Shown here: positions 1 through 64,000 of the stretch, piece after piece | Numbering within the stretch: position 1 is the stretch's first letter | How the letters are laid out: every line of letters begins with the position of its first letter | Notes under the pieces: generated by a model | The model's input: the letters and a program-made list of their open reading frames with translations, nothing else | The model's database searches: none | What the model was told of the DNA's origin: nothing | NCBI RefSeq assembly: GCF_900156625.1 | Contig: NZ_FTOB01000002.1 | Coordinates: 180,275 to 244,274 of the forward strand | Reading direction: 5' to 3' | Source: Zobellia uliginosa | GTDB lineage: Bacteria > Bacteroidota > Bacteroidia > Flavobacteriales > Flavobacteriaceae | DNA length: 64,000 nt | Program-made: the position numbers and the translations under genes

Positions 1-1566
1 AACAACTTGACTTGGGGCAATGAAACCTTTTTGACCTATGACAAGGCCTTCAACAAGGGGCATAACCTTAACGCCTTGGCGGGCTTTAGTTTTCAGGAAT
101 GGAACTATGAGCGTACCGGCCTTGAGGGAATGTTTTTTCCCAGTGATAACGTCATCACCTTAAATGCGGCGGGAACCATTTCCGGCCAAGAGGCCAACAT
201 CCATACCCAACACTCCATGTTGTCGTATTTCGGAAGGTTGTCTTATGATTACAAAGGCAAGTACTTGTTGGAGATGAACTTGAGGGCCGATGGTTCCTCG
301 CGTTTTGGAAAGGACAACCGTTTTGGTTATTTTCCTTCGGCTTCCGTGGGATGGAGGTTTTCCGACGAGAATATATTTGAAAACGTAAATTTCCTTTCCG
401 ATGGAAAATTAAGGTTTAGCGCGGGGCAGACGGGTAACGAGGCCATAGGAAACTATACTTCCCAAGGTGAATTTTTAGTGGGTACCAATTATTTAGGCTA
501 TTCTGGGGCATCGCCATCGGTAATGCCGAATTCGGGACTCACCTGGGAAACCACTACCCAATACAATGCGGGTCTGGACCTGTCTTTTATGAACAACAGG
601 CTTACGGTCAATGCGGATGTCTACCTGAAGGAAACGAACGATCTGTTGTACAATGTGCCTATACCTAGAACTTCAGGCTTTGCCTATAGCACGCAGAATA
701 TAGGAAGCATTGAAAACAAGGGGGTCGAACTCTTGATTTCTACGCGCAACTTGGTGGGTGATTTTAAATGGGATACCAATTTTAATATCAGTACCAACCG
801 TAACGTGGTAAAAGATTTGCCCGACGACTTGTTGACCAATGGATATATACAGAACGGAACCTATCATATCTTACAGGAAGGATTGCCCATAGGTACCTTC
901 TACGGATGGAAGTTCAACGGGGTGTATGCCCGTGATGAGGACAATGTAAACGGTATTACCAACGGGGCCTTGGGCAAGGTGTTCAAAGGGGGCGATCCTA
1001 TATGGAACGACCTTAACGGCGACAATATCATTGATGAAGACGACCGTGAGGTTATCGGGGATGCCCAGCCTGATTTTTTTGGGGGGATCACGAACAACTT
1101 TAGCTATAAAAACTTTAGCCTTGGCGTCTTTATGCAGTTCTCTTATGGTAACGATATTTATAGCGAGATCAACCATCAAAGAAATTCAGTGGTCCGCTAT
1201 AACAACCTTTCTACCGATGCACTCGATAGATGGCGCCAACAGGGCGATGTTACCGATTTTCCAAAACCGGTTCGCGACGATCCCATGCAATCCGATAGTC
1301 GGGTGCAGAGCCGATGGGTGGAAGATGGTTCTTATTTGAAGCTAAAGAACGTCAACTTGCGCTATAGTTTCCCTTCTAAGTTGATCAGTTCATTCGGACT
1401 TAGTAAACTTGATGTGTTCGTAACGGCGTCCAATTTGATTACTTGGACCAAATATACCGGTTTTGATCCGGACGTAAACTCTTATAATGGCCTGCGCGCC
1501 GGTATTGACGAGGGGTCCTACCCACAGAGCCGTACCATCATGACAGGATTAAACTTTCAATTTTAA
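1..1566 (+). CDS. SusC-like TonB-dependent outer-membrane receptor, C-terminal part
   Basis: This is the C-terminal ~520 residues of a SusC/RagA-type TonB-dependent transporter, an outer-membrane beta-barrel that imports oligosaccharides together with its SusD partner. The frame is open from base 1, so the start and the plug domain lie outside the window. Repeated amphipathic strands, a late segment of the LKLKNVNLRYSFP type and the terminal Phe (ending GLNFQF, the usual beta-barrel assembly signal) are typical of the family. The susD gene starts 11 bases later and the GlcNAc-catabolic genes follow on the same strand. The substrate is therefore inferred to be an amino-sugar-containing glycan; the barrel itself does not show this. 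Confidence 0.95.
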   Translation, partial: NNLTWGNETFLTYDKAFNKGHNLNALAGFSFQEWNYERTGLEGMFFPSDNVITLNAAGTISGQEANIHTQHSMLSYFGRLSYDYKGKYLLEMNLRADGSSRFGKDNRFGYFPSASVGWRFSDENIFENVNFLSDGKLRFSAGQTGNEAIGNYTSQGEFLVGTNYLGYSGASPSVMPNSGLTWETTTQYNAGLDLSFMNNRLTVNADVYLKETNDLLYNVPIPRTSGFAYSTQNIGSIENKGVELLISTRNLVGDFKWDTNFNISTNRNVVKDLPDDLLTNGYIQNGTYHILQEGLPIGTFYGWKFNGVYARDEDNVNGITNGALGKVFKGGDPIWNDLNGDNIIDEDDREVIGDAQPDFFGGITNNFSYKNFSLGVFMQFSYGNDIYSEINHQRNSVVRYNNLSTDALDRWRQQGDVTDFPKPVRDDPMQSDSRVQSRWVEDGSYLKLKNVNLRYSFPSKLISSFGLSKLDVFVTASNLITWTKYTGFDPDVNSYNGLRAGIDEGSYPQSRTIMTGLNFQF

Positions 1567-1577
1567 AAAAAAGGACC

Positions 1578-2942
1578 ATGAAAAATTATAAAAAAATACT
1601 TTCGCTCATTCTTATGGCAGGAATATTTTCTTGTTCCGACGATATATTGGATAAGGATCCCCAAAGCGGTTTTTCCGCCTCGGGTTTCTACCAAACCTCA
1701 AGTGATGCCCAGGCCGGGGTATACGGTATCTACGATGCCGTTCAATCTACATTTTCCCTGAACTTTTCCTTTTGGGGAGAGGGTAGGGCCGATGCGGTCG
1801 ATACAAACCACTCGGGCGACCCATTGCTCATGAAGCAGAATGCCCTGAACAAAACCATGACTTCGGCCCGATGGAACAATTTGTATGAAACCATCAGCCG
1901 GGCCAACTATGCCATAAAATACGTACCGGGTGTTTTTGAGTCCGGAAACGATTTTAGCGATCAGTTGGTTGGGCAGGCAAGGGCGCTCAGGGCCTTGTCT
2001 TACTTTTATGCCGTACGTGTGTGGGGCGATGTGCCCATGATATTGGAACCCTACGAAAGTTCGGAGCAAGGCTTCTTTGTCGAAAAAACCAATAAAGAGG
2101 TCATTTTAGACCAAATAGAAGCGGACTTGTTGTTTGCCGCTGAAAATTGCCGTGAGAGTTTTGGAGGGGAAAGAGATCGCCTCTTGATCACCCAAGGTTC
2201 GGCCTATGCCTTGCTAACCCAAGTGTATATGTGGAGGAACAAGTACGAAGAGGCCGTAGACGCTGCCGAAAAAGTGATGGGCAATAGCTTGTACTCCTTG
2301 GTGGGGATAGGGGACTGGTCAAAGATTTTTTCGACCGGATTTTCAAACGAAAGCATTTTTGAGATCGGTTACGATGAAACACAGACCAACAATTTAAGGG
2401 TACTTTACGCATTGGGCTCCGATAGCCACTATTTCCCCAGTGAGACCTTTAGAAATTCCTTTGAGGAAGGCGATTTGAGAATGGACCTTATTTATGATGT
2501 GACGGCGGAACAGCCTAAAAAGATCTGGAAGTTTTTTGGACAAGGCTTCAACGACGAGAGTTCGGATCCCTCCGATAAAAATATAGTAATGGTCCGCTTG
2601 GCCGATATTATGCTTTTAAAGGCCGAGGCCCATAATAAATTGGGGCAGGTAAACGAAGCTTTGGGACTCTTGAACATTATTCGAACCAGGGCAGGTCTGG
2701 CCGAGCTGACCCAAGACGATGCCATAAGTGCCTATGGCGATGTAGAGTCGGCCATTTTGCACGAGCGCTCCATAGAGCTTTCATTTGAAGGCCACCGTTG
2801 GTTCGACCTAGTGCGGACGGGTAAGGCCATTGAGGTGATGAACCCGATCAATGGCTTAAGCGATGAGGCCAACTTGGTGTGGCCATTGCACGAAGACGCC
2901 CTAAATAGAAACCCCAAACTCGAACAGAACGCTTTTTACTAG
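1578..2942 (+). CDS. SusD/RagB-family glycan-binding surface lipoprotein
   Basis: SusD-like proteins are surface lipoproteins that cap the SusC barrel and bind the incoming oligosaccharide. The 454-residue protein has a lipoprotein signal peptide with Cys at position 19 (IFSCSDD). The early segment with GFYQTSSDAQAGVYGIYD is the usual SusD N-terminus. The C-terminal part with ADIMLLKAEAHNK, LNIIRTRAGL and HERSIELSFEGHRWFDLVR is the diagnostic RagB/SusD signature. It follows susC by 11 bases and is certainly co-transcribed. Length is on the short side of the family (usually 480-600). Ligand unknown; an N-acetylglucosamine-containing polymer is inferred from downstream genes. Confidence 0.96.
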   Translation: MKNYKKILSLILMAGIFSCSDDILDKDPQSGFSASGFYQTSSDAQAGVYGIYDAVQSTFSLNFSFWGEGRADAVDTNHSGDPLLMKQNALNKTMTSARWNNLYETISRANYAIKYVPGVFESGNDFSDQLVGQARALRALSYFYAVRVWGDVPMILEPYESSEQGFFVEKTNKEVILDQIEADLLFAAENCRESFGGERDRLLITQGSAYALLTQVYMWRNKYEEAVDAAEKVMGNSLYSLVGIGDWSKIFSTGFSNESIFEIGYDETQTNNLRVLYALGSDSHYFPSETFRNSFEEGDLRMDLIYDVTAEQPKKIWKFFGQGFNDESSDPSDKNIVMVRLADIMLLKAEAHNKLGQVNEALGLLNIIRTRAGLAELTQDDAISAYGDVESAILHERSIELSFEGHRWFDLVRTGKAIEVMNPINGLSDEANLVWPLHEDALNRNPKLEQNAFY

Positions 2943-2980
2943 AATCCGGTTCATTTATGTGTTCAATAAAAAAATAAAAC

Positions 2981-4423
2981 ATGAAAAATCATATCATAAA
3001 ATTCACAAAACCCGTTCTGCTTGCCGCCGTTTTTATAGGTGGGGTTTACAGCTGTGAGATCCAAGAAAACTTTGAGTATCAAGAGTCGGGTATAGACGGT
3101 AAGTTAGAGATTTCCGCTTGGGAATTTATTAAAAGGGATACCTCCTTGTCCATGTTCGAAAGTGCCATAGTCCGTGCGGAATTACAAGACTTCTTTAGCG
3201 ATAGCGAAACGAGGACCTTTATCGCGCCTACCAATACCGCTTTTTCCGAATACCTAGAGACGAATTCCTATGCATCTATAGATGATGTGCCCTTGCCTAT
3301 TTTGCGCAACGCCCTTAAATACCACATTGTAAATGATAAGGTATTGTTTACCGACCCGAAGCTGTTCGAGAACAATAAGCCTTTGCCCTATAGCACCGAG
3401 AACGGGCAAACCATGTATTTGTCGCATAACAGTAACTTTATCGGGCTTATCAATGAAGGCACGAGCAAACAATGGGAGATTTACAGTTCGAACATAGAGC
3501 CTTTGGGCGATGTGGTACATGTGGTAAATTCCATAGTGTATTTTTCGGCCCCTTCAGGCGATTTGAACGTTCCCGATCCTACCGTAAAAACCGACACCAT
3601 TTTTCCGATACACGACACCTACGTCAACGGTGGAAGCCAGTCTGGGGCCAATTTTGGTTCTAATGTGCTTTTAAAGGTAAAGAATGTTGATGGTAACGGC
3701 GATTATGATAGAAAGGCCTTTTTAATGTTCGATTTGAACGATTTTGACGAAGAAGGGGTAATTACCGATGTAAAACTTGAGATAGCGGTAAAGTTCACCC
3801 ATGCCAAAGGGGTGGCCTTGGACCTCTATGCCGTACAGGATACGCTGTGGAACGAAATGGGACTCACCTTTGACAACGCCACCTTCCCTACCGATGACCC
3901 GATAGCCAGTCTTACGACCACCAAGGTAAGCGCGTTTAGCTATGACCTAACGGATTACGTGACCGGTTTGGGCGGTATGCAACGTGTGGCCTTTATGCTA
4001 GATGGTGAGGCGGGTACCAACGAAACGGACGAATTTGGTTCTAAGGAAAATACCGATTTTAATGGGCCCATGTTGATCGCTACCCTAGGTTCGGGCAACA
4101 GTTTTCTTGAATTGGAGAAAAACAATGGTTTTACCGTAAACACGGGTGAAGCCTTTGTTTGGAATTCCGATGTTCTTGAAATCTCTGGGGCTTCCAACGG
4201 TGATATCATTTATACCGTAGAAGCGATACCTCAAAACGGATGGTTGATCAAAGGGGCACAAACCTTGCAGGTGGGAGATAAGTTTACCCAGCAAGATATC
4301 GATTTGATGAACTTGGTCTACATCAATAACGGATCGGGTAGTGCCGATCAGATCGGCTTATCGGCCAAAGACAGGGTCGGGTCGGTCATAGATCCGTTCA
4401 CCTTGGAAATCCTTATTCAGTAA
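2981..4423 (+). CDS. Surface lipoprotein with FAS1, DNRLRE and CSPG/cadherin-like modules
   Basis: A multidomain 480-residue lipoprotein (signal peptide ending GVYSC). Residues about 45-190 look like a fasciclin (FAS1) adhesion domain, with the TFIAPTNTAFSEYL and LKYHIVNDKV segments. Residues about 200-355 look like a DNRLRE domain (DTYVNGGSQSGANFGS, then KAFLMFDL). The last ~100 residues resemble a CSPG/cadherin-like repeat (FTQQDIDLMNLVYINNGSG). There is no catalytic motif. Its place right after susD is where surface glycan-binding proteins of PULs usually sit, so a polysaccharide-binding or retention role is inferred. The domain combination is unusual for that slot. Domain calls rest on motif recognition only. 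Confidence 0.75.
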   Translation: MKNHIIKFTKPVLLAAVFIGGVYSCEIQENFEYQESGIDGKLEISAWEFIKRDTSLSMFESAIVRAELQDFFSDSETRTFIAPTNTAFSEYLETNSYASIDDVPLPILRNALKYHIVNDKVLFTDPKLFENNKPLPYSTENGQTMYLSHNSNFIGLINEGTSKQWEIYSSNIEPLGDVVHVVNSIVYFSAPSGDLNVPDPTVKTDTIFPIHDTYVNGGSQSGANFGSNVLLKVKNVDGNGDYDRKAFLMFDLNDFDEEGVITDVKLEIAVKFTHAKGVALDLYAVQDTLWNEMGLTFDNATFPTDDPIASLTTTKVSAFSYDLTDYVTGLGGMQRVAFMLDGEAGTNETDEFGSKENTDFNGPMLIATLGSGNSFLELEKNNGFTVNTGEAFVWNSDVLEISGASNGDIIYTVEAIPQNGWLIKGAQTLQVGDKFTQQDIDLMNLVYINNGSGSADQIGLSAKDRVGSVIDPFTLEILIQ

Positions 4424-4440
4424 TACGTTTAAATATTCAC

Positions 4441-5217
4441 ATGCAAATACAAAAAGACAAAATGTATGCTATGTTACGAAAAGGTATGTTCGGTCTTTTT
4501 GTAGTACTCGACCTTTTTGCCCTTAAAGCCTGTAGTGGCCCGGAAGCCCCCCAAGAAACCCCGGTTCAACAATCGAATCGGATCATTGAGTTTTCCGGGC
4601 ACAAATGGCTGGTCCGTAATTCAAATAATGATAAGCAGGGGCCGGGCCCCAACTACTTCTTAGACTCCGAAGAAAATGTTTGGGTCGACGATGAGGGGCG
4701 CTTGCACTTGAAGATTATTAAAAAGGAAGGCATTTGGTATTGCTCCGGGGTGACCTTGCTACGGTCGCATGGGTATAACAAATATGTCATGTATGCCTCG
4801 AGTAGGCTGGATCAAATCGATGAGAATGCGGTCGCGGGATTTTTCGTGTACGGAAACGATACCGAGGAAATAGATATCGAGTTTTCCAAATGGTCAAAAA
4901 CCGAGAATGAAAATTCGCAGTTTGCCGTACAGCCGTCTTCGAAAGTTGACAACAAGTTCCGGTTCAATATGGAATCGGAAAATGGCTTGTCGACCCACTT
5001 TTTCGATTGGAAGCCCGATCGCATCGAATTTGCCAGTTTTAACGGGCATGTCGATGTAAATTTAGAAGAACCCCTAAATCACTGGGTGTACAAGGGCGCC
5101 GATATTCCGCCCGACGACGAAGAAAGATTAAAAATAAACTTATGGCTTTTTAAAGGAAGTAGTCCATCGAACAACCAAGAGGTCGAAATCATTATCGACA
5201 GAATCGAAATTTTATAG
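4441..5217 (+). CDS. GH16-like lipoprotein (putative endo-acting glycan hydrolase)
   Basis: A 258-residue protein with a hydrophobic N-terminus ending in LKACSG, consistent with a lipoprotein (Cys31). The rest looks like a concanavalin-A-like jelly roll. The strand TEEIDIEFSKW carries E143-x-D145-x-E147, the ExDxE catalytic signature of GH16 (nucleophile, assisting Asp, acid/base). GH16 enzymes cleave beta-1,3/1,4 glucans, galactans or GlcNAc-containing polymers such as keratan. Given the GlcNAc catabolic genes around it, an endo-acting enzyme for the operon's glycan is inferred. The domain is compact and divergent, so substrate cannot be read from the sequence. Two earlier Met codons exist; the annotated first Met gives a long n-region, so Met8 is an alternative start. 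Confidence 0.7.
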   Translation: MQIQKDKMYAMLRKGMFGLFVVLDLFALKACSGPEAPQETPVQQSNRIIEFSGHKWLVRNSNNDKQGPGPNYFLDSEENVWVDDEGRLHLKIIKKEGIWYCSGVTLLRSHGYNKYVMYASSRLDQIDENAVAGFFVYGNDTEEIDIEFSKWSKTENENSQFAVQPSSKVDNKFRFNMESENGLSTHFFDWKPDRIEFASFNGHVDVNLEEPLNHWVYKGADIPPDDEERLKINLWLFKGSSPSNNQEVEIIIDRIEIL

Positions 5218-5263
5218 GCTCATAAAAGATGTGGCCTAAGCGCAATAAAAAATAGAAACAAAA

Positions 5264-6025
5264 ATGCTAGATTACGCAAAAAATATTAATGTCTTTCCTT
5301 CTCGGACTGAAGCAGGTACAGCGGCAGGAAAGGCAATTGAAAAGCATATCCTAAAATTGCAGGAAAGACAAGAAGTGGTACGTATTATTTTTGCGGCCGC
5401 GCCTTCGCAAGACGCTATGTTGGAATACTTGGCGCAATCCCCCTCCATTCGGTGGGATAAAATCGTCGCCCTGCATATGGACGAGTATATCGGGTTGCCC
5501 AAAGGGGCCCGACAACATTTTTCCAAATACCTCGAAGACCATCTTTTTTCTAAAGTGGGCCTAAAGGAGCGGTTTTTAATAAACCCCCATACGGATTTGG
5601 ACGAAGAGCTCGAACGGTATTCAAAATTGGTCAACGAAGGCCCAATAGATTTGGTTTGCGCCGGTATTGGCGAAAATGGCCATATTGCATTCAATGACCC
5701 TCCGGTAGCCCACTTTGATGACCCTGAAACGGTCAAGATAGTAACCCTTGACGAGGGATGTCGCCAGCAACAGGTGAACGATGGCTGTTTCGCCAGCTTG
5801 GACCAAGTGCCGGAAAAGGCCTTGACCTTGACCATTCCCGCCCTGATGAAGGGCGAGAAATTGTTCTGTATTGTTTTGGGCGCCAAAAAGAGCGAAGCGG
5901 TAAAAAACTCCCTCTTGGGGCCGATCACTACCGAATGTCCGGCTTCGATATTGGCAACCCATGCCAATTGCGAATATTATTTCGATGAGGATGCCTACCA
6001 AGGGGTGCTAAAGGTGTCGAGTTAA
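5264..6025 (+). CDS. nagB: Glucosamine-6-phosphate deaminase
   Basis: This 253-residue protein belongs to the NagB/6-phosphogluconolactonase family, which converts glucosamine-6-P to fructose-6-P plus ammonia in the cytoplasm. It shows the MDEYIGL motif (catalytic Asp of the active-site lid) and GIGENGHIAFNDP (catalytic His and neighbours). Compared with the E. coli enzyme, the residue corresponding to Asp141 is Asn here and Glu148 is Asp; Asn at the first position is also found in Bacillus-type NagB. Ile-rich beta-strands and length fit the family. It lies between the GH16-like gene and a GH20 gene in one operon with nagA, which supports the deaminase role over a lactonase role. No signal peptide. 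Confidence 0.9.
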   Translation: MLDYAKNINVFPSRTEAGTAAGKAIEKHILKLQERQEVVRIIFAAAPSQDAMLEYLAQSPSIRWDKIVALHMDEYIGLPKGARQHFSKYLEDHLFSKVGLKERFLINPHTDLDEELERYSKLVNEGPIDLVCAGIGENGHIAFNDPPVAHFDDPETVKIVTLDEGCRQQQVNDGCFASLDQVPEKALTLTIPALMKGEKLFCIVLGAKKSEAVKNSLLGPITTECPASILATHANCEYYFDEDAYQGVLKVSS

Positions 6026-6053
6026 ATTTTTAAATTAAAGAACGAACTATCCT

Positions 6054-7616
6054 ATGAGGTCAAAATATATTTTACATTCAATCGCGGTGTGGCTTGTACT
6101 CCTTGTGATGCCCTTACACTTTCAGGCCCAGACATCGGGGAATAAACGAACGGATGATTTTGCCATTAAGGGCTTTCATATTGATCTACGGATTCAGGTA
6201 ATGACCCCCCAGGCCTTAAAGGATTTTGCAACGGAACTTTCCGGTTTCGGAATCAATACCTTGGTGATGGAGTGGGAAGGAACCTATCCCTTTAAAAATC
6301 ACGCTACCATTTCAAATAAGTACTCCTACACGCGTGAAGAGATAAAAGATTTTGTGTCCCATTGTGATAGTCTAGGCATACAGGTCGTGCCACTTCAACA
6401 GAGCTTGGGCCATGTAGAGTATATTCTCAGAAACCCCCGGTACAGCATCTTGAAGGAAGACCGAAAAGACATTTCGCAATTGTGCCCCATGCAGGTGGAG
6501 GCGAATATAGAGCTGTTTTCGGATCTATTGGCCGATTTGTCGGAAACCCATAATTCCGATTACATACACCTTGGTGGCGATGAGACCTATTTGTTGGGCC
6601 ATTGTTCCTTGTGTAAGAAAAAGGTAGAGGAAGAGGGAAAGTCGAAATTGTTCGTCGACCATATGAAGATGGTGGCCGAGGCGGTGATCGCCTTGGGAAA
6701 GAAGCCGATTATTTGGGCCGATATCATTTTAAAATATCCCGAGGCTGCGGCCGAGTTGCCCGAGGAGACCATTTTTATCGACTGGAACTACGGCTGGAAA
6801 ACCAATCATTTTGGGGATGTGGCCGGACTTCAAGAATTGGGCTTCACCTTTTGGGGCTCCCCCGCGATCCGCTCCCATCCCGATAATTGGTACGGAACGG
6901 GCTGGATGACCCATTTTAAAAACCAAAGGGATTTTATTCCCTACGCCCGGGAGGCCAACTATAAAGGCCTGGTCATGACTTCGTGGTCTACCAGTGGCGT
7001 ATACGGCTTTACATGGGACGTAGGCTATGATGTGATGGATATGGTGCAAATGCGAAATACTTATCCCATGGCGGGTTTTCGTATCCTTATCGCCAGCTAT
7101 GCCCATGCCTTGAAAACGGAGAAGCCCTTGGATATCGAAGGCTTTGTTAGGGATTACGGCAAGAAAAGGTTCGGCTTGAACCGGGCCGATAGTCAAAAAC
7201 TTTGGGATTTCTTTTCGGCCAATCCCGAACCGATTACCAACGGCAAAGCTATAAAGAGTGGCAGTATTGAAGAGGTGGAGGAGCGCTATGGAAAGATAAG
7301 GGAGGCCATAAACAGTGTCACGCCCTCAAAGAACGTCAGGGAATTTGAACATTTTAAGTTGATGGCCGATTTAAGGATGCACTACCTAAATTTTAAAAAC
7401 ATTGAGGCCCGCTATAACGCCAAGGGGTTTTCCGTTGCCGATACCCCCGAACTGCTTAAGGCCTTGGACCAGGTCTTAAAAGATGCCGAAGCCCTCGATA
7501 AACGATTTATAGACCTCAATAAAGGCTTTCTGTACGATGCCGAATTACAAGAGCAAAATGCCTTAAGGGTCGAGCCTGTGAAAGGACTCTATGACCGCTT
7601 GGCCAAATTAAAATAA
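6054..7616 (+). CDS. GH20-like beta-N-acetylhexosaminidase lacking the GH20b domain
   Basis: A secreted 520-residue protein with a signal peptide (cleavage probably after FQAQ). The TIM-barrel catalytic part starts almost at once, without the N-terminal GH20b domain that typical family members have. The motif IHLGGDET carries the GH20 Asp-Glu pair (D176, E177), where Asp orients the substrate acetamido group and Glu is the acid. The WADIILKYPE and FIDWNYGW strands fit later barrel repeats. Family activity is release of terminal beta-GlcNAc/GalNAc. A second, classical GH20 is encoded at the end of the same operon, so the two probably differ in linkage or cellular location. It is divergent enough that specificity is unclear. 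Confidence 0.85.
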   Translation: MRSKYILHSIAVWLVLLVMPLHFQAQTSGNKRTDDFAIKGFHIDLRIQVMTPQALKDFATELSGFGINTLVMEWEGTYPFKNHATISNKYSYTREEIKDFVSHCDSLGIQVVPLQQSLGHVEYILRNPRYSILKEDRKDISQLCPMQVEANIELFSDLLADLSETHNSDYIHLGGDETYLLGHCSLCKKKVEEEGKSKLFVDHMKMVAEAVIALGKKPIIWADIILKYPEAAAELPEETIFIDWNYGWKTNHFGDVAGLQELGFTFWGSPAIRSHPDNWYGTGWMTHFKNQRDFIPYAREANYKGLVMTSWSTSGVYGFTWDVGYDVMDMVQMRNTYPMAGFRILIASYAHALKTEKPLDIEGFVRDYGKKRFGLNRADSQKLWDFFSANPEPITNGKAIKSGSIEEVEERYGKIREAINSVTPSKNVREFEHFKLMADLRMHYLNFKNIEARYNAKGFSVADTPELLKALDQVLKDAEALDKRFIDLNKGFLYDAELQEQNALRVEPVKGLYDRLAKLK

Positions 7617-7661
7617 GTGGATGAATATCGTAAAAACAAATTTTTGCCCTAAATAAGTAAG

Positions 7662-9140
7662 ATGCAGCTACTCGATTGGATTGTTTTATCATTGTACTTT
7701 TTAATGCTTTTGTCCATTGGCCTGTGGTCTTATTTTCGGGTAAAGAACGCTGCCGACTTTTACACGGCCGGGGGGAATTTACCCTGGTGGCTATCGGGTA
7801 TCTCGCATCATGTTTCCGGTTATAGTGGGGCCGTGTTCGTGGCTTATGCCGGTATTGCCTATACCCACGGCTTTAGTCTCTATGTGTGGTGGGCCTTTAC
7901 GGTGGGCCTTGCTACCCTCTTGGCCGCATTCTACATTGCGCCCCGTTGGTCGAGGCTGCGGATTTTCTCCGGGATCCAATCCCCTACGGAATACCTCCTA
8001 AAGCGGTACGACCTAAAAACCCAACAGTTGATCGCCTGGTCGGGGGCTATCATAAAAATCTTCGACACAGGGGGGAAACTTGCCGCCATAGCCGTTCTAC
8101 TGAATGTGTTCAGCGGAAGCTCCATCACTTTCGGGATTATCTTGGTGGGTACTATTTCCCTCGTATATATAACCATAGGGGGACTCTGGGCGGATGTGTG
8201 GAATGATTTCGGACAGTTTATTGTACAGCTGCTCGCCGGAAGCACCATGTTCGTCATGATCATTATGAAATTAGATGATGGTATCGCAGGTATCTTTACG
8301 ATGTGGGAGCGCTTGCCTGTCGAAAATTCCAACTTTTTTAATAGCCCCTATACCTTTGGCTTTGTGATTGTCATCTTGATCATCAACTTTTTTAGCTATA
8401 GCGGGGGTACCTGGAACCTGGCCACGCGCTTTATCTCCTCAACTTCTGGGGAAACGGCAAAGAAGGCGGCCATTCTATCGTCCATACTCTATTTTATTTG
8501 GCCCTTGGTCTTGTTTTACCCCATGTTCGCCTCGCCACTTTTTCTAGAGAACCTGGCGGACCCCACACTTTCTTACGGAATGATGGTAAAGCAATTTCTG
8601 CCTACGGGCTTGGTCGGACTCGTTCTTGCCTCACTTTTTGCGAATACCCTGTCTATGACGGCATCGGACTCGAATACGGTTTCCGCCGTTATCAGTCGTG
8701 ATATTCTTCCGGTGCTATTTCCTAAAATAAGGGCTTACGATAACAAAAGCTTATTGCGCCTGGCCAGGCTGACTACCTTTTGCTTTACGGCCCTTACCAT
8801 AGTGGTCGCATTGAATTCCAGTCATTTTGGAGGTGTTTTTGGCTTGATCATCAGTTGGTTCGGCGCCCTCTTGGGGCCCATCTCCATCCCTATGATCCTA
8901 GGCCTGTTGCCTATTTTCGCGAAAAGCGACGGAAGGGCGGCCCTGATATCCATTGTGGGCGGTTTGGTGACCTTTATACTGCTGAAATTATTCCCCATAG
9001 ATTCCTTTGCCCTAGAGATCGGCGCCCCTACCTTGGTGTCCTTCCTTTTGTTTGCGGTATACGGATTTTTAAACAAGGGCGAAGTGCCGAAAGAAGTATT
9101 GGAATTGCATAAAAATTTGGCGAAGACGGATAAAAACTAA
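7662..9140 (+). CDS. SSS-family sodium:solute symporter, probably for (N-acetyl)amino sugar
   Basis: A 492-residue polytopic inner-membrane protein with about 13 hydrophobic helices. The N-terminus (LDWIVLSLYFLMLLSIGLW, then the DFYTAGGNLPWWLSGIS segment) is diagnostic of the solute:sodium symporter family. Such transporters couple uptake of sugars, amino acids or sialic acids to sodium. It sits directly between a periplasmic hexosaminidase gene and nagA (4 bases before nagA). This suggests that it imports the GlcNAc or small GlcNAc-containing product across the inner membrane. Unlike a PTS route it would not phosphorylate its cargo, so a GlcNAc kinase is needed and must be encoded elsewhere. 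Confidence 0.9.
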   Translation: MQLLDWIVLSLYFLMLLSIGLWSYFRVKNAADFYTAGGNLPWWLSGISHHVSGYSGAVFVAYAGIAYTHGFSLYVWWAFTVGLATLLAAFYIAPRWSRLRIFSGIQSPTEYLLKRYDLKTQQLIAWSGAIIKIFDTGGKLAAIAVLLNVFSGSSITFGIILVGTISLVYITIGGLWADVWNDFGQFIVQLLAGSTMFVMIIMKLDDGIAGIFTMWERLPVENSNFFNSPYTFGFVIVILIINFFSYSGGTWNLATRFISSTSGETAKKAAILSSILYFIWPLVLFYPMFASPLFLENLADPTLSYGMMVKQFLPTGLVGLVLASLFANTLSMTASDSNTVSAVISRDILPVLFPKIRAYDNKSLLRLARLTTFCFTALTIVVALNSSHFGGVFGLIISWFGALLGPISIPMILGLLPIFAKSDGRAALISIVGGLVTFILLKLFPIDSFALEIGAPTLVSFLLFAVYGFLNKGEVPKEVLELHKNLAKTDKN

Positions 9141-9144
9141 AGTA

Positions 9145-10293
9145 ATGAAAGCGAATTTTAAAGGTCAACATTACCGAACGGGAAAGCCTATCGACATTCG
9201 TGTTAATGGGGGAAGGATAGTGGAGGTGGAAGAGGGTCTCGCTAGTGAGGGCGAATTTTATTTGGCCCCGGGCTTGGTAGACCTTCAGGTCAACGGATTT
9301 AAGGGAATCGACTTTAATAGTGGCCTATTGACGGCCGATGAGGTTTGTGAACTCACCCGTTTTTTATGGGAAGCCGGGGTCACTACCTATCTTCCGACCT
9401 TGATCACCAATTCCGACGAAGGCATAGCCAAGGCCATAGAGGCCATTGTTGCCGCCTGTAAGGCCGACGAAAGGGTGAATGCCTCCATCGGGGGGATTCA
9501 TTTGGAAGGCCCTTTTCTATCGGCTGAGGACGGTCCACGGGGCGCACATCCTTTAAAACATATAAAAGCCCCGGATTGGGAGCTCTTCCGTTCTTGGCAA
9601 AAATTGGCCGAAGGCAGGATACAACTCATGACCATGGCCCCCGAATGGCCGGAAGCCGAAGGCTTTATCAAAAAATGTACGGCTTCGGGCGTATTGGTGT
9701 CCATCGGGCATACCGCCGCCAGTCCCTTACAAATCCAGACCGCCATAGGGGCGGGCGCAACCATGTCGACCCATTTGGGCAACGCTACCCATTTATCCTT
9801 GCCCAGACACGAAAACTACATTTGGGAACAGTTGGCGTCCGACAAGCTATGGGCCTCCATTATCGCCGATGGCTTTCATTTGCCAAAGGCCATGCTAGAG
9901 GTGTTCGTCAAGGTAAAGAAGGGGCGGTGCATTTTGGTGAGTGACTGTACAAAGTTTGCCGGCCTCGCTCCGGGATCCTACGATAGCCATATTGGGGGAC
10001 GTATAGAATTGAGCAAGGAAGGCCGATTGTTTATAAAGGAAGAACCAAAAATGTTGGCCGGTTCGGCCCAGTCCCTCGCTTGGTGCGTTGACCATTTGAC
10101 GAATTCGGGCATTCTTCCCCTGTCGGAAGCTCTGGATATGGCTTCCGTAAAGCCTATGGAGTTGTTAGGGGCGAACAAGGCCCTGGGATTGACCAAAGGG
10201 GCTAGCGCGGACTTCATCGTCTTTGAACGGCGCGCCGATACCATCGAAATTGTAAGGACGGTTAAGTCCGGCGCAACGGTTTACCAGCGCTAG
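9145..10293 (+). CDS. nagA: N-acetylglucosamine-6-phosphate deacetylase
   Basis: The amidohydrolase removes the acetyl group from GlcNAc-6-P, giving glucosamine-6-P for NagB. The 382-residue protein has the family's PGLVDLQVNGFKGIDF start, the metal-ligand Glu region HLEGPFLS, SIGHTAA, the STHLGNATH histidine motif and the catalytic-Asp region LVSDCTKFAG. It ends with the usual small beta-sandwich segment (GASADFIVFE). STHLGNATH replaces the commoner VTHLFNAM sequence, a Bacteroidota-type variation. The start codon is 4 bases after the symporter stop, so the two are translationally coupled. Cytoplasmic, no signal peptide. Confidence 0.93.
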   Translation: MKANFKGQHYRTGKPIDIRVNGGRIVEVEEGLASEGEFYLAPGLVDLQVNGFKGIDFNSGLLTADEVCELTRFLWEAGVTTYLPTLITNSDEGIAKAIEAIVAACKADERVNASIGGIHLEGPFLSAEDGPRGAHPLKHIKAPDWELFRSWQKLAEGRIQLMTMAPEWPEAEGFIKKCTASGVLVSIGHTAASPLQIQTAIGAGATMSTHLGNATHLSLPRHENYIWEQLASDKLWASIIADGFHLPKAMLEVFVKVKKGRCILVSDCTKFAGLAPGSYDSHIGGRIELSKEGRLFIKEEPKMLAGSAQSLAWCVDHLTNSGILPLSEALDMASVKPMELLGANKALGLTKGASADFIVFERRADTIEIVRTVKSGATVYQR

Positions 10294-10348
10294 GGCCACT
10301 TAAAACACAAAGTAGAATCAAAACACAGTACATAAAAATATTTAGTAT

Positions 10349-11941
10349 ATGAAGCTTTCCAATTCCTTTTTTATAGTTCTTGTCCTATCCGTTTTTTCAA
10401 TGCAGGCTAGGGAAGAAGTCACCATCATTCCACAACCTACGTCACTGGCATATGGCGAAGGCTCCTTTCTATTGAAGGCCAAGATTTCCATAATAAGCGA
10501 TGGGAACCTGGGGAATGAAGCCAGCTATTTGGCAAAAGTACTGGAGGCAGGCTTTGGGCAATCGCCCCGAATAAAAAGCAAGGGCAAGGGCATTGGACTT
10601 TTTCTAGAGGAAAGCCTGTTGTCGGAGCTGGGCAAGGAAGGCTATATCCTGTCGGTCGGAAAAAAGGGGATAACCATTAAAGCAGCTACCAATACGGGGG
10701 TGTTCTACGGCATCCAAAGTTTACGACAGATGCTTCCCCCAGATTTCGGCTATGTAGCACCCGTGGAAGGGGTTACTCTTCCGGTTTTGGAAATAAGCGA
10801 TAGCCCCAGGTTTCCTTGGAGGGCATTTATGTTGGATGAATCCAGGCATTTTAAGGGTAGTGAGACGGTCAAAAAGATGTTGGACCAAATGGCCCTCTTG
10901 AAGATGAATACCTTTCACTGGCATTTGACCGATGACCAAGGCTGGCGGATCGAGATAAAAAAATATCCGAAGCTCACGGAAATCGGTTCCAAAAGAAAGA
11001 ACACCCAGGTGAGCCGAAAGAGTGAGGAAAGAACAAAAGAACCCCATGAAGGTTTTTATACCCAAGAGGAGATCAAGGAAATCATCGCCTATGCCAAGGC
11101 CAGGCATATCACCATAGTGCCTGAAATAGAAATGCCGGGTCATGCCAAGGCGGCAATTGCGGCCTACCACTGGCTGGGGACCTTGGGAACCACGACGGAA
11201 GTTCCTGCCGTATTCGGAAAAATGGACGATTCCTTCAATATTGGGGACGAAAGGGTAGTGCGTTTTCTTAAGGATGTCCTCGATGAGGTAATGGCCCTTT
11301 TTCCAGGCTCCGTAGTGCATATTGGGGGAGACGAGGTGAACTATACGCCTTGGGAGACCCATCAAGATATCGTAAGTTTTATGAAGGAAAAGAACCTCAG
11401 TAGCCCTGCTGATTTACAGATTTACTTTACCAATGAAATATCGAACTATATTGACAACGCCGGAAAGCGAATGATGGGGTGGAATGAAATTATGGGCGAT
11501 GATATACATGGGGAACGCAAGCAGGAAACCGTTCAAACGGAGAAACTGGCAAAATCGGCCATCGTACACTTTTGGAAAGGCGATTTGCAATTGATCAATC
11601 GGGCGGTGCAAGAGGGCTATGACGTGGTGAATTCGAATCACTGGGATACCTACTTGGACTACACCTATAAAAGATTGCCCCTGTCAAAGTCCTACGCCTT
11701 TGATCCCATTCCTGAAGGCTTGGACCAAAAGTACCATGCGCGTATTTTAGGTTCGGGCACCCAAATGTGGAGTGAATGGATCCCTACGGTAGAAAGCATG
11801 GAAAAGCAAATTTTCCCGAGGCTGGCAGCCTATGCGGAGGTAGGGTGGACCCAAACCGACAATAAGGATTTTGAGAGGTTTCGGCGCGCCCTAGACGATT
11901 TAAAAATTACTTGGGCCAAATCAGGTATCAGTTTTCACTAG
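10349..11941 (+). CDS. GH20 beta-N-acetylhexosaminidase (classical two-domain form)
   Basis: A 530-residue secreted enzyme. A short signal peptide (cleavage near SMQA-R) is followed by a GH20b alpha/beta domain (about 22-150, with the YGIQSLRQML segment) and the catalytic barrel. Diagnostic motifs are FHWHLTDDQGWR, EIEMPGHAKAAI and VHIGGDEVN, in which D328 and E329 form the catalytic pair. It releases terminal beta-linked GlcNAc/GalNAc from oligosaccharides, probably in the periplasm. It is the last gene of the operon; a strong hairpin follows its stop codon by a few bases. The 55-base gap before it is the largest within the operon, so a weak internal promoter cannot be excluded. Confidence 0.95.
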   Translation: MKLSNSFFIVLVLSVFSMQAREEVTIIPQPTSLAYGEGSFLLKAKISIISDGNLGNEASYLAKVLEAGFGQSPRIKSKGKGIGLFLEESLLSELGKEGYILSVGKKGITIKAATNTGVFYGIQSLRQMLPPDFGYVAPVEGVTLPVLEISDSPRFPWRAFMLDESRHFKGSETVKKMLDQMALLKMNTFHWHLTDDQGWRIEIKKYPKLTEIGSKRKNTQVSRKSEERTKEPHEGFYTQEEIKEIIAYAKARHITIVPEIEMPGHAKAAIAAYHWLGTLGTTTEVPAVFGKMDDSFNIGDERVVRFLKDVLDEVMALFPGSVVHIGGDEVNYTPWETHQDIVSFMKEKNLSSPADLQIYFTNEISNYIDNAGKRMMGWNEIMGDDIHGERKQETVQTEKLAKSAIVHFWKGDLQLINRAVQEGYDVVNSNHWDTYLDYTYKRLPLSKSYAFDPIPEGLDQKYHARILGSGTQMWSEWIPTVESMEKQIFPRLAAYAEVGWTQTDNKDFERFRRALDDLKITWAKSGISFH

Positions 11942-11949
11942 GAACAAGA

Positions 11950-11980
11950 AAAATCCCCTGCCATGGAGGTAGGGGATTTT
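11950..11980. terminator. Bidirectional intrinsic terminator
   Basis: The arms AAAATCCCCT (11950-11959) and AGGGGATTTT (11971-11980) form a perfect 10-bp stem with an 11-base loop. T-rich DNA follows on the plus strand and A-rich DNA precedes it. It lies between the end of the GH20 gene and the convergent serine hydrolase gene and can serve both. Confidence 0.9.
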
Positions 11981-12009
11981 TATTTTTTTAAACGCGTGTT
12001 GCGCCTTGA

Positions 12010-13074
12010 TCAGTTCAATAAAAATTCTAGGAATTCATTGTCCTCAAAGGTATCTTCTTCGAGTGTGGTCTGCCGGATGATAACCGTTTTAAGCGAGGGT
12101 ATCAAATACATCCTGTTTTTTCCTGCTCCCAAACCGCCAATGATCTCGGTATACCCATGGTAGTACATGATTCCGCCCGATGAACCATCGGGAGCGGCAT
12201 CGAGGGGATTGAGTCCATAACCGTTTACATTGTTCAACCAGCAAAAATTACCGTGTCCCGGGTTGGGTCCCGTGGCAACGAACATATCTTCCAACAGCGA
12301 CGTTTCGATGATTTGCGTGCCGTTATAGTTGCCCTTGTCGATCATAAACTGTCCGAACTTCACCCAGTTTCTCGGGGTTAGGTAGCAACCATTGGGAATG
12401 TTGGGATTTCCGGCCTCGTCATGGGTCCAACTCTCATACTCCAATCCGATTTTATCGAAAATTTCAGATTCAAGGTATTCCAATGGGGTTTTGGTAATGC
12501 CCTTCTCCTGTAATTTTCGCTCTAAAAGAACCCCGAATATATAATAGTTGCTCGGTCCGTAAGAGAATTTTTCGCCGGGGGTGCTTACCATATTCAATTC
12601 GTCAATGGCATATTGATATCTATCGCTCTCATCGGATATCGTCATAAAATTTTGGGAAAGTCCGGAAGACAGGGTCAAAAGATGCTTTATCTTGATTTCA
12701 TTTTTTCCCGGGTGCAGACCGGTGTCTTGCCATTCGGTGATGGTGTTCGAAACGTACTCCTCGTAATCGATAAGGCCCTGTTGTTTGGCCAATGCGGCAA
12801 CAGCCGACCAATAAAGCTTGGTCGCACTGTAAATATGGGGCGCGGTATCTTGGTCGGCACCATTGTGGTAATCTTCAAAAATAAGGGAGCCGTCCGTCAT
12901 GACCAAAACGGCGCTTCCCCCTTTTTCTTTAGAGTAGTTGGCCGCATCCGATAGTTGTTCGGTGGTAAAGGGGTCTTCGGCCTCCGGAACCACTTCGTTA
13001 GCGTTGTCATCGCTGTTGGAACAGCCGATCGGAAACAAGGATATCATCGAAAGTATAAAAAAGTGCTTCTTCAT
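12010..13074 (-). CDS. Serine hydrolase of the beta-lactamase/esterase family (lipoprotein)
   Basis: This 354-residue protein has a lipoprotein signal peptide (FPIGCSNSDD, Cys18) and a class-C beta-lactamase/penicillin-binding-like fold. The nucleophile motif is S83-x-x-K86 (IYSATK). The second motif is in FSYGPSNYYIFG, where class-C enzymes have YxN, and the third conserved loop is near GGLGAGKNR. Relatives include esterases, D-aminopeptidases and 6-aminohexanoate-dimer hydrolases. The lipid anchor indicates action in the periplasm or at the surface. It is monocistronic and convergent with the GlcNAc operon, with no contextual clue to its substrate. Confidence 0.85.
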   Translation of the reverse strand: MKKHFFILSMISLFPIGCSNSDDNANEVVPEAEDPFTTEQLSDAANYSKEKGGSAVLVMTDGSLIFEDYHNGADQDTAPHIYSATKLYWSAVAALAKQQGLIDYEEYVSNTITEWQDTGLHPGKNEIKIKHLLTLSSGLSQNFMTISDESDRYQYAIDELNMVSTPGEKFSYGPSNYYIFGVLLERKLQEKGITKTPLEYLESEIFDKIGLEYESWTHDEAGNPNIPNGCYLTPRNWVKFGQFMIDKGNYNGTQIIETSLLEDMFVATGPNPGHGNFCWLNNVNGYGLNPLDAAPDGSSGGIMYYHGYTEIIGGLGAGKNRMYLIPSLKTVIIRQTTLEEDTFEDNEFLEFLLN

Positions 13075-13216
13075 GTTATATCGGTTTGTGGGTTGGACTT
13101 AAAAAAACGAATTTGGTTTGATCTAGTGGACTATAAGGTGTTTTTCTTTAAGGGGTTAGCTTCCGTTAGGAAGTAAAACGATCTTATCGGCATCCTTATT
13201 TTATACATGTTTTTTT

Positions 13217-13281
13217 CTTTTAAAGGTGAGGGGTGGGGCGGCCCCTTTAAAGCACTACAGAGAACCTGCCGAGGTTGGGCA
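13217..13281. repeat. Partial copy of the dispersed GC-rich repeat
   Basis: The stretch GGCGGCCCCTTTAAAGC followed by GAGAACCTGCCGAGG aligns with the central part of the longer copies at 14028, 14950 and 16917 (CAGCCCCTTTAAAACC, then GAGCCTGTCGAAG). It lies in the ~296-base gap between the serine hydrolase and the collagen-like gene. The rest of that gap shows nothing else recognisable. Confidence 0.6.
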
Positions 13282-13370
13282 TATATCCTGATTTTTTGTA
13301 TCTCAAACATACGGGACTCTAACGAAGGGGGAGAGGCTTAGTTTTGCAGGGATACGATAAAATTTCAATT

Positions 13371-13973
13371 ATGGGAACAAAGGGTGTATTGTACGGCTTA
13401 CTTCTGGTCTTATTGCTTATCTCTTGCTCAAAAGACGGTAATGATGGGGCCATGGGCCCAATGGGACCCCAAGGGGAAACAGGGCGTGCGGGTATCGATG
13501 GTCGGGATGGTGAAGACGGGGTCGACGGACAGGATGGAGAGCAGGGGGAAACCGGTACGGCAAATGTCATTTCTTCCGAATGGTTTACCCTCGATTTTGG
13601 GGAAACCCCAATAAATGCAATTAATGCATCCGATAATATGAATGTGCCCGACTTAGACCAAGAAATTAGGGATAACGGTTTGGTGACCGTATTTGCCCGA
13701 AAAAGTAATGGTGGCGATTACCTGTACTTTCAATTGCCCTATCATCGGTATAATCCTGATTTTCAATATTATTCCATCAAATTGTTTTCTGCTGTAGATG
13801 TATTGAACATTAGTGTTTCAAGTGTGGATGGTAGCGATATCTATACTCCCTACCTCACGGAATTCAGGTATATCATAGTACCCAGTGGTATAGCCGCCAA
13901 GGGGCAAGCATCGGTAGACTACGCGAAGATGGGCTACGAGGACCTGTGTAGGCACTTAAACCTCGACAAGTAA
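13371..13973 (+). CDS. Lipoprotein with a collagen-like Gly-X-Y segment
   Basis: The start at 13371 gives a compact lipoprotein signal (MGTKGVLYGLL then LISCSKDG); an in-frame upstream ATG at 13344 would add nine unlikely residues. After the lipidated Cys come about 14 Gly-X-Y triplets (GPMGPQGETG, GRDGEDGVDG and so on). A ~130-residue C-terminal domain follows, rich in aromatic beta-strands. Such collagen-like lipoproteins are common in Flavobacteria, are exposed at the surface, and usually have no known function. The C-terminal domain was not recognised. Free-standing, in a region with dispersed repeats. Confidence 0.8.
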   Translation: MGTKGVLYGLLLVLLLISCSKDGNDGAMGPMGPQGETGRAGIDGRDGEDGVDGQDGEQGETGTANVISSEWFTLDFGETPINAINASDNMNVPDLDQEIRDNGLVTVFARKSNGGDYLYFQLPYHRYNPDFQYYSIKLFSAVDVLNISVSSVDGSDIYTPYLTEFRYIIVPSGIAAKGQASVDYAKMGYEDLCRHLNLDK

Positions 13974-14027
13974 AAGCCCTCCATAGGAATAGGTGTTGTA
14001 TTGCAGTTGTGGGGACTTTCGCCCTCC

Positions 14028-14132
14028 AAGAAACATCCCCCGCCCTGTGCCCCCACCTTCGAAGCAGTGCACTGAGCCTGCCGAAGTGGGGGATTTTAGC
14101 ACGAGCGTGACGCTTGCGCTAGCGGGGGTGTT
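14028..14132. repeat. Dispersed GC-rich repeat, full-length copy
   Basis: The unit begins with CATCCCCCGCCCTGTG, contains CTGAGCCTGCCGAAGTGGGGG and ends with GCACGAGCGTGACGCTTGCGCTAGCGGGGG. The outer CCCCCGC and GCGGGGG segments are inverted, and GCGTGACGCTTGCGC forms an inner palindrome-like stem. Related copies occur at 14950, 16917, 35091, 36367 and 37927. Confidence 0.85.
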
Positions 14133-14190
14133 TAAATGTTTCGTGTTCGATTGCCCTACAATAAGCTTCCTTGGAATTTGTAGTACCGTT

Positions 14191-14766
14191 TTACAGGGTA
14201 ATGCTAGCTCCCATAACTTTTAAGAATTCGCGGATAAAGCCGGGGTGTCCGGGCCATGCAGGGGAAGTAACCAGGTTACCGTCTACAAATACCCCATCTG
14301 CGGGAATATCCTGAAATTCGCCACCGGCCAAGGTCACTTCGGGCCCAACGGCAGGATAGGCGGTAAGTTTTCTACCCTTTACCACATTGGCGGCCGTTAA
14401 TATCTGAATACCGTGGCAAATGGCCGCTACGGGCTTGTTGGTCTCAAAAAAATGGGTGGTGATCTCTAGCAGTCTTTGGTTCAGCCTTAAATATTCGGGG
14501 GCCCTTCCGCCGGCAATCACCAAGCCGTCGTAATCTTCAACGACTACATCGTCAAAACTATAGTTCAGGGCAAAATTATGGCCCGGTTTTTCGGTATAGG
14601 TCTGGTCGCCCTCAAAATCGTGGATGGCGGTCTTAACGGTATCGCCCTTTTTTTTGTCGGGGCAAACCGCGTGCACTTCATAGCCTACCATTTGCAGCAT
14701 TTGAAAGGGTACCATGGTTTCATAGTCTTCAGTAAAATCTCCGGTTAGGAACAGTACTTTTTTCAT
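14191..14766 (-). CDS. DJ-1/PfpI family protein (Hsp31/YhbO-like)
   Basis: A 191-residue cytoplasmic protein of the DJ-1/PfpI superfamily. The nucleophile elbow is VAAICHGIQ with Cys117 followed by His118, and the [14 protein letters not shown] strand-loop carries the oxyanion segment. Members act as deglycases, glyoxalases, proteases or chaperones in carbonyl and oxidative stress, and the exact reaction cannot be told from the sequence. The length fits the family and the start is unambiguous ([11 protein letters not shown]). It is monocistronic, flanked on both sides by copies of the dispersed GC-rich repeat. Confidence 0.9.
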
Positions 14767-14949
14767 CGTTCTATTTTTTGTTTATGCTTTGTTAAAAGTG
14801 GATACGGACACAGACCTAAGATGAGGAGGGAGGTCTGGTCGTAGCAACTAAATTAGGCAATACGCAGCTAAAAATAGAAGGGCAACTATTAAAAAAAAGT
14901 GAAGGTTTAGTTATGTATCGATTGGGTGGTTGGGGCGTGTTGCAATTTA

Positions 14950-15046
14950 CATCCCCCGCCCTGTGGGCAGCCCCTTTAAAACCTTGTACTGAGCCTGTCG
15001 AAGTAGGGGGTGGCACGAGCGTGACGTTTGTGTTGGTGGGGGACAA
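14950..15046. repeat. Dispersed GC-rich repeat, left of the TcmP cassette
   Basis: The copy starts CATCCCCCGCCCTGTGGGC, continues with AGCCCCTTTAAAACC and GAGCCTGTCGAAGTAGGGGG, and ends with GCACGAGCGTGACG. It is nearly identical to the copy at 16917-17010, and the two enclose the three-Cys/TcmP gene pair as direct repeats. Confidence 0.88.
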
Positions 15047-15118
15047 GGCAAAATAAAAATTAACTTTGGTGAATTGAAATGTGGTCTTTCTTAGGATACA
15101 TTATTGCCAATAGTGATT

Positions 15119-15844
15119 TTACACACTTTGTTGTAATTCCAATTCAGGGATTTCGTCATAAGTTCGTCCGTTAAGTACTCGACCATTTTTCTTTTTATTT
15201 TTTCCGCCCCATTGTTTGAAGAAAAACGCAACATCTGCTTCTTCACATTGTTCTTGAATGTCAATAACCCAATCAGAATCCATTGGTCTTGGCGTATGTC
15301 CACTTTCTCCACCAACAATAACCCAATCAATTTTATCTAAATTAAGGTTTGGTAAAGGTCCGATTAAAGGTTCAAGAGATAAAAATTTCACTCTCGCATT
15401 TGTTTTTCTTAAAAAATCAATTCTATTTTCAACTTTCTGTTCTTCGACCGAAACACCCATCCAAATATTATGTGACCATTTTAATTCCTTGTGAACTTCC
15501 AGAAGTCTTTCCGCTCGTTTTGTCAAAACTTGAAAAACATGCCTTGGATTTTCATTCATTACATTAAAAACCTTCTTGATAAACTCTAAAGGAATGTCTT
15601 CATGAAATAAATCACTCATTGAATTCACAAAAACTATTTTGGCTTTTTTCCAAGTATATGGAACTTTCAATTCTTTTTCGTGAGTTCTGACTTTAAAATT
15701 GTCCTTGTATTTATCAACCCCCATTGCTTTTAAGCGTTTAGACATAATTTCTGCATAGCAAAATTTGCATCCTTGCGATACTTTGGAACAGCCTGTTGTA
15801 GGATTCCAAGTCATTTCTGTCCATTCTATGCTTGATTGTGCCAT
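15119..15844 (-). CDS. Phage Gp37/Gp68-like (DUF5131) three-Cys-motif protein
   Basis: This 241-residue protein matches the phage Gp37/Gp68 (DUF5131) family: it starts SSIEWTEMTWNPTTGC and has the SLEPLIGPL, VIVGGESGH and FFFKQWGG segments. The three cysteines C19, C26 and C29 (CX6CX2C) give the family its name and probably hold a metal or an iron-sulfur cluster, since the fold resembles radical-SAM proteins. No enzymatic reaction is established. The upstream tcmP gene ends one base before this ATG, so the two are translationally coupled. AT-rich composition differs visibly from the PUL genes, which suggests acquisition. Confidence 0.88.
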   Translation of the reverse strand: MAQSSIEWTEMTWNPTTGCSKVSQGCKFCYAEIMSKRLKAMGVDKYKDNFKVRTHEKELKVPYTWKKAKIVFVNSMSDLFHEDIPLEFIKKVFNVMNENPRHVFQVLTKRAERLLEVHKELKWSHNIWMGVSVEEQKVENRIDFLRKTNARVKFLSLEPLIGPLPNLNLDKIDWVIVGGESGHTPRPMDSDWVIDIQEQCEEADVAFFFKQWGGKNKKKNGRVLNGRTYDEIPELELQQSV

Positions 15845-16702
15845 TTAATTTGAGGTGTTATATTTTTCTATTATGTCGTTTGCAATCTTTCGAGCGGTTT
15901 TATTATTTGAAACCATATAAAAATGAAACATTATTGAGTTAGATTTATTTTTGAGAATATATGGATTTGTTACGAATGTAAATAATTCTTTAAGTCTTTT
16001 CTGATATAATTCAGCTGACCTTTCTATTGCTTTTTCTTCTTTGTTTGTAACAACTTCATCTCCAAATAAAGTAGGCACAATTGTTTGTGAGTAAAAATAA
16101 TCTAGGATTTCTTTTTTGGGCATTCCGAGAAAAGTCTCCAATCTCATTATCCACGCATCAGAAATTCGACCATCTTTTTTCAATAATCTATTAACACCCA
16201 TTCCAGTTGGAACTAATATCCAAGCATCAACTTTTAATTCTTGTAGAGCAATTAAAGATTTCCAATTCACTTGCATTCCACACGGGTCGATATAAGCTAA
16301 AACTCTATACTTTTTTCCTTTTTGAGTTTTAAGAAATTCTGACATAGATTGTATTTTCTCGTTACAATCAGTATTAACTACATTTATTGTTTTGTGGTTG
16401 TAGTTTTGCACCACTTTTTCTATTAATTCATCTGCTTTTTCGATTTCCTTTTCAACAAAATAGTATCTATCAAAAGGTCTTGGCTCATCAATATCTAAAA
16501 TTCGTTTCGTTGCACCAATTATTATTTTTTGATTTTCATCATTCCCTTTTTTTATAAATCCACTACCTGCAAATCCATCAAAGTAGAGTAGTTTCCAACC
16601 AAATCTATCTGCAAATTTGTCCATTATTGTCAGATACGCTTTCGCATATTCAACAAGTATTTCTATTTTGGCTTCAGTCCAATCTCCTCCGAATTTATTC
16701 AT
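15845..16702 (-). CDS. tcmP: Three-Cys-motif partner protein TcmP
   Basis: TcmP is the fixed partner of the Gp37/Gp68-like three-Cys protein. The 285-residue protein has the family's N-terminus (GGDWTEAKIEILVEYAKAYL). It also has two motifs like those of Rossmann methyltransferases: YFDGFAGSG (glycine-rich loop) and AYIDPCGM (DPPY-like position). A nucleic-acid-modifying role is inferred from those motifs; nothing is proven for the family as far as I know. It abuts its partner gene directly. A 130-base AT-rich block that is also found 5' of two other accessory genes lies just upstream. Confidence 0.88.
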   Translation of the reverse strand: MNKFGGDWTEAKIEILVEYAKAYLTIMDKFADRFGWKLLYFDGFAGSGFIKKGNDENQKIIIGATKRILDIDEPRPFDRYYFVEKEIEKADELIEKVVQNYNHKTINVVNTDCNEKIQSMSEFLKTQKGKKYRVLAYIDPCGMQVNWKSLIALQELKVDAWILVPTGMGVNRLLKKDGRISDAWIMRLETFLGMPKKEILDYFYSQTIVPTLFGDEVVTNKEEKAIERSAELYQKRLKELFTFVTNPYILKNKSNSIMFHFYMVSNNKTARKIANDIIEKYNTSN

Positions 16703-16724
16703 TTAGTTAGCGGTTAGTTTTGCA

Positions 16725-16870
16725 TTAACGACAACAATCATATATGTGTGTAATATACATATATGCCTCTATATTTAGTTGTGAAACAAGTTCTTAGCGG
16801 TTTGAATTCAAGCTAATATAAAAATTCTTACAATCCCGTTCTTACAGAAAAGCGTAATCCAATAAGATAA
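16725..16870. repeat. AT-rich 5' block, copy A
   Basis: This block begins near ACGACAACAATCATATA, contains CTAATATAAAAATTCTTACAA and ends near AAAAGCGTAATCCAAT. Recognisably related blocks lie at 39490-39640 and 44272-44410, each just 5' of a minus-strand accessory gene. Role unknown; a promoter region or a recombination-site half are both possible. Confidence 0.55.
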
Positions 16871-16916
16871 ATTGGTTTTGTGTTGGGGAGAGGGGCGATT
16901 TTCGTTCTCTAAAGGA

Positions 16917-17010
16917 ACACCCCGCCCTGTGGGGAGCCCCTTTAAAACCTTGTGCTGAGCCTGTCGAAGTGGGGGTGACACGAGCGTGACGCTCGCGCCA
17001 GCAGGGGGTA
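16917..17010. repeat. Dispersed GC-rich repeat, right of the TcmP cassette
   Basis: The copy has CACCCCGCCCTGTGGGGAGC, CCCCTTTAAAACC, GAGCCTGTCGAAGTGGGGG and CACGAGCGTGACGCTCGCGC in the same order and orientation as the copy at 14950. The rest of the 413-base gap to the next gene holds only the AT-rich block and A/T-rich leader sequence. Confidence 0.88.
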
Positions 17011-17115
17011 TGTACTCCCCAAGAAAATTAAAGTAAAACCATATGTCTTAATCTTTAATTCATCAGAACAACTCCCGTTTATGGCGTTTTGTTAGTTTTA
17101 ATAAAAAATAACATT

Positions 17116-18177
17116 ATGATCAAAGTATTGAGACCTATATGCTTGGTATTATTGACTGCTACTTTTGCATGTGGTAATTCTAGCGATATAGATAACGATA
17201 AAGGGCAAGAACAGGTAAAAAAGCAGGAGGAAGCGCAAGGGCAAAGCAATGATTTGGATAAGGAAAATGGAAAAGATACGCCCAAACCTACTTTTTTGCC
17301 CAATCAAGACCCTAAACCCGATAATAAAAAATGGGTAAAAGTTGAGGGTGTTTCGGATGAGTTTAACGGCAGTGAATTGGATTTTGACAAATGGAACCTG
17401 ACTCCTGAATTTATATGGAAGGGCCAAGATAGAGGTTGGTACGGCGGAAGTAGGTCTCTTTTTGAAGCGGATAATGTAAGTATTGGCGATGGGTTTCTAA
17501 GAATTGAAGGAGAAAAGTTCGATAGCCCTAGGTATTCGCCTAAAGATAATACCAATATGGCGCCACAAAGGAGATATGGGGGAGCCTATGTGTATGGTAA
17601 GACCTTGGCCGAACCAGGATATTATATAGAGACCAGGATGAGAGCCAGCAAAACGGCTATGTCTGCGGCCTTTTGGTTAAAATCGGAAACAAAACCGTGT
17701 GAGGAAAACTTGAACAATGGTGAAAATCTTGAGATAGACATACAAGAATGTGTTGGCGTTTTTACAGGCGAATTGGGTGATGAATGGACAAAAGATGACT
17801 GGGCGGTGAACGCGCATTGGGATCGCATATTTCATTACAATACCCATAGACATAATAGTCCGTGTAGCAACATAGGAGATAGACAGACACGAGGAGGTAA
17901 AGCGAATTTCGATAAAAAGAACTCCGAAGAATTTCATATTTACGCGGCCTATTGGCACGTCGATGGTAGTCAAATCGATTTCTACATTGATGGTGAATTG
18001 GAAAAATCGGTTACTCCCGTAATTCCGTTTAAAGGCGCTTTACGTTTAATAATGTCGAGTAACTTCTATGATTGGATAGAGGAGACCACAGCGGAAGAAA
18101 TGGGTTTTAACAGGCCATTGGAAGACCGGTACACCAAATTTGATTGGGTGAGGGTGTGGAAACTTGAAGATTTATAA
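17116..18177 (+). CDS. GH16 lipoprotein of beta-agarase/porphyranase type
   Basis: The start at 17116 (MIKVLRPICL) gives a clean lipoprotein signal ending TATFACGN; an upstream ATG at 17089 adds nine unlikely residues. A Lys/Gln/Asp-rich linker of ~45 residues precedes the catalytic jelly roll. WYGGSRSLFEADNVSIGDGFL, RYGGAYVYGK and FWLKSE are typical of algal-galactan GH16 enzymes. The catalytic motif is E206-I-D208-I-Q-E211 (the ExDxxE bulged form used by agarases, porphyranases and carrageenases). It would cleave agar- or porphyran-type galactan outside the cell. It stands alone, flanked by repeats, and is not part of a local SusCD operon. Substrate is inferred from the subgroup resemblance. 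Confidence 0.85.
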   Translation: MIKVLRPICLVLLTATFACGNSSDIDNDKGQEQVKKQEEAQGQSNDLDKENGKDTPKPTFLPNQDPKPDNKKWVKVEGVSDEFNGSELDFDKWNLTPEFIWKGQDRGWYGGSRSLFEADNVSIGDGFLRIEGEKFDSPRYSPKDNTNMAPQRRYGGAYVYGKTLAEPGYYIETRMRASKTAMSAAFWLKSETKPCEENLNNGENLEIDIQECVGVFTGELGDEWTKDDWAVNAHWDRIFHYNTHRHNSPCSNIGDRQTRGGKANFDKKNSEEFHIYAAYWHVDGSQIDFYIDGELEKSVTPVIPFKGALRLIMSSNFYDWIEETTAEEMGFNRPLEDRYTKFDWVRVWKLEDL

Positions 18178-18310
18178 AAACTACTTTTCAACGGTATTCC
18201 GTTGGTGTTTTTTAATGTTCGTGAGTTGCTTGACTTGACAGCACAAATAATCAAGGTATTTCTGTTTATAGTCGAGAGCTAAGAGGACCTTACTGTTTTT
18301 GATTTTTTAG

Positions 18311-18352
18311 AAGGGGAATTTAGTTCTAAATTCAATATTTGCATTTCCCCTT
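18311..18352. terminator. Hairpin between convergent genes, probable terminator
   Basis: AAGGGGAA (18311-18318) pairs with TTCCCCTT (18345-18352), followed by TT and more T-rich DNA. The 26-base loop can form a small inner hairpin. It lies between the GH16 gene and the convergent DUF1963 gene. Confidence 0.5.
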
Positions 18353-18388
18353 TTCGTATATTTTATACCCTTGGCGGACCGTCACTTT

Positions 18389-19220
18389 TTAGTGACATTG
18401 TAGGGTGAATTTGATTTTTTCTGATTTTTCTTCATAGAAAACATAAATTAATCCAACATCTCCCCACATTAATCCAGCATTGTCTTCCGAGTCTATTTGA
18501 AACAATAGTTTTAGTGGGTTTCCTTCGCTGTCTGTTGGTGTAGATTCTCCTTGAACCCATTTGGGATATCCCCCCAAGTTGGCTTTGATAATCTTGTTCT
18601 CCAATAAGTTTAGTAACAATTTGGTCATAACTACCCCAAGGTTCGTCTTCGTCTAAAACACAAGACATTTTAGAGGCATTACGGCAATATAAATCTATTC
18701 CTTCCCAGTCAGGTAAAGATTGGGTCGAACTGAACTTTATTTCGCAATATCTTGATTTTTCTAGTTCACTTGGTGTATCGATAAGCTTGATATTTCCTTT
18801 TTCAATTTTTTTATAAATTTTCACCAACCATCCATCGTCTGAAGTGTCCCAAGGCATCTCATCCCAATCGTAATAGAATTGAATGAGCTCTATACTTTTC
18901 GGTAGTTTTAAATCGGTAGAATTGAATACTTGAAAAATGAATTCTAAATTTTTGCCCTTTTTATTTGTTGGCCATACTTCACCTTTTTCAAAATAGGGCC
19001 GGCCACCGAAATGTGATATAAATTGAGCATTTTCAGGCGGTCTTGAAGCTGATAAAACCTCCAATTTCGTTGCGGTTCTAATTAAGGGTTTTACCAAATT
19101 CTCCAGGTCGGAAATCGTCTTTAAATTCAATTGGTTTAGTTCATTTCGATATTGGTCAAAATGCGATTCAGTTTTCGGTTTTTCTTTTTTACCACTAAAT
19201 AAATTCTTCCAAAAGCTCAT
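18389..19220 (-). pseudogene. DUF1963 (YwqG-like) gene, frameshifted at a run of six C
   Basis: The intact reading frame would give about 276 residues of the DUF1963/YwqG family (function unknown, usually cytoplasmic). The N-terminal part is normal (GGRPYFEKGEVWPTNKKGK, LIQFYYDWDE) up to SQLGG. The frame then shifts, and the family's C-terminal motif (LGGYPKWVQ, then LLFQIDSEDNAGLMWGDVG) continues in another frame to a stop at 18389. The junction falls exactly on the C run 18570-18575 (G run in the gene); five instead of six bases would restore the frame. Either a sequencing or assembly slip, slippage-based phase variation, or recent inactivation could explain this. Without correction the product is 262 residues with a wrong tail. 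Confidence 0.85.
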
Positions 19221-19341
19221 TCTTTACAATCTGGTTTTTATATGGTATACAGCGGGAGTCCGTCTCAAAACCGCCCTCGATTTTGAATAAATTTAATCAA
19301 TTTCTGCTATAAGGGATGTTGCTTTTAAGGAGAGTTCACAG

Positions 19342-19520
19342 GGCAGTTATATGAAGGGGAAGCGCGAGAATACCGTAGGCCCTGTTTTCAGAACGTTGAT
19401 AAAGTTCATGGGACACGGAAAATAAACACCATAGGAATGGCACAGGCCAACAAGGTGATGCAACTCTCATCTGCTAAAACTACACTTATGGGTAGAATAG
19501 TATTCTTTTCTAAGTACTAA
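19342..19520 (+). pseudogene. Remnant of an IS1182-type transposase C-terminus
   Basis: Translation of 19360-19422 gives KRENTVGPVFRTLIKFMGHG. After a one-base frame change at the A run near 19420 it gives KINTIGMAQANKVM, then a stop near 19518. This pattern matches what I recall of the C-terminal end of Bacteroidota IS1182-family transposases (TVEPVFGTL..FMGM..VNT.G..QANK). Only about 60 residues survive and they are frameshifted. It fills the 326-base gap left of the ThiF-like gene and marks an old insertion at the left edge of the peptide-system region. Confidence 0.6.
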
Positions 19521-19546
19521 TTTTGTGAATCAAACCATATAAAGGA

Positions 19547-20302
19547 ATGCAAGAACGATATCAACGAAATAGGATATATATTGATGATAAAGAGCAAGAA
19601 ATTGTTAAAGATTATCCGATAATCCTGGCCGGAAGTGGAATAGGGAGTGTAATTGCCGAATGTGCCTTGCGTTTAGGGTTTGAGAATATCACCATTATAG
19701 ATGGCGACAAGGTAGAACGATCTAATTTGAATCGGCAAAACTATACCGAAGACGATATTTCTTCTTCGAAAGTAGAGGCTATAAAGTCCAGATTAAAGGC
19801 TATTAATAATGAAGCTAATATCAAGGTTTACAACAGTTTTATAACAGAAGCCAATGTAGAGGAATTTGTAAAGGGCCATAAAGTAGCCATTAATGCGCTA
19901 GATTTTACGTCGGATATTCCATTGCAATTTGATAAAGTTTGTCAAGAAAACAATATTCCGGTAATTCATCCGTACAATTTAGGGTGGGGCGGACTTGTTA
20001 CGGTAATTGCACCCAATAGTATAGGTTTATCTGTCATTGCAAAACCAGATGAGAAATTCAATGAGGTAAATATGGTCGAATACATGTCAAGTTATATGAG
20101 GTTCTGGGGAAACCCTCAAGATTGGATAGATGAGATCATAGAGAAATACAAAAGCGAAAAAGAAAGTCTGCCACCACCACAACTTTCAATTGCTTCTTGG
20201 AAAGTTGCCGCTATGTGCACCCATATTCTTTTTAATATTGCTACGGGAAAACCGGTCAAAAAATTTCCTGAATTTTATTTGTCGACCATATTAAATTCTT
20301 GA
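19547..20302 (+). CDS. ThiF/E1-like adenylating enzyme
   Basis: A 251-residue protein of the ThiF/MoeB/E1 superfamily, which adenylates the C-terminal carboxylate of a small protein or peptide with ATP. The nucleotide-binding loop is ILAGSGIGSVIAE, followed by ITIIDGDKVERSNLNRQ (Asp and Arg of the ATP site) and the helix with SSKVEAIKSRL. The paired Cys-x-x-Cys zinc sites of some relatives are absent. The C-terminal ~80 residues (with DWIDEIIEKYKSEKES) do not match ThiF/MoeB and may hold the substrate. MccB, which modifies microcin C7, is the best known peptide-directed member. It is separate from the downstream operon (convergent LuxR gene between), so membership in the peptide system is only inferred. 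Confidence 0.8.
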   Translation: MQERYQRNRIYIDDKEQEIVKDYPIILAGSGIGSVIAECALRLGFENITIIDGDKVERSNLNRQNYTEDDISSSKVEAIKSRLKAINNEANIKVYNSFITEANVEEFVKGHKVAINALDFTSDIPLQFDKVCQENNIPVIHPYNLGWGGLVTVIAPNSIGLSVIAKPDEKFNEVNMVEYMSSYMRFWGNPQDWIDEIIEKYKSEKESLPPPQLSIASWKVAAMCTHILFNIATGKPVKKFPEFYLSTILNS

Positions 20303-20339
20303 ATATAGGTAATCTTATATTTGCCCCGACCTCAAAACC

Positions 20340-21098
20340 TTAAATGAGCTTATTATTGGTGGCATACATGATAGCTTCCGATATGTTGGTCACTTCTAAT
20401 TTGTCGAATAACTTTCTTCTGTGAAATTTTACCGTATCGGGCGATACGTAAATTGATTCGGCTATCTCGTTTATAGTTAAACCTCTAGTCGACAATTGCA
20501 ATATTTCTTTTTCCCGGGATGAGAGCTTTATTTTTTCATCCGCTTTCCAGAAGTCACCCTCTAGGTTATACTTGAAAATTTTATGATTTCCCTTTTTATA
20601 AATTTTAATATTCCCCGCTTGTCGTTCGGCCGATAAGGATACAATACATACGGCTTTCCATATTTTGCCGTTTGCGGTCAAAAATATTGGGGTCAATTTT
20701 TGATTTATTAGAATGATTTTTCCTTCTTGGTTTTTTATGTGGAAGTCATATGAAATGGTATGTTCCTTGCGTTCTTCTAAAGGAATTCTGTCATAAAACT
20801 CGAAGCCCACCTTGTTGATTTTAATGAGTAAATCCAAATCGGACTTAACTACATACTTGAAGTAGAAAGCATATCCCATCTCCTTGATTTCTTCTGCCGT
20901 ATGGCCACAAAGGAACAAGGGATTGTCCGAGACGTATTCAAACCCTCTTTTTTGATAATCAATTACATATATACTTTTGTAGGTGGCTCTTGAGAAGGCT
21001 TTTATAGCTTCTAAATAATCTAAGGCTTGTCCTTGGTTTTCTTTTGGGATTTCACCAACTGAATTCTTAAAGGAAAAGAAATCTTTCATGTCAGTCAT
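20340..21098 (-). CDS. PAS-like sensor with LuxR-type DNA-binding domain
   Basis: A 252-residue one-protein regulator. Residues about 30-160 look like a PAS fold (VIDYQKRGFEYVSDNPLFLCG, KNQEGKIILINQKLTPIF). The last ~65 residues are a GerE/LuxR helix-turn-helix (LSSREKEILQLSTRGLTINEIAESIYVSPDTVKFHRRKLFDKL). There is no classical autoinducer-binding domain. This architecture is frequent in Flavobacteriia. It is divergent from the acyltransferase gene at 21261, and the shared 162-base intergenic region holds an imperfect palindrome. It is therefore the likely local regulator of the peptide operon. Met4 (21089) is an alternative start. Confidence 0.88.
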   Translation of the reverse strand: MTDMKDFFSFKNSVGEIPKENQGQALDYLEAIKAFSRATYKSIYVIDYQKRGFEYVSDNPLFLCGHTAEEIKEMGYAFYFKYVVKSDLDLLIKINKVGFEFYDRIPLEERKEHTISYDFHIKNQEGKIILINQKLTPIFLTANGKIWKAVCIVSLSAERQAGNIKIYKKGNHKIFKYNLEGDFWKADEKIKLSSREKEILQLSTRGLTINEIAESIYVSPDTVKFHRRKLFDKLEVTNISEAIMYATNNKLI

Positions 21099-21158
21099 AG
21101 AGTCGGTTTGGTGTAGGTTTTTGTGGTTATAAATATAGCTTTTTTCTTATCATTTTGA

Positions 21159-21180
21159 AAACTACACTTTTGTATAGTTT
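21159..21180. promoter_or_regulatory. Candidate LuxR-type operator (imperfect palindrome)
   Basis: AAACTACAC-TTTT-GTATAGTTT is a 22-base sequence with 9-base arms matching at 8 positions. It lies 81 bases before the acyltransferase start and 61 bases from the regulator start. A weaker copy of its left half (AAACTACCATTTTGTGTAAAC) follows at 21196-21216. The position between divergent genes suggests binding by the LuxR-type regulator; no experimental support. Confidence 0.5.
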
Positions 21181-21260
21181 CAGATAATCAACTAAAAACT
21201 ACCATTTTGTGTAAACAAACATTACTGAATGCCTAATAGATTTGGAAGTAAAACAAGAAT

Positions 21261-21944
21261 ATGATACATCCAAAGAACTATTTAGAAAGATTAGGGGCAG
21301 ATTGTCTATACGACTTGGCCAAGTTTGTGGTCAATGAAAATTTCAAGCACCACACCAGTAGCGTTTATCCAGAAAACTATACAAAGGAAATAGGATCTAT
21401 CTTGAAAGAAGAGAAAGATTATTTCAACAATGCCCAGATTTTTGTTTCTAAGGATGAGGACAATTCCATAATAGGATCGATCAGGGTATTACGGTGGAAT
21501 TATACGGACGTATTGCCTATACAGAAAATATTCGGCATTAATCCATTGCTCCTAAATGGCCATTATATTAAAAGTTCCATTTGGCATATTGGCAGGTTTG
21601 CCATAAAGAAAGGGGTAAATGATATTAATTTATTTAAGAGACTTATGGTCTGCGCCATAGCCCCTATATGTCAAGATAAAAATGCCGTAGTCTATGCAGA
21701 ATGTGACAGTAAACTTTTAAGGGTAATGTTGGCGTTGGGGATCAAGGCCGTGCCTGTAGAGAAACCTCTTAATTATCTAGGCTCTGAAACTATTCCGGTG
21801 AGTATGCGGTACAACGGCCTAATCGATTTCTATAATAAGAATAGGTCTTTGGTTCCTGTAGATTTTTTAGGTTCTACCACTGCTCAGCAACTACCTAAAA
21901 GGGTAGTTTCCCAACCTCTTCAGCATAACTACTCTTTAGTGTAG
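21261..21944 (+). CDS. FeeM/LuxI-like N-acyltransferase (GNAT fold)
   Basis: A 227-residue protein resembling the N-acyl amino acid synthase (FeeM) and autoinducer synthase group, GNAT-fold enzymes that transfer an acyl chain from acyl-ACP to an amino group. The supporting signature is SIIGSIRVLRWNYTDVLPIQ followed by WHIGRFAIKKGVND, which matches the family pattern of a strand with Arg, an LP turn, and an E/IsRFAV-type strand. A Leu-rich helix (RLMVCAIAPIC) comes next. The ~40-residue tail is low in complexity and may be flexible. Located directly upstream of two peptide precursor genes on the same strand. It could acylate the peptides, an amino acid, or make a signal for the adjacent LuxR protein. 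Confidence 0.65.
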   Translation: MIHPKNYLERLGADCLYDLAKFVVNENFKHHTSSVYPENYTKEIGSILKEEKDYFNNAQIFVSKDEDNSIIGSIRVLRWNYTDVLPIQKIFGINPLLLNGHYIKSSIWHIGRFAIKKGVNDINLFKRLMVCAIAPICQDKNAVVYAECDSKLLRVMLALGIKAVPVEKPLNYLGSETIPVSMRYNGLIDFYNKNRSLVPVDFLGSTTAQQLPKRVVSQPLQHNYSLV

Positions 21945-22094
21945 AGAAGTACAAAAGACAAACATATAGTTTTATGCTAATAAAATAAATAAGCATATCA
22001 AGATATAACGCATACTCTTGGCCGAGAGATAGACCGAATAGCAATTAATGTCTTAAAACTAAGATTGGATCTAATAATTGTAATTTTTTTAAAA

Positions 22095-22244
22095 ATGAAA
22101 AATTCAAACCCAGAGAAATTTTTAGATACTCAGGAATTATCAGCTCTTGAGAATCAAACATTAAAAGGAGGTACTTCAATGATCGAATCGGTCGAAGAAG
22201 AAGACAAAAAGAAAAAAGAGAAAAAAGTAACCGTTGAAAAGTAA
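22095..22244 (+). CDS. Double-glycine precursor peptide 1
   Basis: A 49-residue peptide too short for usual ORF callers. Residues 1-26 form a leader ending in LSALENQTLKGG, the double-glycine motif cut by C39 peptidases (consensus LS..EL..I.GG). The predicted core is 23 residues, starting TSMIESVEEED and ending in a Lys/Glu-rich tail with KVTVEK. It has no Cys. The adjacent peptide 2 has exactly the same first 23 residues, although seven of those codons differ by silent changes. That shows the leader is under protein-level selection and is a real gene. A C39-type ABC exporter is encoded 2 kb downstream. Function (antibacterial or signal) unknown. Confidence 0.88.
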   Translation: MKNSNPEKFLDTQELSALENQTLKGGTSMIESVEEEDKKKKEKKVTVEK

Positions 22245-22249
22245 TAATT

Positions 22250-22402
22250 ATGAAAAATTCAAACCCAGAGAAATTTTTAGACACTCAAGAACTTTCGGCT
22301 CTTGAAAACCAAACATTGACAGGTGGTAGTTCTATGGTAGAATCACTTGAAGATGCAGGTAACAAAGACAAAGAAAAGAAAAAAGAAGTTGTTGTAAAGT
22401 AA
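22250..22402 (+). CDS. Double-glycine precursor peptide 2
   Basis: A 50-residue paralogue of peptide 1, starting 5 bases after its stop. Leader residues 1-23 are identical, then Thr replaces Lys24 and Gly-Gly follows at 25-26. The predicted 24-residue core starts SSMVESLEDAG and ends with a Lys-rich VVVK. Core residues shared with peptide 1 are [ST]SM[IV]ES[VL]E[DE], so the N-terminal third of the core is conserved and the middle diverges. It also lacks Cys. A perfect hairpin comes 4 bases after its stop codon and would let the two peptides be made in excess over the enzymes downstream. Confidence 0.88.
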   Translation: MKNSNPEKFLDTQELSALENQTLTGGSSMVESLEDAGNKDKEKKKEVVVK

Positions 22403-22406
22403 GTCT

Positions 22407-22440
22407 TAATAAGGTGTCGGTGTATGCCGACACCTTATTA
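22407..22440 (+). terminator. Hairpin attenuator between precursor peptides and enzymes
   Basis: The arms TAATAAGGTGTCGG (22407-22420) and CCGACACCTTATTA (22427-22440) form a perfect 14-bp stem with a 6-base loop. No long T run follows, so partial termination or mRNA-end protection of the peptide transcript is more likely than full termination. This is the usual arrangement in bacteriocin operons. Confidence 0.8.
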
Positions 22441-22464
22441 TATATGGAAAAATGATAATATAAA

Positions 22465-23772
22465 ATGATGGAAGATACTAAAAAAGCATTGACCAAAGAC
22501 TGGTGGCTATTATTTATAGAAGAAAATTTTTCTTTCACTGAGACTAAAGTATTTAAAGACGTTCTCTCTGAATCTTTGCAGGAAAATTTATATAAAGGAG
22601 TGAAAGAGATGTTGCAATCAAGAATCAACCGTCTTGATATTTCAAATGGTTTTAGACTATATCAAAAGGGAGAGGAAATTGGTGATTCCAAGGTCCGAAA
22701 CCTTATAAGGGAAAACAAATTAGGCAGCCAAGAATCAATTGAATCGTATTGCAAAAGGATATTTGGGGAAAATTATGGCATTATCACCAATTATGGTGAG
22801 CGTCATTCGGATATTTTAGCTGAAAACGTTTTAGAGGCGATACAACCTCTTTTTGATATTATTGGTATTCCTCCTTGGGGAGTGGAACTTACAACCTTTA
22901 TAGGTAATTATGGGTGGACTCCCTTGGGGATACATACGGACCAAAGAGGGGAAAATGTTTTGCATTTCCATCTAGGCCCTGGTAAAAAAACAATGTACAC
23001 TTGGAATGAAGATGTCTATAAAGAGGTAGGTAAGGGCGTTTCAAACAATAAAGATGTAGAGCCCTTGCTCGAATACGCCCAAAAATATGAGTTTGGCCGA
23101 GGTGATCTTTACTATATGCCTTGGAATAAGCACCATATAGGTTTTTCCGGCGACTTTTCTATAGGGGTTACATTATGGTTTAATAATCCGACTAAATGCT
23201 CTTTTTCAAAACTAATGATCGAGTCGATCAAAAACATGTTTTTAAAAGACGATATGAATATTATAGAAAGTCAATTGGATTACCTGAACAACGAACAAAC
23301 GTTTAACGACTTCATCGGCACTTTAAATATTTCTTCCAAAACATTAAACGAACCCTTAGTAGACTTTTTGCAGTATACCTATAAAGAATATAAAAAATGT
23401 CTGTTGAGTAATGGCGGTTGGCAAAATATTCCCTTAAGGCATCACAAGAAGGTAGAGAACACGAATCATTGTTTTCCAGAATTTGAATTCAAAAAAATTG
23501 TCGGTAGCAATGTCTTCAAAATTACACATGAGAAAGAGGAAGATCGCCTATTGGTTTATGTTAGGGGGGTACGGCTATCCTTTAAGTATTTTGAAGGCCT
23601 GGTAAAGATTATTGATATGGTCAATACCGGTAAGGTAATTGAAGTTCAAGATGTTATAGAAGAAATTGACGACTTGCCAAAAGATGTGGTGATTTATTTT
23701 TTAAAAACCTTGGTAAATAATAGAGGCCTTAAAATTCAAGAGGCCCCGTTAGAGGAAATTCAATTTCAATAG
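22465..23772 (+). CDS. JmjC/cupin-like Fe(II)/2-oxoglutarate oxygenase, probable peptide-tailoring enzyme
   Basis: A 435-residue protein whose middle part has the double-stranded beta-helix oxygenase signature. H157-x-D159 (GIHTDQRGENVLHFHLGPGK) supplies two iron ligands, and GDLYYMPWNKHHIG supplies the distal His (H223 or H224). The GD-LY-P-H pattern is that of JmjC/cupin-4 ribosomal oxygenases (RoxA/YcfD, Mina53), which hydroxylate protein side chains. A ~200-residue C-terminal part (with YVRGVRLSFKYFEGLVKIID) may be a winged-helix/substrate-binding region, as in ribosomal oxygenases. It lies between the precursors and the exporter, so hydroxylation of the peptides is inferred. Cores offer Lys, Asp, Glu, Asn and Thr as targets. 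Confidence 0.75.
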   Translation: MMEDTKKALTKDWWLLFIEENFSFTETKVFKDVLSESLQENLYKGVKEMLQSRINRLDISNGFRLYQKGEEIGDSKVRNLIRENKLGSQESIESYCKRIFGENYGIITNYGERHSDILAENVLEAIQPLFDIIGIPPWGVELTTFIGNYGWTPLGIHTDQRGENVLHFHLGPGKKTMYTWNEDVYKEVGKGVSNNKDVEPLLEYAQKYEFGRGDLYYMPWNKHHIGFSGDFSIGVTLWFNNPTKCSFSKLMIESIKNMFLKDDMNIIESQLDYLNNEQTFNDFIGTLNISSKTLNEPLVDFLQYTYKEYKKCLLSNGGWQNIPLRHHKKVENTNHCFPEFEFKKIVGSNVFKITHEKEEDRLLVYVRGVRLSFKYFEGLVKIIDMVNTGKVIEVQDVIEEIDDLPKDVVIYFLKTLVNNRGLKIQEAPLEEIQFQ

Positions 23773-23824
23773 GCCTTTAACCTTCGATTTGTTGAATACG
23801 TACTGTGAAACTAAATCTAATAAA

Positions 23825-24328
23825 ATGAATTGCATTGAATTATATGAAACGTATCGGATTAAAAAAAAGAAAGACTATAAATATGTGTTCCAGACAAACG
23901 AAGGTGTGATTTATGAATTTAGTTTTAATAGGTCCGGTATACATTATAACTCTTGCTCAACAAATAAAAATATTCTAGAGCTTACCTTGAAATGTAGCTC
24001 AGTTTGTCCTAAAAAGGATTATAGAACCTTGACAACAATTGTTCATTTTGTTAAGGAGTTCTTGATAGAATATGATGCATTTTATTTACAAACGCATAAT
24101 CAGATCGAACACAAAAATACAAGAACGAAAAAACGGCGAGGATTTTCTAGGTTGAAACTTTGGACACGCATTTCAAATCGATACTTTGAGCAGTGCGATT
24201 TCCTGATGAGTCCAAATCTAAATGATTCTTATACACAGGATATACCTTGTCTCTTAATAAAAAAAGAGGCCAAGCATTATCGACAAATAGTGAGCAATTT
24301 TCATAAGTATTGTAATACGGAATTTTAA
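23825..24328 (+). CDS. Small protein resembling DUF6169
   Basis: A 167-residue protein from the ATG at 23825 (MNCIELYETY); a longer start at 23789 exists but adds twelve residues that look unrelated. No signal peptide. It has the order of short segments I associate with DUF6169: an N-terminal beta part (YKYVFQTNEGVIYEFSF), a helix (LTTIVHFVKEFLIEYDAFYLQ), a basic stretch (RTKKRRGFSRLKLWTRI) and a late LLIKKEAKHYRQIV strand-helix. It has no assigned function. Its stop overlaps into the region immediately before the exporter ATG (adjacent, no gap). This tight coupling suggests it assists the exporter or acts on the precursor. Confidence 0.6.
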   Translation: MNCIELYETYRIKKKKDYKYVFQTNEGVIYEFSFNRSGIHYNSCSTNKNILELTLKCSSVCPKKDYRTLTTIVHFVKEFLIEYDAFYLQTHNQIEHKNTRTKKRRGFSRLKLWTRISNRYFEQCDFLMSPNLNDSYTQDIPCLLIKKEAKHYRQIVSNFHKYCNTEF

Positions 24329-26524
24329 ATGATAGGGTATAAAAACAGAATAAAACTTGTACGTCAGCACGATTTAATGGATTGTGGACCAGCTTCTTTG
24401 AGTATGGTGACCTATTTCTATGGCAATAAATTCCCATTGCATTACCTAAGGGAATTATGCCAAATCGGAAAGGATGGGGTTTCTATGTCGGGAATAATTC
24501 ATGCCGCTAAAAAAATAGGAATGGAAACGTATTCCACCCGGTTGAATTTAGATCTATTGGTTAAAAAATTTACCAAGCCTTGTATTCTATATTGGAATAA
24601 AAATCACTTTCTTGTATTGGAATCCATTAGTAATAAGGGAGGTAATGTTAATTTTCATATTGCAGATCCCGCTCATGGAAAAGTGGTCTTGTCAGAAAAA
24701 GATTTTAAAGAACCATGGCTGAAAGGGGGGCAATCTGGTGTTGCTTTATTCTTGTCTCCGACCCATGATTTTTTCTTAAAGAAAAACAATAGCAATGTAA
24801 AAAATCATTTCAAGACCATCGTAAATTTTTTAAAGCCTTATAAGAAAAAGATATTGGTTTTGTCTTTTTTGATACTGTTGGGTAGTGCATTCAGTGTGAC
24901 ATTGCCATTTTTAACAGAAGCGTTGATAGATTATGGGGTTACTCCAAAAAACCTGAATTATATAAGCCTTATTCTTCTTGCCCAGTTATTTGTCTTTATA
25001 GGGATTATGACCATTAATATCTTAAGAAATTGGTTTACCTTAATTATCGGCACAAAACTCAGTGTAGATATTGTTTATTCGTATCTAGACAAGGTACTTA
25101 AACTTCCATTGAGTTTTTTCGACACAAAAAACTCTGGCGATTTTAATCAGAGAATACAAGATAATATTAAAGTAGAAAGATTCCTCACTTCTGACAGTAT
25201 CTTAACGGTCTTTTCCGCCTTATTACTGTTAGTGTATTCGGGTATTCTATTTCATTATGGCACTTCGCTTTTCTTAACTTATATAGGTCTGACTCTCGTT
25301 TCGGTCTATTGGTCTTATTACTGGTTAAAAAAGAGAGAGGTAATAGACTATAAAATATTTCTTGCCAGATCCGAAAATCAAGAAGCTATTTATGAGTTTT
25401 ACAACGGCATTAGAGAAATGAAGCTCAACCAATATGAGAGTTATAAAAAAAATCAATGGGTTGAATTACAAAACAACTTGCTACAGGCGAATATCAAATC
25501 ATTAAAAATTGAGCAGTTTCAGTCTATCGGATTTACCTTTTTCAACCAGCTCAAAAATATTTTAGTCACATTTTTGGCAGCTAATTATGTGGTGAAAGAC
25601 ATTATGACCCTTGGGGCTTTGTTAAGTGTTTCATATATCATTGGTCAAATGAATTCGCCAGTACATCAATTATTATCGTTTTTCAGATCTCAACAAGATG
25701 CCTTTTTAAGTTTTAATAGATTAAGCGAGGTATATACCCAAGAAAATGAAGAAAAGGAATCCGATAAAAAACTTGACCCCGAAAAAACTCCTGTAGATAT
25801 TAAAATACAAAATGTCAATTTCAAATATAATGTACTTTCCCATAAATATATTCTTCAAGATATCGATCTAACCATACCACGAGGAAAGATTACGGCCATT
25901 GTAGGGCATAGTGGAAGTGGAAAAACAACGTTGATGAAATTACTATTGAAGTTTTTTCCTCCCTTATCGGGGAAAATCTTTTATGGTTTAGATGAAATAA
26001 ATGGATTGTCTTCGCAAAGTATTAGGGAAAATTCAGGAATAGTGATGCAAGATGGCTATATATTCAATGATACCATTGAAAGGAATATAGCACTGAAAGA
26101 TAAAATAGTCGATAAAGAAAAATTAGAAAAGGCACTTGGGGCGGTTAATCTGTTAGGCTTCGTCAATTCATTGGCCCTAAAGGAACATACCAAAATAGGT
26201 TCGGGAGGGAATGATCTTTCGGGCGGTCAAAAACAAAGGATACTAATTGCACGGGCAATTTATAAAAATCCTAAATATATATTCTTGGATGAAGCCACTT
26301 CAGCTTTAGATGCTACCAATGAAAAAGAAGTACATAATAATTTGCAGAAGCTGTTTAAGGATAAAACGGTGGTTATAATAGCACATCGTTTAAGCACTGT
26401 TCAAAACGCCGATCAGATTATTGTTTTATCAGAAGGAAAAATGGTAGAACAAGGGACGCATACAGAATTAATAGACAAAAAAGAATTTTATTACACACTG
26501 GTTAAAGATCAATTAAATATATAA
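24329..26524 (+). CDS. C39-peptidase-containing ABC exporter (PCAT)
   Basis: A 731-residue peptidase-containing ABC transporter that removes double-glycine leaders and exports the core peptide. The C39 domain (1-130) has Q13, catalytic C19 in LMDCGPAS, H93 in NKNHFLVL and D113 in IADPAHG. A six-helix membrane domain covers about 160-440. The ATPase has Walker A GHSGSGKTT (526-534), the signature LSGGQ (630-634), and Walker B FLDEATSALD. All catalytic residues are present. It starts right after the preceding stop. In Gram-negative bacteria such exporters normally work with an HlyD-type adaptor, and none is encoded here. The partner outer-membrane gene is instead of TonB-receptor type. Confidence 0.95.
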   Translation: MIGYKNRIKLVRQHDLMDCGPASLSMVTYFYGNKFPLHYLRELCQIGKDGVSMSGIIHAAKKIGMETYSTRLNLDLLVKKFTKPCILYWNKNHFLVLESISNKGGNVNFHIADPAHGKVVLSEKDFKEPWLKGGQSGVALFLSPTHDFFLKKNNSNVKNHFKTIVNFLKPYKKKILVLSFLILLGSAFSVTLPFLTEALIDYGVTPKNLNYISLILLAQLFVFIGIMTINILRNWFTLIIGTKLSVDIVYSYLDKVLKLPLSFFDTKNSGDFNQRIQDNIKVERFLTSDSILTVFSALLLLVYSGILFHYGTSLFLTYIGLTLVSVYWSYYWLKKREVIDYKIFLARSENQEAIYEFYNGIREMKLNQYESYKKNQWVELQNNLLQANIKSLKIEQFQSIGFTFFNQLKNILVTFLAANYVVKDIMTLGALLSVSYIIGQMNSPVHQLLSFFRSQQDAFLSFNRLSEVYTQENEEKESDKKLDPEKTPVDIKIQNVNFKYNVLSHKYILQDIDLTIPRGKITAIVGHSGSGKTTLMKLLLKFFPPLSGKIFYGLDEINGLSSQSIRENSGIVMQDGYIFNDTIERNIALKDKIVDKEKLEKALGAVNLLGFVNSLALKEHTKIGSGGNDLSGGQKQRILIARAIYKNPKYIFLDEATSALDATNEKEVHNNLQKLFKDKTVVIIAHRLSTVQNADQIIVLSEGKMVEQGTHTELIDKKEFYYTLVKDQLNI

Positions 26525-26529
26525 GAATA

Positions 26530-26862
26530 ATGGGATTTAAAACATTGACAATCATTTTATTAGTTTTAGTTTTTTTGAGTTGTAGTACAACTAACCCTGT
26601 CTCATCGTCTAAGTATGAAACAGTATTCTGTACAAGCATAGACAATAGTGAGTATGCTTCGATCTATCGGATTCTTAGAGATAATTTTAATGATTTTCCA
26701 AAGAAAAGGGGTAAGAAAGTTACCTATGTAAAAAACAATATAGATTATTCGTTTCGAATAAGCTTGAAAAATAAACGCTTTAAAATGAAATATAGTAGCA
26801 ATAAGGGATACAATGACCAAATAAGCGCAATGAAGTCGAAGATTGAAAATATGGTGAAGTAA
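26530..26862 (+). CDS. Small lipoprotein of the peptide operon
   Basis: A 110-residue protein with a lipoprotein signal (VLVFLSCSTTN, Cys ~18). The remainder has alternating polar and hydrophobic segments and a Lys-rich middle (FPKKRGKKVTYVKNN). No family was recognised. It starts 5 bases after the exporter stop and ends 10 bases before the TonB-type receptor, so it belongs to the same transcript. An immunity or receptor-accessory role is possible, given that lipoproteins are frequent immunity factors for exported peptides, but nothing in the sequence proves it. Confidence 0.75.
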   Translation: MGFKTLTIILLVLVFLSCSTTNPVSSSKYETVFCTSIDNSEYASIYRILRDNFNDFPKKRGKKVTYVKNNIDYSFRISLKNKRFKMKYSSNKGYNDQISAMKSKIENMVK

Positions 26863-26872
26863 GGAGAAATTT

Positions 26873-29242
26873 ATGAGAATTAGTATAATACTTTGTGTTT
26901 TGTTGCATACGGGATTGTTATATTCCCAAAATAGCATTTTAGGTAAGGTTATAGATCAAACGGGAGAGCCATTACCCTATGCCAACATCATCTTATATCA
27001 TAATGGAAATACTGATGAATTGGTAACGGGTACGGTAAGTGATGACAAAGGGGAATATGTCTTTTTAGATGTTTCAAATGGAACTTATCTGTTGGAGGTT
27101 TCTGTCCTAGGGTTTAAAACCGAAAAATCAAATCCCTTTACACTTTCCGATAAAAACCAAGATGTAAGGTTTAATTTTACTTTAAAGGAGGAGGCCCAAG
27201 CCTTGAACGAGGTAGTCGTGAAAAGCAATCGCCCGGTAATCCGACAAACCGCGGAAAAATTGATAGTTGATTTAGAGCAATCCGAAATGGTAAGTTCCAA
27301 CTTACAGGATGTCATGAAAAAAGTACCAGGGATTATCGTTACCAATGGCAACATTACTTATGGAGGGCAACAAGGCGTGACCATTTTGATCAATGGCAAA
27401 ACGACCGAGTATATGGATATTTCATCCTTGTTGCGCGACCTCCCCGCAGATAATATCGCAAAGGTTGAATTGGTACAACAACCTGGTGCCGAGTTTGACG
27501 CAGAGGGATCAGGTCCATTGATCAATATCATCCTTAAAAAAAATGTAAGGCTGGGCACGAATGGAAACCTTAAACTGTATTCGGGATATGACAACCGACC
27601 TGAGTATGGGGTGAGTGGTTCGATTGCCAGTTATAAGAACAAGATCAATTGGCAATTAGGTGGCGGTTATAGAAAATCGGCGTGGAGAGAAGACCTCTTT
27701 ATAACCAGAAGGATCAATGGGGAGGTTTATGATCAATCGACCATTTCACCATACAATCCAAAAACGTATAGATTCAATGGGGGATTGGACTATTACATAA
27801 ATGAGCATCACACCATAGGGTTTGGAACACGGTTTATTCATACCGATTCCGATAGGATTGCATCTAACAGTACAGAAATCATTGAAGACTCGTCATCGGA
27901 AACCTTGCTCACTGAAAATAGCTTTGACCGTAATAGGAAAACCTATAACATAAACCCGTACTATAAGTTCGAAGATGAGCAAAACAAGTTCATTCTAGAT
28001 TTTGATTATGTTGATTATAATAACGATAATGTTAATGATTTATATCAGCTCGGGCAGAGTGAGATATCATACGACGACCAACGGTATTTTCAGAATGGAA
28101 AATATCGGATACTGACTTATAAGGGAGACTATAAACGTACTTTTGGGGAAGGTTCCAATTGGATGTTCGGAACTAAATATTCAAGGGTTTCCACTGATAG
28201 TGACTTGAACTCTTTTTTCCGGAACACTGATGGTAATTTCATTTTGGATGCTGATCAAAGCAATGGTTTTTTAGTGGATGAAGATATCTTGGCCATATAT
28301 TCCAAGTTGGTAAAAAAATGGGAAAAATGGTCGTTTTCCGGTGGGTTGCGATGGGAAAACAGTAATACGAAGGGAACATCTACAAACCCCAATGAGGTAA
28401 GAAGTAGGCGAATTTCAAAATTATTTCCTAGTGCCAGTATCGATAGAAAAATCAATGACAAATTGGGGGCTAACCTGTCGTATAGCTATCGAATTTTAAG
28501 GCCTTCCTATAATTCCCTAAATGCATTTGTATATTATTACGACCCCTATACCTTTGAGCAGGGAAACCCGAATTTAAAACCTGAATTCACCAATAGTTTT
28601 CAATTTAATTTGACTTATGCCAATCAACCTTTTTTTAGTATAGCATATAAAAATACAGAGGATGCCTTGTTCGAAATTATATCGCAGAACGATGTCACGG
28701 CCCAAACCTCTCGGTCGGTAATCAACCTTGCTAAAAGGGAGAATTGGAGCTTTAGGGGTTTTGCTCCGGTCGACTTTCTTCATGGCTTGGACGGTTATGC
28801 CGGAATTATCGTAAACTATAATAAATATGCTTCGGAGAGTTTGACCCCAAAACTCGATTTGGATAAGTGGAGTTTTACGTGGTATACAAACCTGGAGTAT
28901 AGCCTGCCTTGGGATATCAATTCAGAATTGACGGGATACTATACCACTGGGGGACTACAAGGGCAAATAGAACACGATTGGTTAGCGGGACTCAGTTTTG
29001 CCCTCGGTAAAAAGTTTATGGATGACAAGCTTAAAATAAATTTGGGAATTGAAGAGATTTTGAATCGAAAATTTATAGGTAGTATTAACTATGATAATAT
29101 TGATGCCGATATTATAAGTGATTGGTCCCGTCAAAATGTCTATTTTCAGTTGACATACAATTTTGGTTCTAATTTTAATAAAGAAAAGGCCGAAAGGAAT
29201 CCTTCCGAAGAGGAGCAAGACCGAATAAAGGATAATAATTGA
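26873..29242 (+). CDS. TonB-type outer-membrane receptor (OMP beta-barrel 3 family) of the peptide operon
   Basis: A 789-residue outer-membrane protein with a signal peptide (cleavage near LLYSQ). A carboxypeptidase-regulatory-like domain (SILGKVIDQTGEPLPYANI) and a plug (TAEKLIVDLEQSEMV, SNLQDVMKKVPGI, INGKTTEYM) come first, followed by a large barrel. The barrel has the RPSYNSLN / FEQGNPNLKPEFTN motif of the Bacteroidota OMP_b-brl_3 group. The C-terminus is unusual: the last strand (YFQLTYNFGSNFN) is followed by a charged ~20-residue tail. It is the last gene of the operon, followed by a terminator. It could export or take back the mature peptide, or be its target; direction of transport is not decided by sequence. 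Confidence 0.9.
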   Translation: MRISIILCVLLHTGLLYSQNSILGKVIDQTGEPLPYANIILYHNGNTDELVTGTVSDDKGEYVFLDVSNGTYLLEVSVLGFKTEKSNPFTLSDKNQDVRFNFTLKEEAQALNEVVVKSNRPVIRQTAEKLIVDLEQSEMVSSNLQDVMKKVPGIIVTNGNITYGGQQGVTILINGKTTEYMDISSLLRDLPADNIAKVELVQQPGAEFDAEGSGPLINIILKKNVRLGTNGNLKLYSGYDNRPEYGVSGSIASYKNKINWQLGGGYRKSAWREDLFITRRINGEVYDQSTISPYNPKTYRFNGGLDYYINEHHTIGFGTRFIHTDSDRIASNSTEIIEDSSSETLLTENSFDRNRKTYNINPYYKFEDEQNKFILDFDYVDYNNDNVNDLYQLGQSEISYDDQRYFQNGKYRILTYKGDYKRTFGEGSNWMFGTKYSRVSTDSDLNSFFRNTDGNFILDADQSNGFLVDEDILAIYSKLVKKWEKWSFSGGLRWENSNTKGTSTNPNEVRSRRISKLFPSASIDRKINDKLGANLSYSYRILRPSYNSLNAFVYYYDPYTFEQGNPNLKPEFTNSFQFNLTYANQPFFSIAYKNTEDALFEIISQNDVTAQTSRSVINLAKRENWSFRGFAPVDFLHGLDGYAGIIVNYNKYASESLTPKLDLDKWSFTWYTNLEYSLPWDINSELTGYYTTGGLQGQIEHDWLAGLSFALGKKFMDDKLKINLGIEEILNRKFIGSINYDNIDADIISDWSRQNVYFQLTYNFGSNFNKEKAERNPSEEEQDRIKDNN

Positions 29243-29365
29243 TTTTTATTCGGTCAGAAAAGCGGGCAAGGCTTCACCCAGAGGTAGTTTACAAGGGAAA
29301 TTTTATGGATGTACGGGCGTAAGAAGCTATGACCGTTTTTAAAGCCGTAGACCCGGCCTAAACAA

Positions 29366-29397
29366 AAAGACCCGCAACACATCGTTTGCGGGTCTTT
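29366..29397. terminator. Intrinsic terminator
   Basis: AAAGACCCGCAA (29366-29377) pairs with TTGCGGGTCTTT (29386-29397) in a perfect 12-bp stem with an 8-base loop. It ends the peptide operon on the plus strand and the small basic-protein gene on the minus strand. Confidence 0.9.
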
Positions 29398-29410
29398 CGT
29401 TAACACGAGC

Positions 29411-29524
29411 TTACACTCTTGATTTACGCTTCTTCATCTTTTTTTCTTCCATGCGTTGAAGAATCTTCTCTTGTTTTTTTGCTTTTAATTCTGCTTTAGA
29501 ACGCTTTTTTTTAGGCGCAGCCAT
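29411..29524 (-). CDS. 37-residue highly basic small protein
   Basis: This short gene runs from ATG (29524) to TAA (29411-29413), ending just before the terminator. The 37-residue product begins MAAPKKKRSKAELKAKKQEK and continues as a single Lys/Arg/Glu-rich helix. Such composition fits a ribosome- or RNA-associated small protein of the sort annotated in flavobacterial genomes, but no family was assigned. Clean codon usage without rare stops, a start and a terminator at the right places, and the inverted-repeat region upstream support it as a real gene. Confidence 0.65.
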   Translation of the reverse strand: MAAPKKKRSKAELKAKKQEKILQRMEEKKMKKRKSRV

Positions 29525-29561
29525 ATGAATAGATTTAATCATTATAAAATAGACCAAGAAG

Positions 29562-29654
29562 GCATCCTATATGTGGTTCGATTTTTTGCGTAGCGAGTAA
29601 CCCGACCCAATACGACATGGGACCAGAGCAACTTTTAATAAGGTATATAGGATG
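29562..29654. other. Inverted repeat upstream of the small basic-protein gene
   Basis: GCATCCTATAT (29562-29572) and ATATAGGATGC (29644-29654) are perfect 11-base complements enclosing ~71 bases that include GCGTAGCGAGTAACCCGACCC. Placed 38-130 bases before the 37-residue gene on its transcript, it could be a structured leader RNA. No known riboswitch was recognised. The rest of the 29655-29775 gap shows nothing else. Confidence 0.45.
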
Positions 29655-29775
29655 CTTACAGGCACACTCGCAGGTGCCCGTTATTTCGGAAAGATGATTT
29701 TCAATTTATTGGATTCCATATAAAAACTTGACATACAGATTACCGATACAATTTAGACCTAAAGATAGCCCGATA

Positions 29776-30044
29776 TTTGCATATTACCAAGCTTTTGAAA
29801 TGCCCTTGGTCTACCCCAATATGCGAAAATAGACCTCGCCGTCCTTACGGTCGGTGACGTGGTCACCATGGGGGTAGACGACGCCATTATGGCTAGCGAT
29901 TTTGTAGAATGCAATCGCGTCATAGGAGGGCATTACGACTCCTTTCCCTTTATAAAAATCGACCATGGGGCGGCCCAAGAAAAGTTTAAAAAGGCCGAAA
30001 AGGAATTACTGCTGTTGGAAGTAGGGGAGTCCGTCACGATTTAA
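29776..30044 (+). pseudogene. 3' remnant of a metal-dependent hydrolase (UPF0173/YtkL-like)
   Basis: The 61-codon open stretch (29859-30044) gives GVDDAIMASDFVECNRVIGGHYDSFPFIKIDH, the C-terminal end of metallo-beta-lactamase-fold UPF0173 hydrolases. Reading upstream in the same frame adds LPQYAKIDLAVLTVGD. Before that, the sequence continues only in another frame (EMPLV around 29798). The catalytic N-terminal half, with the metal-binding histidines, is gone. So this is a truncated and frameshifted relic rather than a small gene. It sits at the left boundary of the minus-strand accessory array, consistent with a breakpoint there. Confidence 0.7.
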
Positions 30045-30061
30045 AGGACTTTTATCGCCTA

Positions 30062-30095
30062 AAAAAGCCCAAAAATCTTGATTTCCGGGCTTTTT
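30062..30095. terminator. Bidirectional intrinsic terminator
   Basis: AAAAAGCCC (30062-30070) pairs with GGGCTTTTT (30087-30095), 9 bp with a 16-base loop. It follows the hydrolase remnant on the plus strand and the DUF3592-like gene on the minus strand. Confidence 0.85.
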
Positions 30096-30146
30096 CCTTC
30101 CAATATGGCCTTGTTTTGTGTATGGGGCCTATTGGTAATCGTTTTT

Positions 30147-30539
30147 CTACATACCGGCAATGCCAACCAAAGTCGATAGGAGTCCGATTACTAGAAAAAA
30201 TATGCTACTCTTTAAGTAATGGCCCGAGGATCGACATGTGGAGATTTCCGGCGATTTTTTCCAAACCATAAGGGCTATAGATTCGCCTTTCATGGATTGG
30301 GGTTTGAACAGGTGTTTTTCTTCGTCGCTTATTTCCGTATGGGTATATTCCTTATCCTTGACTTCATACCTATAGGTGATTTCCGTCATGTGCACTTTTC
30401 TTCCAATACCCTGTTCCTTATACTCCGCTTTGGTAACGGTTCCCTTCATTTTGATTCCAGTGACAAAGAGGAAATACTTTCTGAAATGTATTCCGCCCCA
30501 AATGAGTAATCCAACTCCGAATAATAAGGGTAAGATCAT
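30147..30539 (-). CDS. DUF3592-like membrane protein
   Basis: A 130-residue protein with a hydrophobic helix at each end (MILPLLFGVGLLIWGG and SIFFLVIGLLSTLVGIAGM) around a small beta-rich loop domain. The loop has the GTVTKAEYKE and EITYRYEVKDKEYTHTEIS strands. That arrangement is DUF3592, a widespread inner-membrane family of unknown function, sometimes found near toxin and immunity genes. It is single and on the same strand as the rest of the accessory array. Confidence 0.75.
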   Translation of the reverse strand: MILPLLFGVGLLIWGGIHFRKYFLFVTGIKMKGTVTKAEYKEQGIGRKVHMTEITYRYEVKDKEYTHTEISDEEKHLFKPQSMKGESIALMVWKKSPEISTCRSSGHYLKSSIFFLVIGLLSTLVGIAGM

Positions 30540-30669
30540 ATCTTTCTTGGTAAAATGGATGGTTTTGTTCCATTGGTTTTAAGGAAAGTCATTTAGACCT
30601 ATCGGACTAAAGCGTTTCCTTCCAACTATAGGGAAGTTCTTGCCAAGATGATGCGTAATCGGAATGGGA

Positions 30670-31152
30670 TCAAGCTTCTACAATGGTCACGGACTTTTCT
30701 ATAGCGGTCTTAAATTCTAGGTATTTTTCAGTAGACTCAAAGTAATCGTGAAAAAATTCATATCTATTTTTTCCGTTATCAGAGTAAATGATAACAGATT
30801 CCCCATCATCTGAACTATCTTTTTCATATAGTTCGGATACATCTTTAAAATCGACACTGAGCGTTGATTTTTTATGGGGAAAGACCAATCCGTTTTTACT
30901 GATTTTAATGTTGCTACTATTTTGAACGGAATCTTTGTATTGTTTGAATTTATAAATCGAATATACCAGTAACAAAATAGATATAGTTCCCGCTACATAG
31001 TAACTATTGGGCGATTCAAGTATGTTTCTGCCTTTATAGGCAATATTGAGGTCATATTGATAGCAGTAAAAGGCTATACCCAAAAAAACAAAGGGCGGTA
31101 AGAAGGTCCAATACGAAAACTTGCTTTTGTATATAAATAGTTTTTGTTCCAT
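30670..31152 (-). CDS. Uncharacterised membrane protein with two N-terminal helices
   Basis: A 160-residue protein not assigned to a family. Two transmembrane helices lie at about 15-33 and 50-68 (FLPPFVFLGIAFYCY; YYVAGTISILLLVYSIY). A cytoplasmic part follows that looks like a PH-type beta domain (IKISKNGLVFPHKKSTLSVDFKDVSELYE). The start codon overlaps the stop of the preceding gene by one base (TAATG on the minus strand), so the two are coupled. Small membrane proteins with PH-like domains are often immunity proteins or sensors; here that is conjecture. Confidence 0.7.
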   Translation of the reverse strand: MEQKLFIYKSKFSYWTFLPPFVFLGIAFYCYQYDLNIAYKGRNILESPNSYYVAGTISILLLVYSIYKFKQYKDSVQNSSNIKISKNGLVFPHKKSTLSVDFKDVSELYEKDSSDDGESVIIYSDNGKNRYEFFHDYFESTEKYLEFKTAIEKSVTIVEA

Positions 31153-31508
31153 TAGTCTTTTTGTATTTCAAGTAAGAGCTTCTCGACTTCTTCGGCCACT
31201 TTATTTTGCGAACCCGATATTATCATATGCACAAGAATGGCCAGTATGCCCCTTTGTGTCATGTTATTGACAAAAGTGCTGGGGGGCACGGGATGAACAT
31301 CGACTATACTTGATTCCAATAGGTTGATCTTGGCGCCGGCAGTAGCACTCTTTTTAACCAGAATACATTTTTTGCCAGGGGTGATCGATAAAGAGCCGTC
31401 AGTTACCCATTGATCTTGCACGATAGATAAGGTCAAATCGGTTTTTGTCTTTAGGAATTCCATAATTTCCTCTAGGGAATTATACTGGCTCAATAAGTGT
31501 CTTTTCAT
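31152..31508 (-). CDS. Uncharacterised 118-residue protein coupled to a membrane protein
   Basis: The ATG at 31508 (MKRHLLSQYNSLEEI) is preferred over 31580 because the extra 24 residues look like translated leader. The 118-residue product is cytoplasmic with an alpha/beta pattern (LTLSIVQDQWVTDGSL, a hydrophobic HMIISG segment and a C-terminal Glu/Lys-rich helix). No family recognised. Its stop overlaps the start of the membrane-protein gene downstream, so the two form a two-gene unit, the kind of pairing seen for toxin or effector partners. To its 5' side lies a 588-base gap full of repeat sequence. Confidence 0.65.
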   Translation of the reverse strand: MKRHLLSQYNSLEEIMEFLKTKTDLTLSIVQDQWVTDGSLSITPGKKCILVKKSATAGAKINLLESSIVDVHPVPPSTFVNNMTQRGILAILVHMIISGSQNKVAEEVEKLLLEIQKD

Positions 31509-31759
31509 CTTTTTTGTTTTAACTATTTTATAACGATGTATACATGTACTTCTACCTCTATCGCCCGTTATTTGGGGCAACCCAATTTTCTCTACTTAAG
31601 ATTTTTATAAAAGAGGATTTTTTTTCTTACATGAAAACGTAGTCACTGTAAAAAAATTGCTTTAGGTACATACTTCTATTTAGTGTAGGTTTTGTCTTTC
31701 ATTATTCTTTTTTTTAGCAAAAAGCTTGCAGTAGAAGTTGTTTTTAAAGTGGAAGTTGA

Positions 31760-31870
31760 CCTGGGGGAATTACTGCCCCATAGGACGTTATAGCGTAGGC
31801 TAGGGGCGAGATGGCGCGCTGGCGAAGCAACTTAAGAGTTGCTTGGCAGGGATGTTGTTTAGAGGGCACG
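31760..31870. repeat. Dispersed GC-rich repeat, diverged copy
   Basis: Segments GGCGAGATGGCGCGCTGGC, AAGCAACTTAAGAGTTGCTT (a strong inner hairpin) and GGCAGGGATGTT correspond to GGCGAGATGGTGCGCTGGC..GGTGCTTTTCAGGGGTGTT at 39800-39860 and to parts of 36430-36490 and 38060-38100. The following 31880-32096 (to the next gene) is GC-rich, with small palindromes such as CCATCATTTGATGG, but no gene is visible. Confidence 0.7.
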
Positions 31871-32096
31871 GGCGTCAGGCTCAGGATCGTGGGGGCTCAA
31901 ACAAAGAAGTAGCCCATCTATGTGGGAACTATACATGGAGCTAACCCCATCGGTTTACGAACCGCGTATACAGCCTGTCTCGCGCCGGCTGCGGGAAGAC
32001 CCGCTCGACACGTACTGAGCCTAGTCGAGGATAGCTTGGTATGAGCGGTGCACTCCATCATTTGATGGGGAGCCATCCACTCGATTCTAAACCGTT

Positions 32097-32717
32097 TTAT
32101 TCTTCAGAAGCATAAGGTTCTTCGTATTCCTTAATGATTTTTCCTGTAATACCATCTATTATTATAACACCTAAAAGCATATCTTCCTCACTTTTGTTAT
32201 AGGTTATAGCCCAAAAAGGTTTTTCGGTTTCCTTACCAATATTTTCAGTACCGAAGCCAAAACTTCTTGTAACTTCAAAACCATAGGCATCCATATCTAA
32301 CTTTCTGTTTTTAATAAGTTTTAAAATATCTTCCCAAATAAATTTATAGGGAGCATCATAATCTGTTTCTTTTATTAAATTGCCTTTTTCATCATATTCT
32401 TTCCAGATACCTTTCTGAAAAAAGTTTTGAAAAATTTGCCCTTCTAATTTGATATTTCCGCTTTTGTAATATCGATTGATAGATTGAAAAAATGATTCTT
32501 TAGATTTTACCGTCTCATAGTATTCATAGACATCATCAGATTGTTTTGTAACTGTACTATCATCACTTATAAATGTATATTCATTTAAACGATTTTTGTT
32601 TTTATTAAATGTTTCTATATCAAAAGTTTTCATTTTTGTAGTTTTTTGTGGATCATTTTGCGCTTTGCAGTTTGTAAAAAGCACTAATAGTATTGTATAT
32701 TTTAATAGTATTTTCAT
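32097..32717 (-). CDS. YwqK-like lipoprotein, probable immunity partner of the Hcp-metalloprotease
   Basis: A 206-residue protein with a lipoprotein signal ending LFTNCKAQ. The central part (YYKSGNIKLEGQIFQ, then GIWKEYDEKGNLIKETDYD) has the YwqK/MORN-type repeats found in a family annotated as toxin-antitoxin YwqK antitoxins. It begins 3 bases after the end of the evolved-Hcp effector gene, so both are made together. A lipid-anchored periplasmic protein right behind a periplasm-directed T6SS effector is the expected location of a cognate immunity protein. Assignment as immunity is inference from order, location signal and repeat type. Confidence 0.7.
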   Translation of the reverse strand: MKILLKYTILLVLFTNCKAQNDPQKTTKMKTFDIETFNKNKNRLNEYTFISDDSTVTKQSDDVYEYYETVKSKESFFQSINRYYKSGNIKLEGQIFQNFFQKGIWKEYDEKGNLIKETDYDAPYKFIWEDILKLIKNRKLDMDAYGFEVTRSFGFGTENIGKETEKPFWAITYNKSEEDMLLGVIIIDGITGKIIKEYEEPYASEE

Positions 32718-32720
32718 TGT

Positions 32721-34694
32721 TTATTCCTTTTTAAGGTCTTTGTTTGACCAGAGTTTTTTCCATTGCCATAACCAAATATGTTTTCTTGTAGCAGAATAAT
32801 CCATAATATTTTGCGTAGCTTTCTTTTTGTAACCATAGGTTGCGCTATTATCAAAACTATGTCTTAACCCCATACAATGTAATAACTCGTGTGTTACAGT
32901 TGCCTTACGTTTACCAGCAAACATAATAGCTGATTGAGAGTTGAAGCCGTTAGCATATCCTGCTAGTTTTACAATTTTCACTACTTTATCCGTTCTACCA
33001 CCTGTATCTCCAAAGAAGAACACTTTAAAATAGTCCTTATATTTTGGCAGTTCTTTGTTTAAGGTCATTTCCATATACTCGGCTAAACTATTTCCTCCTT
33101 TATTATGATATTTGTTAAGTATTTTTTTACCATTTAGATCTAATAATGTATAACTTTTGTTAAAATCGGGATATTTTGGTTTTTTAGTTGTTGGATCTAA
33201 TTCAGTCAACTTAAAATCAATTTCGTCTAATTCTAGTTTGGTATAGGCTTGTTTTAAATAACGCGCTAACATCTCCTTTTCAGGTTTTCCTGTCTTGTTT
33301 GTTGTATTACCTTTTAATTTTATACCACTATATAGTTCAGTTTCAATTTTTACAAAAACTACCTGAACTTTTTTACGATTGGCTTTATCATTTTTTATGA
33401 TGTTAAGTTGTCCTAATTGGCGTTTTTGGTACATTACTTTTATAACTTGGTCTGTACTAAACTCTTTAATACACTCAATGGTTAAATGGTCGTCCAACCT
33501 TTTTTTTCCTTTGCTTTGTGCGGGTATTTTTTCAGTATTTAGTTTAAAAAGTGTTTTGTCGTACTCAAAAGTTAAATCTAGCTTTTTAGGGTTTTTAATT
33601 GTCTCTATCTGTAAACTTAATATCTGCGTTTCTTTTGGGTATATGGTCAACCAACTTTGTATGTATTCATATGCGCTACCATCTGGGTTTTTATGCCAAT
33701 CTAGAGGTATGGTATCGTAAATATCACATTTTAATTCTTTGTATTTAAAGTCTGTTTTATATTTGGTAAATTTATTTACGCCCTTTATGGATTTGTTTGT
33801 GCCTAAGATGTCTTTATAGGTCAGTTTGTCGTCCTTGTCCTTTTTATCTCGCATAAAATCAAAACCGTATTCGCCATCGTAATTTTTGCTTGGTCTAAAA
33901 TCTACAATTACCTTTGGAGGAGGTATAACTTGCAGAACATTACTTTCTTTATTGGTTCCCTTATAGCTTACCTTGGCAATTAAACCGTCTATTTCTGCAA
34001 TTCTAAAGTCATCCCATTCTTCTTTGATTTTTAGGGAGCTTATTTGCACAGTTCCTTCATCGGTTAAATATTCGGTAAATGTTAATGATTTCGTGCCCTC
34101 TTCGAACTCGGTACCATCTTCTTTTTCAATGATGATTTCAACGCTACCGCCTTCGGCGTTCGTTACTTTGACCTCCAATGCTACTTTTTCTTGGTAGGTG
34201 GTCTCTTCAATTGTTTCTCCTTCAACAGTTTTCCACTTTACCGATGCCAATTTTGGTTTTGGCACAATGGATTCGGGCGTTATGTTATTTGCCAAATTAG
34301 AAAGGTCGGTTATCTTCCATGGTTTTTCGAATACCATATAGCCTATTCGTAGTATGCCTGGGGAGAAAACGTAGGTATCGATATTGATAGAATGCCCATC
34401 ATAATTTCTTTGGTAGTTTACTATATAGGTGTCAAAGAACTCATAATCGATAAGTTTTGACGTTCCATCGCGGTTATAAAACCGAATATGACCGTTGCAC
34501 ATAGTGTCGGGCGCAACGGCTAGCCTCAATAAATCAGTATTGTCATCTGCTTCTAAGATAACGGTAAATAATCCTCCATGTGGAACTGAAGTTGGCTTAA
34601 AAGTATTGGAGTTGACCCTTTGGTAGAATTGAATATTGGTGTCTAAAATGTTTCTTTTTCTCCCATTAATAGAAAGTTTTGCTAAAAAGCTCAT
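32721..34694 (-). CDS. Evolved TssD (Hcp) fused to a metzincin metalloprotease, T6SS effector
   Basis: This 657-residue protein begins with a complete Bacteroidota-type TssD/Hcp tube domain (1 to ~130: MSFLAKLSINGRKRNILD, PHGGLFTVILEADDNTDLL, IRFYNRDG). An Ig-like segment follows (about 150-260), then an unassigned region. The C-terminal domain has the zinc-protease motif H602-E-L-L-H606-C-M-G-L-R-H612 and a Met-turn at M631 (NIMDYS), the hallmarks of metzincins. No other T6SS genes lie nearby, so it must use a secretion apparatus encoded elsewhere. As part of the injected Hcp tube it would deliver a protease into a neighbour cell. The AT-rich coding sequence and its repeat-flanked position suggest horizontal transfer. 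Confidence 0.9.
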   Translation of the reverse strand: MSFLAKLSINGRKRNILDTNIQFYQRVNSNTFKPTSVPHGGLFTVILEADDNTDLLRLAVAPDTMCNGHIRFYNRDGTSKLIDYEFFDTYIVNYQRNYDGHSINIDTYVFSPGILRIGYMVFEKPWKITDLSNLANNITPESIVPKPKLASVKWKTVEGETIEETTYQEKVALEVKVTNAEGGSVEIIIEKEDGTEFEEGTKSLTFTEYLTDEGTVQISSLKIKEEWDDFRIAEIDGLIAKVSYKGTNKESNVLQVIPPPKVIVDFRPSKNYDGEYGFDFMRDKKDKDDKLTYKDILGTNKSIKGVNKFTKYKTDFKYKELKCDIYDTIPLDWHKNPDGSAYEYIQSWLTIYPKETQILSLQIETIKNPKKLDLTFEYDKTLFKLNTEKIPAQSKGKKRLDDHLTIECIKEFSTDQVIKVMYQKRQLGQLNIIKNDKANRKKVQVVFVKIETELYSGIKLKGNTTNKTGKPEKEMLARYLKQAYTKLELDEIDFKLTELDPTTKKPKYPDFNKSYTLLDLNGKKILNKYHNKGGNSLAEYMEMTLNKELPKYKDYFKVFFFGDTGGRTDKVVKIVKLAGYANGFNSQSAIMFAGKRKATVTHELLHCMGLRHSFDNSATYGYKKKATQNIMDYSATRKHIWLWQWKKLWSNKDLKKE

Positions 34695-34787
34695 ATTTGA
34701 TTTGTTACTTTTAGGTATAATTTAAACAACGTTAATATAAGAAAATTCTTATTTTCTTAGGTTGTTTATCTGTAAAGGATTTAGAGC

Positions 34788-34912
34788 GGTTCGGCTATGC
34801 GTAGTGTAGGATTTAGAACCTCGTTCTATCAGATTACCGCAATGCTTTTTTAGAAATTGTAAACTTCAATTTTACAACAAAACTCGCATTATGTATAGCC
34901 GTTCTGCCTGTT
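34788..34912. other. Imperfect inverted-repeat region 5' of the Hcp-protease gene
   Basis: CGGCTATGCGTAG (34793-34805) is nearly complementary to ATTATGTATAGCCG (34892-34905), enclosing ~86 bases. Position and length resemble the long imperfect palindromes that separate genes elsewhere in this array. No gene fits in this 486-base gap. Confidence 0.4.
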
Positions 34913-34945
34913 GCACAGATTAACAAAAAAGTGCTTTTGGATTAT

Positions 34946-34978
34946 CCCCTGCTGGCGCAAGCGTCACGCTTGTGCCCA
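34946..34978. repeat. Dispersed GC-rich repeat, inverted end fragment
   Basis: CCCCTGCTGGCGCAAGCGTC-ACGCTTGTGCC is the reverse complement of the right end of other copies (GCACGAGCGTGACGCT-TGCGCTAGCGGGGG). Together with the direct copy at 35091 it makes a pair of inverted ends. Confidence 0.65.
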
Positions 34979-35050
34979 TATACTGCTGTGTTTATCACCA
35001 ATGGCCTGACATGTACAGCCTGTTGCCAGGTCTTCAATTTACCGTTTTTC

Positions 35051-35178
35051 TTTTTTGGTCAGTGTGTTGGTTTTTGTTGGGGTTAGAAATACATCCCCCG
35101 CCCTTCGGGCACCCCCTTCGAAGGGGGATTCATTGTCTGTTGCAGGCACGAGCGTGACGCTCGCGCTAGCGGGGGAGG
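35051..35178. repeat. Dispersed repeat, long copy with conserved left flank
   Basis: The left flank TTTTTTGGTCAGTGTG..GTTGGTTTTTGTTGGGGTTA and ACATCCCCCGCCCTTCGG (35051-35108) recurs at 36326-36383 with three mismatches that I count. The right part has CCTTCGAAGGGGG (palindrome) and GCACGAGCGTGACGCTCGCG ending GCTAGCGGGGG. Confidence 0.88.
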
Positions 35179-35180
35179 AT

Positions 35181-36095
35181 TTATCTTATCTTATCCAGTT
35201 CCTTTAGTATTTTAAAATACTCCCTTGGAAATTCTTCACGAAACAAGCGTCCAAAATCCTCGTAATGCTCACGGCCGAAATCAATGCGCAACGAGATAAA
35301 TTCAAATATGGAATCGGTAGTCCTCGTCAGTTTCCAAGGGGGAATTTCACTTCTGATCAGTTTTTCATAGAAATCGTAGCCTTGTAAGAACGCCCTCCCT
35401 TTTGGGGTTTGTTCCATCCATTCCCTTACCACGGGCTTCATTGCGCGTGCATTGCAAATGTTAAAGAATTGACGCCAAAAGGTTATTTCGGCCTCGTAGA
35501 TTGATTCCCTGTTCTTTTTTGATCGGAACATGGGATTATATAACATAAAGGGAAGTATACCTCCCCGTTTGTATTTTCTATAATTGTGCTTTTCGATGAT
35601 TTCCCGTTCGCCTATGGTGTAACTCCACATATCGGCGTAGGAATTGATATTGATCGAATCTTTCTTGATTAATAGAAACAAGCCAAAGTGTATCGCAAGG
35701 GGGTATAGGTAAAACAGGAGTGATGGCCACCAAAACCAGTCGTAATCTACGATTAGCGTTTTGTTGGACTGCAATTGCTTTATCTCCCTTCTTTTATCAT
35801 GCCATATGGTCAGGCCGTATTTTTCAATAAAGCCTATGTTCGTATTTATATTCTTCTGTGGCTCTTTGTATTCGGTCGTAAAGGGTTGGGATATGGTATC
35901 GTTAAGCCATAGGTACAGAATCCTTTTATTCTCTATTCCTCTAGACCTTTTCATCTCATATTTTTTGAGCTCTCCACTTGAAATATCAAAGTCGGATAGA
36001 AAGGGTTTTTTAAAAAGTTGGTATACAAGTAGTAGCAAAAGGAGAAAAGCACCTTTTATAAAAAGGATTCTGGGACTCCACCAAAATGATTCCAT
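35181..36095 (-). CDS. Uncharacterised membrane-anchored protein
   Basis: A 304-residue protein not assigned to a family. A helix near the N-terminus (ILFIKGAFLLLLLLVYQLF) and one at about 122-143 (WWPSLLFYLYPLAIHFGLFLL) suggest two membrane passes with an extracytoplasmic domain between them. The C-terminal ~160 residues are soluble, aromatic and charged (AEITFWRQFFNICNARAMKP, YEDFGRLFREEFPREYF). The gene ends against one copy of the long dispersed repeat and starts ~230 bases from another, so it is a complete repeat-bracketed module. No catalytic motif visible. Confidence 0.75.
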   Translation of the reverse strand: MESFWWSPRILFIKGAFLLLLLLVYQLFKKPFLSDFDISSGELKKYEMKRSRGIENKRILYLWLNDTISQPFTTEYKEPQKNINTNIGFIEKYGLTIWHDKRREIKQLQSNKTLIVDYDWFWWPSLLFYLYPLAIHFGLFLLIKKDSININSYADMWSYTIGEREIIEKHNYRKYKRGGILPFMLYNPMFRSKKNRESIYEAEITFWRQFFNICNARAMKPVVREWMEQTPKGRAFLQGYDFYEKLIRSEIPPWKLTRTTDSIFEFISLRIDFGREHYEDFGRLFREEFPREYFKILKELDKIR

Positions 36096-36325
36096 GATTA
36101 TTATAAATATTTGGTTCGTCGGCTTCTGGTGGTATAGTTAGGCCGCCGTGGTCCGGCTAGTACGGACAACGGGATGTCCCCCGCCGGTGAGGGATTCTTA
36201 TGGAGGCCGATATAAACGGTCGCTTTGAAAATGTTATGGCCCGAACTATTTATGGGGTGGGGCACAGGTAAGATAAATTCCATATTGAATTATGATTTTT
36301 CAGACCTTAATTTATAATTTTTAAC

Positions 36326-36522
36326 TTTTTTGGTCGGCGCGTTGGTTTTTGTTGGGGTTAGAAATACATCCCCCGCCCTTCGGAGGGGGGAATTGCTCCC
36401 TTGAGGACGCATAGCGTAATGTCCCCTTGAGAACGCCGTCTGCGTTAGCAGCGGGCGAGATGGTGCTTTTCAGGGGTGTTCTGAGTAAGGAACCAGGGTG
36501 ACGCTCGCGTTAGGAGGGGGGC
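36326..36522. repeat. Dispersed repeat, composite copy
   Basis: The left flank matches 35051-35108. It is followed by GGAGGGGGG, AATTGCTCCCTTGAGGACGC, ATAGCGTAATGTCCCCTTGAG, GCCGTCTGCGTTAGCAGCGG, GGCGAGATGGTGCTTTTCAG and GGGTGACGCTCGCGTTAGG. The composite looks like one repeat unit inserted into or recombined with another. It fills most of the gap between 36095 and 36528. Confidence 0.85.
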
Positions 36523-36527
36523 ACACC

Positions 36528-37112
36528 TTATTGCTCCAGGCTATTGATGATTACATTGATGTCCCCAAGATTGATGTGCTTGGCCATTTGTTTGGCGACC
36601 ACATAGGGGTCCGGAATTTTTTCCTCCTTGATATCGGTGCGTACTACGTATTCTATTGACGATATCCAGTCCTTTGAGGAGAAAAAATAATAAACGTTCG
36701 AGTATTCATAGCCTATCAGCTCGGTAAGATTATAGTCCTTATAGATTTCAGTGAAATTTTCCCGGAACAGAATTTTCCGTCCATTTATTTCCGTGGTGCC
36801 ATCAATTTCGTTCTCTTTCACAAAATTATCCTGTATGACCGAAAGGGTCTCTAAATCTAAAATATCGGAAATATCCTTGATGTTGTTGGTGATGGGGTTC
36901 ATGGCCTGTGGGCTTACAGAAACGGTTTTGATGATGGTTTCGTTTCCAATGCTTACCGTATCCGTTAGTTGTATGGGCATACCGTCCGTATCCGATAGGG
37001 TAAAGTCGCTTTTAATTTTAAAATTCAAGTGTTCGGCTTTTATGCTTTGCAGTTGCGAAAAGGCCGCGGTATAAAGCAATAAGGCTATTAGGGTGAGGCT
37101 ATTCGTTTTCAT
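36528..37112 (-). CDS. Uncharacterised secreted protein
   Basis: A 194-residue protein with a Sec signal peptide (LIALLLYTAAFSQLQS) and no lipobox. The mature part is beta-rich with alternating hydrophobic residues (FKIKSDFTLSDTDGMPIQL, EIYKDYNLTELIGYEYSNVYYF). It looks like a small periplasmic or extracellular domain. No family recognised. It is monocistronic in the array, separated from neighbours by repeats on its 3' side. Confidence 0.7.
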   Translation of the reverse strand: MKTNSLTLIALLLYTAAFSQLQSIKAEHLNFKIKSDFTLSDTDGMPIQLTDTVSIGNETIIKTVSVSPQAMNPITNNIKDISDILDLETLSVIQDNFVKENEIDGTTEINGRKILFRENFTEIYKDYNLTELIGYEYSNVYYFFSSKDWISSIEYVVRTDIKEEKIPDPYVVAKQMAKHINLGDINVIINSLEQ

Positions 37113-37179
37113 TTTTTTCTTTATAAATATTTGTCTGTGTTATGGGTGCTACAGGGCGGGCATGAGGCTCAGGAGTGTG

Positions 37180-37617
37180 TTATTTTCGTTTTCTCTTTTT
37201 TCGATTTTTGTAATTCCTCCAAAACTTTGGTTTGGGCATTGTATTTTCAACAATTTCAATTCCTTTGTTTCTCAAAATCATTTCAATCAGTTCAGGTTTT
37301 TGGTCGAACAGCATTGCTAAATACTTGATTGATACACCTTTTAGGTAATTTTGTTGAATTTTTTCTTGGTCAGATTCGGTTATATACTTTAATTCCGGGT
37401 TCGATTCTTTCTGAAGTTTTGCTTGATAATTTTGAAGTACTTTAATAATGTCCAATAATACAGAAGGGTTTATTTTAAGAGTCTTTGATTTTTTGTTAGT
37501 GTTTAAAATCGTTTGTACAATTTCGATATATAATCGACCATTACCATGTTCCACCAAATCGATAAGAAAATTACTTTTGTCAAATTCAAGTTGAGTGGTT
37601 TCCAATATCGTTTTCAT
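37180..37617 (-). CDS. Uncharacterised 145-residue basic-tailed protein
   Basis: No signal peptide. Mostly helical by residue pattern, with segment QNYLKGVSIKYLAMLFDQKPELIEMILRNKG looking like a helix-turn-helix. The C-terminus is strongly basic (FWRNYKNRKKRKRK), typical of a nucleic-acid-binding protein. Family not recognised. The 5' side carries the ~165-base repeat unit that is also found 5' of the gene at 40462. Confidence 0.65.
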   Translation of the reverse strand: MKTILETTQLEFDKSNFLIDLVEHGNGRLYIEIVQTILNTNKKSKTLKINPSVLLDIIKVLQNYQAKLQKESNPELKYITESDQEKIQQNYLKGVSIKYLAMLFDQKPELIEMILRNKGIEIVENTMPKPKFWRNYKNRKKRKRK

Positions 37618-37719
37618 TGCTAAAACTCTTTCTTCCGTTTATGGATGTGCTGCAAACTGATTTCAATTCTTTGTTTCCCAAAAAAAGAAATGTCCATTCG
37701 ATAGATATAGAATTCGATT

Positions 37720-37890
37720 AACACCCATATCTCCCAATTTCTAAGTATAAATACAGTTGCATTTGGGTGCTTTTTATGTATTATAACGCTGTGTTTGAGT
37801 TCAATATTTTGTTGCGGGTATACTCAGGAGTGTAAGGCTTGGGGTAGTAGGTGAACGGCATGGGCGTTATGCTCGTGCTAGTGGGGGCAA
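37720..37890. repeat. ~165-base repeat unit, copy 1
   Basis: ATATCTCCCAATTTCTAAGT, GTATTATAACGCTGTGTTTG, TTCAATATTTTGTTGC and GGGGTAGTAGGTGAACGG recur in the same order at 40521-40684. The left half is AT-rich and the right half leads into GTGCTAGTGGGGG, the end of the GC-rich repeat. Confidence 0.88.
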
Positions 37891-37926
37891 CTTTGCCCTC
37901 GGTTTTGTCTATTCGTCTTCGAAAGA

Positions 37927-38140
37927 ACATCCCCCGCCCTTCGGGCACCCCCTTCGAAGGGGGAATTGCTCCCTTGAGGACGCATAGCGTAATGTCCCCT
38001 TGAGGGGACAGAAAAGTAGTCTTAGACTACTTTTCAGGGGTGTTCTTTCGTCGAAACGGCGCGCTGGCAAAGCGGCCTTGGGCTGCTTTTCAGGGGTGTT
38101 TTGAGCAGGAAAGGGTGACGCTCGCGCTAGGGGTATAGCA
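37927..38140. repeat. Dispersed GC-rich repeat, longest composite copy
   Basis: It begins CATCCCCCGCCCTTCGGGC and ACCCCCTTCGAAGGGGGAA. It then repeats twice a module ending CTTTTCAGGGGTGTT (near 38030 and near 38090) with inner hairpin AAAGTAGTCTTAGACTACTTT, and ends GGGTGACGCTCGCGCTAGG. It lies in the 416-base gap next to the 3' end of the 38168 gene. Confidence 0.85.
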
Positions 38141-38167
38141 AATGTTTTGTCCAGTTAGATTGTTTGT

Positions 38168-38584
38168 TTACTTGATTTTGTAGAAAAAATTATCTCCAAA
38201 ACAACGACTGAAATATTCGGTTTCTGGTTGTTTTCCCATACTGATGCCACCCGTCTTGCTGTTGTCTGAAACCCTAAAATAACTACAGAAACCAGAGGTC
38301 AACCCCGCAAGGGTGAATTCCTTCCAGTTTGGCCCCAACTCTTCTTTGAGTTGCTCTTCCGTCATTTCGGTTAAGTCCTCTCTTGGAGACCAACCTGTTC
38401 CATTTTCAATGGATTGTTGAAAATAATAGCCGGATTCATCTTTTTTTATTACGAATTCTGTCTTTCCATTTTTTGTTGACGAATATTCGCCTAAAAGATG
38501 TTCATTTGAAAATGTCGCTTTTTCTTTTTGAGAGCAAGCTGTAATTAGTATTAAGGTCATTACGATGGATAAATTCTTAAGCAT
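38168..38584 (-). CDS. Small lipoprotein, coupled to a membrane protein gene
   Basis: The start at 38584 (MLKNLSIVMTLILITACSQK) gives a clear lipoprotein signal; the longer ORF start adds hydrophobic residues that belong to the overlapping upstream gene. The 138-residue product has a mature domain of polar beta-strands (GEYSSTKNGKTEFVIKKDESGYYF). Three Cys lie after the lipid Cys. Its start overlaps the stop region of the preceding gene by 8 bases, so translation is coupled. Not assigned to a family. Confidence 0.7.
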   Translation of the reverse strand: MLKNLSIVMTLILITACSQKEKATFSNEHLLGEYSSTKNGKTEFVIKKDESGYYFQQSIENGTGWSPREDLTEMTEEQLKEELGPNWKEFTLAGLTSGFCSYFRVSDNSKTGGISMGKQPETEYFSRCFGDNFFYKIK

Positions 38585-39476
38585 TTTTGTCTTTTTTAAA
38601 TAATACTGGAATAGTGGAAATAATAATGACGCAACAACCATATATTATATTTTGAAAATTGGTATGAAAAAGGCTGATAATTAGCGTGATAACTGCAAGT
38701 CCAGTAAGAATGAAAAGCGAAATTTTAAATTTGGAAAAATTCATACTTAACAAAAATGCAGTTAAGAGTCCGCCATAAAACAAGATTGGTTTTGCATACA
38801 GAAGAAAATGGTCTATAAAGCCCAAAGAGGCTGACGAACTTCTTTCTCCAGTTTGAACAAACACGAATTCAACTTGTGATGAATCCATTAGAATTACCCC
38901 AAATATTATCATAATATAAACAGGGGAACCTTTCCATTTTTTGTTCATATATGGGAATATTTTCTCCATTTCTAAATTTTGGATTTTTTCCGGTAATTCA
39001 GTCAACGAGACTAGAAGTAAAGAAACTACGCTGAAAATAATAGGGAAAATATAGGAATCGTAGGACAGAATGAATAAAGTAAAAACACCTAACAAAGTGA
39101 ATAAAACTATTTTCACATTCTTGTTAACGTTTACTCTACTGATCAAAAGATTGATTCCTAAATAAATTAGGGAAATCGCTATGGTCGGTTTTAATATCCG
39201 CTCGTTGAAAAGCATAAAATCTGCTTGTGAAGAAAAATCAAATCTAAAGTAATTGTTTATGTAAGTCGATTTGGTGTAAAAATTAGATAGAACACCGATT
39301 ATAATTAGTAAAACTCCTAAGATTTGATTTGTATTTCTTTGTTTGACCTTGCTTTTTTTGAGAGCATCTTTTATTTCCTGTGTTGCGTATTCCCTCTTTA
39401 AAAGCTCTTGAGCTATTCTTACCTTATTGTATTTTTTATAGACTAAATCAGATACTACTTTTGATATTTCTTCCAT
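38577..39476 (-). CDS. Uncharacterised multi-pass membrane protein
   Basis: A 299-residue protein. A soluble helical N-terminus (EEISKVVSDLVYKKYNKVRIAQELLKREY) of about 50 residues looks like a short SHOCT-like or peptide-binding helix pair. Seven or eight hydrophobic helices follow (for example ILGVLLIIIGVLSNF, IFPIIFSVVSLLLVSL, YGCCVIIISTIPVLF). No transport or catalytic signature seen. The small lipoprotein gene downstream overlaps it. The pair could be an envelope-stress or immunity module; this is guesswork from topology. Confidence 0.7.
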   Translation of the reverse strand: MEEISKVVSDLVYKKYNKVRIAQELLKREYATQEIKDALKKSKVKQRNTNQILGVLLIIIGVLSNFYTKSTYINNYFRFDFSSQADFMLFNERILKPTIAISLIYLGINLLISRVNVNKNVKIVLFTLLGVFTLFILSYDSYIFPIIFSVVSLLLVSLTELPEKIQNLEMEKIFPYMNKKWKGSPVYIMIIFGVILMDSSQVEFVFVQTGERSSSASLGFIDHFLLYAKPILFYGGLLTAFLLSMNFSKFKISLFILTGLAVITLIISLFHTNFQNIIYGCCVIIISTIPVLFKKDKNA

Positions 39477-39489
39477 TTGGTCGGTTTTT

Positions 39490-39640
39490 TATAATTAGCT
39501 ACAACAATCGTATAGACGTATCCTTATACACCTATACCTCATTATATAGGGGTATAAAACAATAGTTTTCGGCTATCCAAATTCGCTTACAATATAAAAA
39601 TTTTTATAATTAATTTCTTACGTAAAAGGGTAAGTGCAAC
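39490..39640. repeat. AT-rich 5' block, copy B
   Basis: ACAACAATCGTATAGACGT, a small palindromic TATACC..GGTATA, GCTTACAATATAAAAATTTT and AAAAGGGTAAGTGCAACCTG run in the same order as in the blocks at 16725 and 44272. It starts 14 bases from the start codon of the 39476 gene. Confidence 0.6.
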
Positions 39641-39648
39641 CTGATTTT

Positions 39649-39862
39649 GGGTACGGGTGAGACGCTCACCTATCGGGTATGGGTACCGTTTTATATGGTT
39701 TTTGTTACGTATTATAACGTTGACTTTCAGTTGAATATTTTATGGGTGTCCCGTTCACGAATGGGAAATTGCCCCTTGAGGACGCCGTCTGCGTTAGCAG
39801 CGGGCGAGATGGTGCGCTGGCAAAGCACCTCAAGAGGTGCTTTTCAGGGGTGTTTTTGCGGG
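39649..39862. repeat. Dispersed GC-rich repeat, fragmentary copies
   Basis: GGGTACGGGTGAGACGCTC (39649-39667) is an end fragment. GCCCCTTGAGGACGCCGTCT, GCGTTAGCAGCGGGCGAGAT and GAGGTGCTTTTCAGGGGTG (39768-39856) match the composite copies at 36326 and 37927. The stretch GTATTATAACGTTGAC between them resembles GTATTATAACGCTGTG in the ~165-base units. The remainder of the 494-base gap up to 39970 holds no gene that I can support. Confidence 0.75.
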
Positions 39863-39970
39863 ATGAGCGAGAGGATTGGGGTAGCAAAACCGCCATAAAA
39901 GCGGTTATGGAGGTGGTTGTTTTGATCATTGCGAGCTCGTGCAATGGTTACTTTTGTTACCGGTAATTAT

Positions 39971-40462
39971 TTATTCGATTATCATTCCGCAATAGTAATT
40001 ATTCAGTTTGGATAAAATTGTTTTTCCGTATCTAAAAAACTTTAAACATTCATTTTTGTTCATTTTTTCAGTTCCGGCATAACAGAGAGAAATAAATCCT
40101 ATTTTTTTATCAATCATAATAGCTGTTCTTGAAATCAGTTTTTTAGCAACTTGGTCAGCTCTCCACTTGTCTAATTCAATTATCAGTATTTCATTATTTT
40201 TTTCTCCAAAAATATCTATTGCATCTCGTGCTTCACTCACTTGGAATTCAGTTCTCCATTTAAAATCAGAATGATATTCTTTAAGGTGCTCTAAAATATA
40301 GTTCTGTAAATTTTGAACTTTTACTTTTTGTTCGGATTGTTTTAATTTAGTTAAGCCTTTTACATAAAGTTCACAATTCAAATTGTTTAAAGAATTAACA
40401 ATTTGTTCAAACCAATTATCCTCTGATAAATAATCAGTTTTTTCCTTAACTTGAATTTTCAT
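39971..40462 (-). CDS. Uncharacterised protein with a PD-(D/E)XK-like core
   Basis: A 163-residue cytoplasmic protein. The segment EARDAIDIFGEKNNEILIIELDKWRADQVAKK has an Asp (IDIFG) on one strand and Glu-x-Asp-Lys (IELDKW) on the next, the spacing seen in PD-(D/E)XK nuclease folds, followed by a helix. A helical N-terminus and a C-terminal beta strand region complete it. A nuclease activity is inferred from that pattern only. It lies directly downstream of the AAA/subtilase pair on the same strand, separated by one repeat unit, so it is a neighbour rather than a member of that operon. Confidence 0.55.
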   Translation of the reverse strand: MKIQVKEKTDYLSEDNWFEQIVNSLNNLNCELYVKGLTKLKQSEQKVKVQNLQNYILEHLKEYHSDFKWRTEFQVSEARDAIDIFGEKNNEILIIELDKWRADQVAKKLISRTAIMIDKKIGFISLCYAGTEKMNKNECLKFFRYGKTILSKLNNYYCGMIIE

Positions 40463-40520
40463 TAATCTTTTTTCGTTTAGCTGGTTTTGGGTGAACCTTG
40501 ATTACAACAGAACAGCCGTA

Positions 40521-40684
40521 CATATCTCCCAATTTCTAGGTATATATACAGTTGTATTTGGGTGCTTTTTCTGTATTATAACGCTGTGTTTGGGTTCAAT
40601 ATTTTGTTGCTGCCCTGATCGTGAGTATGAGGATTGGGGTAGTAGGTGAACGGTACGGGCGAGACGCTCGCGCTAGTGGGGATA
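40521..40684. repeat. ~165-base repeat unit, copy 2
   Basis: Near-identical to 37720-37890 over its AT-rich part (ATATCTCCCAATTTCTAGGT; GTATTATAACGCTGTGTTTG; TTCAATATTTTGTTGC) and its right end (GGGGTAGTAGGTGAACGG, then ACGCTCGCGCTAGTGGGG). It sits between the subtilase stop and the start of the next minus-strand gene. Confidence 0.88.
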
Positions 40685-40696
40685 CAATTTACAAAT

Positions 40697-40725
40697 GAGG
40701 TATAGCAGGCATTATGTTATACCTC
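40697..40725. terminator. Palindrome spanning the subtilase stop codon
   Basis: GAGGTATA (40697-40704) pairs with TATACCTC (40718-40725) across 13 bases. The right arm overlaps the last codons and stop of the subtilase gene. It could be a terminator or the edge of a repeat unit; there is no T run. Confidence 0.45.
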
Positions 40726-43227
40726 TATCGGAATTAATGTTCTGATAGGAGTATAAATATCTACATGAATTTCTGGTGCTTCAATTGTAACAATTAAACT
40801 ATATCTAACAGTAGAATCATACATTTCAAGTTTTTTCCTCGTTCTATACCAGCCAGAAACAGGATATACAGCTATCTGATTTCTTGTAGCTAGATCTGCC
40901 CCAGATCCAATCCAAAAATCACGGTGTATTGACCCTCTATTTCTCTGCTGAGACCCGAGAAACCACTTTTCACCACCACCTGATTTATATTCACTCTGCT
41001 CTTCTTCATTCCTAGCATTTTTATTTATTCTTTTATGAAATGTCTCAGGGTCTTCCTCTCGCTTAATTACATTAAAACGTAAGCCATGTGATTGATAGCT
41101 AAACTTGTTACTGTATTTTCGGCTTCCTGGGTTTGGTTCTATAAAATAAGAAAGGGTAATGTTCAATTTTACATCTGTTTCGCTAAGAACGTCTTGAAGA
41201 ACTTCAACAGGCCATGGAAGTTCGAAATAATGAATGTCCTTAAATTTAACATTGCCATCTTTTTTGTAAGGCGTTATTTCTTCTTCGGCAATTAATGTCA
41301 ATGAATTTTTTGCACTATAGAGAGCTTTTTCTAGGTTTGGAACGCCATAACCAAAAGAACGCAATAAGTTTCTCTTCTCTACTTTATTAAAAGATCTTAC
41401 ATCTTGGATATTTTTACCGCCTAACATAGTTTGTGTCCAGTCAGCGGAATGTATCATTAATCCTCTAATTGTTTCTGGCCATAAATCAGGGTACTCGTTT
41501 TTTAGTTGAGCAGCAAAACGTGAAGCCAACGCAGTTGCTGCACTGGTGTCTCCAAATGTTTGTAGTAACGTTGTGCGATAATCTTTATTGGTGGTTAAGA
41601 GTTGTAATGAAGAAGGAGCATCGATATCACCTCTTTGGTTAATTAAATTACCTCCTTCCATAACAATGTCTGGCTTTATGGGCCAATCATTTTCCCATAT
41701 AATTGACGTAGAATTAGCAGGCGACATTCCTCCTCTTTCTGCCAGCAATTTTGAATCTGGAAACTCATCATTGTTCACTGTGTCCATTTCTGTATATGCA
41801 CCTACAGTTACCGCATTAAATGCTTGAGCAGGATCATGGACTGATTCATAAATGTTTTTATCTGGAAATTCATCGGGCTTTTCAATAACAATGTTACCTC
41901 CAGAAACAAAGAACAGTTGCTTTTCTAGGATTTCATCTTCATTGCCGAATGTTATTTTGTCAATAGCAGCAGACCAAGATGAAGGACGACCATAATACGC
42001 TTGATTTTTATCTGTTACCGCCATACAGTAGATACGTGGTCGAAAAGGAGCCACAATAATAGGTGAACTAGCTGCATCAATAGTAACAGAGCCATAAAGT
42101 TCAGGGTCGTGAGGGTCTCGTTTATTAATTATTTTGACAGATTCTAATTGATGAAAAATTTGAATATTGCTTATTGAGGACATTACAGTTGCAAGGTCAC
42201 CATATAAGGCAAGACCAGCCATGCCCGTGCCGTGTCCACCTTGAATTTCACTACCGCTGTCATGGATTCCCCAGCTATCAGGTTTATAACTAAAGAGATT
42301 ACTATTGGGGATAAATTCTCTCAGTAATGGATGTTGATTATTAACCCCTGAGTCTAATATACAAACAGCGATGCTATTTTCATCTGTATGGTTTTCAATT
42401 CTGCTTAGAAGTTCATTTACAGCATCTTCTTTTTCAAATAAATTTAAGTTGATAAAGAAGTCAGCCGTTTCTTTTGGTTTTCTTAATTCGGCTAGATTAT
42501 CTAATAAAAAAAGGGATTGTGATAGTTGTCGAGGAGAAGCCTTTACTAATTTAATAAAGTGTTCAGGGAAGATTAACTCTTGATTTGAAATTTGAGCATC
42601 AACCGCTTCTAATTGCTTAATGATTTTATTATATTCAGAAGTTGTGTCAACGCCTCTTTTCCTTCTAAACCAAACTTCCCACCAAACCACTTCATGTTCT
42701 TCCGGAAACGGAATTTCCTTAGGTTCTGTCCAAAACTCACGTAATGTCGCAAGTTTTATAGCTGACAAATTACTAACTAATTTAGCGTGACTTGGTTTTT
42801 CAGTTGTTGATAGAATATACTCATTCACTCTTGATAAGAAGTGGGAAATTCCCCCTTCAGTTAACATTACTAAAACCCTGAATCTTTCCTTTTCTTGTAC
42901 CTTTTCAAGTTTTATACTTAATAACTGATATTTAGCATTTTCAGCATTACTATGAAGGCTTTCAAAAGCCGGCTCAATATCAAAATCAGAAATAAATTCT
43001 ACATAAATGACATTATCTCTCTCAATTCCTTCGGGGGTAGATTGTCCCTTATTATACGCAAATTGATTTCTAATTTGCTCTAAGTGACTTTTTATTTTGT
43101 TTCCGTGCTGTATTCTGTTTCTTGAAATTGGAGCATCTGGGTAGAATGACCTTGGACTAGTGTAGTTTTCAGTCCTTGAATAGCCTTCAATTTTTATATG
43201 TCGCAGTGGGTTTTGGTTAGCCATCAA
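40717..43227 (-). CDS. Subtilisin-like S8 protease, IetS-like
   Basis: An 836-residue S8-family protease without a signal peptide. The N-terminal ~270 residues are non-catalytic. The triad is in AVCILDSGVNNQHPLL (Asp), GGHGTGMAGLAL (His) and FGDTSAATALASRFAAQL (Ser). The C-terminal ~200 residues are a beta-rich extra domain. The AAA ATPase gene ends 3 bases upstream. Cytoplasmic subtilase plus AAA ATPase, in this order and with these sizes, is the arrangement of the IetAS system reported as plasmid-incompatibility and anti-phage defence. All catalytic motifs look intact. A regulated protease that triggers on invasion is the inferred role. Confidence 0.85.
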   Translation of the reverse strand: MMANQNPLRHIKIEGYSRTENYTSPRSFYPDAPISRNRIQHGNKIKSHLEQIRNQFAYNKGQSTPEGIERDNVIYVEFISDFDIEPAFESLHSNAENAKYQLLSIKLEKVQEKERFRVLVMLTEGGISHFLSRVNEYILSTTEKPSHAKLVSNLSAIKLATLREFWTEPKEIPFPEEHEVVWWEVWFRRKRGVDTTSEYNKIIKQLEAVDAQISNQELIFPEHFIKLVKASPRQLSQSLFLLDNLAELRKPKETADFFINLNLFEKEDAVNELLSRIENHTDENSIAVCILDSGVNNQHPLLREFIPNSNLFSYKPDSWGIHDSGSEIQGGHGTGMAGLALYGDLATVMSSISNIQIFHQLESVKIINKRDPHDPELYGSVTIDAASSPIIVAPFRPRIYCMAVTDKNQAYYGRPSSWSAAIDKITFGNEDEILEKQLFFVSGGNIVIEKPDEFPDKNIYESVHDPAQAFNAVTVGAYTEMDTVNNDEFPDSKLLAERGGMSPANSTSIIWENDWPIKPDIVMEGGNLINQRGDIDAPSSLQLLTTNKDYRTTLLQTFGDTSAATALASRFAAQLKNEYPDLWPETIRGLMIHSADWTQTMLGGKNIQDVRSFNKVEKRNLLRSFGYGVPNLEKALYSAKNSLTLIAEEEITPYKKDGNVKFKDIHYFELPWPVEVLQDVLSETDVKLNITLSYFIEPNPGSRKYSNKFSYQSHGLRFNVIKREEDPETFHKRINKNARNEEEQSEYKSGGGEKWFLGSQQRNRGSIHRDFWIGSGADLATRNQIAVYPVSGWYRTRKKLEMYDSTVRYSLIVTIEAPEIHVDIYTPIRTLIPIEV

Positions 43228-43230
43228 AGA

Positions 43231-44208
43231 TTATTGTTTTCGCTTATCGAGAGAAGTCAAAAGAGACGATACGGCAATTTTACTTTTACCCATAATTATC
43301 ATTTCCTTTATAGCTTCTTCGCAAGCTCCAACAATATCAGAGTAGCTCAACCCAATGGCTTCTTTTGCAATTTTGTCAAGAGAAGTTCTTGTTGATAGTG
43401 AAAAACCAGATAGATTTTTTTTCAACACTTTTTTTATTTCTCCGACTTCTGGTAATGGGTATCTAATTATATCATCAAATCTTCTGAACAGTGCTTTGTC
43501 TAATAATTCTGGTAAGTTAGTCGCGGCAATTATAATGCTATTAGACTGATCTTTTTCGATGTTAATCAGAAAACTATTTAAAACTCTTTTAATTTCTCCT
43601 ACATCCTGTCCCTGATCACGCTGTGCTCCAATCGAATCAAATTCGTCAAACAAATAAACCCCTCTGTAATCTTCCATCGCATCAAATATCATTCTCAGTT
43701 TGGCAATTGATTCCCCCATAAACTTAGACATAAGGCCATCTAATCGAATTATAAAAACTGGAAGACCTAATTCTCCTGCCAAAGCTTGAGCGGTCATTGT
43801 TTTTCCACATCCTGGCAATCCGGTCAATAATAATTTTCTTTTTGGGCTCAGGTTATGCTGTCTTAGAAGATCTATCTTTCTTTGTTCTTGAATAACACGA
43901 TTCAAAGATTCACGTACTTGCTTATCTAAAACCATATCATTGAGCTTGATCTTGGGTTGAAATACCTCAATGAGTTCATTTAATTCTCTTTTTGGTTTAG
44001 AGATAGAAATGGTTCTAGCTTTATCTGAAAAAGAATTGGAACGTTCTTTTTTTGCTCGCTCAATTAGATTTTTAAGTTCTTGAGCAAAAGTAGTATGCCC
44101 CTTTCTAGCTTCAGAGGCTGCAATTTGCATAGCAGTAGCAAAGAATCGAGGTTCATCCCCATCCCCAAAAGATTTGATTAAACTTTTTATTTGTTCTGCT
44201 GCTGCCAT
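43231..44208 (-). CDS. AAA-family ATPase, IetA-like
   Basis: A 325-residue AAA protein. The N-terminal ~100 residues are helical. Walker A is LTGLPGCGKTMTAQALAGEL, Walker B is GVYLFDEFDSIGAQRDQG (hhhhDE), followed by sensor 1 (IIIAATNLPE) and the arginine-finger region (DKALFRRFDDIIRYPLP). These are features of the classical 26S-protease/FtsH-like AAA clade, but without transmembrane or protease parts. It is the first gene of the two-gene unit with the subtilase. In the IetAS system such an ATPase partners the protease, presumably to control or feed it. The 5' flank carries AT-rich block C. Confidence 0.87.
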   Translation of the reverse strand: MAAAEQIKSLIKSFGDGDEPRFFATAMQIAASEARKGHTTFAQELKNLIERAKKERSNSFSDKARTISISKPKRELNELIEVFQPKIKLNDMVLDKQVRESLNRVIQEQRKIDLLRQHNLSPKRKLLLTGLPGCGKTMTAQALAGELGLPVFIIRLDGLMSKFMGESIAKLRMIFDAMEDYRGVYLFDEFDSIGAQRDQGQDVGEIKRVLNSFLINIEKDQSNSIIIAATNLPELLDKALFRRFDDIIRYPLPEVGEIKKVLKKNLSGFSLSTRTSLDKIAKEAIGLSYSDIVGACEEAIKEMIIMGKSKIAVSSLLTSLDKRKQ

Positions 44209-44271
44209 TTATTGCAAAGTTATTCTATTTTGCAAGATTTGTAAGTTACAATTTGTTTTTTTATCCGTGCG

Positions 44272-44410
44272 GTTAATTAAACACAGCAACCGCATAAGCG
44301 TACCCCTATACCTATATATTTTCAGACCTAAAAATAATCTAGGTACCCAAATCCACCCGCAATATAAAAAATCCCCCAATTTTCTTAAACAAAAGTGTAA
44401 CCCAGACCTG
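44272..44410. repeat. AT-rich 5' block, copy C
   Basis: ACACAGCAACCGCATAAGCG, CCCCTATACCTATATATTTT, CCCGCAATATAAAAAATCCC and AAAAGTGTAACCCAGACCTG follow the order of blocks at 16725 and 39490. It starts 64 bases upstream of the AAA gene. Confidence 0.6.
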
Positions 44411-44475
44411 ATCTATAGTCTTTATAATTCTTTTTTCACTCTAAGTTTCTTATCCGTCCCGGGCCTGCGTTTTCT

Positions 44476-44489
44476 GTAACAATAGTTGC
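44476..44489 (+). promoter_or_regulatory. Candidate operator, copy 1 (GTAAC-N4-GTTGC)
   Basis: GTAACAATAGTTGC, followed by TGTGGGGG, matches the perfect palindrome at 46526-46539 at 12 of 14 positions. It is 115 bases before the SQR-like start codon. A weak TGAAATTTAC lies at the spacing where the other copy has a TANNTTTG box. Confidence 0.6.
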
Positions 44490-44603
44490 TGTGGGGGCTG
44501 GGACGAATCCTGAAATTTACGGTATCGGAGTTACGGATTCCCGCCACAGCAAATAAATACCGTGTTGTATCGTGGAACCGACTTGATCTTAAATCCAAAC
44601 AAA

Positions 44604-46058
44604 ATGGCTAAAATAGTTATACTCGGTGCAGGTATCGCCGGTCACGTAGCGGCGGCACACCTGCGAAGGAAACTACCCAAGGAACATGAGGTCTTGGTGG
44701 TTTCCCCAAACGGAAACTACCAATGGATACCCTCCAATATCTGGGTAGGCGTCGGGCGTATGCAAGCGAAAGACATCCTCTTTCCCTTGGGGCCCCTGTA
44801 CCAAAAAAAGGGCATCACGTTTAAAAGGGCCAAGGTTACTACCTTTCATCCCGAGGGCGATGCCGAAACCCCAAAACCCTATGTAAACATCGAATATGTG
44901 ACGGGAGCCCCTAAGGGCCAGACCGAAAAGCTCACCTACGACTACCTGATCAATGCCACGGGCCCCAAACTGGCCTTCGATATGACCGAGGGGCTTAACC
45001 CGGGTACCAACAAGGCCTATTCGGTCTGTACTTATACCCATGCCGAACATGCCTGGCAGGCCCTTGACACCTTGATCCAAGAAATGAAACAGGGCAAAAA
45101 GGCCAAAATATTGATAGGAACGGGCCACGCCAAATCCACTTGCCAAGGGGCCGCCTTTGAATACATCCTCAATGTAGAAAAAGAACTACGCCGGCACAAG
45201 GTAAGGGACAAGGCCGAAATTACATGGATTTCAAACGAATACCAGCTGGGCGATTTTGGTATGGACGGCGTTTTGCTGAGCTACGGAAGCAATATTATGA
45301 AGTCCAGCGAATTGGTCGAAATGGTCTTTGAAGACCGCGGTATCAAATGGATCCTGGGCGCGGGGGTACATAAAATTGAAGACGGGGTGGCCCACTACGA
45401 AAACTTGGAGGGCGAGCAAAAATCGGAGTCCTATGATTTTGCTATGTTGATTCCCGCTTTCTCGGGGTATGGCTTCAAGGCCTATGATAAGGCCCATACC
45501 GATATTACCGATAAGCTCTTTAAGGGCTTTATGATTGTCGATGCCGATTACACCCCCAAGCCCTACGAGGAGTGGAGTGTACAAGATTGGCCCGAAACCT
45601 ATCAGAACCCTTCGTACAAAAACATCTTCGCACCGGGCATTGCCTTTGCGCCGCCCCATGCGATTTCCAGACCCAGGACGAGCAAGAACGGTACGTCCAT
45701 TTCACCGGCACCGCCACGTACGGGAATGCCCTCGGGCATTACGGCCAAGTTGGTCGCCGATAACATTATAGACCTTATTAAAGGGGGAAAGGAACTCAAG
45801 CACAAAGGCTCCATGGGCAACATGGGGGCGGCCTGTATCGCTTCCGCGGGTTATGGGATGACCGAAGGAAGTGGAATCAGTATTACCACCTATCCCATTG
45901 TTCCCGATTTTGAAAAATACCCCGATACCCACGGGAGAAAATTGGGCAAGACCTTTGGTGAAATCGGACTTGCGGGGCATTGGCTAAAACTGGCCTTGCA
46001 TTACGCCTTTATCTACAAGGCCAAGATGAAACCCTTTTGGTGGCTCATTCCCGAGTAG
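44604..46058 (+). CDS. Sulfide:quinone oxidoreductase-like flavoprotein
   Basis: The start at 44604 (MAKIVILGAGIAG) places the FAD-binding GxGxxG right at the N-terminus; the longer ORF adds 14 unlikely residues. The 484-residue product is a two-dinucleotide-binding-domain flavoprotein of the SQR/FCSD type. It has the IPSNIWVGVG substrate-side segment and the INATGP motif near 120. Candidate redox cysteines lie in SVCTYTHAEHAW, AKSTCQGAAFE and GAACIASAGYG. SQR oxidises sulfide and passes electrons to quinone at the inner membrane. The assignment to SQR rather than to another NADH-type reductase is supported by the cysteines and by the small membrane genes that follow. Confidence 0.8.
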   Translation: MAKIVILGAGIAGHVAAAHLRRKLPKEHEVLVVSPNGNYQWIPSNIWVGVGRMQAKDILFPLGPLYQKKGITFKRAKVTTFHPEGDAETPKPYVNIEYVTGAPKGQTEKLTYDYLINATGPKLAFDMTEGLNPGTNKAYSVCTYTHAEHAWQALDTLIQEMKQGKKAKILIGTGHAKSTCQGAAFEYILNVEKELRRHKVRDKAEITWISNEYQLGDFGMDGVLLSYGSNIMKSSELVEMVFEDRGIKWILGAGVHKIEDGVAHYENLEGEQKSESYDFAMLIPAFSGYGFKAYDKAHTDITDKLFKGFMIVDADYTPKPYEEWSVQDWPETYQNPSYKNIFAPGIAFAPPHAISRPRTSKNGTSISPAPPRTGMPSGITAKLVADNIIDLIKGGKELKHKGSMGNMGAACIASAGYGMTEGSGISITTYPIVPDFEKYPDTHGRKLGKTFGEIGLAGHWLKLALHYAFIYKAKMKPFWWLIPE

Positions 46059-46097
46059 GAGGGAGGCAGTGTACCGTAAACCGTAAAAACGCAAAAG

Positions 46098-46232
46098 ATG
46101 AAAAGAATATCAAGATCTAAACGATTTGTAATGCGCAACCCCATCATCCAGTTCTTTAAGTTCATTTGGTTGAGCCTAAAAATATTGGTGGTAGTGGCCG
46201 GAGGCCACGGGGGAACGCGAAAAACAACATGA
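46098..46232 (+). CDS. 44-residue small membrane protein
   Basis: A short gene from ATG 46098 to TGA 46230-46232. The product begins MKRISRSKRFVMRNP and has one hydrophobic segment (IIQFFKFIWLSLKILVVVA). Its stop overlaps the next gene's start as ATGA, which strongly supports translation and coupling. It lies 39 bases after the SQR-like gene. No family assigned; a small subunit or membrane anchor is possible. Confidence 0.7.
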   Translation: MKRISRSKRFVMRNPIIQFFKFIWLSLKILVVVAGGHGGTRKTT

Positions 46233-46429
46233 ACATGACACGAAAACTGATTTTGTTTACGGTCCTGGGCATTGCTGTGGGGGCAATGGCCGGTTACCTG
46301 TACTATTCGTGCATAGGTTGTGTTTCGGGCACTTGTGCCATTACCTCGAACCCTCTGAACAGTACCTTGTACGGGGCCTTTATGGGAGGTTTGCTGGTCA
46401 ATACCTTTGTCAGGCCCCCTAAAAAATAG
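46229..46429 (+). CDS. DUF6132-like small membrane protein
   Basis: The start at 46229 (MNMTRKLILFTVLGI) is chosen because of the ATGA overlap with the upstream small gene; an upstream in-frame start at 46166 would read through that gene. The 66-residue product has two hydrophobic helices with a cysteine-containing loop, YYSCIGCVSGTCAITSNP, the signature of the DUF6132 family of Bacteroidota. CxxC and the third Cys suggest metal or sulfur handling. It follows an SQR-like gene and precedes a terminator, so a role in sulfane-sulfur metabolism is plausible but unproven. Confidence 0.85.
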   Translation: MNMTRKLILFTVLGIAVGAMAGYLYYSCIGCVSGTCAITSNPLNSTLYGAFMGGLLVNTFVRPPKK

Positions 46430-46459
46430 GTGGTTGTTAATTTGGTTGTTTTAGGAAGG

Positions 46460-46487
46460 CACCCCGGTAAACGGGGTGTCTTTTTTT
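46460..46487 (+). terminator. Intrinsic terminator
   Basis: CACCCCG (46460-46466) pairs with CGGGGTG (46472-46478) with a 5-base loop, followed by TC and seven T. It ends the SQR-DUF6132 operon. Confidence 0.9.
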
Positions 46488-46525
46488 ATGGGCGATACCG
46501 AAACCCGGACGGCTTTTTTTGAATG

Positions 46526-46539
46526 GTAACAATGGTTAC
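46526..46539 (+). promoter_or_regulatory. Operator palindrome GTAAC-N4-GTTAC
   Basis: GTAACAATGGTTAC is a perfect palindrome (5-base arms with N4 spacer). It starts 36 bases before a TAATTTTG box (46562-46569), which fits the Bacteroidota -7 consensus TANNTTTG. The TolC-like start codon is at 46587. The spacing suggests binding by a Crp/Fnr-type or TetR-type regulator near position -40. Confidence 0.65.
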
Positions 46540-46561
46540 TGTGGAGGGCGGAAGCCGGGCG

Positions 46562-46569
46562 TAATTTTG
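46562..46569 (+). promoter_or_regulatory. Bacteroidota -7 promoter element (TAATTTTG)
   Basis: TAATTTTG matches TANNTTTG exactly. It is 18 bases from the efflux-operon start codon, so the leader would be very short. Confidence 0.55.
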
Positions 46570-46586
46570 TGGAAAATACATGAACG

Positions 46587-47888
46587 ATGAAGTATATTTT
46601 CTTGATATTGATTTTGTTGGCGACTTCCTTTTCTGCGGAAGCACAGGAAACGCAATTGATAACAAAGGCGGAAGTCATGGCCAGGGTAAGCGAAAACAAC
46701 AACAGCCTAAAAATGGCCGAGCAGGAGGTGGAGGCCGCCTTGGGCGATTACAGGCAGACCAATGCCGTTCTCTTGCCCAACATAGGGGTTTCGCATACGG
46801 GCATTGCCACTACCAACCCCTTAATGGCCTTCGGTTCCAAATTGAACCAATCCATTTTAACGGCGGCCGATTTTAACCCGGATCTTTTGAACGATCCCCG
46901 TCAGATCGAGGATTATGCCACCCGTGTTGAGGTGCAACAACCCTTGTTGAATTTCGACGGTATTTTTCAACGTAAGGCGGCCAAGGCCAAGTACCGGGCG
47001 ACCCAGTTTCAATCGGAACGTACCCAGGAATACATCGTACTGGAACTCGACAAGGCCTATATGCAGCTCCAGTTGGCCTACAAAACGGTGGAGGTGCTCG
47101 AAAAGGCCAAGGCGGCGGCCCTGGAAAACAAGCGTATAGCCGACAACAGCTTTAAGCAGGGCTATTTGCAGAAATCCGATGTATTGGCCGTGGAAGTCCG
47201 CGTAGGCGAGATAGAGAACCAGTTGCAATACGCACAGAGCCATATAAAGAACGCCTCGGACTATCTGTCGGTCTTAATGAACGATACCACCTATGCCATC
47301 TTACGCCCCGCAGATTCGCTAAGCCTAAGGGTTAGCGATCTGGAACGTCCGGCATTTTCGGAAAGCAGGGCCGACATACAGGCGATGGCGTCGGCGAGCA
47401 AGGCCTACGAGCAGATGCACAAGGCCGATAAGATGAGTTTCTTGCCGCGCTTGAACGCCTTTGGCACCTATGAACTCCACGACGATGAAATTTTCAAGGG
47501 GGCCTCCAACGGTTATTTGTTCGGGGCCGAGTTGAAATGGAACATTCTGGAAGGAAGCAAGCGTTTCGGGAAGGCCCAGAAGAGCAAGGCGGAATACGAA
47601 AAATCAAAATTACAATTAGAGCAATATACAGCTGAAAGTCAGGTAGAGCTGAATAGGGCCATACGTTCGCTCCAAGATGCCAAGAACAACTTGGAGCTTA
47701 CGGCCCTTGCCTTGGAACAATCGAAAGAATCGTTGCGCATACGTACCAACCGCTTTCAACAGGGCTTGGAGAAAACCACGGACCTATTGATGGCCGAGAC
47801 CCAATACGCCCAAAAGCAATTGGAATATTACAGTACCATTTTTCAGCACAATTACGCCTTGGCCTATGTGCAATTCTTGACCAAGTAA
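46587..47888 (+). CDS. TolC-family outer-membrane efflux protein
   Basis: A 433-residue outer-membrane channel for tripartite efflux. Signal peptide ends near FSAEAQ. The two alpha-helical/beta repeats of the TolC/OEP family are visible: helix-rich LEVEAALGDYRQTNA... and VEVLEKAKAAALENKRIADNSF in the first half, ALEQSKESLRIRTNRFQQG in the second. Immediately followed by the adaptor and pump genes. It forms the duct through the outer membrane. The start is set by the signal peptide and the TAATTTTG promoter box. Confidence 0.92.
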   Translation: MKYIFLILILLATSFSAEAQETQLITKAEVMARVSENNNSLKMAEQEVEAALGDYRQTNAVLLPNIGVSHTGIATTNPLMAFGSKLNQSILTAADFNPDLLNDPRQIEDYATRVEVQQPLLNFDGIFQRKAAKAKYRATQFQSERTQEYIVLELDKAYMQLQLAYKTVEVLEKAKAAALENKRIADNSFKQGYLQKSDVLAVEVRVGEIENQLQYAQSHIKNASDYLSVLMNDTTYAILRPADSLSLRVSDLERPAFSESRADIQAMASASKAYEQMHKADKMSFLPRLNAFGTYELHDDEIFKGASNGYLFGAELKWNILEGSKRFGKAQKSKAEYEKSKLQLEQYTAESQVELNRAIRSLQDAKNNLELTALALEQSKESLRIRTNRFQQGLEKTTDLLMAETQYAQKQLEYYSTIFQHNYALAYVQFLTK

Positions 47889-47931
47889 CACCCTACGATA
47901 AATGTTTTACCCAGTATTTAATTCTAAGATG

Positions 47932-49014
47932 ATGAAAAACAGAAACTACATAATAGCCGCAGTACTCACCTTTAGCCTGGCTTTGGCGAGCTGTGGGGAT
48001 AAAGAAACGAAGGCCCTGGCCGACAACACGCCGGCCGTTCCGGTACAGGTACGATCGGTAGCCGAAAACACGGAAGATTCCTTTGTAACGGCCAGTGGAA
48101 AGATAGAGGCGGCCAAGAGCGCCAATATCAGCACCCGTATGATGGGCTATGTAGACAAGATCTACGTGAAGGTGGGCGATAAGGTTAAAAACGGACAGCT
48201 TTTGTTGAGCGTGAACAATGCCGATGTTTCGGCCAAACTGGCCCAAGTGAATGCGGGCATTGCCGAGGCCGAGGCGGCCTTTGCCAATGCGGAGAAAGAT
48301 TACCAACGCTTTACGAACCTGTTCAAGGAGAACAGTGCCTCGCAAAAGGAGCTGGACGATATCACCGCCCATTACAACATGGCCAAGGCACGATTGGAAA
48401 GTGCCAAACAAATGAAGAACGGGGTAAACGCCCAAATGGGCTATGCCAATATACGTGCCCCTTTTAGCGGGGTCGTTACCAACAAGTTTATAAGTGCGGG
48501 CGATATGGCGAATCCGGGTATGCCCTTGTTGGAAGTGGAATCGCCGGGGCAATACCAAGTATTGGCCATGGTGCCCGAATCGGAGATTTTAGAGATCCGT
48601 CCCGATACCGAGGTAAGCGTACGCTTAAAGTCCTTGGGACAATCGGTTAAGGGCAAGGTGGTAGAGGTCAGCACCTCGGCCAAGAATACCGGGGGGCAGT
48701 ACCTGGTAAAGGTGATACTCGAGCCGGCCGATGTGCCCATACTATCGGGGATGTACGCTACGGTACAGTTTCCGGTAGAGCGTAGGGCAAATGCAGCGGC
48801 GGTAATGGTACCCAAGGAGGCCTTGGTAGAACGGGGGCAGCTGACCGGTATCTATACCCTGGGCCAGAGCAATACGGCCTTGTTGCGCTGGTTGCGCCTC
48901 GGAAGAAGCTACGGGGATAAGGTGGAAGTATTATCAGGACTCTCACAGGACGAAAAATACATTGTTTCCTCAGAGGGAAAGTTGTTCAACGGGGCCAAGG
49001 TGAGTATACAGTAA
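47932..49014 (+). CDS. RND efflux periplasmic adaptor (HlyD family, lipoprotein)
   Basis: The Met at 47932 gives a lipoprotein signal MKNRNYIIAAVLTF..LALASCGD; the upstream Met residues (47902, 47929) lengthen the n-region without adding function. The 360-residue protein has the barrel-sandwich hybrid (GKIEAAKSANISTRMMGYV, DKVKNGQLL), the helical hairpin (AEAAFANAEKDYQRFTNLFKE) and the beta-barrel domain (VPESEILEIRPDTEVSVRL). It links the RND pump to the TolC channel and is anchored to the inner membrane by lipid. It starts 43 bases after the TolC gene. Confidence 0.93.
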   Translation: MKNRNYIIAAVLTFSLALASCGDKETKALADNTPAVPVQVRSVAENTEDSFVTASGKIEAAKSANISTRMMGYVDKIYVKVGDKVKNGQLLLSVNNADVSAKLAQVNAGIAEAEAAFANAEKDYQRFTNLFKENSASQKELDDITAHYNMAKARLESAKQMKNGVNAQMGYANIRAPFSGVVTNKFISAGDMANPGMPLLEVESPGQYQVLAMVPESEILEIRPDTEVSVRLKSLGQSVKGKVVEVSTSAKNTGGQYLVKVILEPADVPILSGMYATVQFPVERRANAAAVMVPKEALVERGQLTGIYTLGQSNTALLRWLRLGRSYGDKVEVLSGLSQDEKYIVSSEGKLFNGAKVSIQ

Positions 49015-49152
49015 AACAGAATAAAAGATAACGAGCGGTTGCGTTAGGGATTGCAACGGATACCCCACAGTGTTTTTGATCGGTCTTCGATCAAGAACAC
49101 GAGGAGTAGGAGTGAAAAGCCCGCCCGAACGCCCAAAATAAGATAAATAGCG

Positions 49153-52100
49153 ATGAAAGAAGGATTAGCAGGTAAAATTGCCAAAATGTTCATAGGCAGC
49201 AAGTTGACAGTACTGTTGATGATTGTGTTTATGGTCATTGGGGTGTACAGTTCGTTTTTGATTCCGAGGGAAGAGGAACCCCAGATAGACGTGCCTATGG
49301 CCGATATTTTTGTGGGCTACCCCGGGGCGAGTCCCACTGAGGTGGAAAGCCGGGTGACCAAGCCCTTGGAGAAACTGATCTCGAACATTAAGGGGGTAGA
49401 GTATGTGTATTCGACCTCGATGAAGGAACAGGGCATGGTGATCGTACAGTTTTACGTGGGCGAGGATATTGAACGCTCCTTCGTAAAACTCTACAACGAG
49501 ATCAACAAGCATATGGATATTATGCCGCAAGGCGTAACCTTTCCGCTGGTAAAGACCCGGGCCATTGACGATGTGCCCATGTTGGGACTCACCCTGTGGA
49601 GCGAAAATTACGACGGTTACCAACTTAGCCAGATGGCGCAGGAACTGGAGAGCGAGATCAAGAAGGTGAACGATGTGGCCGTAACCCATAAAATCGGGAA
49701 TCAAGACCGTCAATTGCGGGTGGTTTTAGACAAGGATAAACTGGCGGCCAGTGGATTGGACTTCTTATCGGTCTCTGAAATGATCAAGGCCAACAACGCC
49801 CAGTTGAGTTCGGGCAGTTTTGATAAGAACGATACCGAGTTTTTGGTGAATACCGGTAATTTTTTGGCATCGGTGGACGATGTGGAAAACTTGGTGGTGG
49901 GCGTACAGCAGAACCGCCCCATTTATTTGAAGCAGATCGCTAGTATTGTAGACGGACCTGAAATTCCACAGAGTTACGTGTCCCTCGGTTTTGGACAGGG
50001 AAGCGATAAGGTGGCGGATCATAGATCGGAGTACCCTGCGGTTACCATTTCGGTAGCAAAGCGAAAGGGGGCCGATGCCATGAAAATTGCCGATATCGTA
50101 ATCGATAAGGTAGAGCACTTGCGGGCGGATTTGATTCCCGACGATGTTCATGTGGAAATTACCCGGAACTATGGTGAAACGGCTTCGCACAAGGTGTCGG
50201 AACTGTTGTTGCACCTTATCGGGTCTATCTTTGCCGTAACCCTAGTGGTGATGCTGGCCATGGGATGGCGAGGCGGACTGGTGGTGTTTTTATCGGTTCC
50301 GATAACCTTTGCCCTGACGCTGTTGAGCTATTACATGCTGGACTATACCCTGAACCGGATCACGCTTTTTGCCCTGGTCTTTGTTACGGGTATCGTGGTG
50401 GACGACTCCATCATCATCGCCGAGAACATGCACCGGCATTTTAAGATGAAGCGCCTGCCTTTTAAACAGGCGGCATTATACGCCATTAACGAGGTGGGGA
50501 ACCCTACCATTTTGGCGACCTTTACCGTAATCGCCTCGGTATTGCCCATGGCCTTCGTATCGGGGTTAATGGGACCTTATATGGCACCGATGCCCATTGG
50601 GGCCTCTATCGCCATGATCCTATCCTTGTTCGTAGCCTTGACCATTACCCCGTATTTGGGCTATGTGTTCTTACGTGAAAAGGACAAGAAGAAAGGTGCG
50701 GAGGAGAAAAAGGAAAAGCCCTTGGAGGAAACTTTGATCTACAGGCTTTACAACAAATTTGAACGCCCCTTGATCGAAAGCAAGGGAAAACGTTGGATGT
50801 TTTTGGGCTTGACCTTCTTATTGCTCATGGCCTCCATGGCCTTGTTCTTTACGAAGTCCGTTGCCGTAAAAATGCTGCCCTTCGATAACAAGAACGAGTT
50901 TCAGGTGGTAATCGATATGCCCGAGGGTACGACCCTTGAGCGTACGGGAGTGGTAGCCCAGGAAATAGCACAGTACCTGTCTACCCGCCCCGAGGTGGTG
51001 AACTATCAAAATTACGTGGGTACCTCGGCACCCATAACCTTTAACGGCCTGGTACGCCATTACGACCTTCGCGGTGGTAGCAATATGGCCGATATTCAGG
51101 TGAACCTGATCGATAAGGGCGAACGTTCGGCCCAGAGCCACGATATCGCAAAACTGCTGCGCCCCGATATTCAAAAGATAGCGGCCAAGTACAATGCCAA
51201 TGTAAAGTTGGTGGAAGTACCGCCCGGACCCCCAGTACTTTCTACGATCGTAGCCGAGGTCTACGGACCGGATTACGGGGAACAGATGCGGATCGCCAAC
51301 AGCGTTCAGAATATCTTGAAGGCTACCGACGATGTTGTGGATGTCGATTGGATGGTGGAAGCCGACCAGACCGAATATCAATTCGAGATCGACAAGGAAA
51401 AGGCCATGCTCTACGGGGTGGCGCCCCAGCAAATTGCCTACACCATGAACATGGCCTTGTCGAACAGGGCCATTACCAACCTCTATGACGAGGACGCGAG
51501 TACGCAAATAGGACTGGTATTGGCTTTGGATGAAAAGGAGAAATCGACCATTTCGGATATTGCCCAATTAAAAGTGACCTCGAAACAGGGCAACATGGTT
51601 TCGATATCGGATTTGGTAGACATTAAGGAAACGACAAGTGCCAAGAGTATTTACCGTAAAAACCAAAAACGCGTGGTGTACGTACTGGCCGATATGGCCG
51701 GGGAATTGGAGAGTCCCGCCTACGCCATTCTGGGGATGGAGGAAAAGCTAAAGGAAATCGCCCTGCCCCAAGGGTATACCATTAACGAAATGTATTTGGG
51801 CCAGCCCGATTTTGAGGATGACTATACCGTAAAATGGGACGGTGAATGGCAGATTACCTTAGAGGTGTTCCGCGATTTGAGCATTGCCTTTATGGGGGCC
51901 ATTATCTTGATCTACATCTTAATCGTAGGATGGTTCCAGAACTTTAAGGCCCCCGTGGTCATGATGGTGGCCATACCGCTGTCATTGATCGGTATTGTTT
52001 TGGGTCACTGGATCATGGGAGCCTTCTTTACCGCTACCTCTTTTATTGGTATGATCGCCTTGGCGGGTATTATGGTGCGTAACTCGGTATTGCTTATCGA

Positions 52101-52389
52101 CTTTATCAACCTGCGTTTGGCGGAGGGCGTCCCCTTAAAGCAAGCGGCCATAGAAGCCGGTGCCGTACGTACCACCCCCATATTGTTGACCGCGGGAACC
52201 GTTGTGATCGGTGCCTTCGTGATCTTGTTCGACCCTATTTTTCAAGGTCTGGCGATTTCCTTGATGGGCGGAACCATCGTATCTACCGTACTCACCTTGT
52301 TGGTAGTGCCCTTGGTATATTTTATGATAGAGCGCAAGAACTATCCCGAAACGGGAAGTGAGGAAATAGCAAGTAAGATCGAAGACTAA
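49153..52389 (+). CDS. RND-family efflux pump, inner-membrane permease
   Basis: A 1078-residue, 12-helix RND transporter. The N-terminus (FIGSKLTVLLMIVFMVIGVYS) is followed by the first large periplasmic loop (PGASPTEVESRVTKPLEKLIS). The central transmembrane block has GIVVDDSIIIAEN (Asp-Asp of the proton relay). A second periplasmic loop and transmembrane block (IALAGIMVRNSVLLIDFIN) follow. It resembles the HAE-1/CzcA-type superfamily, but the metal-specific residues were not checked. It exports substrate using proton motive force through the adaptor and TolC genes upstream. Substrate unknown; sharing an operator with an SQR-like gene suggests a reactive sulfur or metal stress role. Confidence 0.95.
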   Translation: MKEGLAGKIAKMFIGSKLTVLLMIVFMVIGVYSSFLIPREEEPQIDVPMADIFVGYPGASPTEVESRVTKPLEKLISNIKGVEYVYSTSMKEQGMVIVQFYVGEDIERSFVKLYNEINKHMDIMPQGVTFPLVKTRAIDDVPMLGLTLWSENYDGYQLSQMAQELESEIKKVNDVAVTHKIGNQDRQLRVVLDKDKLAASGLDFLSVSEMIKANNAQLSSGSFDKNDTEFLVNTGNFLASVDDVENLVVGVQQNRPIYLKQIASIVDGPEIPQSYVSLGFGQGSDKVADHRSEYPAVTISVAKRKGADAMKIADIVIDKVEHLRADLIPDDVHVEITRNYGETASHKVSELLLHLIGSIFAVTLVVMLAMGWRGGLVVFLSVPITFALTLLSYYMLDYTLNRITLFALVFVTGIVVDDSIIIAENMHRHFKMKRLPFKQAALYAINEVGNPTILATFTVIASVLPMAFVSGLMGPYMAPMPIGASIAMILSLFVALTITPYLGYVFLREKDKKKGAEEKKEKPLEETLIYRLYNKFERPLIESKGKRWMFLGLTFLLLMASMALFFTKSVAVKMLPFDNKNEFQVVIDMPEGTTLERTGVVAQEIAQYLSTRPEVVNYQNYVGTSAPITFNGLVRHYDLRGGSNMADIQVNLIDKGERSAQSHDIAKLLRPDIQKIAAKYNANVKLVEVPPGPPVLSTIVAEVYGPDYGEQMRIANSVQNILKATDDVVDVDWMVEADQTEYQFEIDKEKAMLYGVAPQQIAYTMNMALSNRAITNLYDEDASTQIGLVLALDEKEKSTISDIAQLKVTSKQGNMVSISDLVDIKETTSAKSIYRKNQKRVVYVLADMAGELESPAYAILGMEEKLKEIALPQGYTINEMYLGQPDFEDDYTVKWDGEWQITLEVFRDLSIAFMGAIILIYILIVGWFQNFKAPVVMMVAIPLSLIGIVLGHWIMGAFFTATSFIGMIALAGIMVRNSVLLIDFINLRLAEGVPLKQAAIEAGAVRTTPILLTAGTVVIGAFVILFDPIFQGLAISLMGGTIVSTVLTLLVVPLVYFMIERKNYPETGSEEIASKIED

Positions 52390-52400
52390 AAAAAGAAAAA

Positions 52401-52706
52401 ATGAAACTACTGATCGTAACCGTTGTAGAAGAATTCGAAAAGGAAATTCTGCGACTCTTTAAAAAAGCGAATATCGAGAATTATAGCGGCTCCGATATTG
52501 ATGGATATAAAAATGGGGCCTCTATGCTGCGTACCGCAAGCTGGTTCCCCAGTGAAAAAGGGGGAGTGGAGTCGAGCATGTTCTTCTCCTTTACCGAGGA
52601 GGAAAAGATCGATGCCCTGTTCGAACTTATCGAAGCATTCAATCAAAACCTGGATACCAATAACCCCATAAAGGCGGTTGTGGTTCCTATTGAAAGATCT
52701 ATTTAA
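52401..52706 (+). CDS. PII-like small protein of the RND operon
   Basis: A 101-residue cytoplasmic protein that starts 11 bases after the pump gene. Its pattern (MKLLIVTVVEEFEKEILRLFKKANIENYS, then beta strands and a C-terminal KAVVVPIERSI) resembles the GlnB/PII-like ferredoxin fold found in DUF3240-type proteins encoded beside RND efflux genes. No T-loop Tyr/Lys signature of classical GlnB is evident. Probably a sensor or regulator of the pump; weak sequence support. Confidence 0.55.
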   Translation: MKLLIVTVVEEFEKEILRLFKKANIENYSGSDIDGYKNGASMLRTASWFPSEKGGVESSMFFSFTEEEKIDALFELIEAFNQNLDTNNPIKAVVVPIERSI

Positions 52707-52724
52707 TCATTAAAACGTATCGCA

Positions 52725-52931
52725 ATGTTAAACACATATTTTAGGGTAATTGTAGGGACCATGGTCTTGCTAAGTGTGGCCTTGGCCGTGTATGTAAATA
52801 TCAACTGGTTATGGTTTACCGTTTTTATAGGGGTGAACATGATACAATCGGCCTTTACAAAGTGGTGCCTGCTAGAGGTTATACTCATGAAATTGGGCAT
52901 CAAAAAAGAAGGAAAGGGTTGTAAGGTATAA
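52725..52931 (+). CDS. DUF2892-like two-helix membrane protein
   Basis: A 68-residue membrane protein with two hydrophobic helices (YFRVIVGTMVLLSVALAVYV; WLWFTVFIGVNMIQSAF) and a central TKWC segment. This is the DUF2892/YgaP C-terminal type, often fused or adjacent to rhodanese domains in sulfur-related operons. It is the last gene of the RND operon and precedes a terminator. The Cys in TKWC fits a sulfur-handling role, in line with the SQR-like operon upstream. Confidence 0.75.
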   Translation: MLNTYFRVIVGTMVLLSVALAVYVNINWLWFTVFIGVNMIQSAFTKWCLLEVILMKLGIKKEGKGCKV

Positions 52932-52965
52932 GCACTTCCTAGTTTTGGCAGAGGCCAAAATAAAC

Positions 52966-52998
52966 AAGTCCCGTCACACCTAGCGTATGACGGGACTT
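52966..52998. terminator. Bidirectional intrinsic terminator
   Basis: AAGTCCCGTCA (52966-52976) pairs with TGACGGGACTT (52988-52998), a perfect 11-bp stem with an 11-base loop and T-rich ends. It closes the RND operon and the convergent TonB receptor gene. Confidence 0.92.
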
Positions 52999-53017
52999 TT
53001 GGTTTGTGGGATTTCGC

Positions 53018-55315
53018 TTAAAATTTGTACTGCACAAAGGCCGATAGGTTTCTCCCAGGGTCATTGATGGGTACACTGCCAAAATCCGCCTGGTTGTTAA
53101 AGGCGAAGTTCAAGTGGTTGTGGTAGGTGGTATCGAAAACATTTAAGGCGGCGACCCCAATGGTTATATTTTTAAAGGGAATGACCCCAAGGCGGATATC
53201 CAGGATATTGTAGCCATCCGTTTCGGTTTCCCCAAAGGACGAAGCAATGTTGTCTTGTTTTGAGGTTAAGGTATAATTGGCCTTGGCCCAGAATTTTTCC
53301 TTCTCAAAGCCGAGTTTGAAGCGAGTGGTCAAAGGCGGTACCAAGGGAAGGGATTCGCCCAGGTCTTTGTTCTTGGCATAGACATAGGACAGCTCGGTAG
53401 TAAAATTGAAATCAGTTAGAAAGTCAATACCGGCGTTCAGTTCGAACCCGGTTTTATAGGCATCGTTTAAATTCCGAAAGACCTTGACGCTTGTGGGTTC
53501 TTGCATGGGCATAAACTTCCGGCTTTGGCTGGGGTCGATAAGGGCTACAATGTAGTTTTCATAGAAGGAATAGTAGAAGGAGCTACCGTAGGTGAATTGA
53601 TCCCATCCCTTGCCTTCCAAAGGAATTTTTCCTTTAAAACCGACTTCAAATTGATTGTTGACCTCCGCATCGAGATTGGGGTTGCCCACGTATTCATAGG
53701 CGTCTTGTCCCACACTGAAGTGGTTGATAAATCGTTCGACCATATTGGCGGAACGTACCCCTCTTCCGTAGGCCACTTCCATTAAAAACTGACTTGAAAG
53801 GGCGTATTTTACAGATGCCGTACCGCTGATGTTGTGTTCGCTGCGTTGGTCCAGGTCGGTGTACAGCGCGGCAAAATCGGCTTCGGGATCTTTGGTTTCC
53901 GATACGACCCCGTCATAGCGCAAACCTGCGGTTACAATGGTCTTAGGGCCCATGGCGTATTTCCCTTCTAGGAATACCCCAAAATCGTTGATATAGGAAT
54001 CTTGCCAAACCTTATCGGTAAATTCCATGGGCGTGGCCAAGGGGCCCATAGCATTTCGTTTTACCAATCTGGTACGTTGGCCGTCCCTGGCAATATGGAG
54101 CAAGTCGACCCCGGTGAAGAGGTTCAGGTTTTCCATAGGTTTGAGTTCCAATTCTACCTTTCCCCCGGCGGTAACCGCATCTACGGCGGAAACGGCATCG
54201 ACCATCATAAAAGTGGGGCGTTGGGCATTGGTCATCAAGTGGTCGACATAGCTGTAATAGGCCTTGGCGTCCAATGCCTTGATAAGGCCGTTGCGGCCGT
54301 TCAGGGTATAATCCAAGGAAAAGACGGAGCTATTGTCCTTTTCCGTATCCATGGGGAGTCCGGCATGCAACACGTCCCTTCCGTACGATTGCCGCCAATG
54401 GGCCTGTAGGCGTTGGTTTTCGGTAAAGTTATAGCCGAGGCGTAGGCCGTAATCCAAGCTGCGGAAAGAGGAGGGAATCTCAACGCCGTCGCCGTCCTCA
54501 TAGTTGCCAAAATCCCTAAAGCCAAGGTTTCCTACTACGTCGTACTTTTCCGTGGCCTGTTGTACGCGGGCCATAGAGACCAATGAATTGCCATTACTTT
54601 CATAGCCCCCTTGAACACTTCCGCTCAGGCCATAGTCATCGACCCCGGGTTTTTGGGTGACCAAATTTACGATACCACCAAAGGTGGCACCATAGCGAAC
54701 GGTATAAGGGCCCTTAATGATCTCAATTTTTTCTATCTCTTCGGGAATGACGTGGGTGGTAATGGGATCCATGCGGTTGGGACAGGCGTGCATGGCCTTG
54801 GTGCCGCCGTCAAACTGTACGTTGAGCTGTTCGTACTGCGAAGCCCTGAACGAAGGGTCGATGGCATAATTGCCCCGTTTGATGAGGGAAAAGCCGTTGA
54901 GGTCGTTAAAGAGGTCAGCCACATTTCTGGGCTGTACTATTTTCTTGACATAGTCGTTGGTAACTACCGCAAATACAGGGTCGATCTTGGCGTTCCCGGT
55001 TACCATTACCCCATTTACCTCAATGGGCGCCTCTTGCAAGAGGAATCGGGTGGTGGTTTCAGACGGCCTAATAAACTGTTCTATGGGCCTGTAACCCATA
55101 TAGGAAATGGTGAGGGTCGTTCCTTCTTCGGGAATGGAAAGTTGAAAATTTCCAACCGCATCGGTGTAGGTAGCCTTGCCGTGCCGTGGTATGACGTGTG
55201 CTTCTGGGAGGGGACTGTTATTTTGGCTATCCCATACCGTTCCGCTGAAATTTTGGGCCATGCTGAACTGCCCAATGGAAAACAATAGGGATACCAATAG
55301 ATATTTAAAATCCAT
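53018..55315 (-). CDS. TonB-dependent receptor, OprC/NosA-like (copper)
   Basis: A 765-residue outer-membrane receptor. A signal peptide (cleavage near FSMAQ) is followed by a carboxypeptidase-regulatory-like domain (SGTVWDSQNNSPLPEAHV), the plug (QFDGGTKAMHACPNRMDPIT, IEKIEIIKGPYTVRYG) and a 22-strand-type barrel ending NLSAFVQYKF. In the plug, C178-P-N-R-M182 forms the CxxxM motif, with His176 beside it. OprC of Pseudomonas uses CxxxM together with an HxM motif to bind copper, and the ACPNxMDP context is typical of OprC/NosA. Copper import is thus the best guess. The small protein gene upstream (55393-55815) probably belongs to the same transcript. Confidence 0.85.
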   Translation of the reverse strand: MDFKYLLVSLLFSIGQFSMAQNFSGTVWDSQNNSPLPEAHVIPRHGKATYTDAVGNFQLSIPEEGTTLTISYMGYRPIEQFIRPSETTTRFLLQEAPIEVNGVMVTGNAKIDPVFAVVTNDYVKKIVQPRNVADLFNDLNGFSLIKRGNYAIDPSFRASQYEQLNVQFDGGTKAMHACPNRMDPITTHVIPEEIEKIEIIKGPYTVRYGATFGGIVNLVTQKPGVDDYGLSGSVQGGYESNGNSLVSMARVQQATEKYDVVGNLGFRDFGNYEDGDGVEIPSSFRSLDYGLRLGYNFTENQRLQAHWRQSYGRDVLHAGLPMDTEKDNSSVFSLDYTLNGRNGLIKALDAKAYYSYVDHLMTNAQRPTFMMVDAVSAVDAVTAGGKVELELKPMENLNLFTGVDLLHIARDGQRTRLVKRNAMGPLATPMEFTDKVWQDSYINDFGVFLEGKYAMGPKTIVTAGLRYDGVVSETKDPEADFAALYTDLDQRSEHNISGTASVKYALSSQFLMEVAYGRGVRSANMVERFINHFSVGQDAYEYVGNPNLDAEVNNQFEVGFKGKIPLEGKGWDQFTYGSSFYYSFYENYIVALIDPSQSRKFMPMQEPTSVKVFRNLNDAYKTGFELNAGIDFLTDFNFTTELSYVYAKNKDLGESLPLVPPLTTRFKLGFEKEKFWAKANYTLTSKQDNIASSFGETETDGYNILDIRLGVIPFKNITIGVAALNVFDTTYHNHLNFAFNNQADFGSVPINDPGRNLSAFVQYKF

Positions 55316-55392
55316 AGTTTAATGCTTTAAAATGATGTATAATGATGTTTTCGGAAGCCTTGAAGCCTCCGGAATAGGAGTGGGGTATCACT

Positions 55393-55815
55393 TTAGACCC
55401 TAGGCGGATGCTTGATGCGGTCCGTCAAACGAAAACGGTAGTTATCGGTATAGGCCACATCAAAGGAATGAGTAAGCGGGGTAAAGGGGAATTGGATCTC
55501 GGAAACAGTATGTAGAAAGAGTACCGTTTCGATTTTTAGGAAATCGAGGTTGATGCCATCGTTTTTGTCGTTTTCGCTGGCGATCATTTGGGAGAGTGCA
55601 CATTTTCCATCGCAGTGCAATTCCGGTTTATTCTTGTTTTCGCAAAGGGTTTCGATAAAATTTTCGGTGAACAGGGTATAGTAGCCTATGGTCCCTAGAA
55701 TCTTTAAGCTACCCGTCAGGGTTATGGCCAAGAATAGAAGCGATATGACAAGTTGAGATGGTTTCACTTGACAAAAGTAGGGGCAAGTTTTGGTTTGGAA
55801 AGTGACAAAAGTCAC
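55393..55815 (-). CDS. Small Cys-containing membrane protein upstream of the copper receptor
   Basis: Up to 140 residues. The ATG at 55815 gives a 17-residue polar lead before the hydrophobic segment LVISLLFLAITLTGSLK; a GTG at 55767 would start right before it and may be the true start. The motif LCENKNKPELHCDGKCALSQM holds three cysteines and His. It resembles the Cys-rich small proteins that often precede Bacteroidota copper or heavy-metal receptors. Position 77 bases upstream of the receptor gene, same strand, supports joint expression. Metal binding is inferred. Confidence 0.7.
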   Translation of the reverse strand: MTFVTFQTKTCPYFCQVKPSQLVISLLFLAITLTGSLKILGTIGYYTLFTENFIETLCENKNKPELHCDGKCALSQMIASENDKNDGINLDFLKIETVLFLHTVSEIQFPFTPLTHSFDVAYTDNYRFRLTDRIKHPPRV

Positions 55816-56055
55816 CTTCTGGCGCTATTTTTGAAAAAAATAGGATAAAAGAGTCCGATTTTAGGAAAAACACCATGAAGTTGTGGATAAGGCTTGGGTT
55901 TGGGCTTCCCGACTTCTTCTTGTCAAATACAACCATTTTATTGCCAAATACTAAAAATTAATGGCGATTTTACTGTGGTGCTAGCACATCTTTTCGTAGA
56001 TTTTGTCGGTTAACTAGAGAGGCCGTTTGCGGACCTATTAAAGTAAAATTCATAG

Positions 56056-59000
56056 ATGCCTATCACCAAACATATTTGTCTTTTCCTTTTCCTTATCTCC
56101 TTTACATTAGAGGCACAGTTCAATACCCTCAAATTCGAAAATTTTGAGACCCCTGAAGGCCTATCCAGTAGTACCTGTTCCGAAATATTTCAAGATAGGG
56201 AGGGCTTCCTCTGGTTTGGTACGATTGACGGACTCAATAGATACAATGGCTACGAATTTGAAATCTTTAGGTCGGTGCTAAACGATACGACCTCTATCAG
56301 TAACAATAGAATAAATACCATTACCGAAGATAAGTACGGAAAACTATGGGTGGGTACCAATAATGGCCTGAATGTTTATGATAAGGAAACCGGTAAGTTT
56401 ACCCTTATCGACCTTTATGGACCATTGTCTTTGTCGACCAGTCCGAGAAAGATCATAAACGATGTTGAGTACGATGAGGTAGGCAATGCCATTTGGGTGG
56501 CTACGGAAAATGGCGTGGTTAAAATAGACCTGACCGATGCCGATAACCTGCACCACGAAAAATTCTCATACTATTTAAACGACGCCACTAATGATAGGTC
56601 CATAGACTCCAATGGTGTTAATGCCATTGTAATGGGAAGGGAAGGCGAGTTGTGGATTACGACCGATGGCCAATACCTCAACAAGTACAACCGGTCTAAA
56701 GACGATTTTGACAAGGTCTTTATCGATAGCGGAAACCCGTATGAGCTCAACCATATTCCTAAAAGGGTGTTCATTGACGACGATGGGGATTTCCTGATAG
56801 GGAACGATATGTCGGATATGATATTTTGGATTCGAGAGAAAAATGAATTCCAACACCTTTCCTTGGCCGATTCCCATATTCCCGTAAGCAATATTTACCA
56901 AGATGATAAAGGTGTTTTCTGGTTGTCAACCGACGGCCATGGCATCTTTCTTTACAACAAGAAGAAGAAGGCCATAACCCAGCAGATAACGAACAACCTC
57001 TTTGACCCCTTCTCCTTGGCCAATGATAAGCCGTCTATTATATATGAAGACCGTGATGGCATTTTGTGGATCGGGAGTTATGATAAAGGGGTGAGCAAAT
57101 TAGATCCTTCAAAATACTCTTTCGGTCATTATTACTACCAACCCAATGAGGCGAACGGACTAAGTGAGAAAATCGTACAGTCGGTTTTACAAGATTCCAA
57201 GGGACGGATATGGCTCGGGGCTTATAATGGGGGACTCGACCTGTTCGATGAAAAAAATGAGTCGTATCGGCATTACGGAAACGTACCGGGCGATGAAGGG
57301 TCGCTTTCTTCAACCAAGATTTTGTACACCTTCGAGTCTTCCGATGGCAAAATATGGATCTGTACCCTAGATGGGGGGCTCAATAGTTTTGATCCCGAAA
57401 AAGAGATCTTTACGCGCTACGAGCATAATGTGTTCGACCCGAAATCAATAGACCAAAATTCGGTATGGGCAGGCCTTGAAGATTTTGAAAAAAGAATATG
57501 GATCGGTCTGCGTACCGAAGGCCTCAACCTGTTGGATCCCAAAACGGGTACGTTTTACAAGTACAAGAATACGGCCCTAAAAGACATTGGGTTGACGAGC
57601 AATATTGTCTTGTATTTGTATGTCGATTCCAAAAAACGCTTGTTGATCGGAACAACACTTGGCCTGAACGTAGTAGCGCTCGACAAACTTAAAGAATTTG
57701 CACCCGAGGAAATTGATTTTGAAAGGGTCAATGAAGATGGCGTAGAGGGCAATAGGATCAACTACATTACCGAAGACCACAAGGGCCATATTTGGTTGGG
57801 CACTGACTCGGGCATCTTTGTCCTTGATGATACCTTGAAACGGATAAAATCGTATTCTTCGCTTGACGGACTCCCCAATAATCTGGTGGTAGGCCTTGAG
57901 GAAGACGATAATCACAATTTTTGGATTACCTCTAAAAGTGGACTTTCATTCCTAAATCCTGAAACCGATGAGATTAGAAATTTCAACGTGCACGACGGAC
58001 TTCAAGGTTCGGAGTTCCAGACCAAGTCGATCGATAAGACCAAAGACGGTAGAATATTGGCAGGAGGGATCAATGGCTTCAATATCTTCCATCCCGAAAA
58101 TATAAAGCTTCCAGCCGATGTAAAGCTAAATCCACTGATCACGAGTTTTAAGCTCAACAACAAAAAGGTGGTCAAGGGCGATTCCATAAACGGGCGGGTC
58201 TTGATCAACAGTGCTTTGGATTCTATAGGGAACATCACGCTCAAATACGATGAAAACTACATCTCTTTTGAATTTGTAGCCCTGTATTTTGAAAATCCGG
58301 AACAAGTGCAATACGCGTATAAGATGCACGGGCTTGACGACGATTTTGTCAATATTGGCAATAACAGGGTGGTGAACCATTCCAACCTACAACCCGGTAA
58401 TTATGTCTTTGAGGTCAAGGCCTCGGTCGACGGCAAATGGGAGAATGCCGGTTCGGCCAAATTGAACATAGAGATCCTACCGCCTTTTTGGAAAACGTGG
58501 TGGATGTATCTCATTTATGCCATTGCCGGTGGTCTACTCATTTGGGCCATAATGCACTATTACACCCAAAAGGTGAGGGAAGACCAAAAGCACGAACTGG
58601 ATCAAATGAAACTACAGTTTTTTGTAAACGTTTCCCATGAGTTCAGAACGCCATTGACCTTAATCTTGAATCCGGTAGACAAAATACTTTCGAGCATTAA
58701 TGAATCAAGTCCAATGATGAACTCGGCACAGACGATCCAACGTAGCGCCAGAAGGCTATTACATTTGGTGAACCAGCTCTTGGATTACAGGAAGATGGAC
58801 GTGGGTATGATGCCGCTTCAGCTCGAGAAAGGAAATATCGTTGCGTTCTGCGAAGATATTTTTATGCTTTTTAAAGACCTGGCCGACCAGAAAGACCTGA
58901 CCTATACTTTTACTTCCGATTCAAAGAATATACAGGCCCATTTTGATTTGGACAAGGTGGAAAAAATCATCACAAACCTCATTTCCAACGCCATTAAGTT

Positions 59001-60228
59001 TACGCCGCCGGAAGGGACGATCGAGGTTGCTATCAACAAGGTCACCCAAAAGGTAACCACTTATGATTCCATCTTTTTCTCTAGGGAAAAAATGGGCGAT
59101 TATGTAGAGATCGTGGTCAAGGATAGTGGTACCGGGCTTGACAAGGTGCAATTGAAGAATATTTTTTCAAGGTTCTACAATCTCGATCCCTCCAAGACCG
59201 GAACCGGTATCGGACTGAACTTTAGCAAGGCCCTGGTCGAAATGCACGGCGGTGATATTTCGGTGGAAAGCCAGGCGAAAAAAGGAAGTAAATTCAAGGT
59301 GCGTTTACCGTTGAACCTCGACAAGGAAGCCATGGAAACGGAAAATATCAAGAATGAATTCCGGATCAATTCCATGAAGGCCGTAGAATACGAAATGCTA
59401 ACGACCAATGAATTGGTGGCTGCCAAAGATTTTGGCGAACAGCCCGACGATAAAGACCGCCCAAGGGTACTAGTGGTTGAAGACAACAAAGAGCTGCGTA
59501 CCCATTTGGTCAACGACCTAAGGGAGTTCTATCAGGTAAAACAGGCCGCTAATGGGGAAAAGGGACTCAAAATGGCCAAAAAGCATTTTCCCGATATTAT
59601 TATAAGCGATGTAATGATGCCCGTTATGGATGGCTTCGAGCTCTGTAAGAACATCAAGAACGAGTTCGAAACCTGTCATATTCCCGTATTGTTGTTGACG
59701 GCCAAGAGCTTGGATGACGATAGGATAGAAGGCTATCACAGTGGTGCCGACGGTTATTTATCGAAGCCTTTTGTAACGCGGGTACTCATTGCCCGGATCA
59801 ATAATCTCTTGGAAACCAAGAAAAGGCTCCGGCAACGATTTTCTGAAGTGGGCGGTATATTTCCGGCAAGCGAGGTTACGACCAATAGTATGGACGAAGT
59901 GTTTTTGGACAAGGTGACCAAAACCATTTTAGACAACGTAGGGGATATGGACTTTAAGCAGGAAGACCTTCTCAAGGAATTGGGCATAGGCCGTTCACAA
60001 CTCTATCGAAAGATAAATTCCCTTACGGGGAAAAACCCCAGCCACTACATGCGTACGGTACGCTTGAGGTATGCTTCCGAACTATTGAAGGAGAACAAGT
60101 ATTCCATAAAGGAGGTCTCTTATATGACCGGTTTCAATTCCACTGCATATTTCAGTAAAACGTTTCGGGAACTATTCGGTGTTACCCCAACGGAATTTAT
60201 GGAGCAAAAGGAAGCTCCAAAAGAATAA
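56056..60228 (+). CDS. Hybrid two-component system sensor/regulator (HTCS)
   Basis: A 1390-residue single-polypeptide regulator typical of Bacteroidota PULs. Signal peptide, then periplasmic beta-propeller repeats (FQDREGFLWFGTIDGLNRYN, ITEDKYGKLWVGTNNGL) and a Y_Y_Y domain (YVFEVKASVDGKW) up to ~810, and a transmembrane helix (WWMYLIYAIAGGLLIWAIM). The HisKA domain has His near 860 (VNVSHEFRTPLTL) and is followed by HATPase (DSGTGLDKVQLKNIFSRFY). The REC domain (PRVLVVEDNKELR, IIISDVMMPVMDG, phospho-Asp near 1183) and an AraC-type HTH (~1285 on) complete it. It senses a glycan fragment in the periplasm and should activate the adjacent susCD genes on the opposite strand. Confidence 0.95.
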   Translation: MPITKHICLFLFLISFTLEAQFNTLKFENFETPEGLSSSTCSEIFQDREGFLWFGTIDGLNRYNGYEFEIFRSVLNDTTSISNNRINTITEDKYGKLWVGTNNGLNVYDKETGKFTLIDLYGPLSLSTSPRKIINDVEYDEVGNAIWVATENGVVKIDLTDADNLHHEKFSYYLNDATNDRSIDSNGVNAIVMGREGELWITTDGQYLNKYNRSKDDFDKVFIDSGNPYELNHIPKRVFIDDDGDFLIGNDMSDMIFWIREKNEFQHLSLADSHIPVSNIYQDDKGVFWLSTDGHGIFLYNKKKKAITQQITNNLFDPFSLANDKPSIIYEDRDGILWIGSYDKGVSKLDPSKYSFGHYYYQPNEANGLSEKIVQSVLQDSKGRIWLGAYNGGLDLFDEKNESYRHYGNVPGDEGSLSSTKILYTFESSDGKIWICTLDGGLNSFDPEKEIFTRYEHNVFDPKSIDQNSVWAGLEDFEKRIWIGLRTEGLNLLDPKTGTFYKYKNTALKDIGLTSNIVLYLYVDSKKRLLIGTTLGLNVVALDKLKEFAPEEIDFERVNEDGVEGNRINYITEDHKGHIWLGTDSGIFVLDDTLKRIKSYSSLDGLPNNLVVGLEEDDNHNFWITSKSGLSFLNPETDEIRNFNVHDGLQGSEFQTKSIDKTKDGRILAGGINGFNIFHPENIKLPADVKLNPLITSFKLNNKKVVKGDSINGRVLINSALDSIGNITLKYDENYISFEFVALYFENPEQVQYAYKMHGLDDDFVNIGNNRVVNHSNLQPGNYVFEVKASVDGKWENAGSAKLNIEILPPFWKTWWMYLIYAIAGGLLIWAIMHYYTQKVREDQKHELDQMKLQFFVNVSHEFRTPLTLILNPVDKILSSINESSPMMNSAQTIQRSARRLLHLVNQLLDYRKMDVGMMPLQLEKGNIVAFCEDIFMLFKDLADQKDLTYTFTSDSKNIQAHFDLDKVEKIITNLISNAIKFTPPEGTIEVAINKVTQKVTTYDSIFFSREKMGDYVEIVVKDSGTGLDKVQLKNIFSRFYNLDPSKTGTGIGLNFSKALVEMHGGDISVESQAKKGSKFKVRLPLNLDKEAMETENIKNEFRINSMKAVEYEMLTTNELVAAKDFGEQPDDKDRPRVLVVEDNKELRTHLVNDLREFYQVKQAANGEKGLKMAKKHFPDIIISDVMMPVMDGFELCKNIKNEFETCHIPVLLLTAKSLDDDRIEGYHSGADGYLSKPFVTRVLIARINNLLETKKRLRQRFSEVGGIFPASEVTTNSMDEVFLDKVTKTILDNVGDMDFKQEDLLKELGIGRSQLYRKINSLTGKNPSHYMRTVRLRYASELLKENKYSIKEVSYMTGFNSTAYFSKTFRELFGVTPTEFMEQKEAPKE

Positions 60229-60257
60229 GCCATCTAGGCTCGGGCATTAAAACAAAA

Positions 60258-60288
60258 AAAGCAGCTGTACGGAAAATACAGCTGCTTT
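60258..60288. terminator. Bidirectional intrinsic terminator
   Basis: AAAGCAGCTGTA (60258-60269) pairs with TACAGCTGCTTT (60277-60288), a perfect 12-bp stem with a 7-base loop. It separates the HTCS gene from the convergent susD gene. Confidence 0.93.
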
Positions 60289-60345
60289 ACTCAATAACTC
60301 AAAACTGAACAAATAATACTTCTGCCGAACTCGCAGAAAATAATA

Positions 60346-62247
60346 TTACCACCCTGGGTTTTGTACTAGTGCGGGGTTAAGTTCTATCTGATCCGTTGGT
60401 ATGGGATCCACATAATTCTTCAGGGTCCAATTTCGGTTACCGGAAGGATCAAGGATCAAGGCTCCGGGTTTTGTGGTGGCTATACCTGAATAGGTAGATA
60501 CACTTTGTTCCGACTGGGTTAACCCGTAAGGGAATGCCCCGGCTACGTAGATAGGGTTTCCTGGATCTTTAGGATTTTCGGCCGTTTCGTATTCGGTACC
60601 TTCGATATAGGTAAGGCATACGTTTTTGTTTAGGGTTTCTACGGCAACATTCCAGCGCTTAAGGTCGTCAAAGCGGAAGTTTTCCCCATTTAATTCTATG
60701 GCGCGTTCTCGGCGTATCTCGCCCAACATGTTCAGGTCGGGGAAAGGGGCAATCAAGGCATTGGTCAATGGGGCCACACCGGAGCGCTCCCTAATTTTGT
60801 TGATCGAGATGTCTAGATCACCGTCAGAGATGGTGCCACCGTTGATTTCACAGCTTGCTTCGGCATAGATGAGCATCACTTCGGCCAAACGAATTTGTGG
60901 GTAGTTGTACGACTCTTCCTTGGTTTCCCGCAATCTGTACTCCGTGGTAAATTTTCTTCCTTGGTAACCTACGTTTCTGGCACCACCGGGAGAGGTCAGT
61001 TGAGGTACGTACCTGTAGTCGTAATTAATACCGCTATCTTCAAAGGCAACGCCGTATTGGGCACCTCCGCCATTGGTATTGGACCCCCAGCCCCAGTACT
61101 GCTTCAAGGGTTCGTTTACGAAACTCTTTAAACGGTAGTCCCTATTCTCGAATTCAGAGGCCATATCGTCGTATCCTTCAAAAACATCGGAGTGCTGTAC
61201 GGGGAGGCCATCGGTACAGAGGTACATGTCCATCAATTTTCTATTCGGACTGACGGGCTTGGCGTGGGTCAGGTTTTGATTGATCTTTCTTAGGGTGAAA
61301 TCATATACCGTTTGAAAGATGAACTCCTTATTGTCGGCTTTTGAAAGTCCGGCTGGGTTCGAGCCTCCATCTTCTAAGTTGAACAAATAGAAGAGGTGTT
61401 CTTCCCCAATGGCATCGCGTTGGTCCCATAGTTCATAGGCACCACTATCCATAACTTCCTTGGCGGCTTGCTTGGCTCCGTTGAACATCTCCGCTATAGA
61501 AGGGTAATCGGCAGGTTTGTTTGATCCGGCCCCTTCACTGGTTCCGTCGCCATCGGTGGCAGCACCCACGTATTTTTCCCAAGTAGCTTCGTAAAGAAGA
61601 ACACGGGCCTTAAAAGATTTGGCGGCTTCTAGGGTAAGTTTCCCTTGCTTGTCATCTGCCAAATCGTTTTGGGAAGGTAGGTCGGCTATGGCCTGGTCAA
61701 GGTCTTTCAAGATTTGGCCTACCACTTCATAACGACTGTTTCTAGGGCCGTAAAACTTTGAAATGCTCTCTTCTGAATCTAGGTTGAATGCTTCGGTCGC
61801 CAAGGGCACACCCCCAAAGCGTTTTAGTAATAGAAAGTGGTGCCAAGCCCTAAAGAAATAGGCCGTAGCCACAGATTCGGCTATTTCGGAAAATTCTCCA
61901 GGATAGTCGGCCGCCTTCTCTATAAGTTGGTTCGGGGCACGTAGGTAGGAATAATTGTCTTCCCAAATATCATCGCTTGTCGGGGTAATGGAATTTCCTT
62001 GACCGTATAGCGGGTCGCCCGAAATGTTTCCCGAAAGGTCGGAAGATTCATCCCCGTAGTCAAAGCCCAATCGGGTGTAGAATAGGTTGGCCGAACTTTC
62101 AAACTGATCGGGAGTTTCAAAATAGACCGCCTCACTTAGCGAATCTTGGGGGAGCTGTTCCAAATAATCTTCACATCCTCCTAAAAACACTACCGAGAGC
62201 AGTAGCATCAGGTATGATATTCTTGAATTTAATCTAATATTTTTCAT
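60346..62247 (-). CDS. SusD/RagB-family glycan-binding lipoprotein (large form)
   Basis: A 633-residue SusD-like protein with lipoprotein signal (VVFLGGCEDYLE, Cys25). The N-terminus (LPQDSLSEAVYFETPDQFESSANLFYTRL) and the C-terminal signature (RLAEVMLIYAEASCE, INKIRERSGV, REIRRERAIELNGENFRFDDLKRW) are typical. It is longer than most relatives because of insertions around 210-340. It sits next to an HTCS gene and directly downstream of susC, 21 bases away, so it is the binding partner of that receptor. No glycan-degrading enzyme is visible within the window, so the substrate cannot be inferred. Confidence 0.96.
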   Translation of the reverse strand: MKNIRLNSRISYLMLLLSVVFLGGCEDYLEQLPQDSLSEAVYFETPDQFESSANLFYTRLGFDYGDESSDLSGNISGDPLYGQGNSITPTSDDIWEDNYSYLRAPNQLIEKAADYPGEFSEIAESVATAYFFRAWHHFLLLKRFGGVPLATEAFNLDSEESISKFYGPRNSRYEVVGQILKDLDQAIADLPSQNDLADDKQGKLTLEAAKSFKARVLLYEATWEKYVGAATDGDGTSEGAGSNKPADYPSIAEMFNGAKQAAKEVMDSGAYELWDQRDAIGEEHLFYLFNLEDGGSNPAGLSKADNKEFIFQTVYDFTLRKINQNLTHAKPVSPNRKLMDMYLCTDGLPVQHSDVFEGYDDMASEFENRDYRLKSFVNEPLKQYWGWGSNTNGGGAQYGVAFEDSGINYDYRYVPQLTSPGGARNVGYQGRKFTTEYRLRETKEESYNYPQIRLAEVMLIYAEASCEINGGTISDGDLDISINKIRERSGVAPLTNALIAPFPDLNMLGEIRRERAIELNGENFRFDDLKRWNVAVETLNKNVCLTYIEGTEYETAENPKDPGNPIYVAGAFPYGLTQSEQSVSTYSGIATTKPGALILDPSGNRNWTLKNYVDPIPTDQIELNPALVQNPGW

Positions 62248-62268
62248 TTTATTGATCTTTAGTGGTTG

Positions 62269-64000
62269 TTAGAATGTTACTTCAAGTCCTAATAATACGG
62301 TAGAGGTGTAGGGTACGGTGTTTCCTTGGTTGGCACTGCTGCCCATTTCAGGATCCATACCATCCTTTACGTTCGAAATGACGAAGAGGTCATTACCGGT
62401 AACCGATAGTCTCACTCTTTCAAGTCCTGATTTGGCCAATACATCTTGAGGAAGGGAGTAGCCCAAGGTCAACACCTTGGCCCGTAAATACGAAGCTTTG
62501 ATAACGTTGATGTCGTTAATGTGACCGTAGTTCCAGTTTTTCCTTTGACCATTGTAAAAGCTTGCAGGATTCTCCGCATTAGGGTTGTCTTCTGTCCAAG
62601 TAGTACCCAAGAAGGCCGAGTTTTGGTTGGTCCACCAGCTTCTAAAAGGGTAGGCCAATGCGCCTTCACGTACAATATTCTGTTGGGCAACACCTTGAAA
62701 GAAGGCACTGAAATCGAAACCTTTGTATTCTAACCCAAGGTTGATACCATAACTCTTATGGGGATTGGCATCCCCAAAATAAACGAGGTCGTCTTCATTG
62801 ATCACCCCATCTTCGTTCACATCAATACGGTTTACCGTACCGGGCACCAAACGGTCTGCACTTCTATAGTTGGGCAGAACCGTACCGGGTTTCATTTCCA
62901 ATTGATTTGCGGGGTCTACAAAGCCATATTGGTTGTAGTAGTTTAAAACCTGTTCTTCTGTTTGTAAATAACCATCGGTCTTATACGTATAGATTGCATT
63001 AAGGGGCTTCCCTTCAATGATATTGGCACCTGAGCCACTCGATTTGTTTACACCTAATTTGATGGCCGTGGCACCTTCCATACGGGTTACCTCACTTTCG
63101 CTGTCCCATGCCATTACGCCAATGTTGTACTTGAGTTCCCCGATTTGGTCTCTCCAATTCAAGGCAATCTCCCAACCATTGGTCTTAAAATCACCACTAT
63201 TGGTCTTTGGTGCCGAAGCCCCAAGTACTTGAGGGTAGGTGATAGGGATAAGCATATCGTTGTTCTTTCTTGTGAAGTATTCGGCATTACCGCTCAAGCG
63301 ACTGTTCAGTACCGAAAAATCGACACCGAAGTTAGTCGTGGCCACGCGCTCCCAGGTTCTTTCCGTAGAGGTAAGTGAGGCAATCCTAGCGGTATTGGCC
63401 AAAGCGGGGCTAGCACCGAAAATTGTGGTTCCAACGGTGATGTTCGAAATGTAGTCATATGCACCGATACCGGTTACCGAACCTGTTTCACCATATGAAG
63501 CTCTCAGTTTTAAGTTGTTGAAAAAGCCATCTTTCATAAATGCCATTTCAGATAAACGTATACCTGCCGAGGCACTGTAGAAATTTTTCCATCTATAATC
63601 GGGGTGTAGTCGCGAAGAACCATCCCTACGTCCTAAGACTTCTAAAAGGTAAATGCCGTTATAGTCGTAGTTCAATTTACTGATATACGATACAAGTCCC
63701 ACGGCATTACTTCCCGAATTAAAGGTGTTTCCGTTGGCATCTTTTGGCGATCCCCCGTTCACTTGGGTGGTAACATCTCCGGTATTGATATCGTCTAGCT
63801 CATCGGAAGCCATATTGCTTCGTGACTGAAAGTACTTATAGCTTTGCTCTTCCTCGGCCGTCAAGCCCAAAAGGAAACCAATATTGTGATTCCCGAAAGA
63901 TTTGTTGTAATTGGCCTGTATGACATGGTTTTGAAACATGATTTCCGTTTCGTAAATCTTGACCCCGGAAGTCAGTAGGGTAGTAGGGGTGTAGCTGATG
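62269..64000 (-). CDS. SusC-like TonB-dependent receptor, C-terminal part (5' end outside window)
   Basis: The frame is open to base 64000, so only the C-terminal ~577 residues are present. They show SusC barrel features: YNGIYLLEVLGRRDGSSRL, KLRASYGETGS, VGYPQ-like turn segments, the AFFQGVAQ strand and a terminal TSTVLLGLEVTF with a final Phe. The first Met inside the window (63939) is internal, because coding continues upstream without stop. It works with the SusD encoded 21 bases downstream. Regulation by the neighbouring HTCS is expected. Confidence 0.95.
   Translation of the reverse strand, partial: ISYTPTTLLTSGVKIYETEIMFQNHVIQANYNKSFGNHNIGFLLGLTAEEEQSYKYFQSRSNMASDELDDINTGDVTTQVNGGSPKDANGNTFNSGSNAVGLVSYISKLNYDYNGIYLLEVLGRRDGSSRLHPDYRWKNFYSASAGIRLSEMAFMKDGFFNNLKLRASYGETGSVTGIGAYDYISNITVGTTIFGASPALANTARIASLTSTERTWERVATTNFGVDFSVLNSRLSGNAEYFTRKNNDMLIPITYPQVLGASAPKTNSGDFKTNGWEIALNWRDQIGELKYNIGVMAWDSESEVTRMEGATAIKLGVNKSSGSGANIIEGKPLNAIYTYKTDGYLQTEEQVLNYYNQYGFVDPANQLEMKPGTVLPNYRSADRLVPGTVNRIDVNEDGVINEDDLVYFGDANPHKSYGINLGLEYKGFDFSAFFQGVAQQNIVREGALAYPFRSWWTNQNSAFLGTTWTEDNPNAENPASFYNGQRKNWNYGHINDINVIKASYLRAKVLTLGYSLPQDVLAKSGLERVRLSVTGNDLFVISNVKDGMDPEMGSSANQGNTVPYTSTVLLGLEVTF

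Follow-up and report, generated by a model that had tools for sequence, protein, structure and literature searches.

The window, a 64,000-nucleotide stretch of Zobellia uliginosa DNA, carries two short peptide genes together with genes for an oxygenase, an exporter and a set of putative regulatory proteins. Gene calls and domain searches recover every gene of an earlier note at its given place and orientation: a plus-strand block, a PAS-LuxR regulator divergent from it and an adjacent E1-like enzyme. That note did not include the operators, the hairpin between peptide and oxygenase genes or the separability of the acyltransferase. The features are as follows.

19480-19495, plus strand: E1-promoter operator box CTACACTTATGGGTAG, followed after 22 bp by the -7 element TAATTTTG (19518-19525)
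19547-20302, plus strand: ThiF/E1-like adenylyltransferase (E1), putative partner of the acyltransferase; PF00899, 115 bits, E=4e-33
20340-21098, minus strand: PAS-LuxR regulator; GerE HTH (PF00196), 61 bits, E=9e-17; PAS_3 weak
21162-21177, plus strand: acyltransferase promoter, distal operator box CTACACTTTTGTATAG, between the divergent LuxR and acyltransferase genes
21199-21214, plus strand: acyltransferase promoter, proximal operator box CTACCATTTTGTGTAA, followed after 22 bp by the -7 element TAGATTTG (21237-21244)
21261-21944, plus strand: LuxI/FeeM-like acyltransferase, from sub-threshold Pfam matches and fold comparison of an AF2 model
21891-21906, plus strand: distal operator box CTACCTAAAAGGGTAG, within the 3' end of the acyltransferase gene
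21929-21944, plus strand: proximal operator box CTACTCTTTAGTGTAG, which overlaps the stop codon of the acyltransferase gene; predicted peptide-operon promoter
22095-22244, plus strand: precursor peptide A, 49 aa, GG leader and core TSMIESVEEEDKKKKEKKVTVEK
22250-22402, plus strand: precursor peptide B, 50 aa, GG leader and core SSMVESLEDAGNKDKEKKKEVVVK
22407-22440, plus strand: 15-bp perfect hairpin, attenuator/terminator-like; -23 kcal/mol, z=-5.9
22465-23772, plus strand: predicted JmjC Fe(II)/2OG oxygenase of ribosomal-oxygenase type (H157, D159, H224) with a C-terminal winged-helix-like region
23789-24328, plus strand: DUF6169-related protein, named from a relative
24329-26524, plus strand: C39 peptidase-containing ABC exporter; PF03412, PF00664 and PF00005, all three above cut-off
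26530-26862, plus strand: small lipoprotein, aligned by hhalign to a small protein of polyQ-type loci
26873-29242, plus strand: OMP_b-brl_3/TonB-type outer-membrane barrel with a CarboxypepD_reg domain; PF14905, 284 bits, E=3e-84

The peptide lengths are those of the respective open reading frames, and the hairpin separates the peptide genes from the oxygenase gene. The protein at 23789-24328 itself has no DUF6169 match, and one of its relatives matches at E=3e-4. The small lipoprotein has a small homologue in several of the polyQ-type loci (hhalign probability 96.5%, E=9e-10). The gene set recurs in unrelated genomes with its order kept, so the arrangement in the window is not due to chance.

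Clusters of the peptide-JmjC-C39 kind are present in about 25 other genomes. We compared 26 independent loci from Flavobacteriales, Chitinophaga and Pedobacter, with three short JmjC relatives without C39 (L007, L017, L019) set as the outgroup. The exporter lies downstream of the JmjC gene on the same strand in 24 of the 26 loci; precursors matching the leader profile occur in 21, and four more have close relatives or GG peptides. JmjC and C39 distances are concordant (Mantel r 0.79, 0/2000 permutations), core types group together on the JmjC tree, and the JmjC gene is duplicated in tandem with precursors and exporter in Chitinophaga and in Aquimarina L042. In most loci, no other conserved modifying enzyme accompanies JmjC. 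On this part the earlier note is supported: the peptides, JmjC and the C39 exporter make up a conserved unit. We are highly confident that this payload acts as one functional unit. We came across no described RiPP class of this construction; the earlier note likewise knew of none defined by a JmjC oxygenase plus an acyltransferase.

The window leaders read MKNSNPEKFLDTQELSALENQTL[K/T]GG. Across loci the leader is conserved and ends in GG (35 precursors, leader-profile E-values down to 1e-17), and the cores vary both between and within loci. These cores are of low complexity: Lys/Glu-rich in the window, and poly-Gln, Val-Arg/Val-Gln repeats or His/Asp elsewhere. The window peptides give no match above cut-off to the NF038153 or TIGR04149 leader models, and the L044 leader reaches 10.8 bits against lanthipeptide/TIGR04149 leader models, for which the cut-off is 22. 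With a short encoded precursor, a conserved GG leader, a variable core and a linked C39 exporter, the window peptides are candidates for RiPPs of the GG-leader, C39-exported kind.

Taken alone, the window JmjC-like protein has no Pfam match at E<=1, JmjC_2 included, and JmjC_2 (PF08007) matches weakly in 20 of 28 family members (best 3e-5). PDB sequence searches with the protein returned nothing useful, and fold comparison alone was informative. The predicted model (pLDDT 90.8) is a double-stranded beta-helix with a putative HxD/E...H metal triad, which appears in both model and alignment; its top PDB match is YcfD (4ccl, E=2e-14), followed by NO66, MINA53, YxbC and FIH. H157, H224 and K175 are invariant in the family alignment, and D159 is present in at least 90%. 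A separate JmjC-like protein, with no homology to the window enzyme detectable by BLAST, lies in an NHLP cluster at L081.

We infer that the oxygenase probably hydroxylates the core, and the same inference covers the residues it would modify. Alternatively, the peptides could be secreted unmodified, as bacteriocin- or pheromone-like products, with JmjC serving some other substrate, for instance a ribosomal protein. The predicted fold is that of ribosomal-protein hydroxylases and the cores look chemically plain, but the JmjC gene was found in only 7 of 400 same-family genomes, and a phylum-wide genome draw contained it in the window's own genome only. This rarity indicates that JmjC is not a housekeeping ribosome enzyme and disfavours a general ribosome hydroxylase; the lock of JmjC to precursors and exporter, with which it is duplicated in tandem, also makes secretion of unmodified peptides unlikely. 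A further proposal keeps the hydroxylation and has the mature peptide bind metal in a siderophore-like manner, with the outer-membrane barrel re-importing it. Iron is known to be bound by beta-hydroxy-Asp and beta-hydroxy-His, a TonB-type barrel lies within or beside many loci, and the Chitinophaga core reads HHHDHD. However, metal ligands are not obvious in poly-Gln and Val-Arg cores, barrels of a similar type also occur with lanthipeptide and radical-SAM clusters, and the promoters are marked by LuxR-type boxes; we regard metal capture as very improbable. For the favoured hydroxylation, the cores are so unlike one another (Lys/Glu, Gln, Val/Arg, His/Asp) that a single enzyme chemistry for all of them is not obvious. 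Leader binding by JmjC is only putative, because leader-independent ribosomal oxygenases also have the winged-helix region.

The acyltransferase has a different distribution. JmjC is present at 3 of 20 sampled acyltransferase loci, and the majority of peptide-JmjC-C39 loci have no acyltransferase. The earlier proposal that the two enzymes jointly define the peptide class therefore stands for JmjC and falls for the acyltransferase, whose distribution rules it out as a co-defining enzyme. Instead, the acyltransferase, PAS-LuxR and E1 travel together and have a conserved operator in common; a LuxI/LuxR-like control module is the better reading of the three. The module also adjoins lanthipeptide, NHLP and radical-SAM clusters; it is mobile, separable from the payload and attached to quite different peptide clusters. 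PAS-LuxR is its most conserved protein (55-80% identity). E1 was considered as an optional extra and rejected: it is present in every acyltransferase genome checked and, where it does not adjoin the acyltransferase, occupies another site of that genome, in most cases on the same contig at a distance of 9-12 kb. At L027 and L029, PAS-LuxR and the box are retained and no acyltransferase is nearby.

The Pfam matches of the acyltransferase, to FeeM (E=0.001) and Autoind_synth (E=0.01; 15.8 bits vs 24), are both below cut-off. PDB sequence searches were of no use here either, and structure comparison alone was informative. The AF2 model (pLDDT 82) best matches LasI (1ro5, E=1.9e-8) and FeeM (2g0b, E=2.4e-8), which predicts a GNAT-like AHL-synthase fold about equally close to both. 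GNAT folds are common, which calls for caution on the identity of the enzyme.

The module promoters carry the palindrome CTACACTTWAGTGTAG at a fixed 22 bp ahead of a TAnnTTTG -7 element. The peptide-operon -7 element is TAGTTTTA (1 mismatch), at 21967-21974, 22 bp after the box. The palindrome is found in 26/26 divergent regions, with at most 1% of shuffles equally good. The 22-bp spacing to TAnnTTTG or a near match holds at the proximal boxes found in 22 acyltransferase, 11 acyltransferase-3' and 9 E1 promoters, the last of which were left out when the box matrix was built. Four remote E1 genes also fit the box/-7 pattern; four remote E1 genes (L094-L097) have no box directly upstream. Every box scoring >13 in the 64 kb window falls in the cluster. 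By pattern search of the whole genome, 3 of 6 box matches are in the cluster, and two off-cluster matches that were checked have no -7 element. Where a JmjC locus lacks PAS-LuxR, the region near its peptides contains no box of this kind. From these sequence patterns, PAS-LuxR very probably uses the boxes.

For the acyltransferase we lean towards the synthesis of a signal, which PAS-LuxR would sense, rather than modification of the peptide. In lipidated RiPPs, GNAT maturases acylate the peptide, and the acyltransferase, with E1, could likewise add a fatty acyl group, either at a lysine of the core or at the new N-terminus, LuxR merely regulating the cluster. The gene is the immediate upstream neighbour of the peptides and, as a rule, occurs within or close to peptide clusters belonging to several RiPP types, its predicted fold is FeeM-like, and the cores of the window, L020 and L021 are rich in lysine. 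Yet L022 and L044 have Lys-rich cores and no acyltransferase, whereas Chryseobacterium L023, L026, L028 and L070 have the acyltransferase and Lys-free cores, so the consistent linkage to core lysine expected of a GNAT-type lipidated RiPP is not seen across loci. The enzyme also sits beside leaders that share nothing (lanthipeptide NF038153, NHLP TIGR03793) and is preceded by a LuxR-box promoter of its own that diverges from luxR, as luxI is; lipidation is an improbable role. It is somewhat doubtful, but possible, that LuxR, acyltransferase and E1 sense an internal cue (redox, oxygen or lipid) through PAS and take no part in cell-to-cell signalling. PAS domains often bind internal ligands, and the domain search of PAS-LuxR found a weak PAS_3 in place of Autoind_bind, the AHL-binding domain. 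Against this, the synthase-regulator pairing, divergent layout and autoinduction-type boxes match LuxI/LuxR logic.

Overall, we favour with moderate confidence a RiPP-type peptide system under a borrowed LuxI/LuxR-like control module. The conserved leader would be the recognition signal for the two GG-leader precursors, possibly through binding by JmjC; the oxygenase, of ribosomal-oxygenase type, would hydroxylate side chains of the repetitive Lys/Glu core, and the C39 exporter would cleave after GG and secrete the core. Passage, immunity or uptake may fall to the lipoprotein and the outer-membrane barrel. Acyltransferase and E1 together would make an acylated small signal. On sensing it, PAS-LuxR would activate E1, the acyltransferase itself, in a positive feedback, and the peptide genes, each through upstream palindromic boxes in a class II lux-box arrangement. 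More tentatively, the loci may represent a RiPP class in which ribosomal-oxygenase-type JmjC serves as primary maturase and the low-complexity cores (polyQ, Lys, Val-Arg, His/Asp) are hydroxylated many times, joined to a Bacteroidota LuxI/LuxR-type quorum-sensing circuit (E1, LuxI/FeeM-like synthase, PAS-LuxR and CTACACTTWAGTGTAG boxes 22 bp from -7) that plugs onto exchangeable peptide clusters. If true, this would add a class of RiPPs whose maturase is unusual and whose cores escape current leader models, and Bacteroidota would gain a candidate synthase-receptor-operator circuit. With the operator, one could predict the regulons of silent peptide clusters and test them with a simple reporter; such clusters could be switched on by means of the synthase or its signal.

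Several known systems resemble parts of the locus. YcfD, NO66 and MINA53 have the fold, HxD...H triad and C-terminal winged-helix region in common with the predicted window oxygenase, at 10-13% identity; unlike them, the window-type enzyme is rare, cluster-bound and adjoins GG-leader peptides and an exporter. The nearest RiPP use of JmjC is biphenomycin, where the JmjC/cupin-like enzymes BipG and PbsQ hydroxylate ornithine on a ribosomal precursor peptide (PMC12707348, PMC12257519). There it is a tailoring step beside an MNIO, a B12-radical SAM enzyme and an arginase, whereas the JmjC-linked loci carry a C39 exporter and repetitive cores. Precursors of Bacteroidota class I lanthipeptides, TIGR04149 and NHLP likewise have a leader ending in GG and peptide export genes, but none of these models matches a JmjC-linked leader at cut-off, and Ser/Thr/Cys patterns are missing from the JmjC-linked cores.

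FeeM N-acyl amino acid synthases are the second-best fold match and the best Pfam match of the acyltransferase, below cut-off; unlike them, it has no curated membership, and its context is regulatory and peptide-linked. Bacteroidota have LuxR-type proteins and, to our knowledge, no accepted LuxI partner; the literature searched held no counter-example. Compared with LuxI/LuxR circuits, the window module has PAS in place of the AHL-binding domain, an E1 partner, a Bacteroidota -7 promoter and another box sequence. It shares with them a predicted LasI-like synthase fold, a LuxR-type HTH, divergent genes and a palindromic box that abuts the promoter and precedes the synthase gene.

Every gene that the earlier note had listed is present at 19547-29242 of the window, ordered as ThiF/E1, a divergent PAS-LuxR, an acyltransferase, two GG peptides and a JmjC-like oxygenase, followed by a DUF6169-related protein, a C39-ABC exporter, a small lipoprotein and an OMP_b-brl_3 barrel. 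The two peptides have different cores and leaders identical but for one residue. The peptides are separated from the oxygenase gene by a perfect hairpin of 15 bp (22407-22440; -23 kcal/mol, z -5.9), as expected where precursor mRNA should exceed enzyme mRNA. The cluster lies in an AT-rich island (16000-44000; GC 31-41% vs 43-51% in the flanks), and the JmjC gene was not found in any of the eight same-genus genomes searched, which together suggest horizontal gain. Three other features of the window were read by eye only:

15119-16702, minus: two adjoining genes resembling a phage Gp37/Gp68-type protein and a TcmP-like partner
32721-34694, minus: TssD/Hcp-like N-terminus with a C-terminal HExxH metallopeptidase motif, possibly type VI secretion cargo
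40717-44208, minus: subtilisin-like protease paired with an adjoining AAA ATPase

Scanning GTDB species genomes with the JmjC alignment gave 25 named loci, and searches of same-family genomes gave further unnamed ones, partly on the same contigs; linkage was counted over 26 loci after duplicates were removed. Among the hosts are Tenacibaculum, Aquimarina, Chryseobacterium, Kordia, Flavobacterium, Riemerella, Pedobacter and Chitinophaga. The gene is rare: 7 of 400 same-family genomes have it, and of 396 genomes drawn across the phylum only the window's own does. A C39 exporter follows the JmjC gene on the same strand in 24/26 loci, the exceptions being L022, a contig end, and L041. The proposed linkage of peptides to oxygenase in related genomes was borne out: when 3193 small ORFs were searched with the leader profile, a precursor was recovered in 21/26 loci, and almost every one lies no more than 0.5 kb from JmjC. 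The L070 precursor was identified by eye, the L016 leader by tblastn (its core is N-masked), GG peptides immediately follow JmjC in L040 and L041, and the L039 sequence starts only 291 nt before JmjC.

The precursors have in common the leader motif FL-x(3-4)-LS/T-x-LE/D-x(5-6)-GG. Their cores have a common style rather than a common residue pattern: across 35 precursors they are of low complexity and poor in Ser, Thr, Cys and aromatic residues, and K, Q, R, E, D, H and N make up 52%.

Core types among the JmjC loci
Lys/Glu: window, L020, L021, L022, L044
Poly-Gln: L005, L006, L018, L031, L038, L043
Val-Arg/Val-Gln: Chryseobacterium
His/Asp: Chitinophaga
Cys-Lys repeat, one case: L020 9662-9814

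The polyQ loci, including L005:9408-9581, encode precursors of bacterial secreted peptides whose cores are runs of 7 to 17 glutamines. Core types cluster on the JmjC tree, and JmjC and C39 distances are correlated (Mantel r 0.79, 0/2000 permutations), which is what joint evolution of enzyme, substrate and exporter would predict.

The acyltransferase, which the earlier note had placed in one joint system with the peptides and oxygenase, is on its distribution not one of the enzymes that define that system. Together with LuxR and E1, ACYLTRANSFERASE (the acyltransferase) is a separate module: it occurs in 25/398 genomes of the order, JmjC is present in only 3 of the 20 acyltransferase loci fetched, and most JmjC loci are without acyltransferase, PAS-LuxR and E1 alike. 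Two JmjC loci, L027 and L029, keep PAS-LuxR with no acyltransferase nearby.

Neighbours of the acyltransferase in loci without JmjC
Class I lanthipeptide precursors and LanC-like proteins: L067, L068, L083
NHLP precursors or related exporter: L072, L075-L081
Radical-SAM cluster: L073
Remaining loci: other neighbour genes

PAS-LuxR adjoins the acyltransferase every time and E1 in 15/23 loci; in all eight genomes where E1 is not adjoining it is found elsewhere, mostly 9-12 kb off on the same contig. LasI is the best match of the acyltransferase model (pLDDT 82), and FeeM is the next. An NHLP cluster bearing this module also encodes another ribosomal-oxygenase-like protein (L081:11124-12386).

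The module carries its own operator. CTACACTTWAGTGTAG-like palindromes occur in the divergent region adjoining luxR in 26/26 loci, usually as a pair of boxes spaced 37-38 bp. Exactly 22 bp beyond the proximal box comes TAnnTTTG, which is the Bacteroidota -7 element, or a one-mismatch form; an exact match has a background rate of 0.07-0.4% per position. In 11 loci (one, L073, with two mismatches in the -7) this arrangement recurs within the acyltransferase gene, at its 3' end and ahead of the next transcription unit, and in nine it precedes E1, with further E1 boxes at L067 and L068 (weaker) and at four remote E1 genes. The E1 promoters were left out of matrix building and are thus an independent test of the box. 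The tail of the acyltransferase, which encodes the third operator, lacks order in the model but is conserved, and the operator accounts for this.

Boxes in the window
19480: E1 promoter
21162 and 21199: acyltransferase promoter
21891 and 21929: peptide promoter

No other box in the 64-kb window scores above 13. Three of six genome-wide pattern matches are the cluster boxes, the reversed control giving four matches, and two off-cluster matches are without a -7. Where a JmjC locus lacks PAS-LuxR, no box lies near its peptides.

Most likely, a signal made by the acyltransferase and E1 would be sensed by PAS-LuxR, which would activate E1, the synthase (a positive feedback) and the peptide operon; JmjC would then hydroxylate the peptides, and the C39 transporter would cut them at GG and export them. 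We keep as rivals that the peptides are acylated, that they stay unmodified, that the product binds metal, or that the cue is internal. Within the open-access literature, the scope of our search and hence weak evidence of absence, JmjC enzymes in RiPPs are described only as tailoring biphenomycin, and we found no description of this leader family, of such cores or, for Bacteroidota, of a LuxI/LuxR-like circuit that includes E1 and PAS-LuxR.

Tandem JmjC pairs beside one precursor (L033:9992-12538, L037:9968-12511, L042:10001-12573) suggest a division of labour or a heterodimer. The Aquimarina agarilytica locus (L040:10004-17144) has an ATP-grasp-like gene next to its GG peptides and JmjC enzyme and may be a graspetide hybrid. 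In L007, L017 and L019 the JmjC relatives are short and have no C39; those of L017 and L019 adjoin Asp/Asn-hydroxylase-like genes, and all three would belong to a separate, putative hydroxylase system. The window oxygenase alone matches no Pfam family, and 20 of its 28 relatives match JmjC_2 weakly. H157 and H224, of the predicted metal triad, and K175 are invariant in the alignment, D159 nearly so, and the C-terminal domain could bind the leader. The AlphaFold2 model (pLDDT 90.8) matches YcfD best (E 2e-14), followed by NO66, MINA53, YxbC and FIH. YcfD, NO66, MINA53 and FIH all hydroxylate side chains of peptides, so the natural inference is that the JmjC enzyme would hydroxylate the peptide cores.

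Follow-up and report, generated by a model that had tools for sequence, protein, structure and literature searches.

The locus consists of two modules, an output module and a switch, which the initial annotation had joined as one peptide system. In the window, i.e., the whole stretch of 64,000 nucleotides of Zobellia uliginosa DNA that was analysed, a portable signal cassette is probably joined to a new RiPP-like output built around a JmjC oxygenase. Each module also occurs without the other in related genomes. A literature search, with subscription papers outside its reach, returned no description of the peptide family or of the cassette.

Organization of the locus

All the genes of the two modules, including those of the ThiF protein, the PAS-LuxR regulator, the acyltransferase, the two peptides, the oxygenase and the exporter, are open and intact in the window (Table 1). 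The peptides of approximately 50 residues with double-glycine leaders, the C39-peptidase exporter, the lipoprotein, the TonB-type receptor and the divergent PAS-LuxR regulator were recovered as first annotated, the leader profile confirming both peptides. The carrier of this peptide export system is a marine flavobacterium. Peptide 1 starts at ATG 22095 and not at the upstream TTG, and the small protein behind the oxygenase (167-179 residues) more likely starts at ATG 23825 than at the listed TTG 23789. The earlier assignment of this small protein to DUF6169 stands through one relative only, that of locus L009, whose match to PF19666 (21.1 bits) lies below the cut-off of 27. Loci with poly-Q cores have, next to the oxygenase, a protein of 116-143 residues to which the lipoprotein-like protein is homologous (hhalign probability 97.5, E 5e-12). 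A hairpin between the peptides and the oxygenase is a possible partial terminator or processing site, and a promoter scan gave matches at chance level.

Table 1. Genes and sites of the switch cassette and the output module (positions in the window).
Feature	Position	Strand	Evidence
Operator 5' of ThiF	19479..19496	+	ACTACACTTATGGGTAGA, 24.3 bits, profile of LuxR-acyltransferase intergenic sites
ThiF / E1-like adenylating enzyme (cassette)	19547..20302	+	PF00899 E 3.8e-33; solved relative 9egb E 3e-124
PAS-LuxR regulator, divergent (cassette)	20340..21098	-	GerE 9.1e-17; PAS_3 0.014 (weak)
Operator 1, 5' of acyltransferase	21161..21178	+	Operator profile
Operator 2, 5' of acyltransferase	21198..21215	+	Operator profile; 37 bp from operator 1
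FeeM/LuxI-like N-acyltransferase (cassette)	21261..21944	+	Pfam FeeM 0.0011; model matches FeeM, Z 16.1
Operator 1, 3' end of acyltransferase gene, ahead of peptide genes	21890..21907	+	Operator profile
Operator 2, overlapping acyltransferase stop codon	21928..21945	+	Operator profile; 38 bp from operator 1
Double-glycine precursor peptide 1	22095..22244	+	49 aa, core TSMIESVEEEDKKKKEKKVTVEK
Double-glycine precursor peptide 2	22250..22402	+	50 aa, core SSMVESLEDAGNKDKEKKKEVVVK
15-bp hairpin between peptides and oxygenase	22407..22440	+	-23 kcal/mol, z -6.0
JmjC (ribosomal-oxygenase-like) Fe(II)/2OG oxygenase with C-terminal winged-helix domain	22465..23772	+	AlphaFold model, YcfD fold match
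Small protein, distantly DUF6169-like	23825..24328	+	Relatives in L005, L006, L009
C39-peptidase ABC exporter	24329..26524	+	PF03412 2.6e-31, PF00664, PF00005
Small lipoprotein-like secreted protein, 110 aa	26530..26862	+	hhalign to poly-Q-locus protein
Outer-membrane beta-barrel, TonB-receptor-like (CarboxypepD_reg + OMP_b-brl_3)	26873..29242	+	PF14905 3.2e-84

The peptides and the JmjC oxygenase

Linkage of the peptides to the oxygenase in related genomes, on which the initial annotation depended, is present: of 26 related loci, drawn from Flavobacteriia, Pedobacter and Chitinophaga, 23 carry the pair and 23 carry the C39 exporter, so that the three form one unit conserved across genera. The solo JmjC relatives (L032-L057), which form a sister clade, were rejected as the same system, since peptide and equivalent exporter are absent from all of their loci. 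Of 11,069 small ORFs, 38 match the leader profile at E<1e-3, and because all of these adjoin exporter-type oxygenases, the peptides are not chance reading frames.

As in known RiPP systems, there is a small precursor with a conserved double-glycine leader and a variable core, and a C39-ABC exporter lies in the same operon in the window and in 23/26 loci. L10, G25 and G26 of the leader are invariant and F9 is conserved in more than 90%; the cores are unalignable and of low complexity (poly-Q, KEKK, VRVTERV and CKCKCK), with no target residue common to all. Codon-repeat noise was rejected as the origin of poly-Q, as CAA and CAG are mixed in 7/7 tracts. None of 30 members scores above the cut-off of known precursor models (lanthipeptide L1a, TIGR04149 and NHLP; best relevant E 0.42), and NCBIfam holds no model covering the peptide or the oxygenase.

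The oxygenase of the window has no Pfam or NCBIfam match, and a sequence search with its profile found no true counterpart among solved chains; a match was found only by fold search. The JmjC-like assignment is nevertheless borne out: JmjC_2 is matched by 23 of 40 relatives, and the AlphaFold model of the window protein (pLDDT 92) resembles the ribosomal oxygenase YcfD with Z 17.9. The double-stranded beta-helix, the HxD...H triad and the YcfD-like winged helix are all present, and the iron triad is intact (H157, D159 and H224, with K175 also retained). The full-length fold, including the winged helix, and the triad are shared with YcfD, NO66 and MINA53 (PF08007); however, the identity is approximately 13%, the gene lies in a peptide-export operon, and the window protein falls below the Pfam cut-off. 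BipG/BpmG, the JmjC hydroxylase of biphenomycin (PMC12707348, PMC12257519), is also a RiPP tailoring enzyme, which hydroxylates ornithine, but it is accessory to an MNIO and a radical SAM enzyme and has a different precursor, whereas the JmjC enzyme of the window is the only evident core-modifying enzyme. In the model, the secondary-structure order of residues 354-418 fits the beta3-alpha3 arrangement of a candidate RRE, although YcfD carries a winged helix as well. JmjC-RRE fusions that combine JmjC_2 with a beta3-alpha3 domain in a RiPP-like genomic context are described in PMC12710340, and the window oxygenase group may be this same group; the accessible part of that source does not name precursors, cores, exporter or regulator.

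It is unlikely that the peptides are exported unmodified, in a bacteriocin-like manner, with the JmjC enzyme hydroxylating another target, such as a ribosomal protein or one of two products of the operon, the exporter or the barrel. In keeping with such a role, YcfD-type enzymes have folded ribosomal proteins as substrates, and solo oxygenases exist without peptides. However, peptide and oxygenase are co-inherited, exporter-type and solo oxygenases fall into separate clades, and the type of core tracks the oxygenase phylogeny (10 changes versus 25.4 when shuffled; 0/200 shuffles as low).

The proposed switch cassette

The description of the acyltransferase as FeeM/LuxI-like holds for the fold but not for the Pfam scores: the fold search ranks FeeM first (Z 16.1), followed by TofI, LasI, RpaI and BjaI (Z about 15), with a small lead over generic GNAT folds (Z 15-16 versus 13-14), whereas neither FeeM (E 0.0011) nor Autoind_synth (E 0.01) reaches the Pfam cut-off. 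As a LuxI AHL synthase it falls short, with PF00765 at 15.8 bits against a cut-off of 24 and WHIGRFAI in place of the Glu/Ser-Arg motif WELSRFAI of LasI.

The inclusion of the acyltransferase in the peptide class was not upheld. It is present in the window and in 5/26 peptide-oxygenase loci and absent from 21/26; in the family sample, an exporter-type oxygenase is missing from 11 of the 12 genomes that have the acyltransferase. PAS-LuxR adjoins and diverges from it in 34/34 loci, and the outputs behind the cassette vary (lanthipeptide, radical-SAM, NHLP, HTTM, TauD/PPTase and carbamoyltransferase). ThiF, correctly placed but taken as merely adjacent in the initial annotation, is in fact part of this second module: it occurs in 26/34 cassettes and is missing from most peptide loci. 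The 8/34 cassettes without an adjacent ThiF are mostly NHLP-type, and in two Chryseobacterium loci LuxR and the operator persist without acyltransferase or ThiF.

GNATs fatty-acylate core peptides in selidamides, and in a system of this type the GNAT would be expected to be co-conserved with the precursor. A corresponding model, in which the acyltransferase acylates the core to give a hydroxylated lipopeptide, was put forward in the initial annotation; the gene lies directly 5' of the peptides in the same orientation, and Lys-rich cores offer amines. This model is very improbable, as the acyltransferase tracks LuxR in every locus and not the peptides, and fronts unrelated outputs. Its occurrence outside peptide loci, with LuxR and before such outputs, its resemblance to FeeM and LasI, and its pairing with ThiF, reminiscent of oxazolone synthases, point to an enzyme that most likely makes a signal and does not modify the peptides.

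The operator is an 18-bp palindrome, ACTACAC-N4-GTGTAGT. It is found 5' of the acyltransferase in 33/34 cassettes (expected 0.00), at the acyltransferase 3' end in 19/34 and 5' of ThiF in 16/26, against chance expectations of 0.00-0.04 and 0/34 in controls. Paired operators are spaced by 38 bp in 29 of 37 pairs. The window holds exactly five sites, all at cassette positions, and peptide loci without LuxR have one site in 325 kb. The conservation of this three-place layout with unrelated outputs looks like positive feedback.

A synthase gene beside a divergent regulator with shared operators is the arrangement of a LuxI/LuxR-like circuit, and the synthase fold, the palindromic operators and the apparent feedback are common to both. 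Here, however, PAS replaces the LuxR ligand domain, ThiF is added, and the LuxI Pfam cut-off is missed. PAS domains sense many cues, and the acyltransferase-ThiF product could instead be a secreted bioactive lipid, with PAS-LuxR sensing an unrelated cue. Acyl-oxazolones are indeed known cell lipids (PMC12856293), but the retained operator layout and the invariable LuxR neighbour make this reading quite improbable.

N-acyltransferase and ThiF-like cyclase pairs (OxzAB, TyzACB and TrzAS) produce acyl-oxazolones (PMC12856293, PMC10404671), and at the gene level the same pair is present here; unlike those systems, the window adds PAS-LuxR and conserved operators. No flavin-dependent oxidase (nitroreductase) is found among the genes of the block, and the absence of this component of known oxazolone pathways speaks against the two-module model, as do the cassettes without ThiF or acyltransferase, the small lead of the acyltransferase over generic GNAT folds and the lack of a target residue common to all cores. 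D119 of the ThiF adenylation motif is invariant, and close solved structures are 9egb, 9egc and 9egd. Two other roles for ThiF were rejected: an E1 of ubiquitin-like conjugation or defence, for which PADLOC E1-E2 matches are partial and weak and no ubiquitin-like partner or E2 is seen in the block, and a PaaA-like peptide enzyme, PaaA being a remote match only and most peptide loci lacking ThiF. In Streptomyces scabies, the PAS-LuxR regulator CfaR is boosted by a ThiF protein, ORF1 (PMC4380410), which is a ThiF-nitroreductase fusion; the accessible part of that report does not mention an adjacent acyltransferase.

Proposed mechanism

In the two-module model, the acyltransferase would form an N-acyl amino acid, the carboxyl group of which may be adenylated by ThiF, probably with cyclization to an oxazolone-like product. 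PAS-LuxR would sense the cassette product, bind the paired palindromes and switch on thiF, the acyltransferase and the downstream operon. The precursors may then bind the JmjC enzyme through their leader, and repeated Lys/Gln/Arg-type core residues would be hydroxylated. The C39 exporter is predicted to cut after the double glycine and export the core, and the lipoprotein and the barrel may act in the outer membrane.

Significance

The cassette looks like a portable three-gene, quorum-sensing-like switch that also stands before other peptide-antibiotic-type clusters in related bacteria. The broader reading, that Bacteroidota quorum sensing by an N-acyl amino acid or acyl-oxazolone and PAS-LuxR switches many RiPP clusters, including a leader-guided JmjC class with poly-Q, KEK and CKCK cores, is possible but tentative. 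In the peptide family, a JmjC oxygenase is the apparent defining enzyme, and the poly-glutamine and KEK-repeat cores of the predicted exported peptides are absent from current precursor models. The operator pair provides a search key for silent RiPP clusters.

Quorum sensing in Tenacibaculum maritimum has been called controversial because C4-HSL is detected and the synthase gene was not found (PMC9853564). The acyltransferase has diverged from LuxI beyond the reach of the usual model; if the proposal is true, the cassette synthase could explain AHL-like activity in Tenacibaculum without a LuxI gene. The locus gives a testable circuit of genes, operators and outputs for acyl-type signalling in Flavobacteriia.

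Gene block and its surroundings

The gene block has a G+C content of 33-39%, versus 45-50% in its flanks, and none of eight same-genus genomes carries its oxygenase; the block was therefore probably acquired. Between the peptide genes and the oxygenase gene lies a hairpin of 15 bp (-23 kcal/mol, z -6.0).

Table. Features of the window and of two related loci (L005, L020)
Feature	Position	Strand	Remarks
Gene block	19.5-29.2 kb		In order: ThiF, divergent PAS-LuxR regulator, N-acyltransferase (AT), two double-glycine peptides, JmjC-type oxygenase, small protein, C39-ABC exporter, small lipoprotein, outer-membrane barrel
AT gene	21261-21944	+	FeeM/LuxI-like
Putative operator sites	19479, 21161, 21198, 21890, 21928		The five profile sites in the 64 kb
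PADLOC candidate pair	15119-16702	-	PDC-M41A/B (E 1e-128, 9e-133); DUF5131 plus partner
DUF1963 gene	18389-19220	-	Apparently split, with parts at 18432-19220 and 18389-18628 in different frames; probably a frameshift
Hcp/TssD fusion	32721-34694	-	Long C-terminal part with zinc-protease-like HELLHCMGLRH, spotted by eye; possible type VI secretion cargo
AAA ATPase and subtilase	40717-44208	-	Match IetA (E 7e-74) and IetS (E 2e-41) of an anti-phage system already described
Intergenic repeats (ACATCCCCCGCCCT...)	14020-14092, 14936-15009, 16902-16975, 35045-35118, 36320-36466, 37914-38004		Dispersed in the low-GC island
Precursor paralogue	L005:9662-9814		CKCKCKCK core; same operon as KEK-type paralogues
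Run of N	L020:8978-9490		Interrupts the precursor gene's poly-Q tract in the public assembly

Precursor peptides and the JmjC oxygenase

A whole-collection scan for the oxygenase yields 54 loci, among which L005-L030 make up a single group spanning Tenacibaculum, Aquimarina, Chryseobacterium, Flavobacterium, Altibacter, Kordia, Riemerella, Pedobacter, Chitinophaga and others. The linkage of peptides to the oxygenase in related genomes, expected from the initial annotation, is borne out in this group: in 23 of the 26 loci, a double-glycine peptide whose leader carries the motif FLxxxxLSxLE...GG is encoded 1-2 kb or less from the oxygenase (22 by the leader profile, and L020 by eye, its poly-Q tract being cut by an assembly gap). 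Two of the remaining loci, L015 and L026, end at contig ends, and no such peptide is seen near the oxygenase in L025. The C39 exporter is also present in 23/26 loci (the L025 match is weak; L007 and L026 are cut), and the small lipoprotein of the window is homologous to a 116-143 aa protein adjoining the oxygenase in other loci (hhalign 97.5%). Neither the peptide nor the exporter is found in the sister group L032-L057, a clade of solo oxygenases from Flavobacteriia and relatives, in which the iron motif is often HxE in place of HxD.

The two window peptides have a common leader (87% identical at the nucleotide level across 26 codons) and different cores. In the group as a whole, core composition is poly-Q in 7 loci and otherwise KE-rich, Q/R/V-rich, K-Q, RVT-like or His/Asp-rich, and placing all classes on the oxygenase tree requires 10 changes versus 25.4 with shuffled labels, the poly-Q cores occupying one side of a branch. 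CAA and CAG are mixed in every poly-Q tract, so that the residue, rather than a DNA repeat, appears to be kept. Because a run of N interrupts the tract in the L020 assembly, other assemblies may also contain fragmented poly-Q precursors or lack them.

No Pfam or NCBIfam model matches the window oxygenase; JmjC_2 is matched by 23 of 40 relatives. The predicted structure (pLDDT 92) has YcfD as its best fold match (Z 17.9, 342 residues aligned, rmsd 7.6); NO66 and MINA53 rank next. Residues H157, D159, H224 and K175 are kept in all exporter-type copies examined except the second copy of L026. Tandem second copies occur in L018, L023, L026 and L028, and that of L026 has lost the iron ligands, like a pseudoenzyme partner. 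The C-terminal domain has the order strand-strand-strand-helix-helix-helix, which is used to define RREs. A 2025 paper describes fusions of JmjC and RRE domains whose bacterial relatives occur in RiPP-like settings (PMC12710340), and BipG is a known case of JmjC hydroxylation of a RiPP (PMC12707348). The oxygenase therefore probably carries out leader-guided hydroxylation of the core.

The AT-LuxR-ThiF cassette and its putative operator

In a family sample of 350 genomes the AT profile matches 12, and in an order sample of 346 it matches 21; of the same 350, just 3 have a strong match to the exporter-type oxygenase, and one of these also has the AT. The PAS-LuxR gene is divergent from and adjacent to the AT in all 34 AT loci, the window included, and ThiF is adjacent in 26. 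The genes behind the AT vary from locus to locus. In L122 and L132-L134 they encode class I lanthipeptide precursors and LanC-like proteins, in L119 cyclophane-type radical SAM enzymes, and in L118 NHLP precursors together with export genes, a layout that recurs in L124-L126, L128, L130, L076 and L081; elsewhere they encode HTTM proteins, TauD with a phosphopantetheinyl transferase, or a carbamoyltransferase with a cupin. The AT is present in three copies in one genome (G978).

The palindrome ACTACAC-N4-GTGTAGT, a putative operator of PAS-LuxR, was identified between the LuxR and AT genes in 18 loci, and a profile was built from these sites (cut-off, at least 13 bits). Sites are present upstream of the AT in 33/34 loci, including 17 of 18 new ones, at the AT 3' end in 19/34 and upstream of ThiF in 16/26, versus 0.00-0.04 expected from shuffles; two control stretches inside the AT have none. 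Neighboring sites are spaced by 38 bp in 29 of 37 cases. In the window, the last two sites overlap the AT end just before the peptide genes, and a looser pattern search gives 8 matches versus 0.31 expected. L012 and L014 keep LuxR and the putative operator directly before the peptide, with AT and ThiF absent, and peptide loci that lack LuxR contain a single site across 325 kb.

In a fold comparison with the AT model, FeeM comes first (Z 16.1), then TofI, LasI, RpaI and BjaI (about 15), with generic GNATs lower (13-14). Among solved chains, LasI gives the best sequence match (E 0.15), its WELSRFAI aligning with WHIGRFAI of the AT; a close solved relative of ThiF is 9egb (function unstated). In Pseudoalteromonas and mycobacteria, acyl-oxazolones are made by an N-acyltransferase and ThiF with a flavin oxidase (PMC12856293, PMC10404671), whereas the window block is missing the flavin oxidase. 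In Streptomyces scabies, overexpressing a PAS-LuxR activator together with a ThiF-nitroreductase protein is reported to give more product than the activator alone (PMC4380410). On the simplest reading of these models and analogies, the PAS-domain ligand would be an N-acyl amino acid, perhaps cyclised.

Relation to known systems

Neither the peptide system nor the cassette circuit was found described in the open-access literature. Every part has known relatives: the peptide module is a RiPP-type system that combines a JmjC enzyme with a new precursor family, and the cassette is a LuxI/LuxR-like circuit that differs from LuxI/LuxR in its sensor domain and probably in its chemistry.

Follow-up and report, generated by a model that had tools for sequence, protein, structure and literature searches.

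Two short adjacent ORFs of Zobellia uliginosa, found in a 64,000-nucleotide stretch of DNA (the window), are, judging from comparisons with their homologues, real precursor genes whose leader region is under selection. It is fairly probable that they encode RiPP-like secreted peptides, whose cores would be hydroxylated by a leader-guided JmjC enzyme, cleaved and exported by a C39 exporter and transported by an outer-membrane barrel, with an upstream ThiF/LuxR/GNAT triad acting as a switch. The elements of the locus are the following.

19547-20302, plus strand: ThiF/E1-like adenylyltransferase, third member of the triad
20340-21098, minus strand: regulator of the LuxR type (GerE), transcribed divergently to the GNAT gene
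21261-21944, plus strand: GNAT-type acyltransferase, weakly FeeM/LuxI-like, member of the triad
22095-22244, plus strand: precursor peptide 1, 49 aa (ATG 22095, TAA 22244)
22250-22402, plus strand: precursor peptide 2, 50 aa (ATG 22250, TAA 22402)
22407-22440, plus strand: strong RNA hairpin (-23 kcal/mol, z -5.9), located after precursor gene 2 and ahead of the enzyme gene
22465-23772, plus strand: predicted ribosomal-oxygenase-like JmjC 2-oxoglutarate oxygenase, 435 aa, triad H157/D159/H224
23825-24328, plus strand: protein of 167 aa without Pfam or NCBIfam match
24329-26524, plus strand: ABC exporter with N-terminal peptidase C39 domain (Pfam, C39 E 2.6e-31)
26530-26862, plus strand: putative lipoprotein, 110 aa
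26873-29242, plus strand: TonB-dependent-receptor-like outer-membrane barrel (Pfam PF14905, OMP_b-brl_3)

Peptide 1 (MKNSNPEKFLDTQELSALENQTLKGGTSMIESVEEEDKKKKEKKVTVEK) and peptide 2 (MKNSNPEKFLDTQELSALENQTLTGGSSMVESLEDAGNKDKEKKKEVVVK) are encoded by ORFs separated by a gap of 5 bases from stop to start. Both feature a leader spanning residues 1-26 and ending in Gly-Gly, followed by a core, TSMIESVEEEDKKKKEKKVTVEK in the former and SSMVESLEDAGNKDKEKKKEVVVK in the latter. An earlier note on this DNA had reported that the peptides share residues 1-23 (MKNSNPEKFLDTQELSALENQTL) in spite of seven synonymously different codons, and that Gly-Gly lies at 25-26 in both. All this is borne out, exact coordinates included, as 23/23 residues are identical. 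The seven codons (11, 13, 15, 16, 19, 20 and 23) host eight nucleotide changes, and 8/8 are silent. The Gly25 codon is an eighth one differing synonymously, and the sole replacement found in the leader is K/T at residue 24. About 13 of the 69 sites of the 23 codons are synonymous. Eight random changes are expected to be all silent with P ~1.8e-6, and the protein was kept in 0/200,000 simulations of random changes.

It may be argued that the pair arose by chance or is a duplication in decay, and that a recent duplication or gene conversion accounts for the identity. Codons 1-10 are indeed identical at the DNA level, and either recent conversion or a constraint on the start region may be behind the identity of these first 30 bases. 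The eight synonymous changes all fall within codons 11-23, where no replacements are found, and neither conversion nor start-region constraint explains this pattern. The same leader, in addition, is found in other genera and phyla. An origin by chance or decay is extremely improbable, and is refuted by the homologues. No further copies of the precursors, beyond the window pair, were found in the 5.3 Mb genome.

The relatives were identified in two steps. The first search, a family-level genome scan in which the 435 aa enzyme was the query, detected three further clusters featuring C39 exporters and short polyQ-tailed ORFs. The wider search, in which a four-row enzyme alignment was run against ~85,000 species genomes, identified 16 enzyme loci besides the window, found in Bacteroidota (Tenacibaculum, Aquimarina, Cruoricaptor, Chryseobacterium, Chitinophaga, Altibacter, Kordia, Riemerella, Pedobacter, Flavobacterium) and, outside this phylum, in Chromobacterium. 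Both strands of the 16 loci and of the window were scanned with a leader pattern. The 26 matches all directly adjoin the enzyme gene, and none was found away from it in the scanned loci. A slightly wider pattern added the precursors of Chromobacterium (MTKENQVAQLEKEQDIKDFLGIQVLTPAEEISVSGGGQHQEKQQEQQHVD) and of a Bergeyella plasmid, the latter of the polyQ type. Complete leader-bearing ORFs are 28 in total, window pair included; in UBA4166 (L025) the leader and the start of a polyQ tract are readable, and are followed by a run of N. Two of the 16 loci were set aside, one cut by a contig end (L030), the other a long-branch outgroup which lacks this leader (L031). Leader-matching short ORFs are present in 14/14 of the remaining loci, plus the one Bergeyella plasmid, and in every usable locus the enzyme gene directly adjoins the precursors. 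The wider leader pattern found no matches in ten GNAT gene neighbourhoods, nor in the loci of more distant enzyme homologues. Scans at the level of class and of phylum (395 genomes each) added only one more enzyme-like gene, of a 402-409 aa sister type and with no precursor detected by the leader pattern, and the family is therefore rare.

Some of these loci deserve a description. The Bergeyella porcorum plasmid (L060, 3580-8023) hosts a polyQ-type cluster with an 18-Gln precursor, in which enzyme and exporter genes are in pieces. Sister enzymes of 402-409 aa are encoded in L014 (6591-7820), L015 (6278-7507) and L059 (6077-7285). Those of L014 and L015 show 24-25% identity, and the HxD motif is replaced in them by HKE. 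No leader-type ORF was found near any of the three, which are read as a non-peptide branch. In two Nostoc plasmids short ORFs (L061, 4708-4881; L062, 4734-4868) lie directly upstream of a distant enzyme homologue (26-28% identity). They consist of the tandem repeats (LKTGVRPDG)n and (LKVGVRPDA)n, and in L062 genes resembling those of LysRS and ornithine decarboxylase come next. The repeat ORFs may represent a further ribosomal substrate for enzymes of this group.

In the alignment of 26 precursors Met1, Leu10, Gly25 and Gly26 are invariant, Phe9 and Leu15 nearly invariant, and the leader ends in GG in 26/26; precursor length varies from 41 to 69 aa across the family. Ten Lys-type paralogues from three genomes, analyzed as a pool, gave a pN/pS of 0.118 for the leader and 0.507 for the core, ratios to be taken as descriptive, as pairs share ancestry. 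The leader read in the two shifted frames gave values of 0.97 and 3.7, and stops. Leaders are under purifying selection, and cores much less so. The homologues were also searched for frame-breaking changes, and none was found inside any leader. The conclusions reached earlier from the window pair, that the ORFs are real genes and that the leader is selected, are sustained by these ratios and by the recurrence of the leader in 27 further short ORFs adjoining the same enzyme gene elsewhere. The core motif [ST]SM[IV]ES[VL]E[DE] fared differently. Both window peptides have it, whereas the family at large does not, as the cores of the relatives differ. The partner enzyme, the low-complexity theme of the cores and the family itself are additions to the earlier note.

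Cores are indeed of several kinds. They are Lys/Glu-rich in the window, polyQ tracts of 7-18 residues in other loci, GHHHDHD in Chitinophaga, and CKCKCKCK once, in L018. Lys-type cores are composed of Lys (31%), Val (15%), Glu (15%) and Asp (9%). PolyQ tracts are encoded by mixed CAA/CAG codons, and are therefore not the result of simple repeat slippage. The CKCKCKCK precursor (L018, 8662-8814) is located amid Lys/Glu-rich sister precursors. Two tandem enzyme genes adjoin one precursor in the Chitinophaga loci L023 (8992-11541) and L027 (8968-11514); the precursor core ends in GHHHDHDSVEAA, and is nearly identical in the two species. None of the 26 precursors matched Pfam or NCBIfam models above the curated cut-offs (best E 0.026 and 0.022), and no family was matched by more than three of them. 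Short genes combining a conserved leader with a variable core, next to a candidate modifying enzyme, the predicted JmjC oxygenase, conform to the organization of RiPP loci.

The enzyme has no match in Pfam and NCBIfam. JmjC_2 was detected in two homologues at 14.9 and 14.7 bits, and as the Pfam cut-off is 22, the protein is classed as similar to JmjC_2 in fold rather than as a curated member of the family. Sequence searches against PHROGs and PDB gave nothing useful. An AlphaFold (AF2) model, built from 18 homologues, has a mean pLDDT of 87.6, and among PDB structures Foldseek places it closest to YcfD/RoxA of E. coli and to NO66 and MINA53, both human (E 1.6e-13). The superposition to YcfD (Z 17.7, rmsd 5.2) involves 322 residues over the span 7-426 of the model. 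The predicted similarity covers nearly the whole length, C-terminal part included, and the model displays both the double-stranded beta-helix fold and the HxD...H triad. H157, D159 and H224 are invariant in the 18 homologues, and align with H125, D127 and H187 of RoxA, its Fe(II) ligands. We accordingly predict that the protein is a JmjC 2-oxoglutarate hydroxylase of the ribosomal-oxygenase-like kind, and that its iron triad is intact. It differs from RoxA/YcfD, MINA53 and NO66 in sequence (~13% identity), and for being linked to peptide precursors rather than to ribosomal proteins.

Ribosomal oxygenases act on ribosomal proteins, so that the JmjC enzyme could act on another target. In such a case the peptides would be unmodified bacteriocins or signals with a Gly-Gly leader, released through the C39 exporter, and the enzyme would work elsewhere, for example on a ribosomal protein in self-protection or regulation. 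Gly-Gly peptides are often unmodified among known bacteriocins, and the enzyme fold is that of ribosomal oxygenases. However, the enzyme gene is a constant neighbour of the precursors, has been duplicated in Chitinophaga along with the distinct HHHDHD core, and belongs to clades that follow core type; furthermore, none of the cores looks hydrophobic or amphipathic in the manner of antimicrobial peptides. We regard unmodified peptides as not very likely. In the enzyme tree the five enzymes linked to Lys-rich cores form one clade (support 100/99, 200/200 bootstrap trees), and core types are clustered, as 0/200 shuffles gave values as low. The correlation, which involves few clades only, fits an enzyme that sees the core as substrate; the same correlation would be expected if the cassette were simply inherited as a unit.

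The exporter encoded downstream has in its C39 domain visible Gln-x5-Cys, His and Asp residues, and is expected to cleave after Gly-Gly. Leaders ending in Gly-Gly, or Gly-Ala, and an adjacent C39 exporter are what is found with C39 substrates. The leaders of this family resemble known Gly-Gly/C39-PCAT leaders, being short and having a conserved Leu at -12, as well as Leu at -4 and Glu at -8, and preceding variable cores. They differ in the hydrophobic residue, located at -9 and not at -7; the lack of the usual residue at -7 counts against the main reading. Low-complexity cores (Lys/Glu, polyQ, HHHDHD) further set the family apart from known bacteriocins. The window, L018 and L019, which are the nearest loci, share the 167 aa protein. 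Its predicted model has a pLDDT of 59.5, and relatedness to the 120 aa protein of the other cluster type was looked for and not found. The position of the putative lipoprotein is similarly kept in L018 and L019. Most related loci feature one strong stem-loop at the same place after the precursor gene. Its position is kept and its sequence varies by locus, as for attenuators in RiPP operons, and the 22407-22440 hairpin is likely an attenuator or partial terminator. Elsewhere in the window (40717-44208, minus strand) adjacent subtilisin-type protease-like and AAA ATPase-like genes, named by eye, were found, and may work together.

The barrel raises the possibility that the product is a metallophore-like metal binder, in which hydroxylated Lys/Asp/Glu, His or Cys cores would be exported and retaken via the TonB-type barrel. 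The HHHDHD and CKCKCKCK cores would suit such a role, but polyQ cores have no evident metal ligands, and barrels of the same PF14905 family also accompany graspetide loci, where they have been proposed to serve in export (PMC8939145). A metallophore is compatible with leader-guided hydroxylation rather than exclusive of it; as a description of the product we hold it unlikely.

The triad upstream of the precursors was found in the window (19547-21944) and at L018, L019 and L046-L055, and is highly conserved in Flavobacteriaceae. The GNAT profile has matches in 12/388 family genomes, and FeeM-like matches were obtained for 9/12 GNAT homologues. A search of PDB with the profile gave no match, hence the kinship is argued from weak Pfam matches only. 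In the ten GNAT neighbourhoods ThiF, LuxR and GNAT genes are found together, with LuxR divergent, except that ThiF is missing in L054. The operons located downstream, named by eye, differ. Peptides resembling NHLP precursors and exporters are encoded in L050 and L054, CCGG-bearing peptides in L049, HTTM-like membrane proteins and a barrel in L046 and L048, and there are further kinds besides these.

Lysine-acylated RiPPs are known (PMC13060382), and the GNAT might in the same way as in selidamides or nostolysamides attach a fatty acyl chain to core lysines, the JmjC enzyme being accessory. Lys-rich cores do adjoin the GNAT gene in the window, L018 and L019, and the FeeM-like matches mentioned above point in the same direction. 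Yet the same GNAT, ThiF and LuxR genes precede quite different operons, and are not dedicated to precursor clusters; the Lys-core locus L033 lacks the triad in spite of long flanks; in Kordia the GNAT gene is ~1.1 Mb from the peptide cluster. Distribution and contexts argue against a lysine-acylating GNAT, which is quite unlikely. Because of the differing operons and the absence from L033, the triad is better viewed as a signalling or regulatory module than as a tailoring one. It is probably a separate recurring module which regulates the cluster, and resembles signalling modules of the LuxI/LuxR type, for which Flavobacteriaceae are not known.

Returning to hydroxylation guided by the leader, the steps may be envisaged as follows. 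The 26-residue leader would be bound by the JmjC enzyme, which would hydroxylate side chains of the core. Lys would be the most likely target in the window, Gln or His in polyQ and HHHDHD relatives. This is a guess, as Lys, Gln, His and Cys-Lys cores have no obvious common acceptor. The leader would also be recognized by the C39 domain of the exporter, and the cut after Gly25-Gly26 would deliver the core to the periplasm. Passage through the outer membrane might then fall to the OMP_b-brl_3 barrel, which would either let the product out or serve as receptor for its re-uptake. The hairpin would keep the output of the precursor genes above that of the enzyme gene, and the triad would probably switch the cluster on via an acyl-type signal.

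Two known systems are close to this arrangement. In biphenomycin, a RiPP, Orn is the residue hydroxylated by the JmjC enzyme BipG/PbsQ (PMC12707348, PMC12257519). There too, a JmjC/cupin 2-oxoglutarate oxygenase adjoins RiPP precursors, and a basic side chain is the substrate, as is proposed here. Biphenomycin clusters encode further enzymes besides JmjC (MNIO, arginase, B12 radical SAM); in the present family JmjC is the only recognizable modifying enzyme, leaders are of the Gly-Gly type, export would be by C39 exporters, and hosts are mainly Bacteroidota. Graspetide loci of the grasp-with-spasm type of Bacteroidota similarly feature a Gly-Gly-type leader, a C39 exporter and a PF14905 barrel nearby. 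They differ in having an ATP-grasp ligase in place of the JmjC enzyme; no such ligase was detected among those window genes that were submitted to Pfam. No description of clusters of this sort was found in the part of the literature that was searched. The single parts are known, and the combination, above all polyQ or Lys-rich cores with JmjC as the only recognizable maturase, appears to be new. We tentatively suggest, with less assurance than for the peptide of the window, an undescribed RiPP class, mostly of Bacteroidota, in which maturation would be left to JmjC alone, by multiple hydroxylation of homopolymer-like cores (polyQ, polylysine-like, His/Asp) presented by a Gly-Gly leader, some members being controlled by a LuxR/FeeM-like switch. 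Such a class, if real, would include secreted bacterial polyglutamine peptides.

If the proposed pathway is correct, a family of peptide natural products has been missed twice by family models, as precursors have no model and the enzyme falls below the JmjC cut-off. Ribosomal-oxygenase-type hydroxylases would have been reused as stand-alone peptide maturases working on repetitive cores, and the locus would offer a simple system, directly testable in E. coli, for leader-guided hydroxylation of polyQ or Lys-rich peptides. The presence of the triad before several unrelated secretion and natural-product operons would in turn raise the question of LuxI/LuxR-like signalling in Flavobacteriaceae.

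Follow-up and report, generated by a model that had tools for sequence, protein, structure and literature searches.

A JmjC-type oxygenase in a double-glycine peptide operon of Zobellia uliginosa is a candidate leader-guided tailoring enzyme

The window, a 64,000-nucleotide stretch of the Zobellia uliginosa genome, carries a tight plus-strand operon in which precursor peptides are followed by an Fe(II)/2OG oxygenase, an ORF of 179 codons, a C39 exporter, a small lipoprotein and an outer membrane barrel. The precursors are tandem double-glycine peptides encoded immediately upstream of the oxygenase: precursor 1 (49 aa; 22095..22244, +) consists of the leader MKNSNPEKFLDTQELSALENQTLKGG, conserved in precursors of three loci, and the core TSMIESVEEEDKKKKEKKVTVEK, and precursor 2 (50 aa; 22250..22402, +) of the leader MKNSNPEKFLDTQELSALENQTLTGG and the core SSMVESLEDAGNKDKEKKKEVVVK. 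Eight synonymous codon differences and one non-synonymous difference separate the two leaders. Between the precursors and the oxygenase lies a strong stem-loop (22407..22440, +; RNA fold -23 kcal/mol, z -6.8) with a terminator-like scan match, and comparable hairpins occupy the same position in L036 (z -6.7) and L038 (z -6.2). The element is likely an attenuator or terminator, or else a processing site, and would maintain an excess of precursor transcript; the hairpins of all three loci are consistent with a surplus of precursor over enzyme.

The 179-codon ORF (23789..24328, +), the sole gene separating the oxygenase from the exporter, is conserved within the window's subgroup only (167 aa in L005 and L006), probably starts at an ATG near 23825 and gave no Pfam or NCBIfam match. 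The C39 peptidase-containing ABC exporter (24329..26524, +; PF03412, E 2.6e-31; PF00664; PF00005) is predicted to cut after the double glycine and to export the product. It is followed by a small lipoprotein-like periplasmic protein (26530..26862, +) that matched no family; weakly similar proteins (18-44% identity) are encoded between precursor and oxygenase in the poly-Q clusters described below. The last gene encodes an OMP_b-brl_3/TonB-receptor-like outer membrane barrel (26873..29242, +; PF14905, E 3e-84), a frequent cluster partner with counterparts in L006, L015, L016, L018, L019, L034 and L039. The preliminary description of this DNA had placed the oxygenase between precursors and exporter, and this arrangement holds, with one ORF intervening on the exporter side.

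The JmjC_2-like, ribosomal-oxygenase-type enzyme is encoded by an open frame (22465-23772, +) of 435 aa and contains a complete HxD..H iron site, formed by H157, D159 and H224. As originally reported, H157 and D159 fall within the motif GIHTD (residues 155-159), and the distal part of the site is found in GDLYYMPWNKHH (residues 213-224), which ends at H224. The distal ligand had been left as either H223 or H224. In an alignment of 19 homologues, H157 and H224 were invariant, whereas H223 was replaced by Y, F or other residues in relatives, which identifies H224 as the ligand. Position 159 is aspartate in every one of the 15 proteins associated with precursors, and four stand-alone relatives have Glu there.

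Family models and structural comparisons were then used to place the enzyme. The window oxygenase itself matched no Pfam or NCBIfam model at E-values up to 1 and did not reach the PF08007 gathering score. Neither phmmer nor profile searches against PDB sequences returned a match. JmjC_2 (PF08007) was weakly matched by 15 of the 19 family members, and its gathering score was passed by distant homologues from Nostoc, Streptomyces and Pantoea. Fold and active site relate the window oxygenase to JmjC_2, although it does not formally belong to the Pfam family. Alignment of the oxygenase family with E. coli RoxA/YcfD by hhalign (E 9e-5) paired H157 with H125, D159 with D127, H224 with H187 and K175 with R140; a 15-row profile including the distant homologues aligned the whole site, and a 19-row profile the distal half only. 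R140 of YcfD contacts 2-oxoglutarate, and K175 is a probable equivalent. The full-length AF2 model, built from a three-sequence alignment, was of low to modest confidence (pLDDT 60, pTM 0.45), and in a Foldseek search of the PDB its top 30 matches were ribosomal oxygenases of the NO66, MINA53 and YcfD type (E 6e-9 to 7e-7). Both the YcfD alignment and the fold match thus set the HxD..H triad on a double-stranded beta-helix. The structure-prediction comparison with RoxA/YcfD that had been proposed earlier hence returned the anticipated ribosomal-oxygenase-type fold with its iron site intact, and Foldseek, hhalign and the Pfam intermediates agree on it.

The C-terminal domain of the oxygenase (residues 338-435; 23476..23769, +), compared by Foldseek and VIA, is an RRE-like winged helix. 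Folded alone, it matched both RREs and the MINA53/NO66 winged helix, the latter being the C-terminal element of the JmjC_2/ribosomal-oxygenase type. The best Foldseek matches were ThcOx, TigE, TbiB1 with its leader, a cyanobactin heterocyclase, McbB, PqqD, PbtF, MccB and the MINA53 winged helix. Against RREs, Foldseek probabilities were mostly 0.9-1.0 with E-values of only 0.003 or worse, and VIA gave Z scores of 7-9; against MINA53 residues 359-465, VIA Z was 8.4-8.6 (rmsd 2.4 over 80 residues). Despite the weak E-values, the list of matches from this model is strikingly consistent. We infer from the modelled fold that the domain may bind the double-glycine leader, although the same RRE-like fold is present in ribosomal oxygenases, whose protein substrates are leaderless. 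The human MINA53/NO66 winged helix scored alongside RREs against the same domain model, and the placement of this winged helix and RiPP leader-binding domains in one fold group constitutes a testable evolutionary link. An update of RRE-Finder (PMC12710340) mentions that fish and algae have PF08007 proteins carrying a fused RRE-like fold, and that bacterial homologues occur in settings resembling RiPP clusters. The window oxygenase fits these JmjC-RRE fusions in combining a PF08007-type domain with an RRE-like fold; it differs in scoring below PF08007, and the fusions receive a passing mention in which precursor, exporter and core are not described.

The relatives of the oxygenase form one clade of 15 intact HxD proteins at 13 loci in Flavobacteriales, with branch support of 100/99 and the window row included. 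An exporter about 50% identical to that of the window adjoins the oxygenase in 13 of 13 loci, and recognisable double-glycine precursors occur in 12, the precursor region of L018 being masked. In L034, three oxygenases stand in tandem (7905-11815) with the single His-rich precursor GSHHHDGRHHHDTNCISAIK. On a Bergeyella porcorum plasmid, pQD2021 (L049:7080-11523), a poly-Q precursor accompanies an oxygenase and an exporter that are each broken into several frames, which may reflect decay or sequencing error. No oxygenase relative was found on viral contigs.

This distribution bears on the reading that the enzyme is a housekeeping hydroxylase of ribosomal or other proteins, a RoxA orthologue that sits in the operon by chance. 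The ribosomal-oxygenase fold and iron site are what such an orthologue would have, and the window family shares with RoxA/YcfD, MINA53 and NO66 (JmjC_2, PF08007) not only the fold and HxD..H ligands but also a basic residue at the 2OG site and the C-terminal winged helix. Those enzymes act on ribosomal proteins, whereas the window family has an accessory distribution and goes with secreted peptides: eight other genomes of the genus lack it, about 1-3% of the genomes sampled from the order and the family contain it, and throughout the clade it is tied to double-glycine precursors and a C39 exporter. Moreover, its similarity to YcfD is detectable at the profile level only. We rejected the housekeeping role on distribution and regard it as extremely improbable. 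A second reading makes the oxygenase a leader-binding chaperone or export adaptor in which oxygenase activity is dispensable. The RRE-like domain alone would account for the linkage, but all 15 clade members keep H157, D159 and H224, although overall identity between subgroups is about 30%, so we hold this reading to be very unlikely.

Outside the precursor-associated clade, the tree contained two further groups. One comprises four stand-alone HxE relatives (L017, L020, L040 and L041) that have neither precursors nor exporter. An Asp/Asn beta-hydroxylase (PF05118) is encoded near the relative in L020 and also beside a damaged copy in L021. More distant homologues occur on Nostoc, Streptomyces and Pantoea plasmids, and the other group consists of HxG proteins of Nostoc and Streptomyces, in which HxG replaces HxD (L050:7947-9227, L051:7947-9230 and L052:5962-7284). 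In L050 and L052 these genes neighbour a DUF3865 gene (Pfam). The HxG homologues recall HxG Fe/2OG halogenases, for instance BesD with its diiron partner BesC, and on this analogy may be JmjC-fold halogenases.

The precursors display the pattern of conserved leader and variable core that marks RiPP tailoring. Across the 13 loci we collected 25 precursors, including one degraded plasmid copy, all with a leader of the type FLxxxxLSxLExxxxxGG; this leader and the C39 peptidase ABC exporter together make up a double-glycine secretion system. The leaders are conserved, with mostly synonymous changes, while the cores are divergent and of low complexity. Lys/Glu-rich cores are found in the window, L005 (for example, TTKCKCKCKCKEE) and L006; poly-Gln cores with runs of 7-18 Gln in L015, L016, L019, L035 and L049; Val/Gln/Arg cores in L036-L038; a VKET-repeat core in L039; and a His core, HHHDGRHHHD, in L034. 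Each Gln run is encoded by mixed CAA and CAG codons, and we accordingly rejected replication slippage as the source of the poly-Q tracts. The cores have no obvious single residue in common, so the family need not share a single reaction; Asp is present in 23 of 25. The earlier proposal that the Lys/Asp/Glu-rich cores are the substrates is therefore possible for the window but cannot hold across poly-Gln, Val/Gln/Arg and His cores unless a minor residue shared by most of them, such as Asp, is the target. The proposed action of the oxygenase on the neighbouring precursors is itself strongly supported by context, namely the exporter at 13 of 13 loci, the precursors at 12 and the single clade, and by the RRE-like domain.

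Taken together, these results make it probable that the oxygenase is a leader-guided, RiPP-tailoring Fe(II)/2OG enzyme that hydroxylates core side chains before double-glycine cleavage and export. In the proposed sequence, the RRE-like winged helix would bind the conserved double-glycine leader, and the JmjC double-stranded beta-helix, with Fe(II) held by H157, D159 and H224, would use 2-oxoglutarate and O2 to oxidise core side chains. The simplest such oxidation in the repetitive core would be hydroxylation. The C39 domain of the exporter would then cleave after the double glycine, followed by secretion of the product, and the outer membrane barrel and the small periplasmic protein may serve export, uptake or immunity. 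A more tentative extension, which we consider possible but doubtful, is that the family represents a new RiPP class, in which the leader-guided enzyme would proceed step by step along homopolymeric cores (poly-Gln, Lys/Glu, Val/Gln and His) to yield secreted poly-hydroxylated peptides of low complexity, with a residue preference that co-evolves with the repeat.

Hydroxylation was weighed against other oxidations of the same substrates, that is, ferryl desaturation, cross-linking or backbone cleavage. Backbone cleavage by Fe/2OG RiPP enzymes of another fold (HEXXH) is reported in PMC12636437, and the three tandem oxygenase copies that accompany one His-rich precursor in G1023 suggest several reaction steps. 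On the other hand, the characterised JmjC RiPP enzymes (BipG and PbsQ) and the fold neighbours (YcfD, MINA53 and NO66) are hydroxylases, and the intact carboxylate of HxD argues against halogenation by the window oxygenase. Such alternative chemistry is thus unlikely, and hydroxylation remains the reaction we favour.

Upstream of the operon, the window encodes a ThiF-like adenylyltransferase (19547..20302, +; PF00899, E 3.8e-33), a divergent PAS-LuxR (GerE) regulator (20340..21098, -; PF00196, E 9e-17) and a FeeM/LuxI-like GNAT acyltransferase (21261..21944, +; FeeM E 0.001 and Autoind_synth E 0.01, neither reaching the gathering score). Because the GNAT adjoins the operon and the window cores are Lys-rich, a selidamide-like lipidated-peptide pathway was considered, in which the GNAT would acylate core lysines and the oxygenase would only prepare the site. 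Comparison of the window block (19547-21944) with copies in L054, L055, L056, L057 and L058 (Flavobacteriaceae) revealed that the LuxR/ThiF/GNAT genes, about 50-75% identical, also stand upstream of NHLP-leader, NRPS-type and CCGG-peptide clusters without an oxygenase of the window family, and the block is absent from the poly-Q clusters. This pattern points to a separate regulatory cassette rather than to tailoring; we rejected the GNAT as a lysine acylase and give the lipidated-peptide pathway very little probability. The ThiF-like protein, likewise, is probably not a tailoring enzyme, and the cassette may represent a so far undescribed module that regulates secondary metabolism through an acyl signal. 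In L057 (9609-10151), downstream of the cassette, two 73-aa peptides, nearly identical and sharing a CCGGxxCCTI motif, are encoded beside a lipid-A-acyltransferase-like protein and are possible RiPP precursors. Elsewhere in the window, a protein encoded at 15119-16702 (-) shows weak similarity to radical SAM mobile pair protein A and is paired with a TcmP three-Cys-motif partner (TIGR04474).

The preliminary description held that an enzyme of this kind in a double-glycine peptide operon is rarely, if ever, described. For the double-glycine/C39 setting this stands: in a literature collection with few subscription journals, we came across neither a JmjC enzyme in such an operon nor poly-Q RiPPs. 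It does not extend to JmjC RiPP hydroxylases as such, since experiments have established BipG (PMC12707348) and PbsQ (of PbsQ/BpmG; PMC12257519) as JmjC enzymes that hydroxylate ornithine in RiPP cores. Compared by description only, these biphenomycin-type enzymes and the window oxygenase are both JmjC/cupin Fe(II)/2OG enzymes encoded in RiPP clusters and modify a core side chain, demonstrably for BipG/BpmG/PbsQ and by proposal for the window. BipG/BpmG/PbsQ act on an FRF-type core after an arginase and with a TldD-type protease, and for them a double-glycine leader, a C39 exporter and a homopolymeric core are not reported; the operon genes gave no arginase family match and no core contained an FRF motif. 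With other double-glycine peptides that have C39 peptidase (PCAT) exporters, the window family shares leader and peptidase-exporter, and it differs in having a JmjC oxygenase as tailoring enzyme and homopolymeric or low-complexity cores. The novelty therefore lies in the double-glycine/C39 architecture and the homopolymeric cores.

If the proposed function is correct, this would be a RiPP family whose cores have no parallel known to us. Bacteria would make poly-Gln and poly-Lys/Glu peptides whose repetitiveness is maintained at the protein level, as the mixed CAA/CAG codons indicate, and these peptides would be modified by a fold otherwise familiar chiefly from enzymes that modify ribosomes and histones. 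The family would also provide a JmjC enzyme that targets peptides and comes with a transferable leader tag, possibly a glutamine-directed one.
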